Assembly: GCA_025201365.1 (NCBI GenBank)
Contig: JAIXMF010000009.1
Location: 62,001 to 126,000, forward strand
DNA from: Syncephalis plumigaleata
Taxonomy: Eukaryota; Zoopagomycota; Zoopagomycetes; Zoopagales; Piptocephalidaceae
Length of the DNA stretch: 64,000 nucleotides
Direction of reading: 5' to 3'
Of the stretch, positions 1 to 64,000 are shown piece after piece. Position 1 is the first letter of the stretch, and each line of letters opens with the position of its first letter. The position numbers were made by a program, and so were the translations under genes. A model generated the notes under the pieces. That model searched no databases. It was not told where the DNA came from and worked only from the letters and a program-made list of their open reading frames with translations.

Positions 1-743
1 CTACTCCTACTATTGCTGCTGCTGATACTTTTACCACTTATACTTCTACTACTGGAAATTCTGCCATAGCTGCTCATTCTGGCGTGTCCCATCGTAATGC
101 CAGGTATCCCAATGGAGTTGTATTGATTTGCCACCGGGGCAATAAGCAATCGATGCTTGCCCTTGATTTCGAATAGTGTACCCCATGCAGCCGATGCCAA
201 TGGTACTAGGTTGGAGCAACGTCCATGCAATGAGGTATTCAAACGTCCTACGTGACTTTTAACATATTGCTTGATCTGTGATAACATGGAGAAATCCTTA
301 GGCTCGAACGCGCTCTCCATGCTAGAATTCGGCGTCAATGATACAATCGATGATGAGTGGCTTTCACTTGAACTGTGCACAGGGAAGTAAAGCTCGCGGG
401 TTCGTAATAGACCATGCGTCCAATTCCTCTCGAGGAGTTCTCGCCATTGAAACGCCACTCGCCAGTGCTGATCCAATGGTTTGCAAGCGGTACCGTTTAA
501 ATCCAAAGACAGCTCTAAATTGTAGCAAGCACCCATGGCCCATTGTAGCCATTCATCCTCCGGTTGACCGGCTACCGCTGGATATCGAGCATGGTAGAGG
601 TTTTTCCAATAGACATCCTCCAGCACATTTGTCATTGCAATGCCCATCAGGCCATTCTTGCATAGTGCTTGCACTGATGATATATCAGCGGATTGTTGCG
701 GTTGCTTGGAGAAACCAGAGAAATACTTGTTCAGCAAACTCAT
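1..743 (-). CDS. F-box-like protein, N-terminal part (runs off the window edge)
   Basis: An open frame runs leftward from an ATG at 743 to base 1 without a stop, giving about 247 residues. After a short Ser/Gln-rich start it has a stretch ending in YWKNLYHARYP and then FQWRELLERNWTHG. This spacing of Trp, Leu and Arg is typical of the second half of an F-box and the linker seen in F-box/beta-propeller proteins, which act as substrate receptors of SCF ubiquitin ligases. Residues after about 170 (TLFEIKGKHRLLIAPV) look like propeller strands. The leftmost 25 codons are Ser/Arg-rich. Two more F-box-like genes lie at 29.8 and 39.6-41.1 kb, so this looks like an expanded family. The F-box call is from pattern only; the 3' part is outside the window. 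Confidence 0.5.
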   Translation of the reverse strand, partial: MSLLNKYFSGFSKQPQQSADISSVQALCKNGLMGIAMTNVLEDVYWKNLYHARYPAVAGQPEDEWLQWAMGACYNLELSLDLNGTACKPLDQHWRVAFQWRELLERNWTHGLLRTRELYFPVHSSSESHSSSIVSLTPNSSMESAFEPKDFSMLSQIKQYVKSHVGRLNTSLHGRCSNLVPLASAAWGTLFEIKGKHRLLIAPVANQYNSIGIPGITMGHARMSSYGRISSSRSISGKSISSSNSRS

Positions 744-1383
744 ACTATCTAATTCTATTCTTTTTCGGTATGATACATTCAAATACTAATAAAAAAGGGG
801 GAAATGGGCTTGCATCTACTAGGGCGATGATATTGACATATACCTCATTTAAATACAGGTCACATATACAGGCACACGTGTACACGTACATACATACGCA
901 CATACAAACCGTCATGGCTAAGGACTATGACAATGTTGCACTAATGATTGGTTCTACTAGAGGCGTTGATGGAATGACGTTCGAGTTGATTGGCTAGAAC
1001 GCTTTCCATTTGCAACGCAAACTTGCAGACAAATAGACCGTAATAATGCGTGCAATCCACTAGTTGCACGTATATGACGATATCACTGACGGTCTGTTCA
1101 TCGATTTTTCTTTTCCATCCTTAACGAATTAGCCATCGTATGAAATGATCTATTCATTCATCGCTATTACACTCGATAATACAACCTATTTGATCGATTT
1201 ACTATATGCCGCTAATAATAATATTTATTGATATTCGTTTATACAGCAAAAACATGCACAAAGCTGCAGCTTATTTTGCTCAAATGTTTAATTTTACTGC
1301 AAAGCAATATACATACATACGTGTGTGTGTGTGTGTTCGTTCGTTCATTTGTATGTATATTAATTAATAGACCATCATACTTC
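744..1383. other. Intergenic region between two minus-strand genes
   Basis: No convincing coding sequence. It should hold the promoter of the F-box-like gene to its left and the 3' UTR of the RBM26/27-like gene to its right. It contains GT-rich microsatellite DNA around 1,318-1,335 and several AATAAT/AATAAA-like words. Confidence 0.5.
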
Positions 1384-4002
1384 TTATCGTTTCCACGATC
1401 GTTCACTATCTTCCATTGCGTCAAAGTCACCATCCTCATCCATAACCGTATTGCTAATGCTAGATGTAATTGTCTCAGGTGTGGATGCCACCACCGGTGC
1501 TGGCTCGTTATACCATGACATTTTAAGTGTACCCACTCCTTCCATTTGTGCACCACTAAACGCGGCCTTTTCCGCTTCATGTCGTGTTTCAAACGTGATA
1601 ATTGCTCGGTTCTTCGCATCCAATGTATTAATATTTGTTACTACACCAAATTTCTATATGTGTATATATTTCATTAGTTAGTCTATATGTATATTATGTA
1701 TTCTTAGGTATTGTCCATTTGCCTCACTTACCGAGAAATGTGCTTGTAGTGTATTTTTAATATCATCCGTGAGATCACGTACTTGAATCTTAGTAGTACG
1801 ATTGTCAAGTTTAAATGCTGCTGGTGCCGGAGTTGCATTGGTAGTACCTGCTGCTGTCGCTGTTGCTGCCGTTGTTGTTGCTGTTGCTGGTGTCCATGTC
1901 ATGCTACTACGTCCGCGTCCACGACCACGCCATCCACCATAGGCACCGCGTCCACGGCCACGGCCACGGCCATAATAACCGCCGGCGGAGTAATCTTGCG
2001 AGTTCGACGCATCTATCCCTAGTTCCTCGGCTTCTTTTTGCAATTTGGCTAATTTAGCGCGTAGCATTGCTTCCTCACTCTCGGGCTCTTCATTTTGTGA
2101 TGTTGCTCCATTCTCGTTTAGCTTTGCGTTCAATTGCATGCTCTCTAGTTCACGGTCCAATTGATTGCGTCGCTGCTGTTCATAGGTTAAACTGGCGTTG
2201 TTCGCCGCCTCTTGTTGCTGCATGCGTAAATGCTCGGTCTCAGCTTGACTTTCCTTCACTACCGCGGTTATCTGCTCTAGTGCCTGTTGTAATTCGGCAC
2301 GATCACTATCCGCCAAATCCGAACGATTAAGTTGCGCCTCTAACAGTTGCTGCTGCTCCAATTGCATCTGTAATAGCTGCTCCTTCTTTCGTTGAATGTC
2401 AAGTATCTGTTCCAGTTTTGCTTGACGCTGCTGTGCTTTAACATCTGCATCCGATTGTGCAGCAGGCGCTGTCTCCATAGCATCACTTCCTGTAGGCGTG
2501 CCACCCTGCTGCCAATGCTCGTTTTGTAGTCGTTCATGCCAGAATACCTTAATAAATCGATTGCCAAACACCGCATCTTGACAACTGTAGGCGGCGTATG
2601 CCTCGGCATTCGAGCTGAACTGCACTAATGCTTGTCGATTGACGGGATCAACTTGAATGTTCACAATAGTGCCAAATCGACGGAAGTAATCGTTTACTTG
2701 ATCGAGCGCACACTGTTCAGGCGAGATGTTCTCCACGCGTAGTATAGTTCGTACATTTGCATTACTAGCGTTCATACCAGTTGAATCGAATCCGCCTCGA
2801 CCACCTCGACCACGTCCACGTCCCATTCGTGCATTAACACCACCACGACCACGCATTCCATGCGAGGATACACCGCTGGCATCGTAGCCTTCATTGATAG
2901 GGCCAGGATGCTCAGGAGAATAGCCGATAGGATCGGACACGGCAATAGTTGCATTAGGCGATATATGCTCGTATGGACAAGTATCACCACGCGAGCAGAA
3001 TCCTTTCTGATCAAACTGATGACAACGACCTCGTCGATATCCACCATTAGCATTCCGCGCACCAACCATACCAGATGATGGCATTTGATTCATCGAGGTG
3101 TAGTTCATATTGCCCGCTATCGGGCCACCTAGCTGATTAGCATCGGAGTTCCATATGGGAATGGGACCACCGATACTACCGTTTGTTGGTATGGCACCAC
3201 CAGCAGTCGTGCCCCTATGCGGCGGTCGCTCACGTCTTTTCTGCGAACGTCGATCGTCGTAATTACCATGCCCATCACGGTATGTGTCGCGCGATGCCCT
3301 TGCACTAGGTGACGCTGACCTACGTCTACTTGGACTACGTGTCCAGTTACGATCGCGATTAGGTGATCCGTATCGACGATCTCGTCTATAACCTTTATCG
3401 GCTTCGTTGTTGCCCACAATTTCATCTGTGTCGTTTCGATTCCTAGTACGACTATAATTGTCACGATGCATTCGATCACGTCCACGATCACGATCCTGTA
3501 CATTGTTATTATTATTATTATTATTGTTATTCTCCATTGCCGTCGATGAATACTGAGATCCTGTCGTGTATTGTTGACGTACTTCATTCGGTAAAAAGTC
3601 TAGCGTAGTCATCATATTCAAGAGATTATCGACGAACGACACCGTATCTAATTGAGGGCGGTATAAAAACGTATACAAGTCAGGTCAGGTCAGGTCAAGT
3701 TGTTGTTTATAATTATAGATATAGATATACGCTTACATTCACTTAGAAAATCCTCCAACTGACTAACACATAGTTCACGCATTTCATCACGTGGCTTATC
3801 ATTCTTCAATAATGCGATAACGTAGTCGGCCAATACAACAGGATCCGCGTCGCAACTGCAATCATAACAGTGCAGTTAGTATGGCTAGATTGTTAGATTG
3901 ATCATTTATAACTTACATTGGTTCTAGCTCCGAGGCTAGTCTATCTTTTAAATACTGACTAGCACTAGCGTCGTTTAATACTATAGCTATTGATTGCGCC
4001 AT
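1384..4002 (-). CDS. RBM26/27-like RNA-binding protein (CCCH finger plus two RRM-like domains)
   Basis: Four exons: 4,002-3,917, 3,855-3,737, 3,647-1,732 and 1,653-1,384. Introns have GTAAGT/GTAAGC donors and the phases join cleanly. The first two exons give a helical PWI-like N-terminus. Then come an Arg/Ser/Asp-rich stretch, a CCCH zinc finger (CHQFDQKGFCSRGDTCPYEH), RGG repeats, an RRM (TILRVENISPEQC through NRFIKVFWH), a Gln-rich coiled coil, a GRGRGRG patch and a second RRM split by the last intron, ending in LKMSWYNEP. This order matches RBM26/RBM27 of animals and Rmn1 of fission yeast, which take part in nuclear RNA surveillance with the ZC3H3/Red1-Mtl1 type machinery. The family link is from domain order; the exact orthologue is inferred. 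A GGTCA-type pentamer tandem lies in the second intron near 3,680-3,697. Confidence 0.85.
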
Positions 4003-5438
4003 AGTGTAGACATAAACAAACGCCTAGTAGTAATGCAATAAACGCACACGCACACGTACACACACGTACACCCAGGGACAAGATCCAACAACGAGACCGG
4101 TCGTTACAGTAAATCAGCGCGTTTCAAAGACGAATAAGCGTACTCGAACGATTGCAAGTTGCTTATGAAGGCTTTCTTTTCCGACAAATCCGTGGCAATA
4201 AAGCTCAAAAGAATTAAATTATATATAGTAAGCCAGGATGACTTTAGAAAAAGAATTTTACACTACGGATGATGTGGTGTTAAATACAGATTTACATTTT
4301 CATCAATTGCAGGATTCATTTTGTAAGAAGCAAACTTGAAACTTGTAACCTAAGCTTATACACGTTTGCTCGTTCATCAATCTCTATGGTTTTACAGAGA
4401 AATACTAGTATTACTTGGATATTCGTTAATTGATGAAGGTGGCTATCAGTATTATAGAAAGCCATATGCATGACTTGCTCTCTCTTGCTCTCTTGCTCTT
4501 GCTCTTGCTCTCTCTTGTTCTACTAGTGGTAACATGCTGCCATGGGTCACATGCGACAGAAACTGTTTCTCTTCAGAAGTGTTCACGTTGTGTTCTCTCT
4601 CTCTCTCCTCACTTTACTCTTTCATCATCTTCCTATCATCCCTAAGTAATCCATGTGGATATAGGGTGAGTCAATCCGCCAGAATAGTGTGATAGCCAAG
4701 ATCAGTAATTGTTTATTGTACTCTTGAAGATCATACCAATATCCTATCTACAAGGCCATCCTTATTTGCACTCGCTGACTACAAGCGAGAGATAGAGAAT
4801 GTATCAATGCAGGTTATTATTAACTCATTCATTGGTATCAAAAAGTGCTTAAGAGTATATTAGTGGCCATCATCATCATCATCCTCCTCTTACTTCCCCT
4901 TTCATCACGCTATCATCACATCATTATCAATCATTATTAAAAGTGTAGCAACTCTTGCTCGATATTACCCTCCTTTTACTCTCCAATTCTTTCTTTATTG
5001 CTTATAACCGCGCTGTTACTACTGCTACCAAGAAGCGTACAGACAAACACAACACACAACACACACATACGCAACACACATATTCTCACTTTCATTCTTT
5101 CTTACTCCATTCCTGTCAACGTACTCATCCTTCTTCTCCTTCTCCTCTGTTGTGCACTCGCCTACGCACCCTTATCCCTATACTCACAGACATAACACCA
5201 ACACATACGTATATACTCACACGTACTTCCTCACTCACTCACTCATTCACTTATTGTTTTTCAGTGAACACAGAACGAGAAAGAAAGAGCAAGCGAGATA
5301 GCTTAACCTTAAACGCTTTCCATCTTCGAATCAAAAAAGTTACCTCCACTACGATATTCTATCTTTTCCTTTTGTGTGTATTCCTTCTAGCACTTGTTCC
5401 TCCTCGCCATACCGTACATACACCGAGTTTGACTAACT
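4003..5438. other. Divergent intergenic region between the RBM26/27-like and Rab5 genes
   Basis: A 1.4-kb non-coding stretch that must contain two divergent promoters. It holds pyrimidine-rich runs (CTCTTGCTCTTG around 4,470-4,510; CTCTCTCTC near 4,600) and CA-rich DNA around 5,040-5,080 and 5,200. The plus-strand open frames at 4,430 and 4,955 are low-complexity and show no domain; I treat them as chance. Confidence 0.5.
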
Positions 5439-6801
5439 ATGGCGCAACAACGAGACGCATCTGGTGGTCGTGTTTTCCAGTTCAAACTAGTGTTGCTAGG
5501 TGGGTTCATCCGCTTTATTGGATAAACAGGACTAGTGCTGACCAAATAATAACCTTATATTACGTTTTGTTTATAGGCGAATCAGCCGTAGGCAAATCAA
5601 GGTAAATAACCGTTGTGGTCTATATTAGCCAGGTCACAAGTATGAATTCTCCTTCCTATACTTACTACGACTATTATTATTGTTATTGTCATTGAATAGT
5701 TTGGTGCTTCGGTTTGTTAAAGACCAGTTTGACGACTATAGAGAGAGTACCATTGGCGGTAAATATTATTCCGATTTATTAATCCACATGTTACTGTCAT
5801 ATGAATACTAATATCATTGCTTGTCCTAATATCCATTACGACCATTCCTATTACACCTTTCTATATTCGACTATCATGCCCAATGATAATAGCGGCATTT
5901 CTAACCCAGTCACTTCAATTGGAATCGGGCGTAACAATAAAGTATGAAATCTGGTAGGTATATATACACGTATGTTGTTGCTGTATTGATGACTTTATTA
6001 ATAATTATAATAACTATTAGGGATACTGCTGGACAAGAACGCTACAAGGTAAACGAATAGCGATATATATATATATATACAACGAATGGTGTTTATTCCT
6101 CAGTATAACTAACTAGTTCAAATAGAGTTTGGCTCCCATGTATTATCGTAATGCAAACTGCGCAGTAGTCGTGTATGACATCACGCAGATGGCAAGTAAC
6201 TTCAAAGTTCTAGTTTTATGGATAAGCTAACGCATGGACATTCTATTTTATTTTATAGAGCTCGTTGGAAAAGGCCAAATCATGGATTGAAGAATTGCAT
6301 AAACAGGCCGATCCCAATATCGTCATTGCATTGGCGGGCAACAAGTCTGATTTATCAGCTCGTCGTGCTGTACCTGTCGATGTAAGTTATCTACACTACT
6401 AGTACCTATGCAATATCAATCGAGTAACTAATCATTGGTATCATTTACTACACGTTTGTTTGACACTCTGCGATACGACATGATAGGTGGCAAAGGCATT
6501 TGCTAACGAGCATGGCCTCTTATTCCTGGAGACGTCAGCGAAAACTGCCGAAAATGTGTATGAACTATTTGCAGAGATCGGTAAGAACTGATTAGTAATT
6601 ACTTTTACTACTACTATATCTAATATGCATATCATTGTTTTCTTTGTATATATAATTTATTACGATCATCGTTGTAATAATAATACTGTAATAGCCAAGA
6701 AATTGCCACTTGATGATCAATCCAAGACAGGTCCTGGTGGTCGTCCACTATCGACAGTTGATATGAACTCTACAGCACGCGGCGGTAACTGTGCATGCTA
6801 A
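5439..6801 (+). CDS. Rab5-family small GTPase (Ypt51/Vps21 type)
   Basis: Nine exons: 5,439-5,499, 5,577-5,601, 5,700-5,758, 5,893-5,953, 6,021-6,048, 6,126-6,191, 6,259-6,381, 6,487-6,580 and 6,695-6,801. The spliced protein has every Rab G-box: P-loop GESAVGKSS, switch [35 protein letters not shown] and ETSAKT. It ends in CAC, a CXC geranylgeranylation site. Switch I and the RabF motifs are of the Rab5 subfamily, which governs homotypic early-endosome fusion and vacuolar sorting on endosomal membranes. All exon phases join without a break. The intron after 6,191 starts with GCAAGT rather than GT, a GC-AG intron. Start chosen as the first ATG in frame with the P-loop exon. Confidence 0.95.
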
Positions 6802-7115
6802 TCTATCATAATAGACAAGACACAGATATACCTGTTTACCTTTCTATTACTATGGTGATATATATATATATATATACTATCATTATATATCGTTTATTTA
6901 GTTGATTGATTGATTGATTGGCTAGTTTAAATCGGTTATGGCATGATGCACCATTGCATATCACCTTATAGTCTCATGTCATTATCTTATAAACTTGAAT
7001 ATTGATTAAGTGTACTTTTACTATTACTATGATGATGATTATTGAATGTGTATATAGTTTAATAATGAACAGCGATTTCTTGTTTGTTTGTTTGCTTGTT
7101 TGTTTGTTTGTTTGA
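6802..7115. other. Convergent intergenic region
   Basis: 3' flanks of the Rab5 gene and of the minus-strand secreted protein. AT-rich, with (TA)n near 6,865 and a GTTT-type tandem near 7,080-7,112. No gene seen. Confidence 0.5.
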
Positions 7116-7531
7116 TTAGCAAGAAGTCGAGCCTTCCTGTTGCCAGAAACTAATGAAAACACCATCCTCGCGCGTTTCACACCATCGATTAGATTGTAGT
7201 CCCATGCGATTAAGGTGAATTATAAGCGCATTGATCAGTTCCGTATAATGAGCTGGTATGAACTCGCCTCCACCCTCCTTGGCGATACGGACACAGGAAA
7301 ACCATTGGCATTTCATGATTTCTTTGACGGGTGTCGTGGTGGCTATCATTTCATCCTTAACCTGATTTGCCACAAGGTGGTATCCCAAACCGGTGTCATA
7401 CTGCAAAATACGCCATTATCACACTTGAGCGTCGTTGCATTGACCGATGATAACAAGATCACACCTAGCCATCCTATGACAAGGAATAATACGCGACAAG
7501 TAAAGATTTGATTCATAGTAAGGAGAAACAA
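7116..7531 (-). CDS. Small secreted protein, paralogue of the protein at 18,980-19,708
   Basis: Minus-strand frames from 7,531 (or the second ATG at 7,516) start with a clear signal peptide (LFLVIGWLGVILLSS core). The C-terminal half has CQWFSC, then LINALIIHLNRMG, NRWCET and a FISFWQ end. The gene at 19 kb has CEWFSC, IMINYINYNG and VRYWQ in the same order, so the two are paralogues; I do not recognise the family. Signal and body are in different frames. One extra T in the four-base run at 7,405-7,408 joins them directly; a 44-nt GTCAAT...GCAG intron (7,401-7,444) would also do so but is unusually short. Likely extracellular; function unknown. Confidence 0.6.
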
Positions 7532-8354
7532 GTATTATAGCGTGTACAATGGTGTATGTGTGTATGAGTGCGGTGAGTGTAGATAATAAAGATGCCAAAA
7601 AGTGCGAGAAATGGAAAGAGCAAAAAAATATGGAGCGATAAGTAGTAAGTGGTGGACCCATGAGGTTTAGGTTACCTCTCGCTCTCTCTCTTTATATGCT
7701 CATATCAAAATGGACTGTGTGTAAATGGTGTTCAAGTTATACTCCGAAAAGAAAATATTCTCATTTTAGTATTAGATACAGATATGGCATACGCACACGC
7801 ACACGCACACGCATTCTATGATGTGAAGTTAAAATGAGGAAGGCGCCATCCTAATTATTATGCATTGTAAAAGTAGACTTGTGTCTTCGTGCAATTCCTA
7901 GACTGCAATTGTACTGATTGTCTATCCTATTGGTATAGATATTACTATAGATGTCATGATGTTGGAAGAAATGCTAATCCAAGATACTAAAAATGATCCA
8001 AGATTACCATTTGAACGAGGATTAGCTCAATATTGGCATATTCCTATGCCCATTGTCGTGTAGCTCCTTGTTTGCTAATGTTGTGTAACTTGCTATCACT
8101 CGATCTACAGCTCTATCTATCTATTCCGCTCATTTCGGGTTACTAGGATTGGATGGCAGCCTATGCTCTGGCTTTTCTGCTTCCTACTGTTGTTATCGCT
8201 ATTGTCGTTCATATTCTCCAACTAATTGATTCCTTCCCTTCACACCACCACCACATTACACCGCTAGTCGGCTTAATCTTCTCTAGCTCTCTTGTTTTTC
8301 CTCTTCTAGTGAGTAGTAGTTATTTCTTTCTTGCAATAATTAGAACGTACTGCC
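7532..8354. other. Intergenic region with a possible coding remnant
   Basis: Mostly non-coding, with CACACG repeats near 7,793-7,812. A plus-strand open stretch at about 7,939-8,063 ends at a stop and includes LPFERGLAQYWHIPMPIVV. It looks more protein-like than its surroundings and could be the last exon of an unrecognised small gene or a relic. I cannot assign a function. The open frame 8,153-8,392 is hydrophobic low-complexity and overlaps the GDT1 start; not supported. Confidence 0.3.
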
Positions 8355-9690
8355 ATGAACCTATTACCATGGAGTGCCACACGGGTTTATAAGAAACATC
8401 GTTGGTTTTACACTAGTGTTATACTATGTCTTGCTAGCCTCTTGATGATGATAGGTTCTCATCAGGCTACTGCGGAACAGGTGAGTTGCTATTGAATAGG
8501 CGATAGTTCTCGAGTTACTTATTTATCAAGTAGACGTTGGAACGGCAACGGCAACACTCGGCAGATATGCAAGTACACCGTCAACTCATTCGATAAATGT
8601 TGCTAGTACCGAGAAATTAATAGCTAGCCATGATGATTTGCCATCTATACCGCATACGCCATTGGCAAATGATGTGAACGGTGCCACCCCCGTAGTATCC
8701 GCTAATCCAATAGAGGCACGACATACGCGACATCGACATCATTTAAGTGCGGATACCGATGAACAGGAGAAGAACTCGCCGATGCGTGATCTCGTGTTCT
8801 CCTTTTTAATGATTCTGGGATCCGAGATCGGCGATAAAACATTCCTTATTGCAGCTGTACTTGCCATGCGCCAACCGCGTCTACTCATCTTTACCGCGGC
8901 AATGATAGCCATGCTTGTAATGTCGGTGTTGTCGGCATTTCTAGGACACATTGTGCCCAATCTACTACCACAGCGTATGGTCGATCTTTGCACAAGTGTG
9001 CTATTCCTCGTGTTTGGACTAATGATGCTACGTGAGGGATGGGACATGCAAGCGAACGAACAGCAAAAGGAACTGGACGAAGTGCGCGCCGAACTGGAGG
9101 AGAAGGAGTGGCACAATGACGACGCAAAAGAAACCATCGATATGGAGTCGGGCTCGGTGCAAGTCAACGGGAAAGGCGCCGCAGGTAAATCCAGTCTACA
9201 CATAGCCGCTAGTCGATTGTTATCGCCGGTATTCGTGCAAACATTCATTCTTGTATTTCTTGCCGAATGGGGAGATCGCTCACAATTTGCCACTATTGCA
9301 ATGGCAGCAGCACAGGTAAAGTAGACGCATTTGTTTGCACGATATCATCCTGTTGTATACGTATTCTAATATGATCATCGGGATAGGATGTTACCGCTAC
9401 CATTGTCGGCACGGTAGCTGGACATGCCGTATGTACGGGTATAGCCGTTATTGGCGGCCGTCTTCTTGCTCAGCGTATATCAGTGCGTACAGGTAAGTTG
9501 ATAAGTGAATAATAATAATAATATATAATAATGACGATAACAATGACAATACTGATTACACATATATTGACTGTATCACGCTCTTTTTGCTCTATCTTTT
9601 CCAAAATGCATAGTAACCATCGCAGGAGCTGCTCTTTTCAGTTTATTTGGTATAATTATTTGTATTCTTTTTAATGGCATACCAGACTGA
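8355..9690 (+). CDS. GDT1: GDT1/TMEM165 family cation transporter
   Basis: Exons 8,355-8,480, 8,534-9,315, 9,387-9,492 and 9,614-9,690. The protein has two copies of the family signature, EIGDKT and EWGDRS, each inside a hydrophobic three-helix block, joined by an acidic linker; this is the UPF0016 architecture. Family members are Golgi Mn2+/Ca2+ transporters linked to Ca2+ tolerance and glycosylation. The first exon encodes a hydrophobic leader. Its junction with exon 2 is off by one base; an extra G in the pair at 8,480-8,481 would fix the phase. The three 3' exons join cleanly and the family call rests on them. The N-terminal exon is therefore less certain than the core. Confidence 0.88.
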
Positions 9691-10204
9691 ATCAGAAACT
9701 ACTAAATTGTCGTAAATCCGGTGCATACCGATCGACAATATCCACGATATTAGTCTATGATGGCAACTGTTTTTTGTCAATAAATTGCAAGTAGTGTTTT
9801 TATTCCTTATTACTGTTTTGAACTGGGGTTGTACCATTATGTCGTTACCATGCCATTGGAAATGACTACCACATATAATTACAATAATGCTACCAAGGAA
9901 GCATGTGCGACACGTATGCACGTGTATACACCTTATAGTAGGGCTGTTGTCTTGGAGTTGATGATTTCCTCCTCACGATTAGCATCACCTTGTTATTGGC
10001 CATTATTGAATCTCGATTTCCACGTTGTTACCTGCAAAATACAATGGAAATGAAACTTTAAATAAACCAGGAAGCAAGCAATTCACCTATCTTACGCAAT
10101 ACCAACTTACTATTAGCTCGAATATCATAACAACCAGGTAATACATACATACATACATCCATACATATATATCCACGTATACATATCCACGTATAATCCA
10201 AGTG
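9691..10204. other. Intergenic region
   Basis: 3' flank of GDT1 and promoter of the CAP-domain gene. A CATA tandem lies near 10,142-10,170. Nothing coding is supported. Confidence 0.5.
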
Positions 10205-11037
10205 TTAGATTGTGCGCACCATCATTTTACTTTAGTTTATTACTGCTGTTTAGACACAATTCATTTAGCGATGGAACCGTTTGGATTACCCTCGCCAGGC
10301 TTGAGTAATTTCAGTCCAGCATTACTCGTTTGTCTAATCAATCGAGAGCGCGTTAACTACGGTTTGAACCCGCTTGGCTTACTACCAGGACTGAATCGCG
10401 CCTCCGAGTATCACAATGGCATTATGGCGAAACAGCACAAATTAGCCATCCAGCTGCCCGATGAGACTCCTTACATCGAGGAGATCGTCCAGAGAACGCC
10501 CGGTAGGTCCTGGCAACGATTCGGCATTCTTGTGGGACAGAACTTTGCGGATGAATTAAACTACGTAAAGTACATGCTACAGGATGAATCGTCCCGTCCC
10601 GTACTATTGGGTGATTTTACGCATTACGGTGTGGCAAAGAAAGATACACAGGAGGGACCATGGTGGACGCAGGAATTCGCGGATGACGGGCAAGAGCACA
10701 ATTACCCGATATGCCCTGGATTGTCATCGTCGGATAGTTCGTCGCAACCGATACCCCACTTGGAAGTGCCGAGTTCCTTGTCATCCTTGCCATCGCCGTT
10801 GTCGTCATCGCCGTTGTCGTCGTCATCGTCACCAACATCACCGGTTGCAATGCACCAAGCGTGAACAATCCGATAAAACAGCTGAAATCACCTAGTATTA
10901 CTCGTTTCCCGTCAACGTCAACTGATCGTGAATTCATCACTGAACCGAATGTCATGCGTAGAAGACGATTCGGTCCGATGAATAGTCCCGTCAAGGGTCG
11001 TAAGCGATGGGTGCAACGCGAGGACCACTATGAATAG
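10205..11037 (+). CDS. CAP-superfamily (SCP/PR-1/YkwD-like) protein, probably with a C-terminal membrane segment
   Basis: Residues 38-70 read LVCLINRERVNYGLNPL, then an ASEYHNGIMAKQH segment, then FGILVGQNFAD and GDFTHYGVAKK...WWTQEFA. This is the CAP order (helix 1, His region, GxN strand, THYG, WTQ). Such proteins are usually extracellular. The original frame runs into a Ser/Pro tail and stops at 10,864. In the next frame the same DNA encodes LVILAIAVVVIAVVVVIV, a strong membrane helix, followed by NITG and a basic tail ending at a stop at 11,037. One extra T at 10,738-10,739 joins the two. I therefore prefer a CAP domain with a C-terminal TM anchor. The start may instead be the ATG at 10,271. 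No classical signal peptide is obvious. Confidence 0.6.
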
Positions 11038-11295
11038 ATCTATTTAATGCCGTGACAATTATATATACGCATATAAATGAACCACTAGCTAAATGTGTTT
11101 ACTAACTAGTAGTAGCTTATAATAAATATATATAATTGGTATGGTTACCTTGAAACAAGGTATACATTGCTTTTTATCAAAAGTTACCTTAGTAATTCGA
11201 ATGTAATAATAATAATAATTTGAAATACAAGATTAATATGAGAATAGCTAGATATCTTTATTGAAAAGCGCATTACGTGCTAATGGTCATTCGAT

Positions 11296-12638
11296 TTAAT
11301 CAAGTGTTAGCACCTTTGAAATAATCTTATAATCTGGATTCTTCTCGAAGATATGATATAACGTTGGATAGTCAAAATTTGGTATGCCTAATGTAATCCT
11401 AAGGCGTACTAGACTATCATTCTGCTTGTTAAATAGGGAAAGTTGCACCGGATCAATGTGCGGGTTTTTGGCATTTTGAGTAATGATTTATCGCCGACAG
11501 TATACTTCCTAATCATCGATGAAATGTCCTTCATTTGTGATTGCATTGTAAACAATACGAGTGCCTTCTGTTTGGCTAATAGTGCACTATATGCGCTAGC
11601 ATGCGTATCGATGTTGGTAGGATCAAACAATGCAAATTCAAAATCGATTAGCTTTACAAGCGGTGAAGCATTTTCCTTCGATAGGAATATAATGATACCT
11701 AATTACGTATGAGAAGTTAGATTGGTCGTTTATGCAAGTCAAATGGTTACTTACGAGTCATGTAATGTTATCGTAAATCACTCCTATACTATTGAGATAG
11801 GCAACACCTAATGGGATGATTACAGTTAGTGGCGAGCTTATTTCGGACGACAATCTTCAAAATAGATGATTATACCTGAGATTAACTGAGCAATGTAGTT
11901 TGAAAATGGCCCGCTTCACGCAATGTTAATCCCTTCCGAAAGTAAGACCTTGAATGCGTATGGCTAGATGGAAGCTTGAACAAGAAGCATCCCACTTGGC
12001 CATCCTTTGTTTGGCCTTATCTATCCGTTCTAATAAAAACTCGTCTAAACGCTTCTTCGCTTCAGGATCCTTTTTCTTTCTTTCTTCAATATACTGATAA
12101 ATAAGAGGAAGAGGAAGAGGAAGGGTCAATGGCGGCGATAATGATAACAGCTGTGGTGATAGCGATGGAAAGTAACTTACATTGTAGATCGTATCCTCAC
12201 TGTTGTAGAGTACTTTGTTGGTATGACATTTAATGTGAACGTCTATTGATCCACACTTTCGCCAAAATGTCAATTGCTTGATGAAGGTTTTGTACGCTTC
12301 AAAAAGAGACCTTTATAGGTGCATTTCCCGCTTATATCTACGCTTATATCGCCTTGCTCATTCGTTTCAGCATGTACTACCATTGGTTGTATGGATGATA
12401 CGCTGATGCAATCGCTCTTTTAGGAGATTTTGCTTTGCCCGACCTCGTAAGAGATGGGTTTACGGATGACCCAGATCAATTCCTTGCTGTTGTTGCTGTT
12501 GCGGTAGCATTGCTCTCGATTTAAGCTATCATTAATACCAGAACTCTGCGGGTTTCCCGTTTCCATGCTGTATACCGAGCATAGTTGTAAGGAGTACACG
12601 CTCAGTACAATAGCAGTAAAGAATAGGTTACGTATCAT
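11296..12638 (-). CDS. Secreted protein-kinase-like protein 1 (likely pseudokinase)
   Basis: A signal peptide (IRNLFFTAIVLSVYSLQLC) is encoded at 12,638. Downstream exons give FEAYKTFIKQLTFWRKCG, YIEERKKKDPEAKKRL, then VAYLNSIGVIYDNIT and PLVKLIDFEFALFD, then a helical end closing at 11,296. The last two resemble a kinase catalytic loop and DFG region. The usual HRD is replaced by IYD and DFG by DFE, so catalysis is doubtful. A second gene at 35.5-36.7 kb shares LNS(L/I)(N)TIGV-type and N-lobe features. Introns lie near 12,100-12,180 and 11,710-11,930. Frame slips at T/A runs (for example 11,465-11,469) look like shortened homopolymers. Function unknown; probably extracellular or ER-lumenal. 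Confidence 0.55.
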
Positions 12639-12885
12639 TTCTAGTATTCTCTATATATTGTCACGAATAATATGAAGTAGAATGGCAAAAGAAAAGAAAA
12701 AGCAGCTATTCTGAATGAGCCATGATGGCTTTATCGGTATGTCAAAGTAAAACAAAAGCAACATGGTCAGACTAACGGTAGTGATAAAGGTGTAGATATA
12801 CACTAACGAAATAAGCAATACTCCACGATATCTACCTCTATTTAAGGATATGCATCTGAATTGATTGATTGCAATTCCAATTATT
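12639..12885. other. Short intergenic stretch before the DIRS element
   Basis: About 250 bp, A-rich on the plus strand, presumably the promoter of the kinase-like gene to its left. No gene seen. Confidence 0.4.
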
Positions 12886-13200
12886 GTTATGTAGTCCGGA
12901 GGACTACAATAACATTGAGCCTATAAATGCTGTAATCATTTTCTTTTATTATTTAATCGAAAAAATAAAATTTTAAAATCTTTTCTCCTATAAATAGGAG
13001 CTACATCTGTCATGTATATGTTGGTTCCTTGATCATTTCGTAACAGAAAATGGAGGGTGGGAGGGAAAGTTCATAGGCTCAATGTTATTGTAGTCCTCCG
13101 GACTACATAACAATTTTCTATCGATATATAAATATATCTCCAGAAAATCACTGGAGTCCATCAGACTCCAATAACATTGAGCCTATAAATGCTGATTTCC
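12886..13200. repeat. DIRS left inverted terminal repeat and internal complementary region
   Basis: 12,886-13,036 forms the left terminal repeat, mirrored at the right end. 13,071-13,190 repeats, in inverse order, the extreme left end (GTCCTCCGGAC) and the extreme right end (ATCGATATATAAATATATC) next to each other. This is the template that rebuilds the termini in DIRS replication. Confidence 0.85.
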
Positions 13201-13258
13201 AGCGTATAGTGCGACAAATGTAATAAATATATAAATGACAGATGGAAGATAGAAAAAG

Positions 13259-14512
13259 CTATTGCAAGACTAAATGGGTAATGTTGGATGTTACCTTTCG
13301 TTGTCGTCGGTAGTGATTGTCAAACACTTGGTAAGATGACCAGTTACCGATAGTGATGACTTCATCCATAGTGGCTCCTCGTTGTAGAGCGAGATCGGAA
13401 GCCAGGGAACGAATAGATGGGACAGGTGTGATGTTTGTTGAAAGCTTTATCAGCCTCCTCAACCATGATGAAATGGTGTTGTCATGCAGCCTCTTGCTGG
13501 CCATGACACCGTGTGTGAATAGGCTGGTGGCAGGTCTGTTGACAGCTTCGGGGTGATCTCGTAACGCTATGAATGCTTGTACTGGGCATAGCATTGTTGA
13601 ATTTTCGTTGGGATGAATCGTGATCGGCTTGAGAATGGGCGTATCTTCGCGTGTTTCTTTCGGTGACACGATTACTAGGTGGAGTAGATTGTGTTGAATC
13701 TTACATTGGGTCAAGTCGATTCTGTTGAGATCTGAGGGGCGAAGAAAGGCGGCCATGGATAATAGGAAGGCCGTTTTAATGTTGAGTTTGTGTAGGGAGA
13801 GGGTGTCATTGGGAAGGCGAATTGCGTTTAGTGTAGGTGTGAGATCCACTGTACCTCGCTGAAATGCACGCGGTGTTGATGAGCGTTTGTAATTGCGTAT
13901 TAGTTGAGTGAGGTGGTGATCGTGTTTGATGGTGTCAGGCGCTTCGTGTAAGTGAGTAACTGCCGCGCGGTAAAGAGCAATAGTGTTTGGTTTGTATCCC
14001 TGTGCTTTGGCCTCTGCTAGAAAATTGGCCAGATCGACTGCTGAGAACTGAGTGATGTTGACATTGCGGTCGAAGGCCCATTTAATGAACAAAAGTTGAG
14101 CGCGTCTGTATGGAATACGCTTGCCGTTTGTTGTCGTGTCTGATCTCATTAGGTCATTGATAGCGTGTTCCGAAAAACCTAGAGCTGCAAATTTGCGCTT
14201 TTGACCTTCCACACGGCTAGCTTCCAATTGGGATTTGTCCACGGGTAAATGGCGAAAGGAGTAGTTAGGCGAGTTGTGATGTGAGGGTTGAGTATCATTG
14301 GTGGCTGGCAAGCTAGATCCTGTAGCATGGGATACCATATCGCTGACGGCCAGAGCGGAGTGACAATGGTTGCTTGTTGGATCTGCTCGCGCTGGATCTT
14401 CTGTAGGCAGCGTTGTATTAGATTCCACGGGGGATTGAGGTACGGATTCTGGAACTGTGTCCACGATATCGATAGCGCATCCGTCTCTATTGCTTCCGGA
14501 TCCAGCTTCCAT
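13259..14512 (-). CDS. DIRS tyrosine recombinase
   Basis: A 417-residue frame. An N-terminal disordered part is followed by a SAM-like core-binding region (RRAQLLFIKWAFDRN...) and a catalytic domain with FLLSMAAFLRPSDLNRI (first Arg), SIRSLASDLALQRG (second Arg box) and GNWSSYQVFDNHYRRQ (Tyr). Such recombinases insert the circular DNA copy of DIRS elements into the genome. It is the most 3' gene of the element on the minus strand. Virus-like element; treated as a fossil. Confidence 0.85.
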   Translation of the reverse strand: MEAGSGSNRDGCAIDIVDTVPESVPQSPVESNTTLPTEDPARADPTSNHCHSALAVSDMVSHATGSSLPATNDTQPSHHNSPNYSFRHLPVDKSQLEASRVEGQKRKFAALGFSEHAINDLMRSDTTTNGKRIPYRRAQLLFIKWAFDRNVNITQFSAVDLANFLAEAKAQGYKPNTIALYRAAVTHLHEAPDTIKHDHHLTQLIRNYKRSSTPRAFQRGTVDLTPTLNAIRLPNDTLSLHKLNIKTAFLLSMAAFLRPSDLNRIDLTQCKIQHNLLHLVIVSPKETREDTPILKPITIHPNENSTMLCPVQAFIALRDHPEAVNRPATSLFTHGVMASKRLHDNTISSWLRRLIKLSTNITPVPSIRSLASDLALQRGATMDEVITIGNWSSYQVFDNHYRRQRKVTSNITHLVLQ

Positions 14513-14530
14513 GATACATATCGGGGTAGT

Positions 14531-14764
14531 TGTAATAAGCAGAACTTTACTAGTGAATAACGATAATCCTTTATTTAATAAAAATGTTAATACTATATAT
14601 ATTAATTGTAAAGGCGGGGTAAGGGGAATAATGAAACGTGACCTGTAACAATGTTATGATTGATTATAATGATTTCAATAATAGACGTAACAATGTTACA
14701 TCATTGTAGCAGTTATTAATAATCATGGAACAATTATTCATAGCCGATATTTTTGGTTGTTACA
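14531..14764 (-). repeat. LTR copy (downstream LTR in element orientation)
   Basis: 234 bp, identical by eye to 15,854-16,087, with TG...CA ends. It is preceded by the target-site copy GTAGT. The gag reading frame ends just inside it. Confidence 0.92.
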
Positions 14765-15725
14765 TTCTTCCCTCCTTAGGAACGAACCTACTGGGAAGCG
14801 TTCGTTCTACTTTGTGTTCTTCCTCATTGCTAATTTCCTCAGGCAGTGGCCTGTTATCTTTTCTATAGGGGTTAGCTAGGCAGTATCGTGCGATATGATT
14901 GATACCTTTGCAATAGTAGCAAATAATGCTACCGTTTTCGGTACGTCCTAATTCCATTGGTACTACATCATCATCGGTGTTGTATTGCTGTTGCTGGTAT
15001 GGTGTGTAACTAAATGGATTTTGTTGATAAGTATCAGGATGATCGAATCCTTGGGCTATTTCGATACATTGTATAATCGTGGAAGGCGTTTGACGTATCA
15101 GTTCACTTGCTGCTGGGCCACGGTACCCACGGATGAAAGCGGCAACCTTCTGTGATTGCTGTACGTGACCTAACTTGCTGGATATGTCGTAGAATCGTCC
15201 CACGTACTCGGTAAGGTCACCCTTTTGTGTTAAATTCATTAACAACAATTCATTCCTTAGGTTAGAATGAGCAGGTTGAAAGCGATGGCGTAATCGTTCC
15301 TTAAGATCATTCCACGTAGTTAATGGAACGTATCCAGGAGTGCCGTTCTCTGCTTCATTAACTATGTGTTGTAACCAAGCACGAGCTTCTCCTTTCATAC
15401 ACTGTGCAATGAAACATAGCTTGGCGCCTTCGGTGTAATCTCGATCTTTGAGTTGCATGTCCATGCTGAATAACCATCCTTCAAAGTCTTCATTTGGTTT
15501 GCCATAGAAATTTTCATGGTGAAGTTCAATATCGCGGAAGCCATTGGTGTGAATATCCATGACGAAGTCGAATAGGTAAGATATATCTTTAGATATTTCT
15601 GGATGAGTAATAAAAGAATTGTTTGAATTATCGGAGTTGCTGTCTATATGTAATGAAATAAAAGGTAGAAGTGACCATAAGCTACTTGAATGGTTGGAAC
15701 AATATAACCGAATAACTAAAATCAA
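14760..15725 (-). CDS. Gag of the short LTR element
   Basis: A retrotransposon gag domain: FEGWLFSMDMQLKDRDY, the KGEARAWLQH motif, LKERLRHRFQP and a LTEYVGRFYDISSKLG helix. It is followed by one CCHC zinc knuckle (CYYCKGINHIARYC). This is a Ty3/gypsy-type capsid/nucleocapsid protein. The frame is open over 321 codons; the true start is more likely a Met near residue 55, just before the gag domain. No pol follows. Confidence 0.85.
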   Translation of the reverse strand: MILVIRLYCSNHSSSLWSLLPFISLHIDSNSDNSNNSFITHPEISKDISYLFDFVMDIHTNGFRDIELHHENFYGKPNEDFEGWLFSMDMQLKDRDYTEGAKLCFIAQCMKGEARAWLQHIVNEAENGTPGYVPLTTWNDLKERLRHRFQPAHSNLRNELLLMNLTQKGDLTEYVGRFYDISSKLGHVQQSQKVAAFIRGYRGPAASELIRQTPSTIIQCIEIAQGFDHPDTYQQNPFSYTPYQQQQYNTDDDVVPMELGRTENGSIICYYCKGINHIARYCLANPYRKDNRPLPEEISNEEEHKVERTLPSRFVPKEGRM

Positions 15726-15853
15726 ACAACGAGAATTAATATATAACTAAATCAAATAACCAAAAATCAAATAACGAAAATCCTATAACTGAAAACGAGT
15801 AACTATAAAAGATGAGTACTTGGCAAGGGAGGCGATTCAGCCGTTGCTACCAA

Positions 15854-16087
15854 TGTAATAAGCAGAACTTTACTAGTGAATAACGATAATCCTTTATTTA
15901 ATAAAAATGTTAATACTATATATATTAATTGTAAAGGCGGGGTAAGGGGAATAATGAAACGTGACCTGTAACAATGTTATGATTGATTATAATGATTTCA
16001 ATAATAGACGTAACAATGTTACATCATTGTAGCAGTTATTAATAATCATGGAACAATTATTCATAGCCGATATTTTTGGTTGTTACA
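15854..16087 (-). repeat. LTR copy (upstream LTR in element orientation)
   Basis: 234 bp, identical by eye to the LTR at 14,531-14,764, and followed by the target-site copy GTAGT. Minus-strand sequence just inside it reads TTGGTAGCAACGG, which has the TGG start expected of a tRNA primer-binding site. Confidence 0.9.
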
Positions 16088-17597
16088 GTAGTAAGTTGGA
16101 CGTCCTGTCCGCAAATAGATCGACGTCGTGTTTGCCCCATTGGCGCTGTATTGAGTTGAATATTTGCGGCTTGATTTGCCACAAATTCTTGCGGTAAAAG
16201 TGACGTGACGCGTAATCGGCTTGCACGTTCTCCACTCCCGGTATGTGTTGGGCTTGGATTCTCAGTTCGCGGCGTAAACACATTTGCCATATCGATGTGG
16301 CGAGTTGGCTGAGCTGACGGGATCGAGTGCCGCCTTGCTTGTTGATGTACGCCATGGCTGTTGTGTTGTCTGTTCGAATCTTGATCGTGCAGTGGTGTAA
16401 GGTGGGGAACGCCTTCAGCGTCAACTGTATTGCTTTGAGCTCGCGCCAGTTGATTGACTGATCGGCTTCGTTGTGCGGCCATAAGCCTTGTACCGTTTTG
16501 TTCCGGTACACGCCGCCCCATCCCATATCGCTGGCGTCCACGTGTATGGTGTGTGTTGGAGCTGTCGTGATGAGGGACCGACCGTTCCATTTGCTGAGGT
16601 TGTCTTTCCACCACATCAGTTCCTGCGTGCAATCCTGCGGTAACAATTGCGGCTGATCCCATGCTGCTTTGCTGGTGACATGACTGTTCTTGAAGAACAT
16701 GAGCGCTTGGGTGTATAGATTTGCCGGGAAGATTGCTAGCGTGGCTGCTTTGATCCGCATGGTGAGACTGTGAATCAAGCGTGGTGTATGCGACGTTTTG
16801 GTGAGCACCGATTCGATCGACTTGCGTAAACTGCGTAATTTCTTGGAGGGGAGGCGAATCGTCATCGTGTCTGTCTCGATTTGGTAGCCCAGGTGATCGA
16901 GCTTTTGCGTAGGGGTAAGGTGTGACTTCGCCAGTTTCACAATCCAACCTAGAGACTTCAACAGATCGAGAACGAACCTCGTGTTGTTGTCCGCTTCCTC
17001 CTGTGACTTGGATATTATAATCCAGTCGTCTAGATATGCTGATACACGAATTTGATGTTGTCGTATCCATTTGAGGACTGGTTTGGTTAATCGAGTGAAA
17101 ATCCATGGGACTACTGACAGTCCAAATGGTGTTGTTCGGAACTGGAATGTCTGTCCTTCCCATTGAAATCGGAGGTATTGACGTGACATTTTGTGAATGA
17201 GGATGTGAAGGAAGGCGTCTGAGATGTCGATTGATGTGAGATAGTCCCCTTGGCGAATTAATGATGTCACCTGCTGAATCGTTTCCATTTTGAACTTGGG
17301 TGGAGCGATGAAAGAATTCAAGGCTTTCAGATTGAACACTGGTCTGAAATCGCCCGTCTTCTTCGGGATGACGAACATTCTGCTGCAGAAACCGGGTGTC
17401 GAAGGGGCTGGTTCGATGGCTCGCTTCAGCAACAGACTGCTGATTTCCTGTCTGAGGAGGTGACGTTGTTCGGCTGAAAAGGGTACGGTAGGGAAGGATC
17501 GAGTAGTGAGGGGAGGTGGTTTGGTGAAGTGTATGCGGAAACCGTCGCGTACAACCGAGTGCACCCACTTGCTGTCGGTCAAACGCGTCCACGCCAC
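16083..17597 (-). CDS. DIRS reverse transcriptase and RNase H
   Basis: The frame contains RT motifs in order: FRPVFNLKALNSFI, the TSIDISDAFLHILIH block, FRTTPFGLSVVPWIF and AYLDDWIII with the catalytic aspartates. An RNase H domain follows: IHVDASDMGWGGV, NWRELKAIQLTLKAF and IRTDNTTAMAYINKQGG. This RT type is shared by DIRS elements. The long frame 17,790-16,057 on the same strand is an out-of-frame shadow. Virus-like element; treated as a fossil. Confidence 0.9.
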   Translation of the reverse strand: MAWTRLTDSKWVHSVVRDGFRIHFTKPPPLTTRSFPTVPFSAEQRHLLRQEISSLLLKRAIEPAPSTPGFCSRMFVIPKKTGDFRPVFNLKALNSFIAPPKFKMETIQQVTSLIRQGDYLTSIDISDAFLHILIHKMSRQYLRFQWEGQTFQFRTTPFGLSVVPWIFTRLTKPVLKWIRQHQIRVSAYLDDWIIISKSQEEADNNTRFVLDLLKSLGWIVKLAKSHLTPTQKLDHLGYQIETDTMTIRLPSKKLRSLRKSIESVLTKTSHTPRLIHSLTMRIKAATLAIFPANLYTQALMFFKNSHVTSKAAWDQPQLLPQDCTQELMWWKDNLSKWNGRSLITTAPTHTIHVDASDMGWGGVYRNKTVQGLWPHNEADQSINWRELKAIQLTLKAFPTLHHCTIKIRTDNTTAMAYINKQGGTRSRQLSQLATSIWQMCLRRELRIQAQHIPGVENVQADYASRHFYRKNLWQIKPQIFNSIQRQWGKHDVDLFADRTSNLLL

Positions 17598-17620
17598 ATA
17601 AAACTTGTGTAGGCGGCCGC

Positions 17621-18382
17621 CTACTGGTTGTTCTGTGGGTGAGGGCCGTTGTTGTTGTTGTTGTTGCCGGCGTGATTTGGCCCTCGGCGGTTGTTGTAAC
17701 CGTGGTGGTTGCCTCTCCTGCCCCGATTCTGGTTGTTGTGTTGCCGTTGAAAATGTTGTGACCCGCCATCTGCCTGTGGCGGGCCTGCACGAAAAAAATT
17801 TGACTTGTGAGTCAATTTGCGAGGTTTGGCATCCGCGACTGCCTTTCTCTCAGCTGATTGTAATTGTATGGATTCCATAAATTTTGTCGGGCTCATGGTG
17901 TACTCTGCCTCGTGCTCGATCGGCGCTTTAAACGAGGGGTTGACCGCACGTGTCGCCAGATTGTTTCGGGCGTGATTAAGAGTTCCACAAAGATTCAGCT
18001 GTAATGTGCGTATATCGTTGATCATGGTCATTACCCGACCGATGTCATTTGTGGGTAGTATAGATGTTAGAGTGTGAGCTAAAACATCTAACGGCCTGAA
18101 TACCGCTGAAGCTGCGTACTGGGCGTTACGATAATTGGCGTCTTCCGCTCGTTGGGCTGCGGAAAACTGCTTCTGCGCAGGCTCCAGGGTATGTGGTGGC
18201 TTGTAGGAAACGTCTTCTCTTGCAGGATAGCGTTCGAGTATACGCTTTCTGCTATCCTCCGGTAGAGTTTGCGTGAACAAACTTCTCTGACGAAGAGACT
18301 CAACGAGCTCGTATAGTCGGTCACTCGGAATCCAATCGTACGTTGGGCGAATAGGTAAGTCGTGTAGTTCGTAATGTTCCAT
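17621..18382 (-). CDS. DIRS gag-like protein
   Basis: First gene of the element on the minus strand, 253 residues, ending in a Gly/Asn/Arg-rich tail with an (N)n run. It has no zinc knuckle but carries the helical DIRS gag-type core (RPLDVLAHTLTSILP, FMESIQLQSAERKA). Assigned by position and by the basic Gly/Asn-rich C-terminus; probably the structural RNA-binding protein. Confidence 0.65.
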   Translation of the reverse strand: MEHYELHDLPIRPTYDWIPSDRLYELVESLRQRSLFTQTLPEDSRKRILERYPAREDVSYKPPHTLEPAQKQFSAAQRAEDANYRNAQYAASAVFRPLDVLAHTLTSILPTNDIGRVMTMINDIRTLQLNLCGTLNHARNNLATRAVNPSFKAPIEHEAEYTMSPTKFMESIQLQSAERKAVADAKPRKLTHKSNFFRAGPPQADGGSQHFQRQHNNQNRGRRGNHHGYNNRRGPNHAGNNNNNNGPHPQNNQ

Positions 18383-18479
18383 GCTTGCGATGAATAGAGA
18401 AATAACGAGTATATATCAATAATAATAAGTATACTTTTGGAGCACTCGTTTCTGGTTTTGACCTGTAAACGAAAAGAAA

Positions 18480-18666
18480 ATGATCAAGGAACCAACATAT
18501 ACATGACAGATGTAGCTCCTATTTATAGGAGAAAAGATTTTAAAATTTTATTTTTTCGATTAAATAATAAAAGAAAATGATTACAGCATTTATAGGCTCA
18601 ATGTTATTGGAGTCTGATGGACTCCAGTGATTTTCTGGAGATATATTTATATATCGATAGAAAATT
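18480..18666. repeat. DIRS right inverted terminal repeat
   Basis: Reverse complement of the left terminal repeat over about 120 bp, starting TGATCAAGGAACCAAC, with a unique outer part (ATATATTTATATATCGAT) that matches the internal complementary region at about 13,120-13,140. Confidence 0.85.
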
Positions 18667-18979
18667 ATTATTACCATGTGGTGATGATTCTATTTTCCTT
18701 CAAAATTGTACATATCCACATGGTACCGATTTCCATAATATCGATGTTAATGTATGCTCGATAATGTATTACACGGCAACTGTCTCGTGTGTGGCAGCAT
18801 GCAAGTATACAGAGTTAAAATATGTTATTTGCAACTGCTATTGAATTGATAGTACAATTGTTGTAATCGATTAATGACTAGCTAAATACGCAAACACCAT
18901 ATCATTATTAAGTATAACATATATATGCATGTGTATGTGCATGAATGAAGTAGATTCAATTTTACTAATATACCAATGA
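18667..18979. other. Intergenic region right of the DIRS element
   Basis: AT-rich, no coding signal; the 3' flank of the minus-strand gene that ends at 18,980. Confidence 0.5.
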
Positions 18980-19708
18980 TTATAACCGGCATTTACCGGC
19001 CTCTGGACTCTTTTGCCAATAACGTACGACTAGACCGTATTTATCGACAATCGCACTATTGGAATCGGTTGGATAGGCCGTGTGACCGACCATTGTATCG
19101 CACGAGTCGGATGCTATTCGACCGTTGTAATTGATATAGTTTATCATGATCTTAATACGATCGTTGGCCACTGCGACAATGGCTTGTTCCTCTTTGCTGC
19201 CATGCTCGCTGGGTAGTGATTCGCGTAAACGTATGGAGGCACAGGAGAACCATTCGCAGTAGGACACCGTGAGTGGTGTCGTGCCTTGCATTTCACTGTC
19301 AGCCGAGTCAGCCTCGGGATTGCTCGTTCTAAATCGTAACGGTGCCAGCAAGTCTTGCTGATCAACATTGGCCGACGCACTCGATCCGGAACTCGTAGAT
19401 GATGATTGCGATGCATTGTCAAGCTGCTTACTCAGTTTCTCGAGAGCAAAACGCGTATCCTGGATTCGATTTGATAAACAGATTGCCAACTCGGTATTGC
19501 AGCGTAATTCCACGGGCCATGCACCGATACCACGACGAACATGGTAAGCCACCGTGTCACACGGTCCAGTCAGCGCGCTGATGGCCAGACCGAGTGTGAA
19601 AGCTAATCGCCATCCTACACGAAATGGCCGTTGATTTACCTTATGAAATGATGGAGAAACAGATAACGATGATGGTGTTGTTGTTGTTGTAGCGTAGATA
19701 TCAGACAT
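18980..19708 (-). CDS. Secreted or membrane-anchored Cys-containing protein, paralogue of 7,116-7,531
   Basis: Start taken at the ATG at 19,708, 242 codons. The N-terminus has a Thr/Ser-rich leader, then a hydrophobic segment (LAFTLGLAISAL) that could be a signal anchor, then PCDTVAYHVRRG. A Ser-rich linker and CEWFSC, IMINYINYNG, SDSCDTMVG and LVVRYWQ follow. The order CxWFSC ... N-rich helix ... C ... WQ is shared with the shorter protein at 7.1-7.5 kb. Unknown family; probably extracytoplasmic, with paired cysteines. No intron is needed and the frame is clean. Confidence 0.65.
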   Translation of the reverse strand: MSDIYATTTTTPSSLSVSPSFHKVNQRPFRVGWRLAFTLGLAISALTGPCDTVAYHVRRGIGAWPVELRCNTELAICLSNRIQDTRFALEKLSKQLDNASQSSSTSSGSSASANVDQQDLLAPLRFRTSNPEADSADSEMQGTTPLTVSYCEWFSCASIRLRESLPSEHGSKEEQAIVAVANDRIKIMINYINYNGRIASDSCDTMVGHTAYPTDSNSAIVDKYGLVVRYWQKSPEAGKCRL

Positions 19709-20284
19709 GATTCCTGCAAGTCTTTGATATATATATATATAAAAGCGCAATAGTAAATGAAATAACCGAACGAATACTCAATAATAGATTATGGCAAGTG
19801 GATCGTATTCAATCCTTCCTCTTATAACGAACAACTAAAGAATACTAGCTAGACAATAGGACGACAAATAAACAAAGCGGTAATTGTGATAATGGCATAG
19901 ATTCATTGTACGCGGTGTCATCCGTTACTTTATTTATACGACGCCAAGTGTCCATTGTGACAGACAGCAGCTACAATAATGTGCAGGGCAAATGACACAT
20001 GCATTAAATGGTAGCATGTACTCTCTCTCTCTCTCTTTCTGTGTGTGTGTGTGTATACATGTGTGCGTTGTTACTCTTCTTTGTCGATTAACAGGTTCCC
20101 TGAGATTATTCAGGCCTTTTGCGTAACGAGCAATGTTTGCCCTTAATAGCTGCCCAATTTAATCATTACATAGTAAATTTATTAATAGATCAATTAAGTC
20201 AATGATACATTCATTCTATATTTAAGGGTTTATACATACAATTATGAGGTAAGGAAAAAAGAAAACAGAGTGAAATCATCATAG
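19709..20284. other. Intergenic region
   Basis: Contains CT-repeats and a GT-repeat at about 20,023-20,054. Holds the promoter of the 19-kb gene and the 3' flank of the next minus-strand gene. No gene seen. Confidence 0.5.
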
Positions 20285-22424
20285 CTACACATTACCACCG
20301 AGAAGATCATCATCCACATCATTACTATTGTCATTGTCATTGTCATTACTATAATGGCGACAACAATGACAAGATAGAGTTATGGTAGTAGTAGTAGCAG
20401 CTGTCGTTGTTCTTGACACGGAATTCCCGCAGTAATCCTTGTTGGTCGCACCATGTTCCATGCTGTTCTCTCTTCTATTCATTTCATGCGATAATCCGGT
20501 TTTGTCGTGTGGTGACAACCTTCCATTGGAAACCGTCTTACTCGACCAGCCCTCGTCGCTATAGGTCGATATGCCTTTGCAGTTCCCCAATGCAGTGCAA
20601 CTACACGTAATACAATGTTTGTTAGGCTTCGTTTCCGATATCGCCGAATCATTCCTCCTTGTCGACTTGTTGCTCGTTGCACTGCCATCACTCGTTGCAA
20701 CAATGTGATTTATACGGTGATTGCGTTGTTCGCAACCGTGTTGATCATGTTGGTCAGCCACAGAATGACTTGAACCTGTACGACCATTAATGGTGGCGGA
20801 CATGTTATTGCTCGAATTTGCCATTGAACCATTGGCAGGTGGATCATCATCTCGTATGAGTACGTAGCCCGCACATACAGTAACCTACAGTGTATAGACA
20901 TCATACAAGATATATTGATTAATTCCATGTCATCATATACAAATGTATACATGTATGTATTACCACTAAAAACAAAATCCAATTGGTAGCGACGTAATCA
21001 TCAATACCGGTAATATTCAACTCGCTCTCTATCACTAATAATAGTAATAGTAATAACATTAAAGATTAATCAAATAAAACATTGTTATTACTAGTTTGTA
21101 ACTTACATGGCTCAGTCGTGAATAATAAAGCACTCGATAACAACATGGATGGTGTAAATGCTCGAGTTAATAATCGTATAAATCGATTACTAGCCGATAT
21201 AATTCTACGACTATTCCATATTAATGTGTCATCATCATCATCATCATTATTGTTCTCAGTTGCAAATGATCCAGAATCATTTGATATTACATCAACTACC
21301 ACCGATAGAATTAATTGTGAACTCTGATTACGAACACGTTGTGCATCCTCTTGTCGTAATTCACGATCCATCTGTTGTAGATCATAATCGGTCATACTAA
21401 TATCTGAATCTTCCGAGGAAATTAACACGATTAATCGACGTACAGTTGGTAGACCGATATCCTTCATTAATCGTATATGTTCACTAGCAGCATAATACAA
21501 CTGCATAATACATTAGAATAGAGCCATTAATAATAATAATAGAGCATTACTCACCTCCATGATAGATTTGCATTGTTTAGCGGAGGCAGGCCAGCGTACA
21601 ATTAACGCAGCATCATCATATTCATGTGCCAGCTTTAGTGTATTCGCTAATAAACGATACGATTTACTATTACTCTGTCTTTCCTCCTCTCCCTCTTCTT
21701 CTTTTACTGATGTATTCGCAGTTATATCAATAGGCCATTGGAATCGACATCGATGTCTCGTGGATAATGGCCAATAGAATGCTGGTCCCATTTGATTAAC
21801 TGATACAATGGTAGATTCATCTTTAATGACAATATCATTAGTATCTATATCGTCATTATCACGATTAATTGATTGCTGTTGTTGTTGCTGCTGTTGTTGT
21901 CTTATGTAGGACTGCTGATTAGTTCTTGGTTCAGTGGCAGTAGCAGCAATAGATGCCACTCTTAACTTGTTAATATACTCTTTCGTCTCTTGTCGTTGCT
22001 GTTGTTGCTCCATACGTTGTTGTACCCAGGCTATCCGTGCGGGTGTAGTAAAGAATTGACTACGTGTACAGGGAACAAAATAGTCCAATGTAATCCATTC
22101 CACCGGGTTATATCCATGATCTGTACTAGTTGTCGTACTAGTTGTAGTTGTGGTAGCGCTTAAATCTTGACTTTTATCGGATAACGCCGCAATATCCTCT
22201 ACCACCAGTGTGAGACGACTTTTAGAGGTGGTCCCTCCATAATAGGCTGCCCTTGTCACTTGTGCTATACCGAGTAGTATAACGGCAAGTGCTAACGAGC
22301 AAAACATAGCAATATTACTATGACGTGGTATAATAACTCCACAAATACTACTTGTTATCGTGACCATAAGTGTAATTAGTATCTTGTTTACATTCAAGAA
22401 GAAAGAAAAACAAACAAACAACAA
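20285..22424 (-). CDS. Predicted type I membrane protein with a possible PA-like lumenal domain
   Basis: Four exons: 22,424-21,555, 21,500-21,107, 21,034-20,964 and 20,884-20,285. All junctions join in frame with GTGAGT/GTAAGT/GTAATA donors. A hydrophobic N-terminal segment (FCSLALAVILLGIAQ) acts as signal or anchor. The lumenal part has poly-Gln runs, an acidic patch and a stretch ALIVRWPASAKQCKSIMEV...PTVRRLIVLISS that recalls protease-associated (PA) domains. Exons 3-4 encode a second membrane helix (NWILFLVVTVCAGYVLI). The C-terminal about 190 residues are Ser/Asn/Thr-rich and probably cytosolic. I see no RING or protease domain. PA likeness is weak; function unknown. The start could be the later ATG near 22,366. 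Confidence 0.6.
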
Positions 22425-23247
22425 ATGACACTATTATATTTCTCTAGTAGTATCGACTAACAAGTATTCTCATCTAATAATAAAATAGTAAATAGTAATA
22501 AATGACGATTAACGGAATAATAACGGTGAACACTGACTGACTGAGTGAGTGACTAACTAGAGTGGTTGGCTACGGATAAGCCGAGTAAGAAAGGAAGAAT
22601 GTGTGAAAATGTTAATCAGTGTACACTCTCACAGTGCATTTGTTAAGATTATTACATCAATTCTGAAACCTTGTTATCTTGCTTGTACAAATTAAAACAA
22701 TATTATCAATAGATTCATCTTTACGAATAGTACTGGAGGATACAGTAACAATAATAAGAGATATATTATAGGCGTAATAAGTTGCAAGCTTAGATCTTTA
22801 TTCATTTTAGCAATCGGATAGAATAAAGATGATAATTTTTGACAACAGACTTGCACGACAATACAAACCAGGGAAATAAATGCGCGCAAGTCAAAAGATG
22901 TCATTGTGTGTGTGTGTGTTTGAGTGTGTGTTTGTTCGATGTTTGTTTGTTTGTTTGAATGTTGAAAGCGAAAGGAAATAGGAAATGGATTCATCTTACA
23001 CTAATAACAAGCAGTGAAGATGTTTAGTATATGTGCCTTTTTTAATAAGCATAATAATAAAATATTCACCGCTTCTAGATACTCAACGCTCGATATCACC
23101 ATGACCATCACCATTGCTTATCACAACAACAACAACAACAACAGCAACAACGATTACTACTACTACTACTACTGCTGCTACTACTACTACTACTATCATC
23201 ACGACATCGCCCTTATGATTTCATCATCATTAATAATAATAATAATC
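22425..23247. other. Intergenic region rich in simple repeats
   Basis: GT-repeats near 22,903-22,935 and long triplet arrays (AAC, TAC/ACT, ATC, ATA) between 23,125 and 23,250, just beyond the importin beta stop. The small open frames here are made of these repeats. No gene supported. Confidence 0.6.
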
Positions 23248-26200
23248 TCATTGTCCTCGACAAGCTCGTTTCACCATCTCGCGTGCCCATCGTGCTACAT
23301 TTCGAGTAGATTTAGTTGCGAATCGACTGGATCGTCCATCTCGTAAGCATTGCTGCACCCATGCTGATGTTAGAATGGGTGTTAATTCGCCATCGGGATA
23401 AGTCTCGGCTAGATCACCAAGTAGGCCCACTAGTCCATTGAGAATCTGAGGTGATCGATTGTGCGTATGATAGATGGTCTCCATATTACGGAAGATATCC
23501 GGCACATACTGTGCCAATCCCTCGGTAGCGCTGGCCGCCTTCAATCCTTGCGTTATACCAATGTACGCCTCTAGGATGCTACCGCGTAGTGCATTACCAT
23601 AGTCGATCGTCTCGTAGTTGGCCGGGTCAATCTGGTATTGACAGGCGAGTTGAATGGCACCCATAACGTTGGCCAGGAACGGTGTAAATTGTCCGCCGAT
23701 AGCCAGAGCAATATCGCCGAGGCAGGCTAGCACGGCAGGTTTCACGTCCGAGTGAGTATTGGCGCTGTAAAGCATCTGACCCAATAGGCCCATAAATGTA
23801 TCGCAGAACGGTGCCACTTGTTCGCCTAGTGCTCGGCATAGATCGCCAACTAGACCGATGGCAATTAGGCATAGCTGGTATTCGTCGTGTTTTTGAAGGG
23901 CCGTGCATAGGAATGGCACGAATGTCTCGGTGTATCGGTTAAAGTCGACTTCTAACGCGGCGGTCAATGCGCTAATGCATAGGAAGACGTCCTCGGCCAC
24001 AATGGAGGTACGATTAGTGTTCGATTGCAAAATACGAAGGAGAATCGTCATGAGTCGATCGGAAACCGGCACGATCTCCTTGCCTAGACGTCGAGTGATC
24101 GAGGTGAGCACTGAACATACATTCGATTGAATCTCGCTGCAAGCTGCGCGATCATCAGCATTGACGATCTGATCTTGCAGGGTGAACGTTGTCTCTAAAC
24201 GGACAAGCATGCCTTCGGCAATCGCCAAGATAGTGGTGAAACAGTCGCGTGCCGCATACGCAATGATAGTGGACAATGCCTCGTAGACAGAGGTGCGCGC
24301 GTTATTCTCGTTGTCGGGACGATCGCTTACTTGCATTAATGCCGTGGTGATACCCTCGAAGAATGGCGATAGAAGATAGGAGTCCTTGAGTTCCACGTCA
24401 TCGCCCAATTGTTGTCCCAAGTTCATTAGGGACCAACTGCAATTGGCGATAATCTTGGGCGAGTCTGTTAGACCGGCGACTAGCGCTGCCACCAATGGAT
24501 GTAGATGGGCGTCCATTTGAATCGAGTCGATGAGCAACTCGCACACTCGGCCTAGTGTCCATGCCGCGGTGTCTTTAACTTGTAGCACCGGGTCCTTGAC
24601 CATTTCTATCAAGAGTGGGAATGCTTGATTCACCAGTGGACCAAGACTTGTTGGTGGCGGACCATCGAGGATGGAACCAAACGCCATTACAGCCGCTTCA
24701 CGAGCATGCCAGTCCTCATTACGAATATTACGTTCGACAAAGACGATCACTTCCGGGACAATGTCGCCGCCAACACACTGGGCGAGCAGTGCAAGACATG
24801 TGGCAGAGGCCATTGATACATTCCAATCGTCGTCATCGGCATCTTCATCCTATAATCATACGATACAATGCAACATAGATGGATAAACAGGTAAGTAAAT
24901 GATACTAATTATTACTATTCTAATTACTTGCCTGATTCATTAGTAGTGCCAAGAGTACGGGAAGTACTTCCGGCATAGCCTTCTTTGCAAATTGCATGCT
25001 TACACGCTGTGGGTCTTCTCCCAATTCTTGCGACTCAATAGCATGCTCATTGAGGTCAATCTCCTCGTCGCACACCGTAGACCAGAATTCAATGGCTTGC
25101 AGTGCCACCTGTTCGTTATCGCTCTTCATGCCCATAATGGTGAGCGAGTAGAGCGCTTGCTCCATGTAGAGGCCCATGCGATCGTAGTAGAGTTGCATGA
25201 TGCGCACCATAGTCTCGAATGCTGCCACCTTTACTCGATCATCTGTACTTTGCGTGGCTTCACAAACTAGTTGCATAATATAATTACGTTGATTCTATAT
25301 AGATACAATTGTAAGAAAAAAGAGAATCTTATTGCTACCACGATTGTTTTCATAATATTCTACAACAATCAGTTGCATAATTACCCACCTGATCCTCAAA
25401 GTTTGTTCGAATAAATTCCAATGAATTATACAAAGCATTCATGGCAGCTAGACGTACTTCAGGACTATAGAATATGATTAGATTAATCAACTATCATATA
25501 TATATACATATATAAGCATTAATTGACACTTACTCAGTTTCCTGTTGATTGACACCTTCAGCGACAGCCGTTAAGATTTGATTTGATTGAACGGCCAGAA
25601 TACTAGGCTCCTATATATACACGATTATTATTAACAAATAAGAACAAAACAGGGAATCCTTCCTAGTTGCTACTTACAATTGACTCGCACACATAACCGA
25701 TTGCCTTTAGGGCTGCCTTCTTCAAAGTGGGATTATTACCACCAGAGATGCTGGTTAATAGTTGCTGGATCAACTCCAACCATTGTCCCATAGGAATCTC
25801 GATCGATGCAATGGCCGCCACTACCTAATAGTGTAGATGATATATGTTTACATATTAAAAAAGCTGAATTATGAATAATAGATATATATACTTACTTGGG
25901 CCACATTGTTGCCTACAAAGCTATTAGGAGTGGCCAGTGTTTGTAATACCTAAAATGTCGCAGATTAGAACGAGTACCACTGTCGGTGATCATTCTTCAC
26001 AAGGACAACGATCCCTTGCCACTCTACTTACTGTATGTTTAATCTCTTGACGGGTATCTGGTTCAATGGACATCCATTTTTCAGCCAATTCCATGCGTCG
26101 AGGTGCTTCCTATTATTATTATCACATTGTTGTTATCACAACCAGGATTCAGTTAGTGCTATTTAATAATAATACTAATAATAATACTAATAATAGTAGC

Positions 26201-26611
26201 ATCCAAATACACTATGCTGACCAGTTACTTACTCGTGCTGTCATCGTATTCTTGAGTGCCAATGCTGCCGCCGTACGTACATCGGCCTGGCTAGCCTCAT
26301 TCGCCATTTCCTGGCATAGCATGACCGTATATGCTGGCTGTCATAAGAACGAGAATAAAAGTTAATCCAATAATTATTAAGTTCAATCGACTTATTAAAC
26401 GCTAGAACAAACGCGATAAAAGGGCATACTTACGAAGTTTTCCCGTGAAGCAGACTCTAGCTGTAGAGTGGCAGTTTCGCGGAGCTGCGCATCTATCAAA
26501 AAGGCAAGCAAAGGTTAGAGATGAGCTATTAGGAGGCAAAGTTTAGCTTTGATTCTGCCGATGAAACATACCCGCAGCCAGCGTGTTGAGAAGAATCTCG
26601 CTAATTGACAT
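23248..26611 (-). CDS. KAP95: Importin subunit beta-1 (karyopherin beta, Kap95)
   Basis: Ten exons: 26,611-26,572, 26,492-26,434, 26,337-26,233, 26,109-26,032, 25,949-25,896, 25,824-25,678, 25,610-25,534, 25,464-25,389, 25,294-24,932 and 24,849-23,248. The spliced protein is HEAT-repeat throughout. Family landmarks are RNYIMQLVCEATQ, EFWSTVCDEEIDLNEHAIE, the acidic DEDADDDDWNVSMASA loop (binding the importin-alpha IBB) and NCSWSLMNLGQQLG. Importin beta carries importin-alpha/NLS cargo through nuclear pores and releases it on RanGTP. Length and order are complete. The intron after 24,932 begins GCAAGT, a GC-AG intron; the others are GT-AG. The start is the first ATG, giving the usual MSISEILLNTLA N-terminus. 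Confidence 0.96.
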
Positions 26612-26876
26612 GGTGAACAAGTACACAACGGAAGGATGCGAGGTGAACAAGCGGGCGAAGCGAGAAAAAAAAGGAAAAGTGATAGAGAAATTGCGTCAGA
26701 GGCGTCAATTTCTTTTTCCTATCTCATTCACTCACTCACTCACTCACTCACTCGTTCATTTTCATTCTTTGCATTTGTGTGTTGGGTTATGTGTGGATAA
26801 ATGAATGTGCTGATGCACATGTGTATTTTGTACATCGATATCACTGTTACAGATAATGATAAAATACAGTGTTTTT
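26612..26876. other. Promoter-side region of the importin beta gene
   Basis: Contains a TCAC tetranucleotide run (26,726-26,752). Ends at the TA dinucleotide where a Tc1-like deletion element is inserted. Confidence 0.4.
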
Positions 26877-27115
26877 CCATCCAATTTGCGCATTTATCCT
26901 TTAACGTTTGCAATATATTAATAAACAGATTAACACAATTGTTAACACCATTATCATCATAGAAATGTCAATTGATATAGCATGATAATAATAACAATTC
27001 AGTATTAGTAATGGATCATTTATTGATAGCGATAACTATCATCATCAATTCTATAAGGTAGATGATACAAGTGTACTAGTATAGTTTGATATTGCCATGT
27101 CATGTACTTACAAGT

Positions 27116-27335
27116 AGCTATTAATTATCGTGTATGGAATCGGGATATGGCAGCATGTCTGAATTTTATTCAGATTATTCGCAGTGTTCGTGAGGACAAC
27201 CCTATTCCAACACAATTCCAACGACGTGCCGTTTCTCCTCCTGAGCCTAGTACATCCGCCAAGCATTCACTAAATGAAGATCAAGATCAAGATGAGCAAG
27301 ATCAAGAGGAACACAAACATCAAAAAACGAATTAA
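27116..27335 (+). pseudogene. Fanzor 3' coding remnant in the deletion derivative
   Basis: Open reading to the stop at 27,333-27,335 includes VWNRDMAACLNFIQII, the RuvC-III RD motif, and the C-terminal tail SPPEPSTSAKHSLNEDQDQ, nearly the same as the full gene at 54,399-56,740. It lacks everything before the zinc ribbon, so it cannot be a nuclease. It keeps frame through the tail, which suggests recent derivation. Confidence 0.85.
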
Positions 27336-27337
27336 CC

Positions 27338-27355
27338 GGATTGTATCGTCAATCC
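27338..27355 (+). other. Conserved post-stop hairpin, copy B
   Basis: GGATTG-TATCGT-CAATCC: a perfect 6-bp stem and 6-nt loop, starting 2 nt after the Fanzor-remnant stop. Counterparts with different but still paired stems lie at 56,744-56,759 and 41,553-41,570. Confidence 0.75.
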
Positions 27356-27668
27356 TCAAAAAAAATACGGGGTAGCAATACTGTAAGTGTTAACTATTAT
27401 TTATTCGTAAAAACAGAAGGCTAACTGCGCAAATTGGATGGAAAAAGCCTGTACGTGTCATCTTCCATCCTATCTATGGTAATCGTGCTAATAGTTGCTT
27501 CATTATTGTTTATCTATACCTTTATACGTGTGCATGATTATCATAATTAGTAGCTATCATTGAATTCAAAGTGAAAGATATTTCTCGGTTATATACGCAT
27601 TTCCATTGATATAAAAAAGGAAATAATGAAATGTTTATTACTATCGTAATGAAATAGCGGATGACCTT

Positions 27669-28552
27669 TTAGTTTTTAATACTAACAGCCACACCATCTT
27701 CATGCTTGTTTAATATTACGAATTTCTCGAGTGTTGTAGTGTAATCGGAATTATCGCTCACGTACGCGTAATATTCCGGTGCACCAGGGAACAATATGTT
27801 ATCTGCTGCGATAACTGCGCCCTAATCATGTTATGAACAAGATGGTTAACATTTACGTACATGTATATATATATATATAAAGCAATCATTGTTTTGTAAT
27901 CATCACGCCTTACCTGCTTCAACAATTGACGTTCTTCAATACTCTTCAGATCGGGCACGTAGGCTGACTTGTCATGATCAATAAATACGAGATCTATTTG
28001 TTTAACCTCGGAATGACTTGCAAGGAATTGATCAATGGTGTCGGCGAATGGACCAACAATAACCTATAAATGTCGATGAATAAATTAGAATTGCACATGA
28101 TCCTCTTTCTACCAATTGCCTACCTCTACTACATCGGATAAGCCGGCGTAATCCACCATCTAATACTAGTGCATTAGTACGATACGAATGCTATTATTGA
28201 CATCCTCTTACCGCTCGAGTGATCTCGGCAAAGTGCGGACTAATCTCGAACGAGTAGTACTTGGCCTTTGAATTGTACTTGATGATTTCTTGGCAAATCG
28301 CACTGCACTATAACCGCAATAGGCACCAAGTTCAATCATCACCGCGGGTTGATGACGCGCGATTAAATCGTCGATAAGCATGCTCTTCTTGTCGCCCATC
28401 GTCATTAGCCATTCGTCTTCATGGGCAAAACGATCAATGGCACGGTAAACGCTGTCGGGATCACCTTGCTTGGCATGTTCGAATACGTAGCGGGCAACAC
28501 GGTCCTCCTTATTGGTACCGGGGAATTGTTGAATAAGTTCCTGGTTAGTCAT
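27669..28552 (-). CDS. Catechol-O-methyltransferase-like SAM-dependent methyltransferase
   Basis: Exons 28,552-28,212, 28,159-28,124, 28,063-27,914 and 27,821-27,669. Motifs in order: GDKKSMLIDDLI, the SAM-binding MIELGAYCGYSAVRFAK (motif I), YYSFEISPHFAEITRA, LVFIDHDKSAYVPDL with the Mg2+-type Asp, and AVIAADNILFPGAPEY. This is the animal/fungal COMT family, which methylates catechol hydroxyls in the cytosol. The frame slips inside exon 1. One extra base in the three-base run at 28,286-28,288 restores the family sequence (FAKKIIKY). Stop TAA at 27,669-27,671. The substrate in a fungus is not known from the sequence. Confidence 0.85.
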
Positions 28553-29024
28553 GTTGAACACCGAGTAGGATCGATAACAATGATAATAAACAGCTGGTGC
28601 TTGTGATGTAGTATGAATAGAGGAGTGAGTAGTGCGTGTAGTGTCAATAGTTCACTCGTAACTAGCCTCCTATTTATTTCATTTCCATCTTGTCGTTGAT
28701 TAGTAACCAGTGCAGCGCAATATCATAAATGGACACTTGGTGTTACACTTTCAAGTAGTAGAATGCTTGCCTTATCATTTGACAGTGGTGATACAATCCA
28801 TATTTAGCGCCTTGCTTTCTATCCTATTAGCATTATTCCGTAGATATCAACCAGTGAGTCATCAGTCAGTATCGGTAATTACATCACTGCACGCTAGCAT
28901 GATGACGGCGACGGATGATTAATGTATGAGTCAACGACCATTGGTCTTGTCGTCTATCAGATGTCAAACTATAGCAACCTTCGTTGTTCTTCCTTTATCA
29001 GATTGTAAATAACGATGCGGACTA
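28553..29024. other. Intergenic region
   Basis: Promoter side of the methyltransferase gene. No coding sequence recognised. Ends at a TA dinucleotide followed by a Tc1-like inverted-repeat end. Confidence 0.4.
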
Positions 29025-29048
29025 CAGGTTTTTCCAACCGATAAACAT
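29025..29048 (+). repeat. Tc1-like terminal inverted repeat, left end
   Basis: CAGGTTTTTCCAACCGATAA, preceded by TA (29,023-29,024). It pairs as an inverted repeat with the right ends at about 29,674-29,698 and, better, at 31,543-31,568. Confidence 0.6.
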
Positions 29049-29673
29049 TACTTTTAGCTTTTGCATCTATTAATAAATAGATTGCATCATTATCTTGTTA
29101 TTATGTGTGTATGAATCCCCATTAGCAGATGCTTTTTCTTTGTTTAGCATTCGCCTATGTTATTTACCACAACGCGAATGCCATTAAGGCAGCACAAATA
29201 ATGCTCTGCATAACTAGAATGTATCTGCTAATAATAATAATAATGATAGATCTAGCTTATTTTAATGCATATGTGTCTAGTGTATTCTGTATGCTGGCTA
29301 CTTGAATTAACGTACGATGTTTAAGCATTTGCAAAGCAACATCTACAACCAGTGAAATGTTACTACGGTTGACTACGTTGCACATATTAATAGATACGCT
29401 ACAATATAGGATATAGTCAATAGATACGATGTTTATTCAGAATGCTAATAAAGTATCATATTTATAAGCATACGATGTCCAGTGTATAACACTAAGATAC
29501 TGTATATGCAGTCATATAATGAACACGATTAATAGGGGTTATAAGGCGAATGTACTATAGAGAGCGTTAATGACGTATACAGACACTAATGCTATACATT
29601 GACTTCAATGCTAATAATGCTAATGAATGCGCAAGATTATTCGCTAATAAGAACAAATGTTAATGTCTAACAG

Positions 29674-29698
29674 TGTTAATTGGTTAGAAAAACCCCTG
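29674..29698 (-). repeat. Tc1-like terminal inverted repeat, right end 1
   Basis: Reverse complement reads CAGGGGTTTTTCTAACCAAT, followed outside by TA (29,699-29,700). With the left end at 29,025 it would bound a 674-bp non-autonomous element with no coding content. Confidence 0.55.
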
Positions 29699-29784
29699 TA
29701 AGTTGCTGCCCTTTATTCATACTCCTCTTTCCCGCTCTTTCTTTATTAGCTTTCGTTCTTATTTTAGCGTTTATTGGTGGTACA

Positions 29785-31434
29785 ATGGAGAGTCGACCGC
29801 GTTTATTATATACACCACCTGAGATTGCAAGCCATATTCTTGTCTACTTGGACTGGCGTGATGCATTACGACTGGCCAGTGTGGCACCACTCTATCGGAA
29901 AGTGTTGCAAACACATTCGTTGTTATGGCGTCGTTATTACCAAGAGGAATTCCTACGCACGGAACAGGATAAAACTATCGATGCCTACTTACGAGCACGC
30001 ATAGTGATAGAAGAGCGAGTTAAAGCAAGCTCGTCGAATCGACAGGATAAATCAATAGAATGGGATGTACTATTTCGTCGTCAAATACTATTGCATCAAT
30101 GTTGGCGTCAGGGGCAATACAAACGACGAGAGATAGACCTACCAGGAGATGGCGCCGAGGAATGCACGCCCATGATATATCCTATTGTATTAGGCAGTAA
30201 TGTCGATTATTCGGTCGTATATCTTAGACCGGGATGGGCTGGTATACAAGAGGGTGAATTATACATAGTGTCCAACACGCCCGATCATCAACAGGCGCCG
30301 GTTCGTTTAGCGTCTTTAGGCAGGCCAGGCCTATTAAACAAGTTGACATTCTTTTCGGCCGTACCATCAATGTCTATGGATAGAGAAGCAGTGGTATTGA
30401 TCATTCGAACCAGTGCACCGATGCAAGTATTCCTGTGTGCTTGGAATCCTAATACTGGTCGACTACTTGTTCAAACCGCCATTCCTGATGCCACTACCGC
30501 TAGTGTCATTGATCGACGTGGACGATGGCTTCTAGTATCGGTTGATGGCGATCGATGGCGACTCTATGATTTACAGTCCCTTGTGGAGGGACAACCTATT
30601 TGGTCAGCTCGTAGCAGTGGAGGCATGGGATTCTGCATGGGTTATGATATAGCATCAGCATCGGCATCAGCATCCACATCAACTAGTGTCACAGCTAACT
30701 TTAATCATATTCGATATCAAGGTGATTGGATTGAAGTGGTAAGAATGTCTAAATCCCCCACGCAACCGGCATGTTTATCATGGCATTCCTTTATATGTCG
30801 ACATGGTCTAGCGGAGGATAATGTACAGAGTAATGTCAACACGCTAACGCTAAAGGGCATCGTACGAACCATACGTCGATTCAATTGGAAACTACTCTGC
30901 GATGCTGATCGACTAGTTATGTCGGTTCTAGGTCAACACGGTGAGCAGGTACTAGTCGTGGCATCACGCTACCAGAATAACATACTATGGAGTAATCCGC
31001 AACGGGAAGCATCTGTCGTGCCGATCTATTTGTCCAGTTGCGATCTATTTGTCATGCAAGGATGGATCGAACAAGTGATCAAGGACGATAATACAGGACG
31101 TATCGTTTCACGACGACGTTCAGCTGGTCATCTAGTGTTGAACGCGCAATCAGGCCATGTTGTCAACACGCTGACCGACTACACTACAGATAATCTAATA
31201 GATATAGGTCTTGGTGCATTTCTATTGGTACAATCGCCGGTACGTACCACTGGCGGTGGCAACGACGAGGAGAATGGCATGCGAGTACTGAACGCGAAGA
31301 CCGGTAGAATAGTCTCACGAGTACGTCATCTACCGGAATATTTATCGATTAGACCTGGTGCTACCCATTTCATATCGTATGATAGTGATGCAAAGAAATT
31401 GTACTTGTATGACTTTGCTATGGATGAACTGTAA
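29785..31434 (+). CDS. F-box protein with a C-terminal beta-propeller-like region
   Basis: Start taken at the ATG at 29,785; codons upstream are hydrophobic and overlap a transposon end. Residues 8-50 (LYTPPEIASHILVYLDWRD, LRLASVAPLYRKV, LWRRYYQEEF) fit the F-box pattern. The rest, about 500 residues, has spaced strands with GRWLLVSVDGDRWRLYDL and KTGRIVSRVRHLPEYL repeats, like an irregular WD/Kelch-type propeller. Such proteins bring substrates to SCF ubiquitin ligases through Skp1. Single exon and unbroken frame. It sits between Tc1-like inverted repeats. Two other F-box-like genes are in the window. Substrate unknown. Confidence 0.75.
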   Translation: MESRPRLLYTPPEIASHILVYLDWRDALRLASVAPLYRKVLQTHSLLWRRYYQEEFLRTEQDKTIDAYLRARIVIEERVKASSSNRQDKSIEWDVLFRRQILLHQCWRQGQYKRREIDLPGDGAEECTPMIYPIVLGSNVDYSVVYLRPGWAGIQEGELYIVSNTPDHQQAPVRLASLGRPGLLNKLTFFSAVPSMSMDREAVVLIIRTSAPMQVFLCAWNPNTGRLLVQTAIPDATTASVIDRRGRWLLVSVDGDRWRLYDLQSLVEGQPIWSARSSGGMGFCMGYDIASASASASTSTSVTANFNHIRYQGDWIEVVRMSKSPTQPACLSWHSFICRHGLAEDNVQSNVNTLTLKGIVRTIRRFNWKLLCDADRLVMSVLGQHGEQVLVVASRYQNNILWSNPQREASVVPIYLSSCDLFVMQGWIEQVIKDDNTGRIVSRRRSAGHLVLNAQSGHVVNTLTDYTTDNLIDIGLGAFLLVQSPVRTTGGGNDEENGMRVLNAKTGRIVSRVRHLPEYLSIRPGATHFISYDSDAKKLYLYDFAMDEL

Positions 31435-31542
31435 ATGTGCGTAGCATCGTCGAACTACTCGTTGTAAATAAACAGTATTAATTTTATTCAAATCTTAATC
31501 ATAGCATCAATGAATAATTAATTCAATAATAATAACTGTGAT

Positions 31543-31568
31543 ACTGTGTTAATCGGTTGGAAAACCTG
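31543..31568 (-). repeat. Tc1-like terminal inverted repeat, right end 2
   Basis: Reverse complement reads CAGGTTTTCCAACCGATTAA, followed outside by TA (31,569-31,570). It matches the left end at 29,025 in all but two positions, so a 2.5-kb unit containing the F-box gene is possible. Confidence 0.6.
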
Positions 31569-31745
31569 TAGTTTATTATCGTATTGTAAAAATCCACTCT
31601 TCTTTCTAATGGACGGTGCTCAGCTACCAATTTGGGGCTATAATTGGCTGAAGCCAGCTTTATTCCTACATGTGAAGCTGCTTAACCGTATACTAGTACG
31701 ATCATTACTAGAGCAGGATGGACAACAGCCTTGCGCATACTAAGC

Positions 31746-34178
31746 ATGTTTCATTCCGTGTTGCTAGCGCGTTCACAACCTATATACCCCTGGGAGGTGA
31801 GTATACCTTGTTGTCCAGCCTAGGCTCTCTGCTAACTATTGAATGGTAGCCGTCTATCGACGTATTACGTAGATTAGGTCAGACTGATTTGGTAACAAAG
31901 TATTTACTGGCACTATCAGTGAAAGCAATTCAACATGTAAGCAGCTAGGCATTATACATAAAATGTGCTATCGCTCACTTAATATCATTGCAATCGAATA
32001 GAAAGAGAAAGCATTCATGGAATTGATATTACATTCGCTACGCGAGAATAACGTCACCAATGCTTATGATCAATTGATAAGGTCGGTCCATTATAGTCGA
32101 TAATCATGATGATAATCACGACTAGTAGAGTATATGCGCTAATGTCTCTCATTCTTGACAGTCGTATCCATTTGAATCCTTATCGTGATAATCCATTCTT
32201 TCATTTCTACGCTGGAATGATGCAGCTTAGTATGTGGGATATCAAACGACGAAGTAAGCTCGATAGTAATGTGTTGCCGTGATGCTGCTGCTGGATATTA
32301 ACCTAGCGTATTAGATAATGAGAAACATGGTGCGCGTATGTCATGCTTAGCCGCATTACGCTACTTTACGAAAGCATCCGAAATGAATCAGGAGCATCTA
32401 TTTGTTGTTTACCTTATGTTCTAGAGGTAAGCCCTATGCTCTAACTAATAATCGACTATTAAACGATTACTCTAGCTATTATTACACAATGGAATGCTAG
32501 TCAGGGCGGAACGGTTATTGTATAAACTTTGTAGACAATACCCGGATAGACCGGAATTACAACAGTAAGCGAATGACACTTATTACGCAATATGAACAGG
32601 TGGAGTAATCAATAGTGTGTACGTGTATCTATTAGATTGAGAGTAGAGTTTTATTTCTCGAAACAAGTACTCGACTATAGTGAACAATTGAAGCAGCATG
32701 ACCTTCGTACGAATATCGAGCATGCCAAACTGGACGATGAAACCGATGATAATGACGATGACGATCAGAAATTGCATGATATACCATCGTCACTTGTCGA
32801 TACTGGATCGAATGACGGGGATACTAATTATGATAGTGTTGCCGATAGTATAATACGATTACAAGACGCCATGACATTGAGCAAAATGGCAAACGATTAC
32901 TTTACACTCGATCCAATGGCTTCACTTGCTCTATTTCAAAGATGGACAGAGAAACAATGGCAATTACTTGGTAGGATGGCTTAAATATCCATAGATTATT
33001 GTTGTTGTTGTTGCTATCATCATATGCTTACGTGTCATCTAGATGTACTCGATGCAAACTCAGACCAGTTGACAATCCTACTAGAACGACTGTTTGACCG
33101 AGTGGAATACGGGGATGGTCAAGCTGGACATGTCATCAACTAATTAAAACAGGAATTTACGCCAAGTAAGTGCATGTATATGTGTTTTCTTCTATTGTTG
33201 GTCTATTCATACTCAATCCTCAATGATAAATGATCAATGAAGAGAATCGGAACATTCGGCCCTATGGCATCATGCCTGGCAGTATCGTAAATCTTGGTGG
33301 CCACGCTATCTACTGAATGCAATACGAGAATCGGCTAATCGTGTTCATCATCAAATGAGCAAGCATACAACAACTGATAATACGTATCATTATTTGGAAA
33401 ACAAAAAGGTATACGATTTTGTTAGAGACGCACGCACTTGATACTAATCTAGGCATCCTAGTATTATTGATTTGTCAAGTGGCACTCGGTCATTTGTGTC
33501 TTACTGCCGACACGAAATTACCCGAGCTTGTGTTGCAAACATTTTCGCAGGTACACTTGAACTACAGGATACTGTGACCATGTAAGTTACACGTGTATAC
33601 GATGCGATATTGAATAATAATAATAATGTACTAAGCCTAATCTCGTTAGTCTATCAAGTAATGCAAAGAGAAAGCGTAAAGAATCGATAGAATCGATAGA
33701 GTCAACGGAATCGATTAGTGGAAGTGAATGGGAGGAGGAAGTAGCGTGGAATAGCGATAATGATTCAGGGCAAACCACAATTGATGACGGACAACAAGCT
33801 GATTCTAGGACTAATCACGTCGATCACACGCTATCGAGTATAAGCAGTCAAACGGATATCGATATAGTTCAGGATATAATGGAAATGCTAGAGTGTCGCA
33901 CATTGCAGGAACTATTAATTGGTATTGGTACGGGATATGCACACGATAGAGAAGCGGAAACTATCGATCATCCACGCCAATCGCCATTAGCAAGTGCAGT
34001 ATCGACGCCCATTAAAAAGAGCAATCTAGGCGTGAATAGTACGCCACAAAAATTGAAATATGTACAAATAGATTCTGACTCGGATAGTGAAGAATTGGCA
34101 TTATTAAGTCAGGCATGGAATAGCATGCGTATATCATCTAATTCATACAAGAATACAAATAGAATGAATGACATGTAA
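31746..34178 (+). CDS. Helical-repeat protein, possible RNA polymerase I factor (TAF1A/Rrn11-like)
   Basis: At least nine exons from an ATG at 31,746 (FHSVLLARSQPIYPWE). Pieces include SRIHLNPYRDNPFFHFYAG, SCLAALRYFTKASEMNQEH, LELLLHNGMLVRAERLLYK, WQYRKSWWPRYLLNA and an acidic/Ser-rich C-terminus ending in SQAWNSMRISSNSYK. The paired-helix pattern and the position of the Trp-rich block recall TAF1A/Rrn11, subunits of the Pol I core factor, but the likeness is weak. Four frame slips all fall on runs (TTT at 32,401, GGGG at 33,111, AAAAA at 33,403, TTTT at 33,542); one extra base at each joins adjacent pieces. It could instead be another TPR-like protein. Confidence 0.5.
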
Positions 34179-34968
34179 CTCGAATAATTACTGGTTATCC
34201 GATAATCTACTATATTAATCAATAAAATTATAACTAAATGATCAATTCTGATGTGTCCTACTAGTTTATTGCTACTTGTATGTGCATGACATGGCAATAT
34301 CCAACTATACTAGTACACTTGTATCGTTTACCTTATAGAAAACCCGCCACTAAAACCATCATCAATGGAATGACGGGTGCGCCGTGGAGCTACCAGTCTA
34401 CGTGATTACGCCTGCAGTACTGATAACAGCAGTTTACTAGGCAATTGGTTTGCATCATAATGCGGGCGGATTCTTCCTTGACTTAGCCTTCATCATTCTC
34501 ATCTTATTCTATTCGTATGCTACTCGTATTCCTTTATCTTTATTGAATAAATATAAATAAAATTGCAATACAATAATTGACATTTATTATTTTGTGTACA
34601 AACGGGTGACATTATCAAGCTGAAACAGCAACAGCGACGACGACCTTCTAAGAAGTAGATCTTCTTTGACGTATGCGTAGTCACATGGGTCTACCTTGCG
34701 CTGTACATCTAGCCAATCATCCTCATGATCATGCCGCGTTTTTTCTAGACGGAATTCCGTAGTGTTGGCATAGGATGACTTAAAAGTAAAGCACCACGTC
34801 AGCACCATTCAATCCATGCCATATCATTTTCGTTGTTCTCTTCTCTTCCATTTTGTCTACTCTGCTTTTGTACCTTCTTCGTCACTTATAATTCAGCCAA
34901 GTAAACGAGCGACTTATTATCTATTTGTCTCGTAAACCTACTTATAGTCAGTAATATCAGTTATAACA
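34179..34968. other. Intergenic region
   Basis: Mostly AT-rich. A minus-strand frame at 34,587-34,808 (73 codons, Arg/Asp-rich) has no domain and may be chance. A plus-strand hydrophobic stretch near 34,440-34,558 (FLDLAFIILILFYSYATRI) lacks a start. The right end is the promoter of the small secreted protein. Confidence 0.35.
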
Positions 34969-35211
34969 ATGCGTACAGGACTATTGTTACTCGCCGTTAT
35001 CGGAGGATGCCTCGTTGGATTTACCACGGGCCAGAATGAGGATGGAAGATGCGGCAACGGTGTAGCGTGTACAAATCCAGAGAAGCCATGCTGTAACGAT
35101 GGATTTTGTGGTGCTGGATCAAGTTGCAATGCCGGCTGTAGCAATATTCATTCACTTCCAGGCAGATGCATGTTTGGCAAGGCACATGATCCAAAACAGC
35201 ATACATCATGA
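34969..35211 (+). CDS. Small secreted hevein-like (CBM18-type) Cys-rich protein
   Basis: 80 residues. A signal peptide (LLLLAVIGGCLVGFTTG) is followed by eight cysteines spaced C-x5-C-x6-CC-x4-C-x5-C-x3-C-x9-C. The CC...GFCGAGSSC core is the pattern of type-1 chitin-binding (hevein) modules, which bind chitin through aromatic and Ser residues in that segment. Here only one aromatic (Phe) is evident, so binding may be weak. Single exon. Likely secreted; possible roles are binding the organism's own wall chitin or another fungus's. The chitin-binding assignment is by cysteine spacing only. Confidence 0.65.
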   Translation: MRTGLLLLAVIGGCLVGFTTGQNEDGRCGNGVACTNPEKPCCNDGFCGAGSSCNAGCSNIHSLPGRCMFGKAHDPKQHTS

Positions 35212-35460
35212 TGATGCTATTATTGTTGCAATGAGTATGTGCATTCTACATGCTCGTATTATCTACATAGAATGAAGGATTAAAATTATTTGCAATACCA
35301 TGCCATTGCCTTATAAGTACTTGCATTAAGATAATAGACCACATTGTTCGAACGTGTTGAAATACAGAAATATAACATGAATAGTCCAACATCATCAGTA
35401 CTGATGCAATTGATTGCCATGCAATAATCTTTATTAATGATAAATCCATTATCATGTCTA

Positions 35461-36720
35461 TTAAGCGGTCCATAAAGTTTCGAAATCCTTGGTATTTATG
35501 ATCCCTTGCAATTTTGGTGTACCCGTATGGGCTGCCGTGTAAAGTGTATCTATTAACCATCTAAGCAGAGCTATATGTGCTTTATATGCCTCCCTTTCTT
35601 CGGCTGAAACCATTGTTATTTCTGCGTCAGAGTTGGGTAGTTTTACATTCGAGTGCACCATCTGAGCAATCATTGATCCCATAGCCCAGGTATCATGTTT
35701 GTATATTTCTAATTCACTGAGTTGCTTGTTAATCCTTATTATCCTATTGCCGTACGTAAAGTATTGATATCGTTGAGCATCGAAAAATATTACTTTCTGG
35801 AAATTGGTCAATATAAGCTGCTTCCTATCTCCATTTGCTTCGTTAATCAAGACATCTAATAGATAATGATAAGTCAAAGAATGCAAACAAATCAACAGGT
35901 ATTATCATACTTAGTACACTAGGGTTTCTATACTCGACACCAATAGTGTTAAGTGAGTTTACAGCTATCAACAACAATAATTGTGGTTAGCACTAGAACA
36001 AACAATCGATACAATTTTGCTACATACTTATCATAAGTGCGCAGAGCACCTTTGTTATCAGCTTTAACCTCCTATAAGGAGCTATTTCCCTTGAAACAAA
36101 GACTCTAACAGATTTAGTGGTACCGTTATTCTCAAATACAATACAGCCACCGGCAGCACCTGCTGAAAAATAACCGTCCATTTTCAAAAAGGACGTATTT
36201 AACATTGGGAATCTGTTTGGGAAAAGCCTATTGATTTCTTCAATATACTATTCAAACAAGTTAGTAGCATGCTTAATGAAGGGACACATCACTTACTCGA
36301 TAGAACATGAGCTCATTTATGTAATCATCCGGCTTACTGCATTTGAAGGCAAGCTTACTTTACCGATTTTGGGTCTCTCTGTGTGGAAAGGCTTTTTCGA
36401 CGATTCCTTCCAGTTTATGTTGATTAAGTTATATTTCGGAGGCGCTGTCAATGCATAATATCGTTCTCCATCTACCACGTATGTTCTACCTTGGCCTTTA
36501 TGATCATTTGTGGTTGTAATACTTCTTCAAGAATAGAACTGAGCAAGTTTTGCGTATTTATAACATCTGGCTGGCTTCTTTGTTGTTGCTGTGTCGCTGT
36601 TGTTGTTTGGTTCTACGTTGGGGGGTTTAACAAACTCGGTATATCCATGGCTTGTGTTTGATGCAGCAGCATCGTGCAAACACCAAGGGCAATCGCTGGC
36701 AATGTTAATCTAAGCATCAT
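35461..36720 (-). CDS. Secreted protein-kinase-like protein 2 (pseudokinase)
   Basis: Starts at 36,720 with a signal peptide (LRLTLPAIALGVCTMLLHQ). Exons include GRTYVVDGERYYALTAPP, then an N-lobe with a loop GYFSAGAAGGCIVFENNG and VRVFVSREI, then LNTIGVEYRN in the HRD-loop position, LILTNFQKVIFFD where DFG should be, and HDTWAMGSMIAQMVH matching the kinase D-W-x-x-G subdomain IX. The catalytic HRD and DFG are absent, so it is probably a pseudokinase. It parallels the gene at 11.3-12.6 kb. The frame slips at a TTT run (36,507-36,509) and near the first exon end, where a small intron may be hidden. Introns lie near 36,250-36,350, 36,025 and 35,930. Confidence 0.6.
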
Positions 36721-37866
36721 ATCTAGTGTATAAGAATCGAAATGGATGAGTATCGTGAAGTGGTTGTTATGAAGAAGAAGAAGAATAAGAAAAACTAAAT
36801 AGTAGCTTGTTTATATAGGAATTACAATCGAATATTTTATTTTATTGAATCATATACAGTTGACGTCCTCCTGCGGTATCAAAGATGTATTTGTAGATTG
36901 GACCACGTGTAAATGTAACAGAATAGCATACATCGGAGTAGTATTAATCTAGTTCAAGAGGAATTCTATAGAGACTTTTCGATTACATCACATATACAGA
37001 ATGATGAGAGTAGCATGGTGGACATGGTATAGCGCACATGTTTACACCTACAATAGCACAAAGTAAAAGTGATTATCGCCACTCTATCCTCCTTCGTAGA
37101 TTCGTATTGTTTTCTCGTTCTTTCTTGTGTTACCTTTTTTGAGTATAGCTGCAGTTGTAGATCGTCCAATCTATTAGGTAGTATAGTGAATGGCGTCCAT
37201 ACATGTAACAGTTGAGGAGTCAATCAAGCTTTTCTGTTTGAGACAGCTTGTCCAAAAGCGTAGCTTATCCGACTCGGGATATGCTAGGACAAGTATTTTA
37301 GCTGCGATCAATGCTAAAACGGAGTATAGCTCGTTCTCTCGTGTGTCTGTAACAAGTTTACTTTCAGCAAGCAGCACAGCTGTACTAAAGAGGCAGTAGC
37401 ACGTTTCTTTGATTCCAGCTTGATCATTCTACTAATCTTCCAGCTATGGCATACAACATGCTATACCAAGATTTTAATTAAAAATAAATAGCCTCGTGTT
37501 TTTGTTACAAGTTTGAATTTCATCACGCTAACGACATTTTGAGTATTCACCTTGTTGGAAACTGTAAATGTTTACAGTTATCGGTGCTTGCTCCTTTGCC
37601 AAGAATGTTTATTTACTACAGCGTCTGCACTTTCTCCCTAGGCTCCTTCAAAACCCTTAAACTATTTCTATCACTCCTGCATCTTAGAACTGCAGATGTA
37701 GCATACATTGATGGGATTACAATATATAGGCTTGTTTGCCATACTAAATAAAGTTGAATTAAGCGTTCCTACTATAACTATTTGCCACATTTTACTACTC
37801 TTACTATTTCACGAATTACATTACGAGTTATTGACTTGTTTGCTCTACTATTCAACACGCAGCACG
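36721..37866. other. Gene-poor region with a possible minus-strand gene remnant
   Basis: A GAA-repeat lies at 36,772-36,782. Minus-strand stretches at 37,377-37,174 (YPESDKLRFWTSCLKQ), 37,223-37,130 (DDLQLQLYSKK) and 36,945-36,847 (VTFTRGPIYKYIFDTAGGRQ, then a stop) look protein-like and could be parts of one interrupted gene ending at 36,847. I cannot assign it. A 20-nt near-perfect palindrome sits at 37,560-37,579. Confidence 0.3.
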
Positions 37867-38211
37867 ATGTTCATCACCAAGTTCCTGACAATCACATCAA
37901 TGACTGTGATCAGCATGATTTTCATGCTCGATAACACGAATGCATTGCCAAAAACCGACGTCAAGAATGTGATTATACTTGGCGAGCATTGCGGTCATAA
38001 AGTCGGCGAGTACATCATGGGCTGTACCAAAGACTACGTTTGCGATGATCCGAATGTGTTCGCTTCCGAACCACTTACGCAATTCAACGGCACGCGTGTT
38101 TGCATGGAATATCTTAGAGAAGAAGACGCATCATGCAACGCGCTACAAGTATGCATCAATGGACTTCGTTGTATCGACGATAAATGCGTTAATGTCTTTC
38201 CATCAGAGTAA
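37867..38211 (+). CDS. Small secreted Cys-rich protein
   Basis: The start at 37,867 gives 114 residues with a signal peptide (KFLTITSMTVISMIFML). The mature part has eight cysteines: EHCGHKVGEYIMGC, DYVCDD, TRVCMEY, ASCNALQVC, GLRCIDDKC. The close C-x5-C-x5-C-x4-C end is like small disulfide modules of secreted fungal and animal proteins, but I do not recognise the family. Single exon, clean frame. A longer in-frame start at 37,708 exists but would put hydrophobic filler before the signal peptide. Likely extracellular; effector-type role possible but unproven. Confidence 0.65.
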   Translation: MFITKFLTITSMTVISMIFMLDNTNALPKTDVKNVIILGEHCGHKVGEYIMGCTKDYVCDDPNVFASEPLTQFNGTRVCMEYLREEDASCNALQVCINGLRCIDDKCVNVFPSE

Positions 38212-38434
38212 TCCCTCACGACTATATGTAATCTTTTGAGCCAATGGATATGATAGCTTTACGCTTTAGTTAATTCCAATGAACGCAAGTAACATTTACA
38301 CTCTTGCCTTTTATAATAATAAATTGAATTATCATTCATTTGAACTACACGCATTACACTTTATATCACGTTTATTATGTTTATTTTCAAGAAAGATAAC
38401 AATGCTTCGTCACTATGTGAATTATATAGATCGA

Positions 38435-39349
38435 CTAGCGTGACGAAAGCTGATGAACGGCATCCGCCAAGCTTGCCCGTTGTAGGAGCGTGTACGTGAC
38501 ATTACGAGAGAGAGTTGTCGCTGCTTCCGGTGCAAGCTGCTTGATAGCACTCGATGAGTATCGTTGGTAATCGCCGCCATACTGCTCCATGGCATTTTGA
38601 CGTGCCACTTCAGTCGAGTTACTAGTCGTATGCTTCTCGCTTTCAACGCGCGCCTTAGCCATTAGTTCGCGTAATGATGGAATAGCAAATGGTGACTCGA
38701 GATCCACTGCTTCTACACGCATTTGTTGAACGGGTACAGGCATCTTGGCGGCATTAACAAGCTGCGCTCGATCCTTTAATCGGTTCTCGAGTGTCGGCGT
38801 ACCAGATGTTTGCTTACTCTCATTTGCTGTCGATGGCTTCGCCGACTCTTCTACGGTGGGTTGCGATACCTTGGCCCACTTGCCTCCCGTGGTTGCAATG
38901 ACCGACTTCCATGCTTTCATCTCACGCTTTTCATCCTCGTTCATAACGGCTGACTGGGAAGGTTTAGACGGAATGGAAGATTTCTTACTAACTACTGATT
39001 CCGGTATGAGTGTTGTCTCCAAACTATCAAGTAGCTGTTCCGATATTGTATTCTGAGCATTCGCATTATTGTTCTTATTAGTCTGCTTTATCTCGCGTAG
39101 TCTGGCCAATAGACCGGTTGTAGCGAGTGATTTCTTTATTGTTGGGTGAGCCGCTTGAGTTGTTTGCGTTGTCTTCGGCACTTCCTTGGGTGATTCCTTT
39201 GGCGGTGTCTTTTCCTCTTTTTTAGCTTTTGACGTTTCCACTCGTGGACTCTTGAAAACAGAGGCGAGGCTGTTGGAGGGTCGCTCGACGGCAGTACGCG
39301 CACTGATCGAGAAGGTTCTTCGCGCAGTATGTTTTAGCATGGTCGTCAT
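38435..39349 (-). CDS. Predicted mitochondrial matrix protein
   Basis: 304 codons, single exon. The N-terminus (LKHTARRTFSISARTAVER) is Arg/Ser-rich, amphipathic and without acidic residues, a typical mitochondrial presequence with an RTFSIS-like cleavage area. The next 100 residues are Lys/Pro/Thr-rich and disordered. The C-terminal part has two conserved-looking helices (SPFAIPSLRELMAKARVES and LLQRASLADAVHQLSSR). Mitoribosomal small-subunit proteins often end like this, but I cannot name it. The start could be the second ATG, three codons on. Confidence 0.6.
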   Translation of the reverse strand: MTTMLKHTARRTFSISARTAVERPSNSLASVFKSPRVETSKAKKEEKTPPKESPKEVPKTTQTTQAAHPTIKKSLATTGLLARLREIKQTNKNNNANAQNTISEQLLDSLETTLIPESVVSKKSSIPSKPSQSAVMNEDEKREMKAWKSVIATTGGKWAKVSQPTVEESAKPSTANESKQTSGTPTLENRLKDRAQLVNAAKMPVPVQQMRVEAVDLESPFAIPSLRELMAKARVESEKHTTSNSTEVARQNAMEQYGGDYQRYSSSAIKQLAPEAATTLSRNVTYTLLQRASLADAVHQLSSR

Positions 39350-39561
39350 ATTGAATTATACGAGATAGATAGATAAAAGAAAGTGGAAAATGATAAAATA
39401 CAAATACTGTAATAATAACTAATGATGATGATATTAAGAATACGAACGTTAATTGACATGTTTGTTACTAGTGTCTAATGACATTGATGTATAAACACTA
39501 CTTTTATTAACAAACATAGTATGGTTTATTAGTGCTTGTTACAATTCACCGTATTCATGTA

Positions 39562-41133
39562 TTATTCCACATAATCATCATTAAAGCTATATATCGTACC
39601 AACCATTGCGTCAATTTCCAAATATTCTCCTGTATTTGGTGCTTCCAATTTACGTATTATCTCTTTTGTACTGATGTCTACAAGCAATCGCCTTCCTCTA
39701 CGATTACGCTCATTTACAATAAAAACATAAAGATCTCCAATAATATGTTTGATGAAAATTGTACCCGGCATTTGTAATGCTTGTCGTCATTGTAGGATGA
39801 GTCTGTCCATACTTTTGTTAGTTTGGAATTAAACCTGTATACATGTATCCAGCCCTTAATAATGGATAGGTATATGTTGGTCAGATATAGTGTAGCAATT
39901 ACGTGGAGTATGGCTTTGACCACTGGATGCTACACTATGAATTATATATGGATTATAATCAGGATGACCGTGTATTTCAATTAGCATATACGAATCGTAT
40001 GAATTATGCGTCTCTAGCCATGTATACTTATCCTCTCAGTAATAAAACCAGCCATTTCGCAATTGTACAACAGGGTCATTGCTCGAGAACTGGTATATGC
40101 CCATTCAATACGACTGTATCATCATCTTTGACTAATCTTGCCGTGTATACTATTGCTGTATCATTGGTTGTTTTATAGAAGCATGTCGCATTCCATGTAC
40201 CATCAATATTTCCTGGACACATGATACTATTCTCTATATCGAATACCATTATATCTCTGAATCCATTATTATTAGTACTAGTATATTGCATCATTGTACA
40301 ATTATCACACTTACAATTGCAACATGGGTATGTTTTTGTGATTGTTCACTAATAATGCCCATTTCCCCTCGATTGTTCACTCATGTGGCTGGAACATCGA
40401 ATGTAGTGAAAACATCACCATGTTTGCGAGATAGAATTTTTACATTATAGTTGGTATTGCTCATGATTGCATAAGGAGATACGGCTATGTAATGGTCACC
40501 CATGGCATAATCATACTGAGTTGCATAGTCAATATCCAGCGGAAAATGTTTGACGATGTGGATAATGTACTGCTATATAATGTTGTTGCTTGATCTAAGA
40601 TTTGAGTGCGGTAGATATTCTTAATATAACTATTGGTGTTTCGTCTGAAGATCTTGTGTGTAATAAATATACGATTATCATTAACATTTTTGCGATAATG
40701 TACTCCATCCTTGTCACGTTCCATATCGATATGCATGGTATTGCATCGTCCATATCGCCAATTATTCTCGGTGCTCACTCGTCGACGATATGTGTTGTAC
40801 CAGTCCACATTCTCTAGTAGATCGGCTCGTTTATCCGATGTACATGGATTGTTGACATCCGTGCGTAACATCATAATACGAATCCATTTCTTTAGCATAA
40901 TAGGCTCCCGATAGGAAATCCCTATGGTATAGTTGTTGCCATAATATTGTATTGTTTCGAATACTGCTTCTTAACGAGTGACAACATGCTGATAAACGCA
41001 ATAATTCGATATGACCAAGTTGACTACGGAAGACACGCTGGTCATGAAATGGAAGAGTATTCAGACAAACTAGTAATCTACAAGACGAGTTGGAATTACT
41101 CGATATTTCAGTAGTAGTAGTAGTAGTAGACAT
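39562..41133 (-). CDS. F-box-like protein, frame broken several times
   Basis: Begins at 41,133 with a Thr/Ser-rich leader and an F-box-like segment (LGHIELLRLSACCHSLR, NTILWQQLYHRDFLSG). Further minus-strand pieces follow in other frames: LENVDWYNTYRRRVSTENN, ENSIMCPGNIDGTWNATC, IIKGWIHVYRFNSKLTKVW and LLVDISTKEIIRKLEAP, ending at 39,562. They look like propeller strands, as in the F-box gene at 29.8 kb. Either this is a decaying copy or shortened homopolymers break it more than most. Tc1/Fanzor relic DNA lies immediately upstream (41.2 kb). Confidence 0.5.
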
Positions 41134-41214
41134 AGTGGAATGGAATAAGAAAGACGATATGGGGTAGAGAAATGCGATGACGTTATTTTAATCAAGAATA
41201 CACAAATAAATCAT

Positions 41215-41580
41215 ACGCAAGTGTGGATAATAATGAAGCATGGTGTTCAAGTCTTTCTAATTGACGAGATATCCTACTGTCACTTGTCATGCCTTCTTAA
41301 GATGAGTACAATCTATAACAATATACTATTCATTATTCTATTAGATGTACACATCAGAATTGTAAAGATGACATGAAGGTAAAGGATTCGAGTATCATGT
41401 ATGGAATCGGGATATGGCAGCATGTCTGAATTTATTCAGATTATTCTCAGTCTTCGTAATGGAAACGGTGTTCCAACACAACTACATCAAAGTGTCATTA
41501 CTTCTAAACGTTCAAGAAATGAAGGACAAGGACAACAAACAGCAACTTAACCGTGATGTATCCTCATCACATCTAAATAC
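41215..41580 (+). pseudogene. Fanzor relic (copy C), internal/3' fragment
   Basis: At 41,237-41,262, GGTGTTCAAGTCTTTC-type DNA matches the full gene near 56,140. An intron-like stretch ending in TTAG precedes ATGTACACATCAGAATTGT (41,341-41,360), equivalent to the second zinc-ribbon Cys pair. Then come the MESGYGSM/NRDMAAC-equivalent DNA (one base short in this copy) and a tail with a stop at 41,548-41,550. Left and right transposon ends are not recognisable, so this is an old fragment, more diverged than the copy at 26.9 kb. It keeps the post-stop hairpin. Confidence 0.8.
41553..41570 (+). other. Conserved post-stop hairpin, copy C
   Basis: GTGATG-TATCCT-CATCAC: a perfect 6-bp stem with a 6-nt loop, 2 nt after the relic's stop codon. 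The stem sequence differs from copies A and B at three positions, with each change matched on the other arm. Confidence 0.75.
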
Positions 41581-41656
41581 GTAAGTTTTATTATTACTAA
41601 TCGTAATATATGATATCGCGATCATTAACATCTCTTTCTTTCTCCAGTGTTATGCA

Positions 41657-44600
41657 TCATATCATACCAAATCCTTCCGAGTTATTAATAGCCGTTAATA
41701 TTCGATCACGTAGTTTTTCTAAGCTGCTATAATCCGGTAACAGCAGTACGTTAAAACACGTGTGTGCAGTAGGTAGTCTATAGTAGTATATTCAATTCGT
41801 TAGCATTAGTAATAAATAGTAGTATTACTATACATATGCATAAGTGTGTCAATAACTTACCGGTCAGAATCACCACCATTACGTGCTATGGTAAATGCTA
41901 GTTTACCCAGACCACCAAGTGGAATGCGATCAGTGCCAGTGGCAAAGAATAGTAGTTGCTTTTTACGATCCTCATCAAGAGCATGAGCAACTGACCAGAA
42001 ATGCCTAATAATAATAATAAAGGTAGTTAGTTAGCTACATTGATCGAATAGTGTAACAATGATCCATGTTCATCAACATGATTACCTAATCACAGGAGAT
42101 GTCGCTTCATAGCCACCGTCATACTTGGTCGCCTGTTCCAATGCATGGAAATCGAACTCTTGACTACCGCATACTATCATTTCTAATTCTTCCGGTCTAA
42201 ATATCTATAATAGTATAGCAGTTTATAGGTTATTGGAGTAGGCTCGTCGTTAACCATTCCTCCTTACCTGAATTGCACTTTTACCGCAATTTGATCGAAG
42301 CCTTCTTTAAACGCGCCAAATGGACCCTTAACCGATTCGTTTAGCAGAAATGACACGTAACGATCGACAAAGTCACGACAATTAGCCTGTGTTACAGGTA
42401 CTGAGGCACCCTCCGGTATTAGATTGTGCGTATATCGTCGACCAAAACATTCATATTCCACTTGGTATGTCTGTTCCATGAAGCCCAGCTGTTCATCGTC
42501 CATGTCGAGTAGTGCGCGTAGACCACGTTCCATCGACTATAGTTTATCATTGATGTTAGCGCGTTATTAACATGACATGGATATTAGTCAATATTACCGG
42601 GTCTAACGTTTTAAGATCAATTAGTTGCACCGGGTAACGAAGTAGTTTCTTGTATAGCGCGGTAGGTAAATGAACATCAAGCATAACCGCATTATAAATG
42701 GCAAGTCCAATGAGTCGTCCGATCAACTGATACTCATCGAGTGTGGCACGATTAACATCTGGATTACGCGCGAACCAGCATCGACCTGATTCCTCATGCC
42801 ATGTAAACATGCCTATAACGTGTCATGAATATAGATTAGCGTATTATATAAGTGAGAAGAGAAAGCGCACTAATGACTGTATAATTACCATATTTCTCAT
42901 CAAACATCTCACGTACGAGAAGTTGAAAGAATTCCTTTTGTACGCCTCCTTCATCTACCGCTTCCTCGCCTACAAAATGAACGCGTAATTGTTTGCGTAA
43001 TTCTGCTTCAGGTTTGGATTCCACTATTGGCACTTATTTATTACTATTGATGTTGTCTGACTATTGCATCTAATGATATCCTACCTGATTGAGTGTATCG
43101 CGTATGATATTCTCTCGATGAATCTCCAATACTAAATATGGGCTATTAACACCGACAAATAGGGTTCTAAAGAAGGCATCCTAATGGTGGTATGATTGCA
43201 TTCAGTATCGTCATCTTTCATTACTGATTATCAATGTAGGATACATACCTGCAATTCATGACGCATCCGTATGATATTCTCCACTTGAAGTACTTCACCC
43301 TTAACGGTAGCATTCAACACAAATGGATAATGACAATAAGAGAATCTAATTGTTATTGTTACTTAGTAGTCTATACATCTTCATCACATTGTATAAAATG
43401 CTTACCCGCTACGTGCTCGGAAATGCGGATAGTCCTCGCGTACATCGATCCGTTCGCTAATAGCTTGACTATAAAGTCATTGAACGGTAGTAGCTCGTGT
43501 TCCTGATTATATCGATCTGCCATTATGTTAAGGGGATACACGACTTGTACATGTAATGGTGGGACTAGTAAACACACACACAAAGGATACGAAATATTTC
43601 CATACATACCACGGTATGACAGACTGCCGGTTCCTGATTGGGCGATGGTGAATTAGGACTGCATAGGATATCTTCAATTCGCTGTTGTAACGCTTAACCA
43701 CGCGATACAAGTGCTGAGTAGTGGCGCGTGATTCCGCTTGTATATTATCGCAGTTGACCGGTGTGATACTATGACAAAGAATGTCACGCTGACGAGGTTC
43801 CAATCGTAGACACAAGTCGACAAACGAGGATATTAGAAAGTGCTGACCAAGCGTAGTTGTCAAATCAGGATTCTAACAAATAACAAACGATTATACCTGT
43901 TATGCATTGATTCAACTCGATCATGATCCATATTACTTACCATGCTAACCACTGCTAGACAATAATGACTCGATTGTCGAGTCGTCCTTGACAAAAGTTA
44001 AATCGACTAAGTGCACGTCCTAATGCTAGGGCAATCAAACGACGTAATGGACTAGCGGTCCGAGTAGATTCATCAGGTACAGCGGATGTTGTTTTCAATT
44101 CTTCCTGAACTGATGATGAATCCAACTACTTATGGTGGTGGTTGTAGTTGCCGTTACCGCTTTATTCTGCGTATCCTCTTTTACCACTGCTGATTCCTCA
44201 CTACATAATACACGGAATGCACGCTCAATTAGCGGATAGTCAAGATTGATTGTTGTATCTGATCGAGCATTTGCTGATTTATCCGACAATGAGAATATAT
44301 GAGTTATTGGTAGATACTCGAGAAGAGTCGTTCAACATCTGCGTATAATCGATGCTCGTCAATAGGCGATAATGGTTGTGTTGACGTTGCTTGATTCAGA
44401 ATAAGTTCAAGATCTAATAGTTCATGAGTATCTACTAGTCTTAATTAGTAATTTGATTTATACACTAAGGGGAAATGTATTTACCATGTCGCGCGTCTTT
44501 AAGCTGACCCTCCTGTTCTGGATCGATACGAGCCATCTTCATACAAGGTTGTGCCGCGTGACGTCTTCGTGATGTACCGGATACACTTGTTCTTGGTGTG

Positions 44601-46317
44601 AAATAACGACGATCTGCAAGTAACAAATCTTCATCGGTGACCGAGTGTGATCGACGTCGTCCACTTGATGTTACAGAACGTGCTGTAAACACAGAGGATG
44701 ATGCACCTATGATATAGCAAACTAGTAATTTAATATGCGCACTTTATGACTATAATTCATTCACACTCTACCTTGTTGTTCAGCCGTTTCCCAATACTGA
44801 CGATGATTATTAGGGTCACGAGGTGGATGTTGATGATAATGATTACGATGTACATTATATGAATGAGGTAGAGTCGACTCAACTATTCCTGGATTACTAC
44901 CACTATCACTTGACAAGTAATTGGTGGAACTTGTAGTAGAACTACTTGCAGATGATTCCGGATCATGACGAGTTAGATTACTAGCAATTACTCCAGTCGA
45001 TGTTGATGGTGTAGCAAGGGATGCTGTAGATACTAGAGCAGGATTAACAGTATTTGATGATCGTACATGATGCCTTCCTGATTCTAATCCATTTGTACTA
45101 CTACGTAGACGATGCTGTTCGGAATGATTTGAATGATGATGTAGATGATGATTATTATTATGAAGGTGATGTAGATGATGATGATGTCGATGATGAAGAT
45201 GATGATGCTGACCATGTCGATGAGCTGCCTGATTAGATGACACTATTGGTGATGATGCTGTTAATGCAGATGCTGATGCTGATGAATGCGATTGCTCATT
45301 AGGTATAGCATGCGATCGATGATAGATTAGAGTACGATTAGAAGGAGTAGTAGCCGTATCATTCCTATTGATTGTAGCATCGAAACCCTCTGATCCATTA
45401 TATAATGGTGTAGGTGCTGTAGTATTGTTACTATTATGCGCAGTATGCGTATTTATCCTAGATGCTACTGCAGCAGATGGTTGTACGTTACTTGAATGGT
45501 TAAACGTGGCGGGCATCGATGATGTAGGTGTTGTCGATGGTACGTGTAGATGATAATGATGATGGTAATGATAATGATGTGTTTGCATCGCAGAAGGCGA
45601 TGAAGGTACAGGTTGAGATGAGGCAGGTCGATTGCTTATAGAAAGATGCATTGTTGCACTAGATGGCGTATTACTATAAGTTATAGGGCGTGGATATGGA
45701 GAATAAGCAATGGGACCTGATAATGAAGAATGGTGTTGATGTTGATGATGATGATGTGGTTGCGATATACGTGTATTGATCAATGAACTAATACGATGTT
45801 ATAATATGAAGTAATCATTATTCTATTAGAACTTGACAATCATAACTTGTATTCTTTTGCGTATGTGTGTGACTTACCCTGATCTATCCATTGTTGTATG
45901 ATGAGGTATTAACCAAGCGGATGTAGAAGTATTGGATGTACGACGCATTTCTACGATACTAGCACTAGCTGGTGCAGGTGCTACTGAAACATCGTGAGGT
46001 AGTCGAATATGTAGTGAACGACCACGCCAACGCGAGCGTGCACCACCACCACCACTAGTAGTACTAGTACTACTGCTATCGACTGAATTCATACGTGTAC
46101 TCTGACGATAAAAACCTTGGTTTGATACTGTAACTGGAGCTGTAGCAGCACTATGAGTAGAATTGATGTTAGTAGTCACTACACCAGCTGTTGTGTTAGT
46201 TGTTGCTGTTGCTGTTGCTGTAGCCGAGGTAGCTGTATATTGACTGTGATTGTTGCTGTTATTGTTATGAGCAGAGGCAGTACAAGGTGACAAGGTTGGT
46301 GGGCGGGATTCCGTCAT
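41657..46317 (-). CDS. HECT-type E3 ubiquitin ligase (HUL4/UBE3A-like) with a long low-complexity N-terminus
   Basis: About 14 exons. Exon 1 (46,317-45,878) and exon 2 (45,787-44,772) are Ser/Thr/Asn/His-rich with long His runs. A helical middle region follows ([53 protein letters not shown]). The HECT domain starts near 43,550: [57 protein letters not shown]-type exon 42,204-42,086, and [16 protein letters not shown] with the catalytic Cys, ending GFGMI at 41,657. HECT ligases take ubiquitin from an E2 onto this Cys and pass it to substrates. At least five frame slips sit at homopolymers (43,473, 43,609, 43,689, 43,974, 44,124); one added base each gives continuous family sequence, so I read the gene as intact. 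Confidence 0.88.
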
Positions 46318-47178
46318 GAAGGAATGATAGAATAGATGTTAAATAGCAAGTCTTGTTATATAGAAGGGAATTCTAAATAGATAGCATACGCGATAGACGT
46401 ATAAAAAGGACGAGTTCTGCAAGGGGACAATTGGCATAAAGGAGCTAGTGCAGGTAAAGGTGAGCTGGTAACCAAAGAAACCGAAATAAATGGCGGTGTT
46501 TTCCTGTAGTATAGGGTTTTCAATAAACGTGGAGGTAAGGACTGTTACAGGCTTGCATAAGAGTAAGAAAGTGGATAAACGTATTAAAGCAAGTTACGAA
46601 TAGATAGGATGCCTTAGCAGATATCATATGAATGTTATATGAGTATGATATTGTAAAACATATAGTATAGTAGTAAAAGTATGAGGAGAGATTGGAAAAA
46701 GACTGTATCTTCGCTATTGCCACATTAACCTGACAACCTGATCTGGGTGTGGTTCATTCATTCCATTCACCTTCTCTTACCACCACTCACGCACCACACT
46801 CACCACTCTTATTCTCCTCGTTAAAGTTTGGCGGTTCATGTTGCCTGTACATCTGTCATTTAGGCTCGGCCACTGTTCAAATACCATCCTGTGCAACTAG
46901 CTTATTAATCCTTTGTTCAAGAGCATTTCTTTCCTTCATTTAACCTTACAACAACCGGCACTCTGCTAGTCAGATTGGTTGGCAGTGACACTGATTAGAG
47001 TGAGTATAATTAGATGAGAATACGTAAAATTACTATGAATCATCGTTCTTCATAGACGATATACTATCATATGCCTGATGACTTGCACTAATCTTTCTTC
47101 TTTTTCTCTAATATAATCGAATATATATGCATATATAGCTTATATAGTTACACTTGTTTACTGCGGATTAATTTCATT
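46318..47178. other. Divergent intergenic region between the HECT ligase and PAN3
   Basis: 860 bp without supported coding sequence; short open frames at 46,520-46,723 (minus) and 46,749-46,943 (plus) are low-complexity. It must hold both promoters. A CT-rich tract at 46,770-46,825 precedes the PAN3 side. Confidence 0.5.
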
Positions 47179-50100
47179 ATGCTATCGCCCAACGCTAAAG
47201 AATGGACAGGTATTTTGACACTAGGGCATATGTTCATTTAATGTAATAAATGATGTGAATACTATCATAGGAGCAGCGTCGATGGTTGCCACTCTATCGG
47301 CATCATCATCATCTGCTGATGCAGAGATGGAGGAAGTAGAGAAAGTAGGTGCAACTGGCATTGACGATGCATCAGATATAATTACCACGACGACAGAAGC
47401 AGCATTGATCGAAGATACAAAAGATACGGTACCAAAAACACCACCACTTACTGCTACATCCACAGGAAATGTAGCTGATACGAATGATAAATCTGGCACT
47501 TCTACTAGTGCTGCTGCTGCTGCTGCAAGTAGTATTGGTACACCAAAAAGTACGCGTATATGTAAGAACGTCATTATCTATGGCTATTGCAAGTTTGAAG
47601 GCAAAGGTTGTCAATTCAATCATAATGTAAGATTACGAGTATTATATGGAGACATTATCTAATACTTGATATATTTACTATTGATGCATGTTGTAGACAA
47701 ATCCACCTAAAGCAGCAGAGCCAGAGAAATTAGAAAGGTAAGTTATAGTATAATATAGACTAGTATTTCAACTAATTGCATGTAACCTTAGTGGTACTCC
47801 ATCCCGACTTAATGCTACATCACCTGTATTCACACCGCAGAATCGAGCTGCTTCACCCACTCAGGGCGGTCAGACAGCACCGGCGGAAATGATGAGTAGT
47901 CTGGATCTAGGAAATGCTGCTCTCAACAATCTAGGATATTCTACTTATGAAACACCAAATGCACAGTCACATTCAGTCTATGGACAAAGGTAGCGTAGTA
48001 ATATATGGTTAGCTACTACTACTATTATTGACTAGACAGTGATTATAGTGTATTAGGTGGTATGTATCAACCACCAGCTAGACATGCTAATATTCTTCCA
48101 TTTGGAAATACGAATGGATTTACGCAACAGTTAACGCGTGGTATGAGTAGTCTTGGATTTACAGAGAATGAAGTAAGTAGTAGTAGGGAATGATAGAGTA
48201 TAGAGTACTAGTTGTGCATAGTTACTTAATGATTACTCGATAGAATACCGTAGAGTATGTGACACCACGTCGTACACTATCAGCGGGAGAAACACTCTAT
48301 GCGAATGAACTAGACAATGGCTATGTGTTTCAACCTGTAAGTAATGCTATATGACATTTGTCGACATGCATTATTAATGTAATCCGATACAATCGTGTAA
48401 TTAGTTGCAACATCATCTGTACACGGCACCTCTTCATAATTTACCGAGTTTAGCACCGAATCAACGAACGGTACACGGTTTCTTTGTGGCAGATTCATTG
48501 AGACGTGAACTACTCGAGAAACAGGAAGAGTTAACTCATAATCTTACTGGTAATTTAATGGAAACAAAATGATGACATGCTACTAATGATTGCCCTATGT
48601 CATTACTAGTAAGGGATCCGGAATTGCCACCAGAAGTTCATGTTTACCATACGCTTTATCCCTTGGATGATCGACACATTCGATTGAGTCAGGTGGTAGG
48701 CCATACTACACACGTCTACAAAGCGGTGTCGCGTATGGATGGTCGTTCCTATTTATTGCGACGTGTTGAAGGTATATATATATATATAAATATAATAAGC
48801 TACTTTAGATGCATATTGCATAGACATGACCGCTAAGTTGATGCTACTATTTAATCTAGGATTTCGCATGACACATCAAGCGAATATGGGTGTGGCAGAG
48901 ACATGGCGTCGTTTACGACATGCCAATCTAGTTAGTGTACACGAAGTATTTACTACAAAAGCATTCGGCGATCATTGTAAGTGGACACGACCTTCATTGA
49001 TTTATGCATTTCTAATTCTACTTGTATATCATGCTGATTACATTTGACATAGCATTAATCATCGTGTACGACTATTTCCCGCGAGCACCCACCTTATTCG
49101 AGAAATACTTTGTTGCACCGAAACGTGCCACCACTCCTGAAGATGTGCATATACCAGAGTCGCTTATGTGGAGTTTCATCATTCAGATTCTATCGATTAT
49201 GAAGACCATTCATACAGCTGGCATGGCACTACGCGTACTCGATCTTACCAATGTCTTATTAACCAATCAAAATCGGTTAGTCTATTGAATCTGCATTGAC
49301 AAATGGAATATTAATTAGTATATAGATTACGTGTTGGATGTTGTGGTATGTACGATATACTCGGTGTGGAATCCAATAAAATGGTCGCTCAAGCACAGGT
49401 AGGTTGATAGAGGCATTTCCTTTATTTTAATCGAATCTATCATCATTATCATCATGAACATGCATGCTTATGTATTTACTTTTCATATATCATCAATGTG
49501 AAATGATCCAGCAAGAGGATATGTTGCAATTTGGCCAGCTATTATTGTCGCTAGCGTGTAATTCCCTCAATGCAGTTCGTTTCATACCAAAATCACTCGA
49601 ATTTCTATCTAGTAGATACTCGCCCGATATGAAGAATGTCATCATCTATTTGCTCACTAAACCGTACCCGATGAAAAGTCTCGATGATGTTGTTACCATA
49701 TGCGGTCCACGTATGCTAGGGGAAATCAACTCGATGCATTTGTAAGTGAGCAATCTACATGCATGTGTGTATGTGTTACTAAAATACTAGCTAGATATAA
49801 TGATCAATTGGAGAATGAGTTAACACGCGAATTGGAGAATGGACGACTAGTACGATTGCTATGTAAATTTGGATTTATCAATGAGCGACCCGAGTAAGTA
49901 CTTGTTAATTAGAGGAATACAGCGACATCATACTTACATTCCTCTCCCGATTAGATTCGACATGGATCCACGATGGTCTGAAACGGGCGATCGCTACTTA
50001 CTTAAACTGTTCCGCGACTATGTCTTCCATCAAGTCGACGAGAATGGACGTCCTGTTGTGGATCTAGCCCATGTTATTAGTTGTTTAAACAAGGTAAGTA

Positions 50101-50300
50101 GCATTGACCATTCACTACTAGAATACCAAATACTAAAACAAATCGTATCAGTTGGATGCAGGTGTCGATGAAAAAGTAATGCTTGTGTCGCGCGATGAAC
50201 AATCGTGCTTAATTGTTACCTATCGTGAACTTAGAAACTGTGTTGCACAAACATTTGACGAATTGTCGCAGCATCAGTCGCAAGCAGCGTCACGCCATTA
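47179..50300 (+). CDS. PAN3: PAN3, regulatory subunit of the PAN2-PAN3 poly(A) deadenylase
   Basis: Starts at 47,179 with a short first exon (47,179-47,209) spliced to 47,271. N-terminal acidic/Ala-rich region, then a CCCH finger ([17 protein letters not shown]...H) that binds poly(A). A PAM2-like motif ([10 protein letters not shown]) follows, for poly(A)-binding protein. The pseudokinase has [19 protein letters not shown], an [18 protein letters not shown] block and [15 protein letters not shown] in place of HRD. Then comes a coiled coil ([20 protein letters not shown]) and the knob domain ([20 protein letters not shown]...[15 protein letters not shown]). All parts are in the canonical order. 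PAN3 recruits the nuclease PAN2 to mRNA tails in the cytoplasm. Many short introns; the C-terminus ends at TAA 50,298-50,300. Confidence 0.93.
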
Positions 50301-50725
50301 AACGGCCAGCGATAGTGTCATTTTTCTATTTTGCACGTTTGTATGACTCCTTTACACTATTTGTCACAAGTATTCATTAATAGGCGTAATACGAAGTATA
50401 TTAGTTTCTTTAATGAATGAATTATTAAACAACCCAATAAAGATATTATTAACAAGTCATCTGAAATGCTTCCGCTCTCCTTCTATCAATTACTACATGT
50501 ATAATAAGAGCGATGTAATATTAATAAACAAGCTGTATGTCAGGTTAAATACTTGACAAAGAAATGGGTACAGAGTAATAGTAATACATTATTAGTCGTT
50601 GATATGATTGGCAAACCACATGGACACACCTACGTCAACACTTCTTTCTATTCCCTTGCTTACTTTCCTTCTTTCACTTACTGTAGTGCAACCACTTGCT
50701 TTATTTACCAATTACTATTAATACA
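50301..50725. other. Intergenic region between PAN3 and NMT
   Basis: PAN3 3' UTR with an AATAAAG signal near 50,438-50,445, and the NMT promoter with a CTTTCTTTC-rich tract (50,640-50,690). No gene seen. Confidence 0.5.
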
Positions 50726-52612
50726 ATGACTGATCCTACCTTGAACTCGAGTCAAGAGGAGAAGTCGTCGGTAGAACGAGACGCGTCTACTTCCACCGAG
50801 ACAACAGAGCAAGCACCGACTACAGCTGATAACACCGCTTCTTCGTCGTCATCTGCTGCAACACCTGATCCAGAGGCACAAAAGAAGCTTGCTGATTTGT
50901 TGTCACATCTTAATTTACAAGCATTGCCAGGACAAGAAATTCAAAAAGAGCACAAATTCTGGAAGACACAACCAGTGCCTCAACATGGTTAGTTTAGTAG
51001 TTAACAATAGAATGAATAATAGCTACTTACTTACTATAACTTTACCAACAATAGGAGAGCCTATTAAATCTGAAGGTCCTATTGAACCGAGTAAGAAGCA
51101 GGAGGAACTTCGTCAGGAACCATATCCATTGCCCAAGGAGTTTAAATGGTGTCTAGTTGATATTAATGAAGAGGCAGAGGTAAGTGATTAGCAGCATTAT
51201 AATCGATTAGAGTGATTAACCTTCATAATCCAATACGTATATCTCATTAAATACTAGATGAGTGAACTATACAAGTTACTATCAGATAATTACGTCGAGG
51301 ATGATGATGCCATGTTTCGATTCGACTACACACCTGCCTTTATTGATTGGTAACTTATCTAGTGAATAAGCTATTATTACAAAGGATTAATTGCTGTTAT
51401 TATCTTACTTGTGTAGGGCATTGAAACCACCAGGTTGGCTACCAGACTGGCATCTAGGTGTTCGTGTTGCTAGTAATAATAAGTTAGTGGCATTTATTAG
51501 TGGTATTCCAATTGATTTACGTATACGTAAAGAGTAAGTAGCGATACTCATTTCTCAATGTATTTAACTATCTTATTCACTAATACAAACATATACATAT
51601 ATATCTAGTACACAACGTATTGTGGAGATTAACTTTTTATGTGTACATAAAAACTAAGAAATAAACGATTGGCACCGATGCTTATTAAAGAGGTTACACG
51701 TCGCGTTCATCTTAAAGGAATCTTCCGTGCCGTATATACCGCGGGTGTTGTCCTGCCTCGTCCCACTGCTACTTGTCGGTACGTATATTCGATAATAGTA
51801 TATACATTATTTATCTTACGTGTATGTGTCTAGTTATTATCATCGTTCGTTAAATCCCAAGAAGCTAGTGGATATTGGATTCTCTCATTTGCCTCGTGAT
51901 ATGTCGATGAAACGTATGCAGCTTCGTTTGTCACTTCCCAAGGAGACCAGCATACGTGGACTGCGTTTAATGCGCGAGGAAGATGCCACTAAAGTGCAAG
52001 CGTTGCTAAATCGCTACTTGAAACGTATGGAATTCTCGGTGGTATTTAAGAATGCCGATGAAGTACGACACTGGTTGCTGCCACGAGATGGTGTCGTGTC
52101 AACCTATGTGGTCGAGGTAAGCATGACAATTAAGCAGTAGAGATGCTAGGATGATGTCCTTTACTAATAGAAGCTGTATTGCTTAGTCGACCGATGGCAC
52201 TATTACTGATGTTGCCTCATACTACTCGATTCCATCCACTGTCATTGGCAATGCTCATTACAAAACAATGGAGGCAGCCTATCAGTTCTACTATGCCACA
52301 GATGTAGTATTCCAACAAGATGGTGAACAGCAATTAGGTGATCGATTACGCACACTATTCAAGGATATTCTTATTAAGGCTAAAGAGGTAGATTATCTAA
52401 TAAATGTTCATCTAATCGAGTGACTACATGCTAATACTAATTGCTTTGTATAGGAACGATTTGACGTGTTCAACTGTTTGAACCTACTCGACAACGAGGA
52501 GATTATTGAAGATCTCAAATTTGGTCCAGGTGATGGTAACCTGAACTATTATTTGTACAACTGGCGATGTCACGATGTACCCTCCGAGAAGGTTGGCCTC
52601 ATTATGCTCTAA
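50726..52612 (+). CDS. NMT1: Glycylpeptide N-tetradecanoyltransferase (N-myristoyltransferase)
   Basis: Exons 50,726-50,987, 51,055-51,179, 51,258-51,349, 51,417-51,533, about 51,609-51,778 and three more to TAA at 52,610-52,612. Family landmarks: [91 protein letters not shown] and the C-terminal [14 protein letters not shown]. The enzyme moves myristate from myristoyl-CoA to N-terminal Gly of many proteins; it is essential in fungi. The frame is lost once, at the five-A run 51,649-51,653. One more A yields the conserved [12 protein letters not shown], so the gene is probably intact. The N-terminal 85 residues are Ser/Thr-rich, as usual for fungal NMTs. A TA-flanked transposon begins 120 bp after the stop. 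Confidence 0.94.
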
Positions 52613-52734
52613 TGAGCTGCATTCTATAGTTTGTCATTAAAACAATCGAGGCTATTATGATAGTATTTGTGTGTGTGTCTCTCTCTCTACATATATTGAA
52701 TGAAATGACAAAAAGTTACGATTCTTTCTATTTA

Positions 52735-52985
52735 CAGTGTTTTCCAACCAATTTGCGCATTTATCCTTTAACGTTTGCATATATTAATAAACAGATTAAC
52801 ACAATTGTTAACACCATTATCATTATAGAAATGCCAATTGACACACCACGATAATAATAACAATTCAGTATTAGTAATGGATCATTTATTGATAGCGATA
52901 ACTATCATCATCAATTCTATAAGGTAGACGATACAAGTGTACTAGAATAGTTGGATATTGCCATGTCACATACTTACAAGTAGCA
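52735..52985 (+). repeat. Conserved left end of the Fanzor transposon
   Basis: About 250 bp shared with 26,877-27,116 at about 94% by eye. Besides the terminal repeat it keeps TTAACA-CAAT-TGTTAA (52,796-52,811) and a perfect stem TGATAG-CGATAA-CTATCA (52,890-52,907) in both copies. Confidence 0.85.
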
Positions 52986-54286
52986 ATAAACTAGTATGGT
53001 AGATAAATTATGATGATAATGCTTACGATTGATTGCATAGAGAGCAACGAGTAAACAAATAGAATACACGATAAACAATGTAATAAACAAACAGTAACTA
53101 GTAGAATGACTGACTTGTCACGAACTAGCAAGGAATGAGCAAGGAAGGGTGCATGAACACGTATGCCAGTTTATTCGAAGAAGCAGTGTATGCTTGTATG
53201 TGGTGAATAGAGTATGTAGATGGCAGTAAACAAATGAAAATACAAATAACAGCATGACGTAAGGGTGGCATACAAACAGATGACGGAAAAGAGTGGCAAA
53301 AGTAAAAGGTACATATTACAACGAGACAGTAAACGCTTAAGCATTGATAAATAAGCAGGACAGTGATAGAAAACAAAGGACTAGAACGAACAATAAACAA
53401 TACTTATTGGTATAGTAATAATAACGACAAGTGAGCATGTAGATAGGTTAGAGGAAGAGGAAAACAAAGAGATAAATAAACGACATAGAGATAGTATGAC
53501 AGAATAGCTGCTATTGGGAATGTGTATGTAAAGTGAAAGAGGAGTAAGTGGAATGTGAATGACACGAAGAAGACGCGTATTACTGAGAAAGTGGAATAAA
53601 AGAAAGAGGAATAACTAGCATATAGTTAAAGGAAGTAACACGTATTGTTTACTGACAAGTGGATGTAGTTGACACAAATAAGTGTGTTATTGAGTGACAA
53701 GGGAAATGAGGTTAGTACGAAGAAGACAGCATTGATAAAGAGAGAGAGAGAAAGAATGTTTTTATTGACTAATAAAGAAAATTAACAATTTATACATCAG
53801 TCGATAATGAGGAATGGAAATGTATTGTCATTGTTAACGAAGTAAAGGAGGAGGAAATAATGTAAGTAACGAAGTAAATGGAAAGGGGAAAGAAAAGCAA
53901 CAATGAAATGGATACTTGGAAGTGGATTGGTAGACCATTAATCAAGTGTTAGCAAATAGTTAAGGAGAAGTTGCTAATGGAAGCATTAGTAGAAGCAAAT
54001 GAATATATTAACATCCATTACAAGATTCTGTTCATTTATTAATAACGAATCTTTCATTAATAAAGTGTTAACAAGATTACTAGTACTTATTAATGCTTAA
54101 TGATTGCTAAATTATAAGCGGCGTTATACCATTGCTACAATGACACTAGATGATACGAGTCTTACTGTGTTGCGCTGTAAATGATACTACTTACCATAAT
54201 GGATTCACCCTTCCTGTATGTGTCTGCACGAGCGTTTCACCCCTACGTCATCAGGTCCGCGCAGTTAGTACTACCAACGTGCCACG
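52986..54286. other. Non-coding interior of the Fanzor transposon
   Basis: About 1.3 kb, purine-rich on the plus strand, with repeated words such as ACGAAGTAA and AGTAAATGGAAA. The minus-strand frame 53,125-53,400 is low-complexity. No transposase motif is visible. TGTTG...TTAACA at 54,169-54,363 could be an old solo LTR overlapping the Fanzor promoter. Confidence 0.5.
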
Positions 54287-54294
54287 TATATAAA
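54287..54294 (+). promoter_or_regulatory. Candidate TATA box of the Fanzor gene
   Basis: TATATAAA, 105 nt before the chosen ATG (54,399). It is followed by TATAATAAAATAA, which also follows the TATA-like box of the gypsy element near 60,358. No second TATA match is closer to the ATG. Confidence 0.45.
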
Positions 54295-54398
54295 GAAGCG
54301 TCTATACTATAATAAAATAAAAGATTAATTAACCCTTCATATTGTAACTGTGGTCGTTTTAACATACTACGATTATATTGATATCCATCCTTTTTTAC

Positions 54399-56740
54399 AT
54401 GGCGTCACAGCCAGGCACTAATGGCTCGTCTACTTCTGCCAACAGTGGACGAGTTCTGGCTGTGAAGTCCTCGCTTTCCGGCATTGGTTGGAAGAAGCAT
54501 CACGATGTTTTGCGCGATTTTGTAAATATCGTACATACTACGACCTTCCACGCCTACTCCTTCGCAAAATATATTTTTCTCCGTGAATATAAGGATGATC
54601 CGAACTTTAAGTTCGAAGAGTATATTTGTGAAGACTTTTTCAAGCAAGTATGGCTTTCATTAGTCACGCGTACGCGAAAAGGCAGGCCCAGCCCGAAAAC
54701 AATTCAACTTCGCGAGTTCATCAAGAAGCATTTGGGTAATTACCTTGAATTTGCTCGCTATCAACCGCCGGAGTTAGCCTATGCCGATCAATCAGCAATG
54801 TATGAGTCAAGGAAGATGTACGTTGCTTACACCAACAATGTCAGGTTGCGCTTTGGCGACCATCTTCGGCGTGCTGTTAACAAGCACTTCGATGTCAAGG
54901 AGAAGCTAAAAGATATGAAGAGGAGGTTACCCAAGGACGTAAAAGCTGATGAGCTTCGCAACGAAATTAAAGCAATCACTGATCCAGCAAAAAAGTTCAA
55001 GCTAGCAATGGCACAACGAGACGGGCCTAAAGCGTTGGCTAAAGAGGATCCCACCTTTACTGAAGCATTTAACACATTTAAAGGCGTTTTGGATGCTTAC
55101 ACTGAGGGCCACGACTTTAGTGAAAACGGTCTTTATTACGACTGTAAAGCAAATCCAGTGAAGCACTTCAAAGCGTTCTTTAAGCTTGCGCACCTGTTTG
55201 ACGACCTCGACCTGAAGCCTTTCAGCTGCTTCCCCCTGCGCCAATCTTTCTCACCGTGCTACGTCCATATCGACACCGTTATCCTTTGCGAGAACATATT
55301 AGGACGCAGTTATGCGGATAAGAAGACTGATCAGCAGAAGGAATTGGAGAAGGAATGGTCCGATAAGCAGAGGAGGGAAGCCCTTAAGAAGAAAAAGAAG
55401 AAACATTGGGGAGAAGTCGTAAAGCTCAATCGAAGGGTATTCAGAGATCAAAAGGATGGCAAGCTCGAGTTTTTCTATTCAATTGAGACCGATGGCGTTG
55501 GTGTCACGGTCATCAAGAAGGGCCCCAAGAGACGGGGAGCGAGGTCAGCAAAGGATCCCTTCCCGTATATCAGTAAATTGAGCTGATGATCACAAGGCAA
55601 TCAACGGCAAATGCGTGGCGGTGGACCCGGGAAGAAGAAACTTACTGTTTTGTGTACACGAAAACTCGACGGTGGAAAATAAGCGCAAATATCGGTACAC
55701 GAAACTACATCAAGACAAGACGCGGAGGACGAAGAAATACCGCAAGATTCGCGAGGACTGCAAGAAGGGGAACCAGGCGGTGCTGGATGCCGAACGCGCT
55801 CTCTCAGGAACCAAAGGCCGCACTGTATTTCTGGAGGAATACAAGGAATATCTGAGATGCAGATCACAGCACTCGGAGGTCCTTACTAGCTTTTACAGAA
55901 ATACTCTTACCCTCCCCACCACCGATCCCACCGCCCATTCTACCCAACATCCTCTCTTCAGGAAGTTGAAATTGTCAGCCTACATCAGCAAACAACAAAG
56001 TGATCAAAAGCTGATCAAAGGGTTGACTGAGAAGTTCGGTGGGGATGCAGCATTTGTGATGGGGAACTGGTCGGCTCCTCATGCCAAATACCACGAGCCC
56101 ATACGTGGTATTGGCTTTAGAAGGCTTTTAAAACGACATGGGTTTAAAGTCTTTCTAATTGATGAGCACAAGACCAGCAAGTGCTGCCCAGCCTGCAACA
56201 ATCCCACCCTCGAGAAATTCAAGAAGGTCCCAAATCCTCGGTCGAAGCAACATGGAGACAGCCATAGAATTATCTGCCATGGTCTTTTAAGGTAAGTACA
56301 ATTTATTACACTTTGCAATTTATCATGATATATTAATTAATTATTTTATTAGATGCACACATCAAACTTGTAATAAAGCCATGGAAGATATAAAGGCCAA
56401 GAAGGAGCAAGAGGATATGATGGACGTAGATGACGAGGAGGAGCAAGAGGATCTGATGGACGTGGATGACGAGGAGGATCAAGAGGGCACGAAGGACAAG
56501 AAGCGCAAGAAGTATAAGGAGGATCCGGAATTTAACAGATACGATCATCGTCTGTGGAATCGGGATATGGCAGCATGTCTGAATTTTATTCAGATTATTC
56601 ACAGTCATCGTGCTGATGGTCGTGTTCCAACACAATTCCAACGAAGTGCCGTTTCTCCTCCTCAGCCTAGTACATCCGCAAAGCATTCACTAAATGAAGA
56701 TCAAGATCAAGAGGGATCCAAACATCAAAAAACAAATTAA
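54399..56740 (+). CDS. Fanzor (TnpB-like RNA-guided RuvC nuclease)
   Basis: Start at ATG 54,399; one intron 56,292-56,352 (GTAAGT...TTAG). The N-terminal half (54,399 to about 55,580) is helical and basic (KDMKRRLPKDVKADE, KKKKKKHWGEVV). Then RuvC-I CVAVDPGRRNLLF, KFGGDAAFVMGNWSAPH, zinc ribbon KTSKCCPAC...HRIICHG and, after the intron, CTHQTC, and finally RuvC-III RLWNRDMAACLNF. This matches the published Fanzor signature D...[TS][TS]xx-C4 finger...RD, with 183 residues from D to TS. Family members are guided by an omegaRNA and cut DNA. Odd: a duplicated acidic block (DVDDEE twice) lies between finger and RD. The frame is lost near 55,575-55,595; one extra base in AAA (55,575) and one in AA (55,594) would join both halves (ISKIELMITKAINGKCVAVD). 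Confidence 0.9.
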
Positions 56741-56743
56741 CCA

Positions 56744-56759
56744 GGTTGTATCGTCAACC
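56744..56759 (+). other. Conserved post-stop hairpin, copy A
   Basis: GGTTG-TATCGT-CAACC: a perfect 5-bp stem, 3 nt after the Fanzor stop. Relative to copy B, one A on the left arm and its partner T on the right arm are both absent, a paired change. Candidate part of an omegaRNA or a 3'-end signal. Confidence 0.75.
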
Positions 56760-56766
56760 GCCGCAC

Positions 56767-56782
56767 TGTCGCCCAAGCGACA
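56767..56782 (+). other. Second hairpin between the Fanzor stop and the right end
   Basis: TGTCGC-CCAA-GCGACA, a perfect 6-bp GC-rich stem with a 4-nt loop, only 7 nt after the first hairpin. The segment containing it is missing in copies B and C. Confidence 0.6.
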
Positions 56783-56856
56783 ATGGCACCCAAAATACGG
56801 AGTAGAAATACTTGTAAGTGTTAATTATTATTTATTCGTAAAGACAGAAGGCTAAC

Positions 56857-56882
56857 TGCGCAAATTGGATGGAAATAGCCTG
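56857..56882 (-). repeat. Right terminal inverted repeat of the Fanzor transposon
   Basis: Reverse complement of this stretch starts CAGGCTATTTCCATCC and pairs with the left end at 52,735. Followed by the TA target duplicate. Confidence 0.88.
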
Positions 56883-57613
56883 TAAATGGAATTTGTCTCA
56901 GCTATATAAATTACAGATGTCACCTGTTCATCTGACCTCATTTTATCATGCCACATATTGCTCCTTGTATTGCTACTCCTACTACTGCTAGTACTACGCT
57001 TCCTTATCTTCTTTCTCTTCTTTCTCTTCTTTCTCTTCTTCCTTCTTCTAGCTATTTATTAGGGTGCTTATACGTTATAGTTGCAGTTACTCATCTGTTC
57101 CATACTACAATATTGACATTATCTCTATCTCTAGCTGTATTGTCGTTTTCATTTCTATTTTCCTGTGTGATTTCAGCGTGTATATATACGCACACATATA
57201 CATATACATATACATATATGCATATAAACATATATGCACTATATACTATAGGCATTTCCTTACCAATTAGTAGTAATAGTTGTAGCATTAGTTTATTAGG
57301 GAGCAGTGATTGCAAGTGCATATATGCTGTGATTTCTCGGTAATCACTTACCGCTTCAACTGTATTGTACTACTGCGATATCATTAAACTTGACGAAATT
57401 ACAATTATCCACTGTGGCTTATCCGAATAATTCATGGCAAGTAGCATAGGTATTCTTTTGGTTGCATACCTTTAACTAATCCTATTCAACTATTCAGGGA
57501 AATACAGCTTCTAATGAGAATGGAGGTGGGTGGACGAGCATATAGTGCCACACACTCGGCCAGAATAATGGTCGTGTTACAGGCCAGGTGATGCATCGTC
57601 GTACGTTGTCTAG
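56883..57613. other. Intergenic region with simple repeats
   Basis: Contains CTTCTTTCT tandem repeats (57,003-57,050) and (AT)/(ACAT) repeats at 57,180-57,240. The plus-strand frame 56,948-57,343 is built from these and is not supported. The true first exon of the next gene may lie here, for instance with an ATG near 57,434, but I cannot place it. Confidence 0.45.
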
Positions 57614-60057
57614 TCGAGTGGACGACTTGCCAGATTCAATCCATTCAACTCTAGTCGTGGTAGTAGTTCAGTGGATTTAACACTTCGTCCAGATGCTGCT
57701 ATCACAACTACCACCACAACGATGACCGATATGAGTATGCGCTCTAGTAGTGGTAGTCGTTTACCGCCTGCACCGAATCAACGTAGCTTATTCTCGGCAC
57801 GAAAGATGCTACGCAGACAGAGTGATGTGCCATTACCAACATCCACGTCACCCAACATGCAGGATGGTCTACGTCGTGTTAGCGAGGTAATCCACGAAGA
57901 TGGCACTATGGATGATGGTGGAGCAATAACACGATCATCTACGTCACCTCGAGACAATATGGACTATCCCACGGGTATTGTACGACAGGAACGATCACAT
58001 TCTGAAGGAGTAAGTATACATACATATACATGCATATATATATAATCACTTCTAATAATGATAATAATTAGACCGGTATTGTTACTATTTCAACAAAACG
58101 TACAGCAAGTGAACGAGAAGAGGAATTGATAATGTTACATCGTATTCGCAAGGTATATCATTACTATTGATTACTCATTTGCTATCTAGTATTTATTAAT
58201 GTATACATGTATCTAGTTTACACCATTGATTCCTGATCAACCATCTAATTATTTCAGTTTTGGTAACTGGTTAATGACCGCTGCAGGTGGAAATAATCGA
58301 TATAATGAATCTGACAGTACGTATTGACTATGTAACAACAATCTATGTTATGGTATCTGACTACTTATCATAATGACATAAATAGCTGCAGTGGATGGAC
58401 AAGCATTGACGGGTGCATTCCTTGCTTATCAATTACATCAACGTGCATTATGCGAGACAATATGTGAACGTCAGGTAATCATCACCATAATGCTATGACA
58501 TATTGTATGTTGACTGTATAAATGATTCCATTCTATTATAGCGTAATATAGTCACATCGATCAAATCGTTGAATGAATATACGGCACGATCAGAACGACG
58601 AGCCAATTATCAGTGTCGAGAAACTCAGGGTACAGCAGTCATGCTTACGAAAGAAGGTACGTGTACCAATATCTAGCTATACGAGAGACCATCACATTAT
58701 GCTAATCTATATTATACGCATCTCAACAGTGGCTAGTCTAGAGAGTCAAGTGTTGAAGACTCGCGAATTAATTCATGACATAATGCAGACATTAATTAAA
58801 CTCAATGACATTATGGGTAATAATCATGAGTTGTCATTAACCTCGAAACCAATGCAAAGTCAATACCCGGCCTTGTCGCGAGCATATCGACATGCCGTAT
58901 CAATAAGCATCCGGGTGCCATTAACATTGAGAAGAAGCGTTTATCGATTCAGCATCGTCGATGGGATCGTTCATCCGTATTACTCACGGTTAATCCGGTG
59001 TTAGCCGAAGGTAGTCACGGCATGGCATCCAGCACAAATGTTAGCAATGTAGAAGCGCAGCATTCATTATCACCACACCATCCGGTGAGATCTCCATCAT
59101 GACAGGTCCAGTATGAGTACAGCTAGATTACGTCAATTCGTACACCAGGATGGTGTAGCCAATAATTTGACGCGTGACATTGCAGTAGCAGCAACCGCTT
59201 CTTCCTCATCGCTACCTGGTGCCTTGGAGAGTAATTGGGTGTTACCACTTCGATCACCGTCATTCTGGGCACGATCCATCACTAGACGTCCTATCGATAT
59301 GGACGACGTGACATCACCGACCTCATCTTCATTCGATTTACGTCGTCAAGATTCCGTACTATCAGAGAACTCTGTCGACTTTGACACTATGTTGCAAATG
59401 GGTTGCAGACGAACCCTACCTGACTCACCCACACCCAAGCGTAGTGCACCCTTGCTTAGTATGATGACATCGAGTATTCTATCACCACCGGTACCATCAC
59501 CCATACCACCCTCTGAGCCAGAGTTAATATCGTCCAGATTGACTATACAACAGCAACAGCAACAGCAACAACACGAAGCGAGATTAACACGATCACTAAA
59601 TGGACCACCCTCTACTGGTAGATCATCCCGAGATCGATTAGTACCGTATGATGTAGTAAATGAACGTAACTCGATAAAACGTCAACGAGCACGACTTAAA
59701 AACAGCAACAGCGATCAGGACATTATGGATGAAGCGATGTTTGAAGGTATTATTCGTAAGCTTAGTATAACATCTGATTCGAATAACGAAGAAGGCAGCA
59801 TGAATAAGCATACACCACATCATCATAACAAGTCAAATAGTAATCTATCACATACGTCATTGTACTCAGAGCATAGTAATACTACTGATTTACATCAATC
59901 TGTCGATACAACCAAAGAGATTAGTCATACTAATGAGTTGGAAGCATCAACCATGATGATGACTACACCTATGACACCTATTTCAAGACCAAGAGGTAAA
60001 GGGAAAATACGACAGAGTTTACTTACATTTATGAATGGACCTTCATCGCCTTCTTAA
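57614..60057 (+). CDS. Coiled-coil protein with a disordered C-terminus (weak BORC subunit 5 likeness)
   Basis: 5' end not found; the first exon I support starts after a GTCTAG acceptor at 57,613 and encodes a Ser/Arg-rich region (SSGSRLPPAPNQRSLFSARK). Short exons then give LHRIRKFTPLIPDQPSNYF, GAFLAYQLHQRALCETIC, SIKSLNEYTARSERRANYQ and a coiled coil LESQVLKTRELIHDIMQTL. The FTPLIPD block followed by an LHQR helix and coiled coil is vaguely like BORCS5, a lysosome-positioning factor. The last 310 residues are Ser/Pro/Gln-rich with (Q)8. Frame slips at 58,902 (AA run) and near 59,090 break the middle. Gene reality is likely; function uncertain. Confidence 0.5.
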
Positions 60058-60225
60058 ATGATGTTAGTGATGATGATATTACTGTAAACATACTATTCAC
60101 TTTATGTATTCTTATATTGATTTGCGTAATCTAATAACAACAATAATAAAAACATTTATATTACTGAATAACATTGAACTTGATATATTTACTTAATAAA
60201 GGAATATACGAATAGTAATCATATA
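60058..60225. other. Short intergenic stretch
   Basis: 3' flank of the coiled-coil gene, AATAAA near 60,145 and 60,195; no gene. Confidence 0.4.
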
Positions 60226-63177
60226 TGTGGTGCGGACACATCGTCTCCATAAGACATTAATTAAAAAAGTATATAATTCACGATGTCGCTTGCAATACTT
60301 TTGCGGTTGCATTGCACGTTTGTATGTTGTGACTTACCTAACCAGATATTCATACATATATAAGCTTCTACGAAGCACGTAAATTATAATAAAATAAGTT
60401 CCGTTTTGAAATAGTTTGTGTGTGTGTCCTATCATTGTCCCTAGTCAGAGTTGGCTAGTGTTCTTTATACGCAGAGAGAGAAAGCTGTACGAGTGTACAG
60501 TTGGGAAAGAGATACACGACGGATTATTACGAGCGATTCATTAAGCCTAGTTACATTGCCGCCCAACGAGCTAGGAGAAGCAACATGGCTACCCACGTCA
60601 GACCCGTCAATAACCCCCCGCCACAACTGGAGCCCAATGCGGGGACGGGTATTCCTATGGCGAGGGACTGTAATCCTCCTCCTAGATTCACTGGAGAGAA
60701 TGTTAAGGAGTTTATGCACCATTACGAACGCTACGCCGACTGGCTAGGCTGGAACAATGAGGCGAAGATAGAGTGTATCGTGAGTTATCTCACTCCAGAT
60801 GCGACGGAGCTTGTGCTCATCCACCCCGGCACGTCCACCGGCGACTGGCCGCAAGTCAAGGAAATGCTACTCACCAATTATCGTCGGCGGCTAACTACTA
60901 GGTCGCCACGTGAGGTGTTAGCAGACTTACTGCGGAAAGGATTCGACTATGACGATCCGGAGTCATATTTGTCGAGGTACGCCACAGTCACATCGTGTGT
61001 TCCGAACATGTCCGATAGCGAGAAAGCCGAGAGAGTATTCGACATCCTAGATGTGGATTTCAAGGAACGTTGCATGAATCACCTAGGCAGGAACTTTACC
61101 TTTGAGGAACTGCGGGAAGTGATCTTAGACTTGAAGTACAAGAGTAACCTTATCGGGAAGTCTTTGAAGAGAAGCGAGGAGTCCAAGGAAGCCCAGTCAC
61201 GTAAGCAAGAACACAAGGAGCGTGACGACGAGCAAGATCTGTACGACAAGGTGGCTAAGATGGTATTACAAGTGGTCGAGAAGCGAGAAAACACCAAAAA
61301 GGTTCAGCGTCCCATGCGGTGTATTTACTGTGATGCTACTGACCATTGGAAGCCGGAATGCACGACGTTGACTGAGGATCTACGCAACGGGATAGTTAGG
61401 ATGGTGGAAGGAAAGGTAGCATATCCCGACGGCGGTCACATACCTCTCAATAGCGGACGAGGCGGCATGCGCAGTTTCATTACCGAAGGAGTCAAGGTTC
61501 GGCATATCGCGCTCCAGGAACGGGAGAGACCGGTTGGATATGACGTATGTTGGCAGGAGATGACCAACCCGGAAGCGGTAGCACCCGAAATCCTGGTCAA
61601 CGATCCATTTCAAGTGAACCACAAGCGTGCGAGGGTAGGTGCTGATCGGGAACAATCGGATGCTATGGTAGTGGATACTCGCGAAGCCGGTACAATGACG
61701 GAAAAGGCGAAGCGTGCACCACCTACTTTTCAGTATAGAGCACCCGTAGAGGAAGGAAGAGTGCCGGAAGAGGTCATCAATAGAGTGTTGCAACAGTCGC
61801 AGGTGACTATGAGTTTCGATGAGTTCATGGTCGTGTCACCAACAGCTAGAAAGGTCGTTAATGAAATGGTGTCAAGGAAGAGGGTCCCGATTGAGCCGAG
61901 TACCAACATGGTAGCCACTTACCAAATAAGGGAAGGGATCGAAGATCCATACGACAACGTGGTCGAGAGGAAGGAAGTCACGCGAGTTGCCAGACCTACT
62001 GCGGCAGTAATGGGTACGGTTGCGGGTATCCCCGTGAATATTGTCGTAGATCCTGGATCTGAGATCACGATCATGTCTGGACGTTTCTACGACAGGATTG
62101 GTCGACTACCTTTGGATACCTCCAAGGTGTACAGCATGGGTAACGCTTCTGGTACCAGTTCGACAGCTAGAGGGTTGTGTCCCAATGTGCCCATAGAAGT
62201 TGGCAGCGTGCGAGTTCCTGCTCATATCGTGGTGATCGATGGCACTCCGTTCGACGCGTTGGTTGGTATGCCCTGGTTGGAACAAGCTCAGTGGGAGATC
62301 AGACGTGAGGGCAACGGTTCTTGGTACTACTTACGTGATAGTGAGCACTCCGTGAGGTTCCCTGCGGCACCTCTGGCTCCAATGAGCATCAGGCACGAGA
62401 ATTACGTCCGACTACACTCGAACAGGATTACGTTGGACTCCGGTGTGGATGATGAGCTGGACAAGGACGAGGAATTGTTAGGCGTGGTCACGGTGAGAAG
62501 CTTTTCCGACAACGAGGAGACTTACATGACGTGCGCGGCGAAGTACAAGCCTGTCGGTAAGAAGAAGCTACCAATAGCGGTGCCGGTACCATCGAACGAG
62601 CGTCCTCAGGAGTTGGCAAGTGTTGTGCGACCTTTGGCGAAGAGGCTTACGGAGGAACGCCTTGCGGCAATGGTGATCGGTGACGACGTCCTGCGAAAGG
62701 AAGAAGTAGCGTTTTTCAAGCAGCAATTACTTACCGTGGATCAAGCCTTTGCGTTCAATGACGAGGAGATGGGCCTGTTACGTCCTGAGGTGGAGCCGCC
62801 TATCAGGATACCTACCGTGAAGCATGAGCCGTGGTATCAGCGATCCATACCTATCCCGAGGGCGATCTTCGATCAAGTGGTGGAGCTGCTGCGTGTCAAG
62901 ATGGAGAGTGGAGTCATCGAGTCAAGCAGTGGAGCCTACAGTAACCGGTGGTTCGTGATAGCCAAGAAGGACAAGAAGAAGTTGCACTTCATACAAGACT
63001 TGCAGCAAGTTAACTCAGTAACCGTCAAGAATGCTAATACGCCACCGTTGAGTGAAGAACTGATAGAAGATGTGTCCGGTCGCGCCATTATATCTACGTT
63101 CGATCTGTATTCTGGGTATGACCAAATCCCCATTGATGTGCGTGACAGAGATATCTTTGCGCTCAATACACCTACAG
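60226..63177 (+). mobile_element. Ty3/gypsy LTR retrotransposon, partial
   Basis: A likely 5' LTR begins near 60,226 (TGTGGTGCGG) and includes a TATATAAG box near 60,358; its right end near 60,434 cannot be proved because no second LTR is in the window. Coding DNA for gag, protease and the first part of reverse transcriptase follows. RNase H and integrase are not seen before 64,000. A short inverted-repeat element sits at 63,182, where recognisable pol sequence ends. Age unknown. Treated as a fossil. Confidence 0.8.
60501..63177 (+). CDS. Gag-protease-reverse transcriptase polyprotein of the gypsy element (partial)
   Basis: Gag region (ECIVSYLTPDATELVL, PREVLADLLRKGFDYDDPE), a zinc knuckle (CIYCDATDHWKPEC), an aspartic protease with NIVVDPGSEITIMSG and FDALVGMPWL, then the RT start (VKMESGVIESSSGAYSNRW, the KLHFIQDLQQVN block, STFDLYSGYDQIPI). 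This is the usual Ty3/gypsy order in one frame. The best start may be the Met at about 60,585. Confidence 0.8.
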
Positions 63178-63181
63178 TGGG

Positions 63182-63384
63182 GGAAAAAATTGTTCACGTG
63201 TTATATACTTTTTTACTTTCCCAATCACTACACAATTAATAAACAACATATCACTTTGTACTTTTACATGTTAATAAAGCTATTAATTCTCTTTCTAATG
63301 ATATAAAATATGTGCATACTTTATTATAGATTTCTTGAGATATTAGTGTTGAAAGTCACGTGGTGCACGTGAACAATTTTTTCC
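63182..63384. mobile_element. Short inverted-repeat element (MITE-like) at the gypsy pol boundary
   Basis: GGAAAAAATTGTTCACGTG (63,182-63,200) is perfectly repeated in inverse orientation at 63,366-63,384. The 203-bp unit is AT-rich and non-coding. No clear target-site duplication is seen, so insertion is inferred from the repeats and the loss of pol similarity. Confidence 0.55.
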
Positions 63385-64000
63385 ATTACTAATAAAATTA
63401 ACATTTCTTACCAATAATCAATTTTTATTCAATTTAAATGTAATAAAATGTTTATATATGAGTAAATACGAGCTGTCGTGCATCGTACGAGCAATAAATA
63501 ATTATAAATCAAGTTGATGTGGTTGAGCAATATGGCTATAATTGCTCATTTTAATGTATAGTAAAAATGTTACTACAGTATGCTTTATTCACTTCCAAAT
63601 GTTGTGCAAATGCTTATTAAAGCGCTTTTAAGCAATGGTAGCCTCCCTAGAACCACTGCGGGCAAGTTAGCTATGGTTAAAGATATGATTACATTGAACA
63701 ATCACGCATGCAGCTGCTGGAATAGCGTTCATGTTACTACAATTTCGCTTATTACTCAGTGTACATTCGACCGATCCTACTTAAATTGCAGGTTATGATA
63801 AAGCACGTCTTCACGCAGATAATGATATAAAATAATGCTATGTCGATGGGAAAAGCGTCTAGTTATCATCCTACAAAGATGATGTCACATTAATGTCACT
63901 GAATAGCGTAAATTTTAATTTTAATTTTTTGTAATAAATTTATTAATTAATGCCAAAAATAATAGTAAAAAATAGCGCAGAGCACGTCTTCACGCAGATA
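63385..64000. other. AT-rich tail of the window with a 20-bp direct repeat
   Basis: No supported gene. AGCACGTCTTCACGCAGATA occurs at 63,802-63,821 and again at 63,981-64,000, where the window ends, a direct repeat with a 179-bp period. The frame at 63,580-63,798 has no recognisable domain. Confidence 0.5.

Follow-up and report, generated by a model that had tools for sequence, protein, structure and literature searches.

A hairpin between Fanzor1 stop codons and transposon ends in Syncephalis plumigaleata is most probably stem-loop 1 of an omegaRNA

The hairpin that accompanies the Fanzor1 genes of Syncephalis plumigaleata is very probably stem-loop 1 (SL1) of the omegaRNA of this Fanzor1 family, as judged from comparison of its copies and of the encoded proteins. 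Fanzors are eukaryotic enzymes related to CRISPR nucleases. We analysed a window of 64,000 nucleotides, i.e. part of contig C373 in a genome of 32.6 Mb, together with related copies throughout the genome. An earlier note had described the hairpin in three copies (A, B and C) and proposed it as the core of an omegaRNA. The omegaRNA reading is retained on the basis of position, of the CC and UAUCG loop and of protein homology; the hairpin itself corresponds to SL1 and not to the whole core. New in this analysis are the assignment of the hairpin to SL1, the evidence on its strand, the nature of copies B and C and a census of gene-less ('ghost') loci; a literature search gave no paper combining Syncephalis and Fanzor among the matches listed.

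The three hairpins lie where the earlier note had placed them, with the stems, loops and change in paired length that it had described (Table 1). Each comes directly or just downstream of a stop codon, at 56738-56740 in copy A, 27333-27335 in copy B and 41548-41550 in copy C. This position after the stop applies to these three copies but not to the GTGATRG subfamily, in which the TGA stop is located inside the 5' arm of the hairpin (431-433 in L091). Likewise, a Fanzor gene upstream had been assumed in all three, which is correct for copy A, where the gene is frameshifted, whereas copy B is a MITE and copy C a decayed relic. Copy A is an element of the TIR/TA type, beginning with TACAGTG and ending with CCTGTA. 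Behind its SL1 stands a second hairpin, which is replaced by an unrelated one in other copies and missing from some. Of the Fanzor element, copy B retains about 255 bp at the left end and 330-340 bp at the right end, and its internal join recurs in L008, L010, L011 and others. Copy C belongs to a family other than that of A, in which copies often break pairs and show many one-sided changes, as expected of dead copies; these decayed copies were excluded from the structure tests. This family (L061-L090) is large, with 643 first-look candidates of which 40 were scored; by eye, its Fanzor remnant seems to be without the zinc-finger stretch, and some of its copies, among them C, seem to terminate with a left-type end in inverted orientation.

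Table 1. Coordinates of the Fanzor-related features in the window
Feature	Position	Strand	Description
Copy A, full-length Fanzor1 element	52733..56884	+	4152 bp; ends TACAGTGTTTTCC... / ...AAATAGCCTGTA; TA at both ends
Left subterminal motif GGTAGACGATACAA	52923..52936	+	Inverted near-copy of TTGTATCGTCAACC; 13/14 bases match the SL1 sequence
Fanzor1 gene of copy A	54402..56740	+	ATG to TAA; frame broken at ~55583-55615
Predicted omegaRNA SL1 of copy A	56741..56759	+	CC, A, stem GGTTG/CAACC, loop TATCGT
Optional second hairpin of copy A	56760..56787	+	CTGTCG/CGACAA type
Putative stem 2, 5' arm TACGGA	56796..56801	+	Would pair with terminal CCTGTA; folded so in L103, L094 and B but not in A; no covariation
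Element terminus CCTGTA of copy A	56879..56884	+	Putative last bases of the scaffold and 3' arm of stem 2
Predicted 15-nt guide of copy A	56885..56899	+	Flanking DNA; inferred from SpuFz1
Copy B, MITE ('ghost' locus)	26865..27453	+	589 bp; left part joined to right part of Fanzor element
Predicted SL1 of copy B	27336..27355	+	CC, stem GGATTG/CAATCC, loop TATCGT
Copy C, portion of decayed repeat family	39880..41640	+	Left bound 39880 set by the extent of the comparison
SL1-like hairpin of copy C	41551..41570	+	CC, stem GTGATG/CATCAC, loop TATCCT

The window also holds an isolated piece from the left subterminal part of the element (34259-34340, minus strand) and an importin beta-1-like gene (23248-24813, minus strand). 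Domain searches found a reverse transcriptase/RNase H ORF adjoining an integrase-like ORF (13259-18382, minus strand), presumably a DIRS-type retrotransposon, and an ORF with protease and partial reverse transcriptase (60501-63239, plus strand), which we take to be an LTR-type retroelement. Searches of the window gave no tRNA, and nothing at the gathering thresholds of Rfam.

Homology to solved Fanzor1 proteins, together with the RuvC D/E/D residues, places the protein of copy A in Fanzor1. Its D (VAVDPGRR) and E (IDEHKTS) both fall within the alignments to solved Fanzors, and the D of the last exon (WNRDMAACLN), read from the sequence, is one that we take to complete the RuvC triad. Two Fanzor pieces of the window match PpFz1 with E-values of 3e-64 and 1e-44, and P0001, a related protein of this species, matches PpFz1 at 9e-105 and SpuFz1 at 3e-33; by sequence similarity, PpFz1 is the closest solved protein to the copy A Fanzor. 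Many relatives of copy A have an open frame across 614-724 aa. The last intron of the copy A gene is probably placed after about 56295. The public protein P0001 stops where this intron seems to begin and is without the last exon carrying the third RuvC aspartate, unlike P0002, which includes it. The terminal inverted repeats with a TA target site are those of a Tc/mariner-type element. Fanzor1 has been described in Tc/mariner elements (Bao and Jurka 2013, PMC3627910), and copy A resembles the Fanzor-only elements presented there, with TIRs and TA target sites; a point of difference is that no transposase was recognised among the listed ORFs of copy A. The passages listed from that paper do not describe the hairpin.

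With up to 3 mismatches allowed, the right-end pattern matched 480 genomic sites, and with up to 2 the left-end pattern matched 408, the controls giving 0 in both cases; 73 distinct right-end regions were collected. A protein search of the genome returned 40 Fanzor loci, whole or broken. A weak fragment on C26, adjoined by exact SL1 and right-end matches, is not among these. At 37 of the 40 loci, the hairpin lies between the Fanzor stop and the right transposon end, i.e. in the position of an omegaRNA; the remaining three (L093, L114 and L115) have no element right end at the expected place. Among the loci, L006 and L007 share a flank and are probably duplicate contigs, and further duplicates are likely. 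Two elements of about 2 kb (C28:3206-5193 and C112:994943-996985) carry about 950 bp of the Fanzor left end with no Fanzor match listed nearby, and about 20 further left ends likewise have none listed.

Three homologous copies are weak evidence for selection on structure; larger sets provide the support. Of the 37 hairpins, 35 fitted a strict pattern, comprising 17 distinct sequences and 14 distinct stems (e.g. GGTTG/CAACC, GATTG/CAATC, GTGATAG/CTATC(T)AC, GTGATGG/CTATCAC, GTGGCG/C(T)GCCAC and GGGATAG/CTATCTT). When arms were swapped among the 17 distinct sequences, the mean folding energy rose from -6.3 kcal/mol (native) to -4.1 kcal/mol, the native value being reached in 2 of 100,000 permutations. 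The same test was weak within one stem/loop type (native value reached in 1160 of 20,000 permutations for the first type and 605 of 20,000 for the second); much of the signal therefore lies between types. Stem type seems to follow protein subfamily, as far as the sequences tell.

Two alignment-free counts of single pairs were made genome-wide. The first (76 loci) comprised 49 G-C, 12 G.U, 15 A-U and no A.C combinations (Fisher p 6e-9) and the second (42 loci) 21 U-A, 8 U.G, 12 C-G and one C.A (Fisher p 1.3e-4), both p-values being too small on account of shared descent and duplicate contigs among the counted loci. Taken together, 20 intermediates are wobble pairs on the Fanzor strand and one is a wobble pair on the other strand, which points to RNA, read from the Fanzor strand, and not to DNA. 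The selection on RNA structure that had been proposed from three copies is thus supported by compensatory pairs as well as by wobble on the Fanzor strand.

The two commonest SL1 forms have 95 and 50 exact matches in the genome. Twenty of these 145 loci are at the Fanzor loci read, one is the fragment on C26 and 124 lie elsewhere, many of them in short transposons that are without the gene, though not necessarily all as whole MITEs. From a sample of 30 loci chosen by an exact right end only (L031-L060), 21 were judged by eye to have the omegaRNA region, against 9 with none or a trace; the stem, again by eye, was intact in 18 of these 21 and damaged in L041, L045 and L051. Across 13 MITEs of the class of copy B, most of them found through similarity to A and hence not a random sample, SL1 had no variable column among its 20 (one being gapped), the ORF remnant had 52 of 225 and the TIR 3 of 36; at the rate of the ORF remnant, the chance of no variable SL1 column is 0.005. 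These 13 were drawn from 19 loci, the others being copies or failing the length/motif filter. In the L031-L060 sample, SL1 was not special in group A, where stem types are mixed: counting its own, 97 of 273 windows reached a value that low or below it. In group C (7 copies) SL1 was free of differences, a value shared by 19 of 216 windows, its own among them. In Spizellomyces punctatus, ghost Spu-1 loci of about 550 nt have been reported, with inverted repeats and no Fz ORF, and the RNAs of four of them were active with Fz in trans (Saito 2023, PMC10432273). Copy B and the MITEs of 549-606 bp are like these published loci, as they are flanked by inverted repeats and have kept the omegaRNA region while losing the Fz ORF.

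A signal at the DNA level, i.e. a cruciform or a transposase-binding subterminal repeat that mobilises the element, would agree with the inverted near-copy of the hairpin near the left end of copy A, a motif also carried by 14 of 15 MITEs measuring 549-606 bp, and with a conservation of SL1 at least equal to that of the right TIR in the 13 MITEs. However, MITEs of 229-243 bp were without SL1 and left motif in all five sequenced pairs, and yet one of their junctions has 44 genomic matches; MITEs without SL1 multiply too, so SL1 is not needed for transposition. Conversely, SL1 is present and the left motif absent in all nine elements of 1026-1163 bp, and the left motif keeps its sequence unchanged beside another SL1 type (L060). 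Together with G.U intermediates of the Fanzor strand and almost no A.C, these data leave a DNA signal improbable, and the cruciform that the earlier note had offered as an alternative is disfavoured by the wobble pattern and by the multiplication of MITEs that have no hairpin.

Selection on RNA would also fit a 3' signal in the Fanzor mRNA, acting in termination, processing or stability and not as a guide RNA, and the place of the hairpin directly after the stop codon speaks for it. This possibility is just as slight, since the hairpin is conserved in MITEs that have no gene, one subfamily has its stop codon inside the stem, and the loop and the CC match SL1 residues of SpuFz1. The SpuFz1 omegaRNA is located between the Fz stop and the right inverted repeat; in the published structure U5-C6-C7 come first, C6-C7 are upstream of SL1, C6 pairs with G20, and U16-G17-U18-C19-G20 of SL1 are among the protein contacts (PMC10432273). 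The S. plumigaleata hairpins, compared with the SpuFz1 residues named in the text of that paper, likewise have CC followed by SL1 with U-R-U-C-G: all 37 hairpins have CC before the stem and 35 have TATCG in the loop, the exceptions being TATCA (L101) and TATAG (L109). The location, the CC before SL1 and the U-x-U-C-G are common to both systems. SL1 is given as seven pairs in three solved Fanzors, and in S. plumigaleata the GTGATRG and GGGATAG types have seven pairs and the other types 5-6; the GTGATRG copies read CC, a 7-nt arm, one nucleotide and UAUCG.

At Fanzor loci, 15 of 16 stems curated by eye are fully paired over 5-7 pairs and one (L096) has a single non-pair. The irregular L104 was omitted from this table, and curation by eye leans towards pairing, whereas the arm-swap and pattern tests are independent of it. 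Pairs were listed on these curated stems because a MAFFT alignment put two stem types out of register; RNAalifold on a MAFFT alignment of 20 regions did not recover SL1. Minimum-energy folds of the whole region (RNAfold) contained SL1 in five of eight copies (L103, L094, L099, L112 and B) and part of it in L105, but not in A or L091. That the arms agree by chance or shared descent, with no selection, is the least probable explanation: the copies are paralogous, the original set held three of them and the arm swap is weak within one stem type, but the arm swap between types, the pair counts and the curated stems oppose it.

If the hairpin is SL1, the omegaRNA would be transcribed from the Fanzor strand, starting near the stop codon with CC and SL1, and could contain an extra hairpin after it. 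Past SL1, the sequences follow a common order, first an optional hairpin, which is entirely different from copy to copy, and then UAC(R)GG. The scaffold would be closed by a stem 2 formed with the terminal CCTGTA, and is expected to extend as far as the end of the element (56884 in copy A). The TACRGG/CCTGTA pairing appears in the RNAfold folds of L103, L094 and B and not in those of A, L091, L099, L105 and L112; no covariation was detected for it, and the GTGG subfamily offers, by eye, at most 4 pairs. SL1 is well supported by comparison, and stem 2 is a prediction. The guide would be the DNA just beyond the right end, in copy A from 56885, its predicted length being borrowed from SpuFz1. SL1 would bind the RuvC/TNB side of Fanzor, as in the solved SpuFz1, and RNA-guided cleavage may be presumed. 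The region from CC to the element end measures about 107-153 nt in 30 regions, against scaffolds of 75 nt reported for SpuFz1 (PMC10432273) and a 75-nt omegaRNA for PpFz1 of Parasitella parasitica (Cell 2024, PMC11423790). S. plumigaleata also differs from SpuFz1 by its optional extra hairpins, its stems of 5-7 pairs and its UAUCG in place of U-G-U-C-G (PMC10432273).

Left flanks favour A at position -1 (65 of 106), compared with T at the mirrored right position +1 in 20 of 79 (Fisher 1.4e-6). Among full-length elements read by hand, 20 unique flanks had A in 14, C in 4 and T in 2, two of them (L201 and L204) with altered ends placed by eye. An orientation-blind flank logo was dropped as it matched both strands. 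The published TAMs are ATN for PpFz1 (PMC11423790) and CATA for SpuFz1 (PMC10432273), one sentence of the literature giving those of GtFz1 and SpuFz1 the other way round. The A-TA bias is compatible with both TAMs: the 5'-ATN-3' of PpFz1 fits the A-TA on the left side of the elements, and the conserved CA reported upstream of the left IR in SpuFz1 has its counterpart here in a preferred A. Selection of a TAM by Fanzor was rejected as the cause, the bias being no different between MITEs bearing the omegaRNA (34 of 49) and unique MITEs without it (21 of 36; p 0.36). It is best regarded as an insertion bias and not as evidence of Fanzor action, though the preferred A-TA may equal the TAM.

MITEs such as copy B, with SL1 and right end but no gene, would be candidate guide donors in trans. 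An attractive extension of the SL1 finding is that the more than 100 gene-less SL1 carriers would together form a permanent library of omegaRNAs acting in trans, each taking its guide from its own flank and kept by selection for Fanzor binding; a common breakpoint inside the elements, found with different SL1 types, suggests an exchange of omegaRNA cassettes between Fanzor subfamilies. We put this forward as a speculation that is rather unlikely as it stands. This single genome, with about 40 Fanzor loci, several SL1 types, carriers that have no gene and comparable MITEs lacking the RNA, constitutes a natural mutagenesis set for SL1, which could reveal the features of SL1 that Fanzor needs, any co-evolution of SL1 and protein, and any guiding of Fanzor in trans by RNAs of ghost loci.
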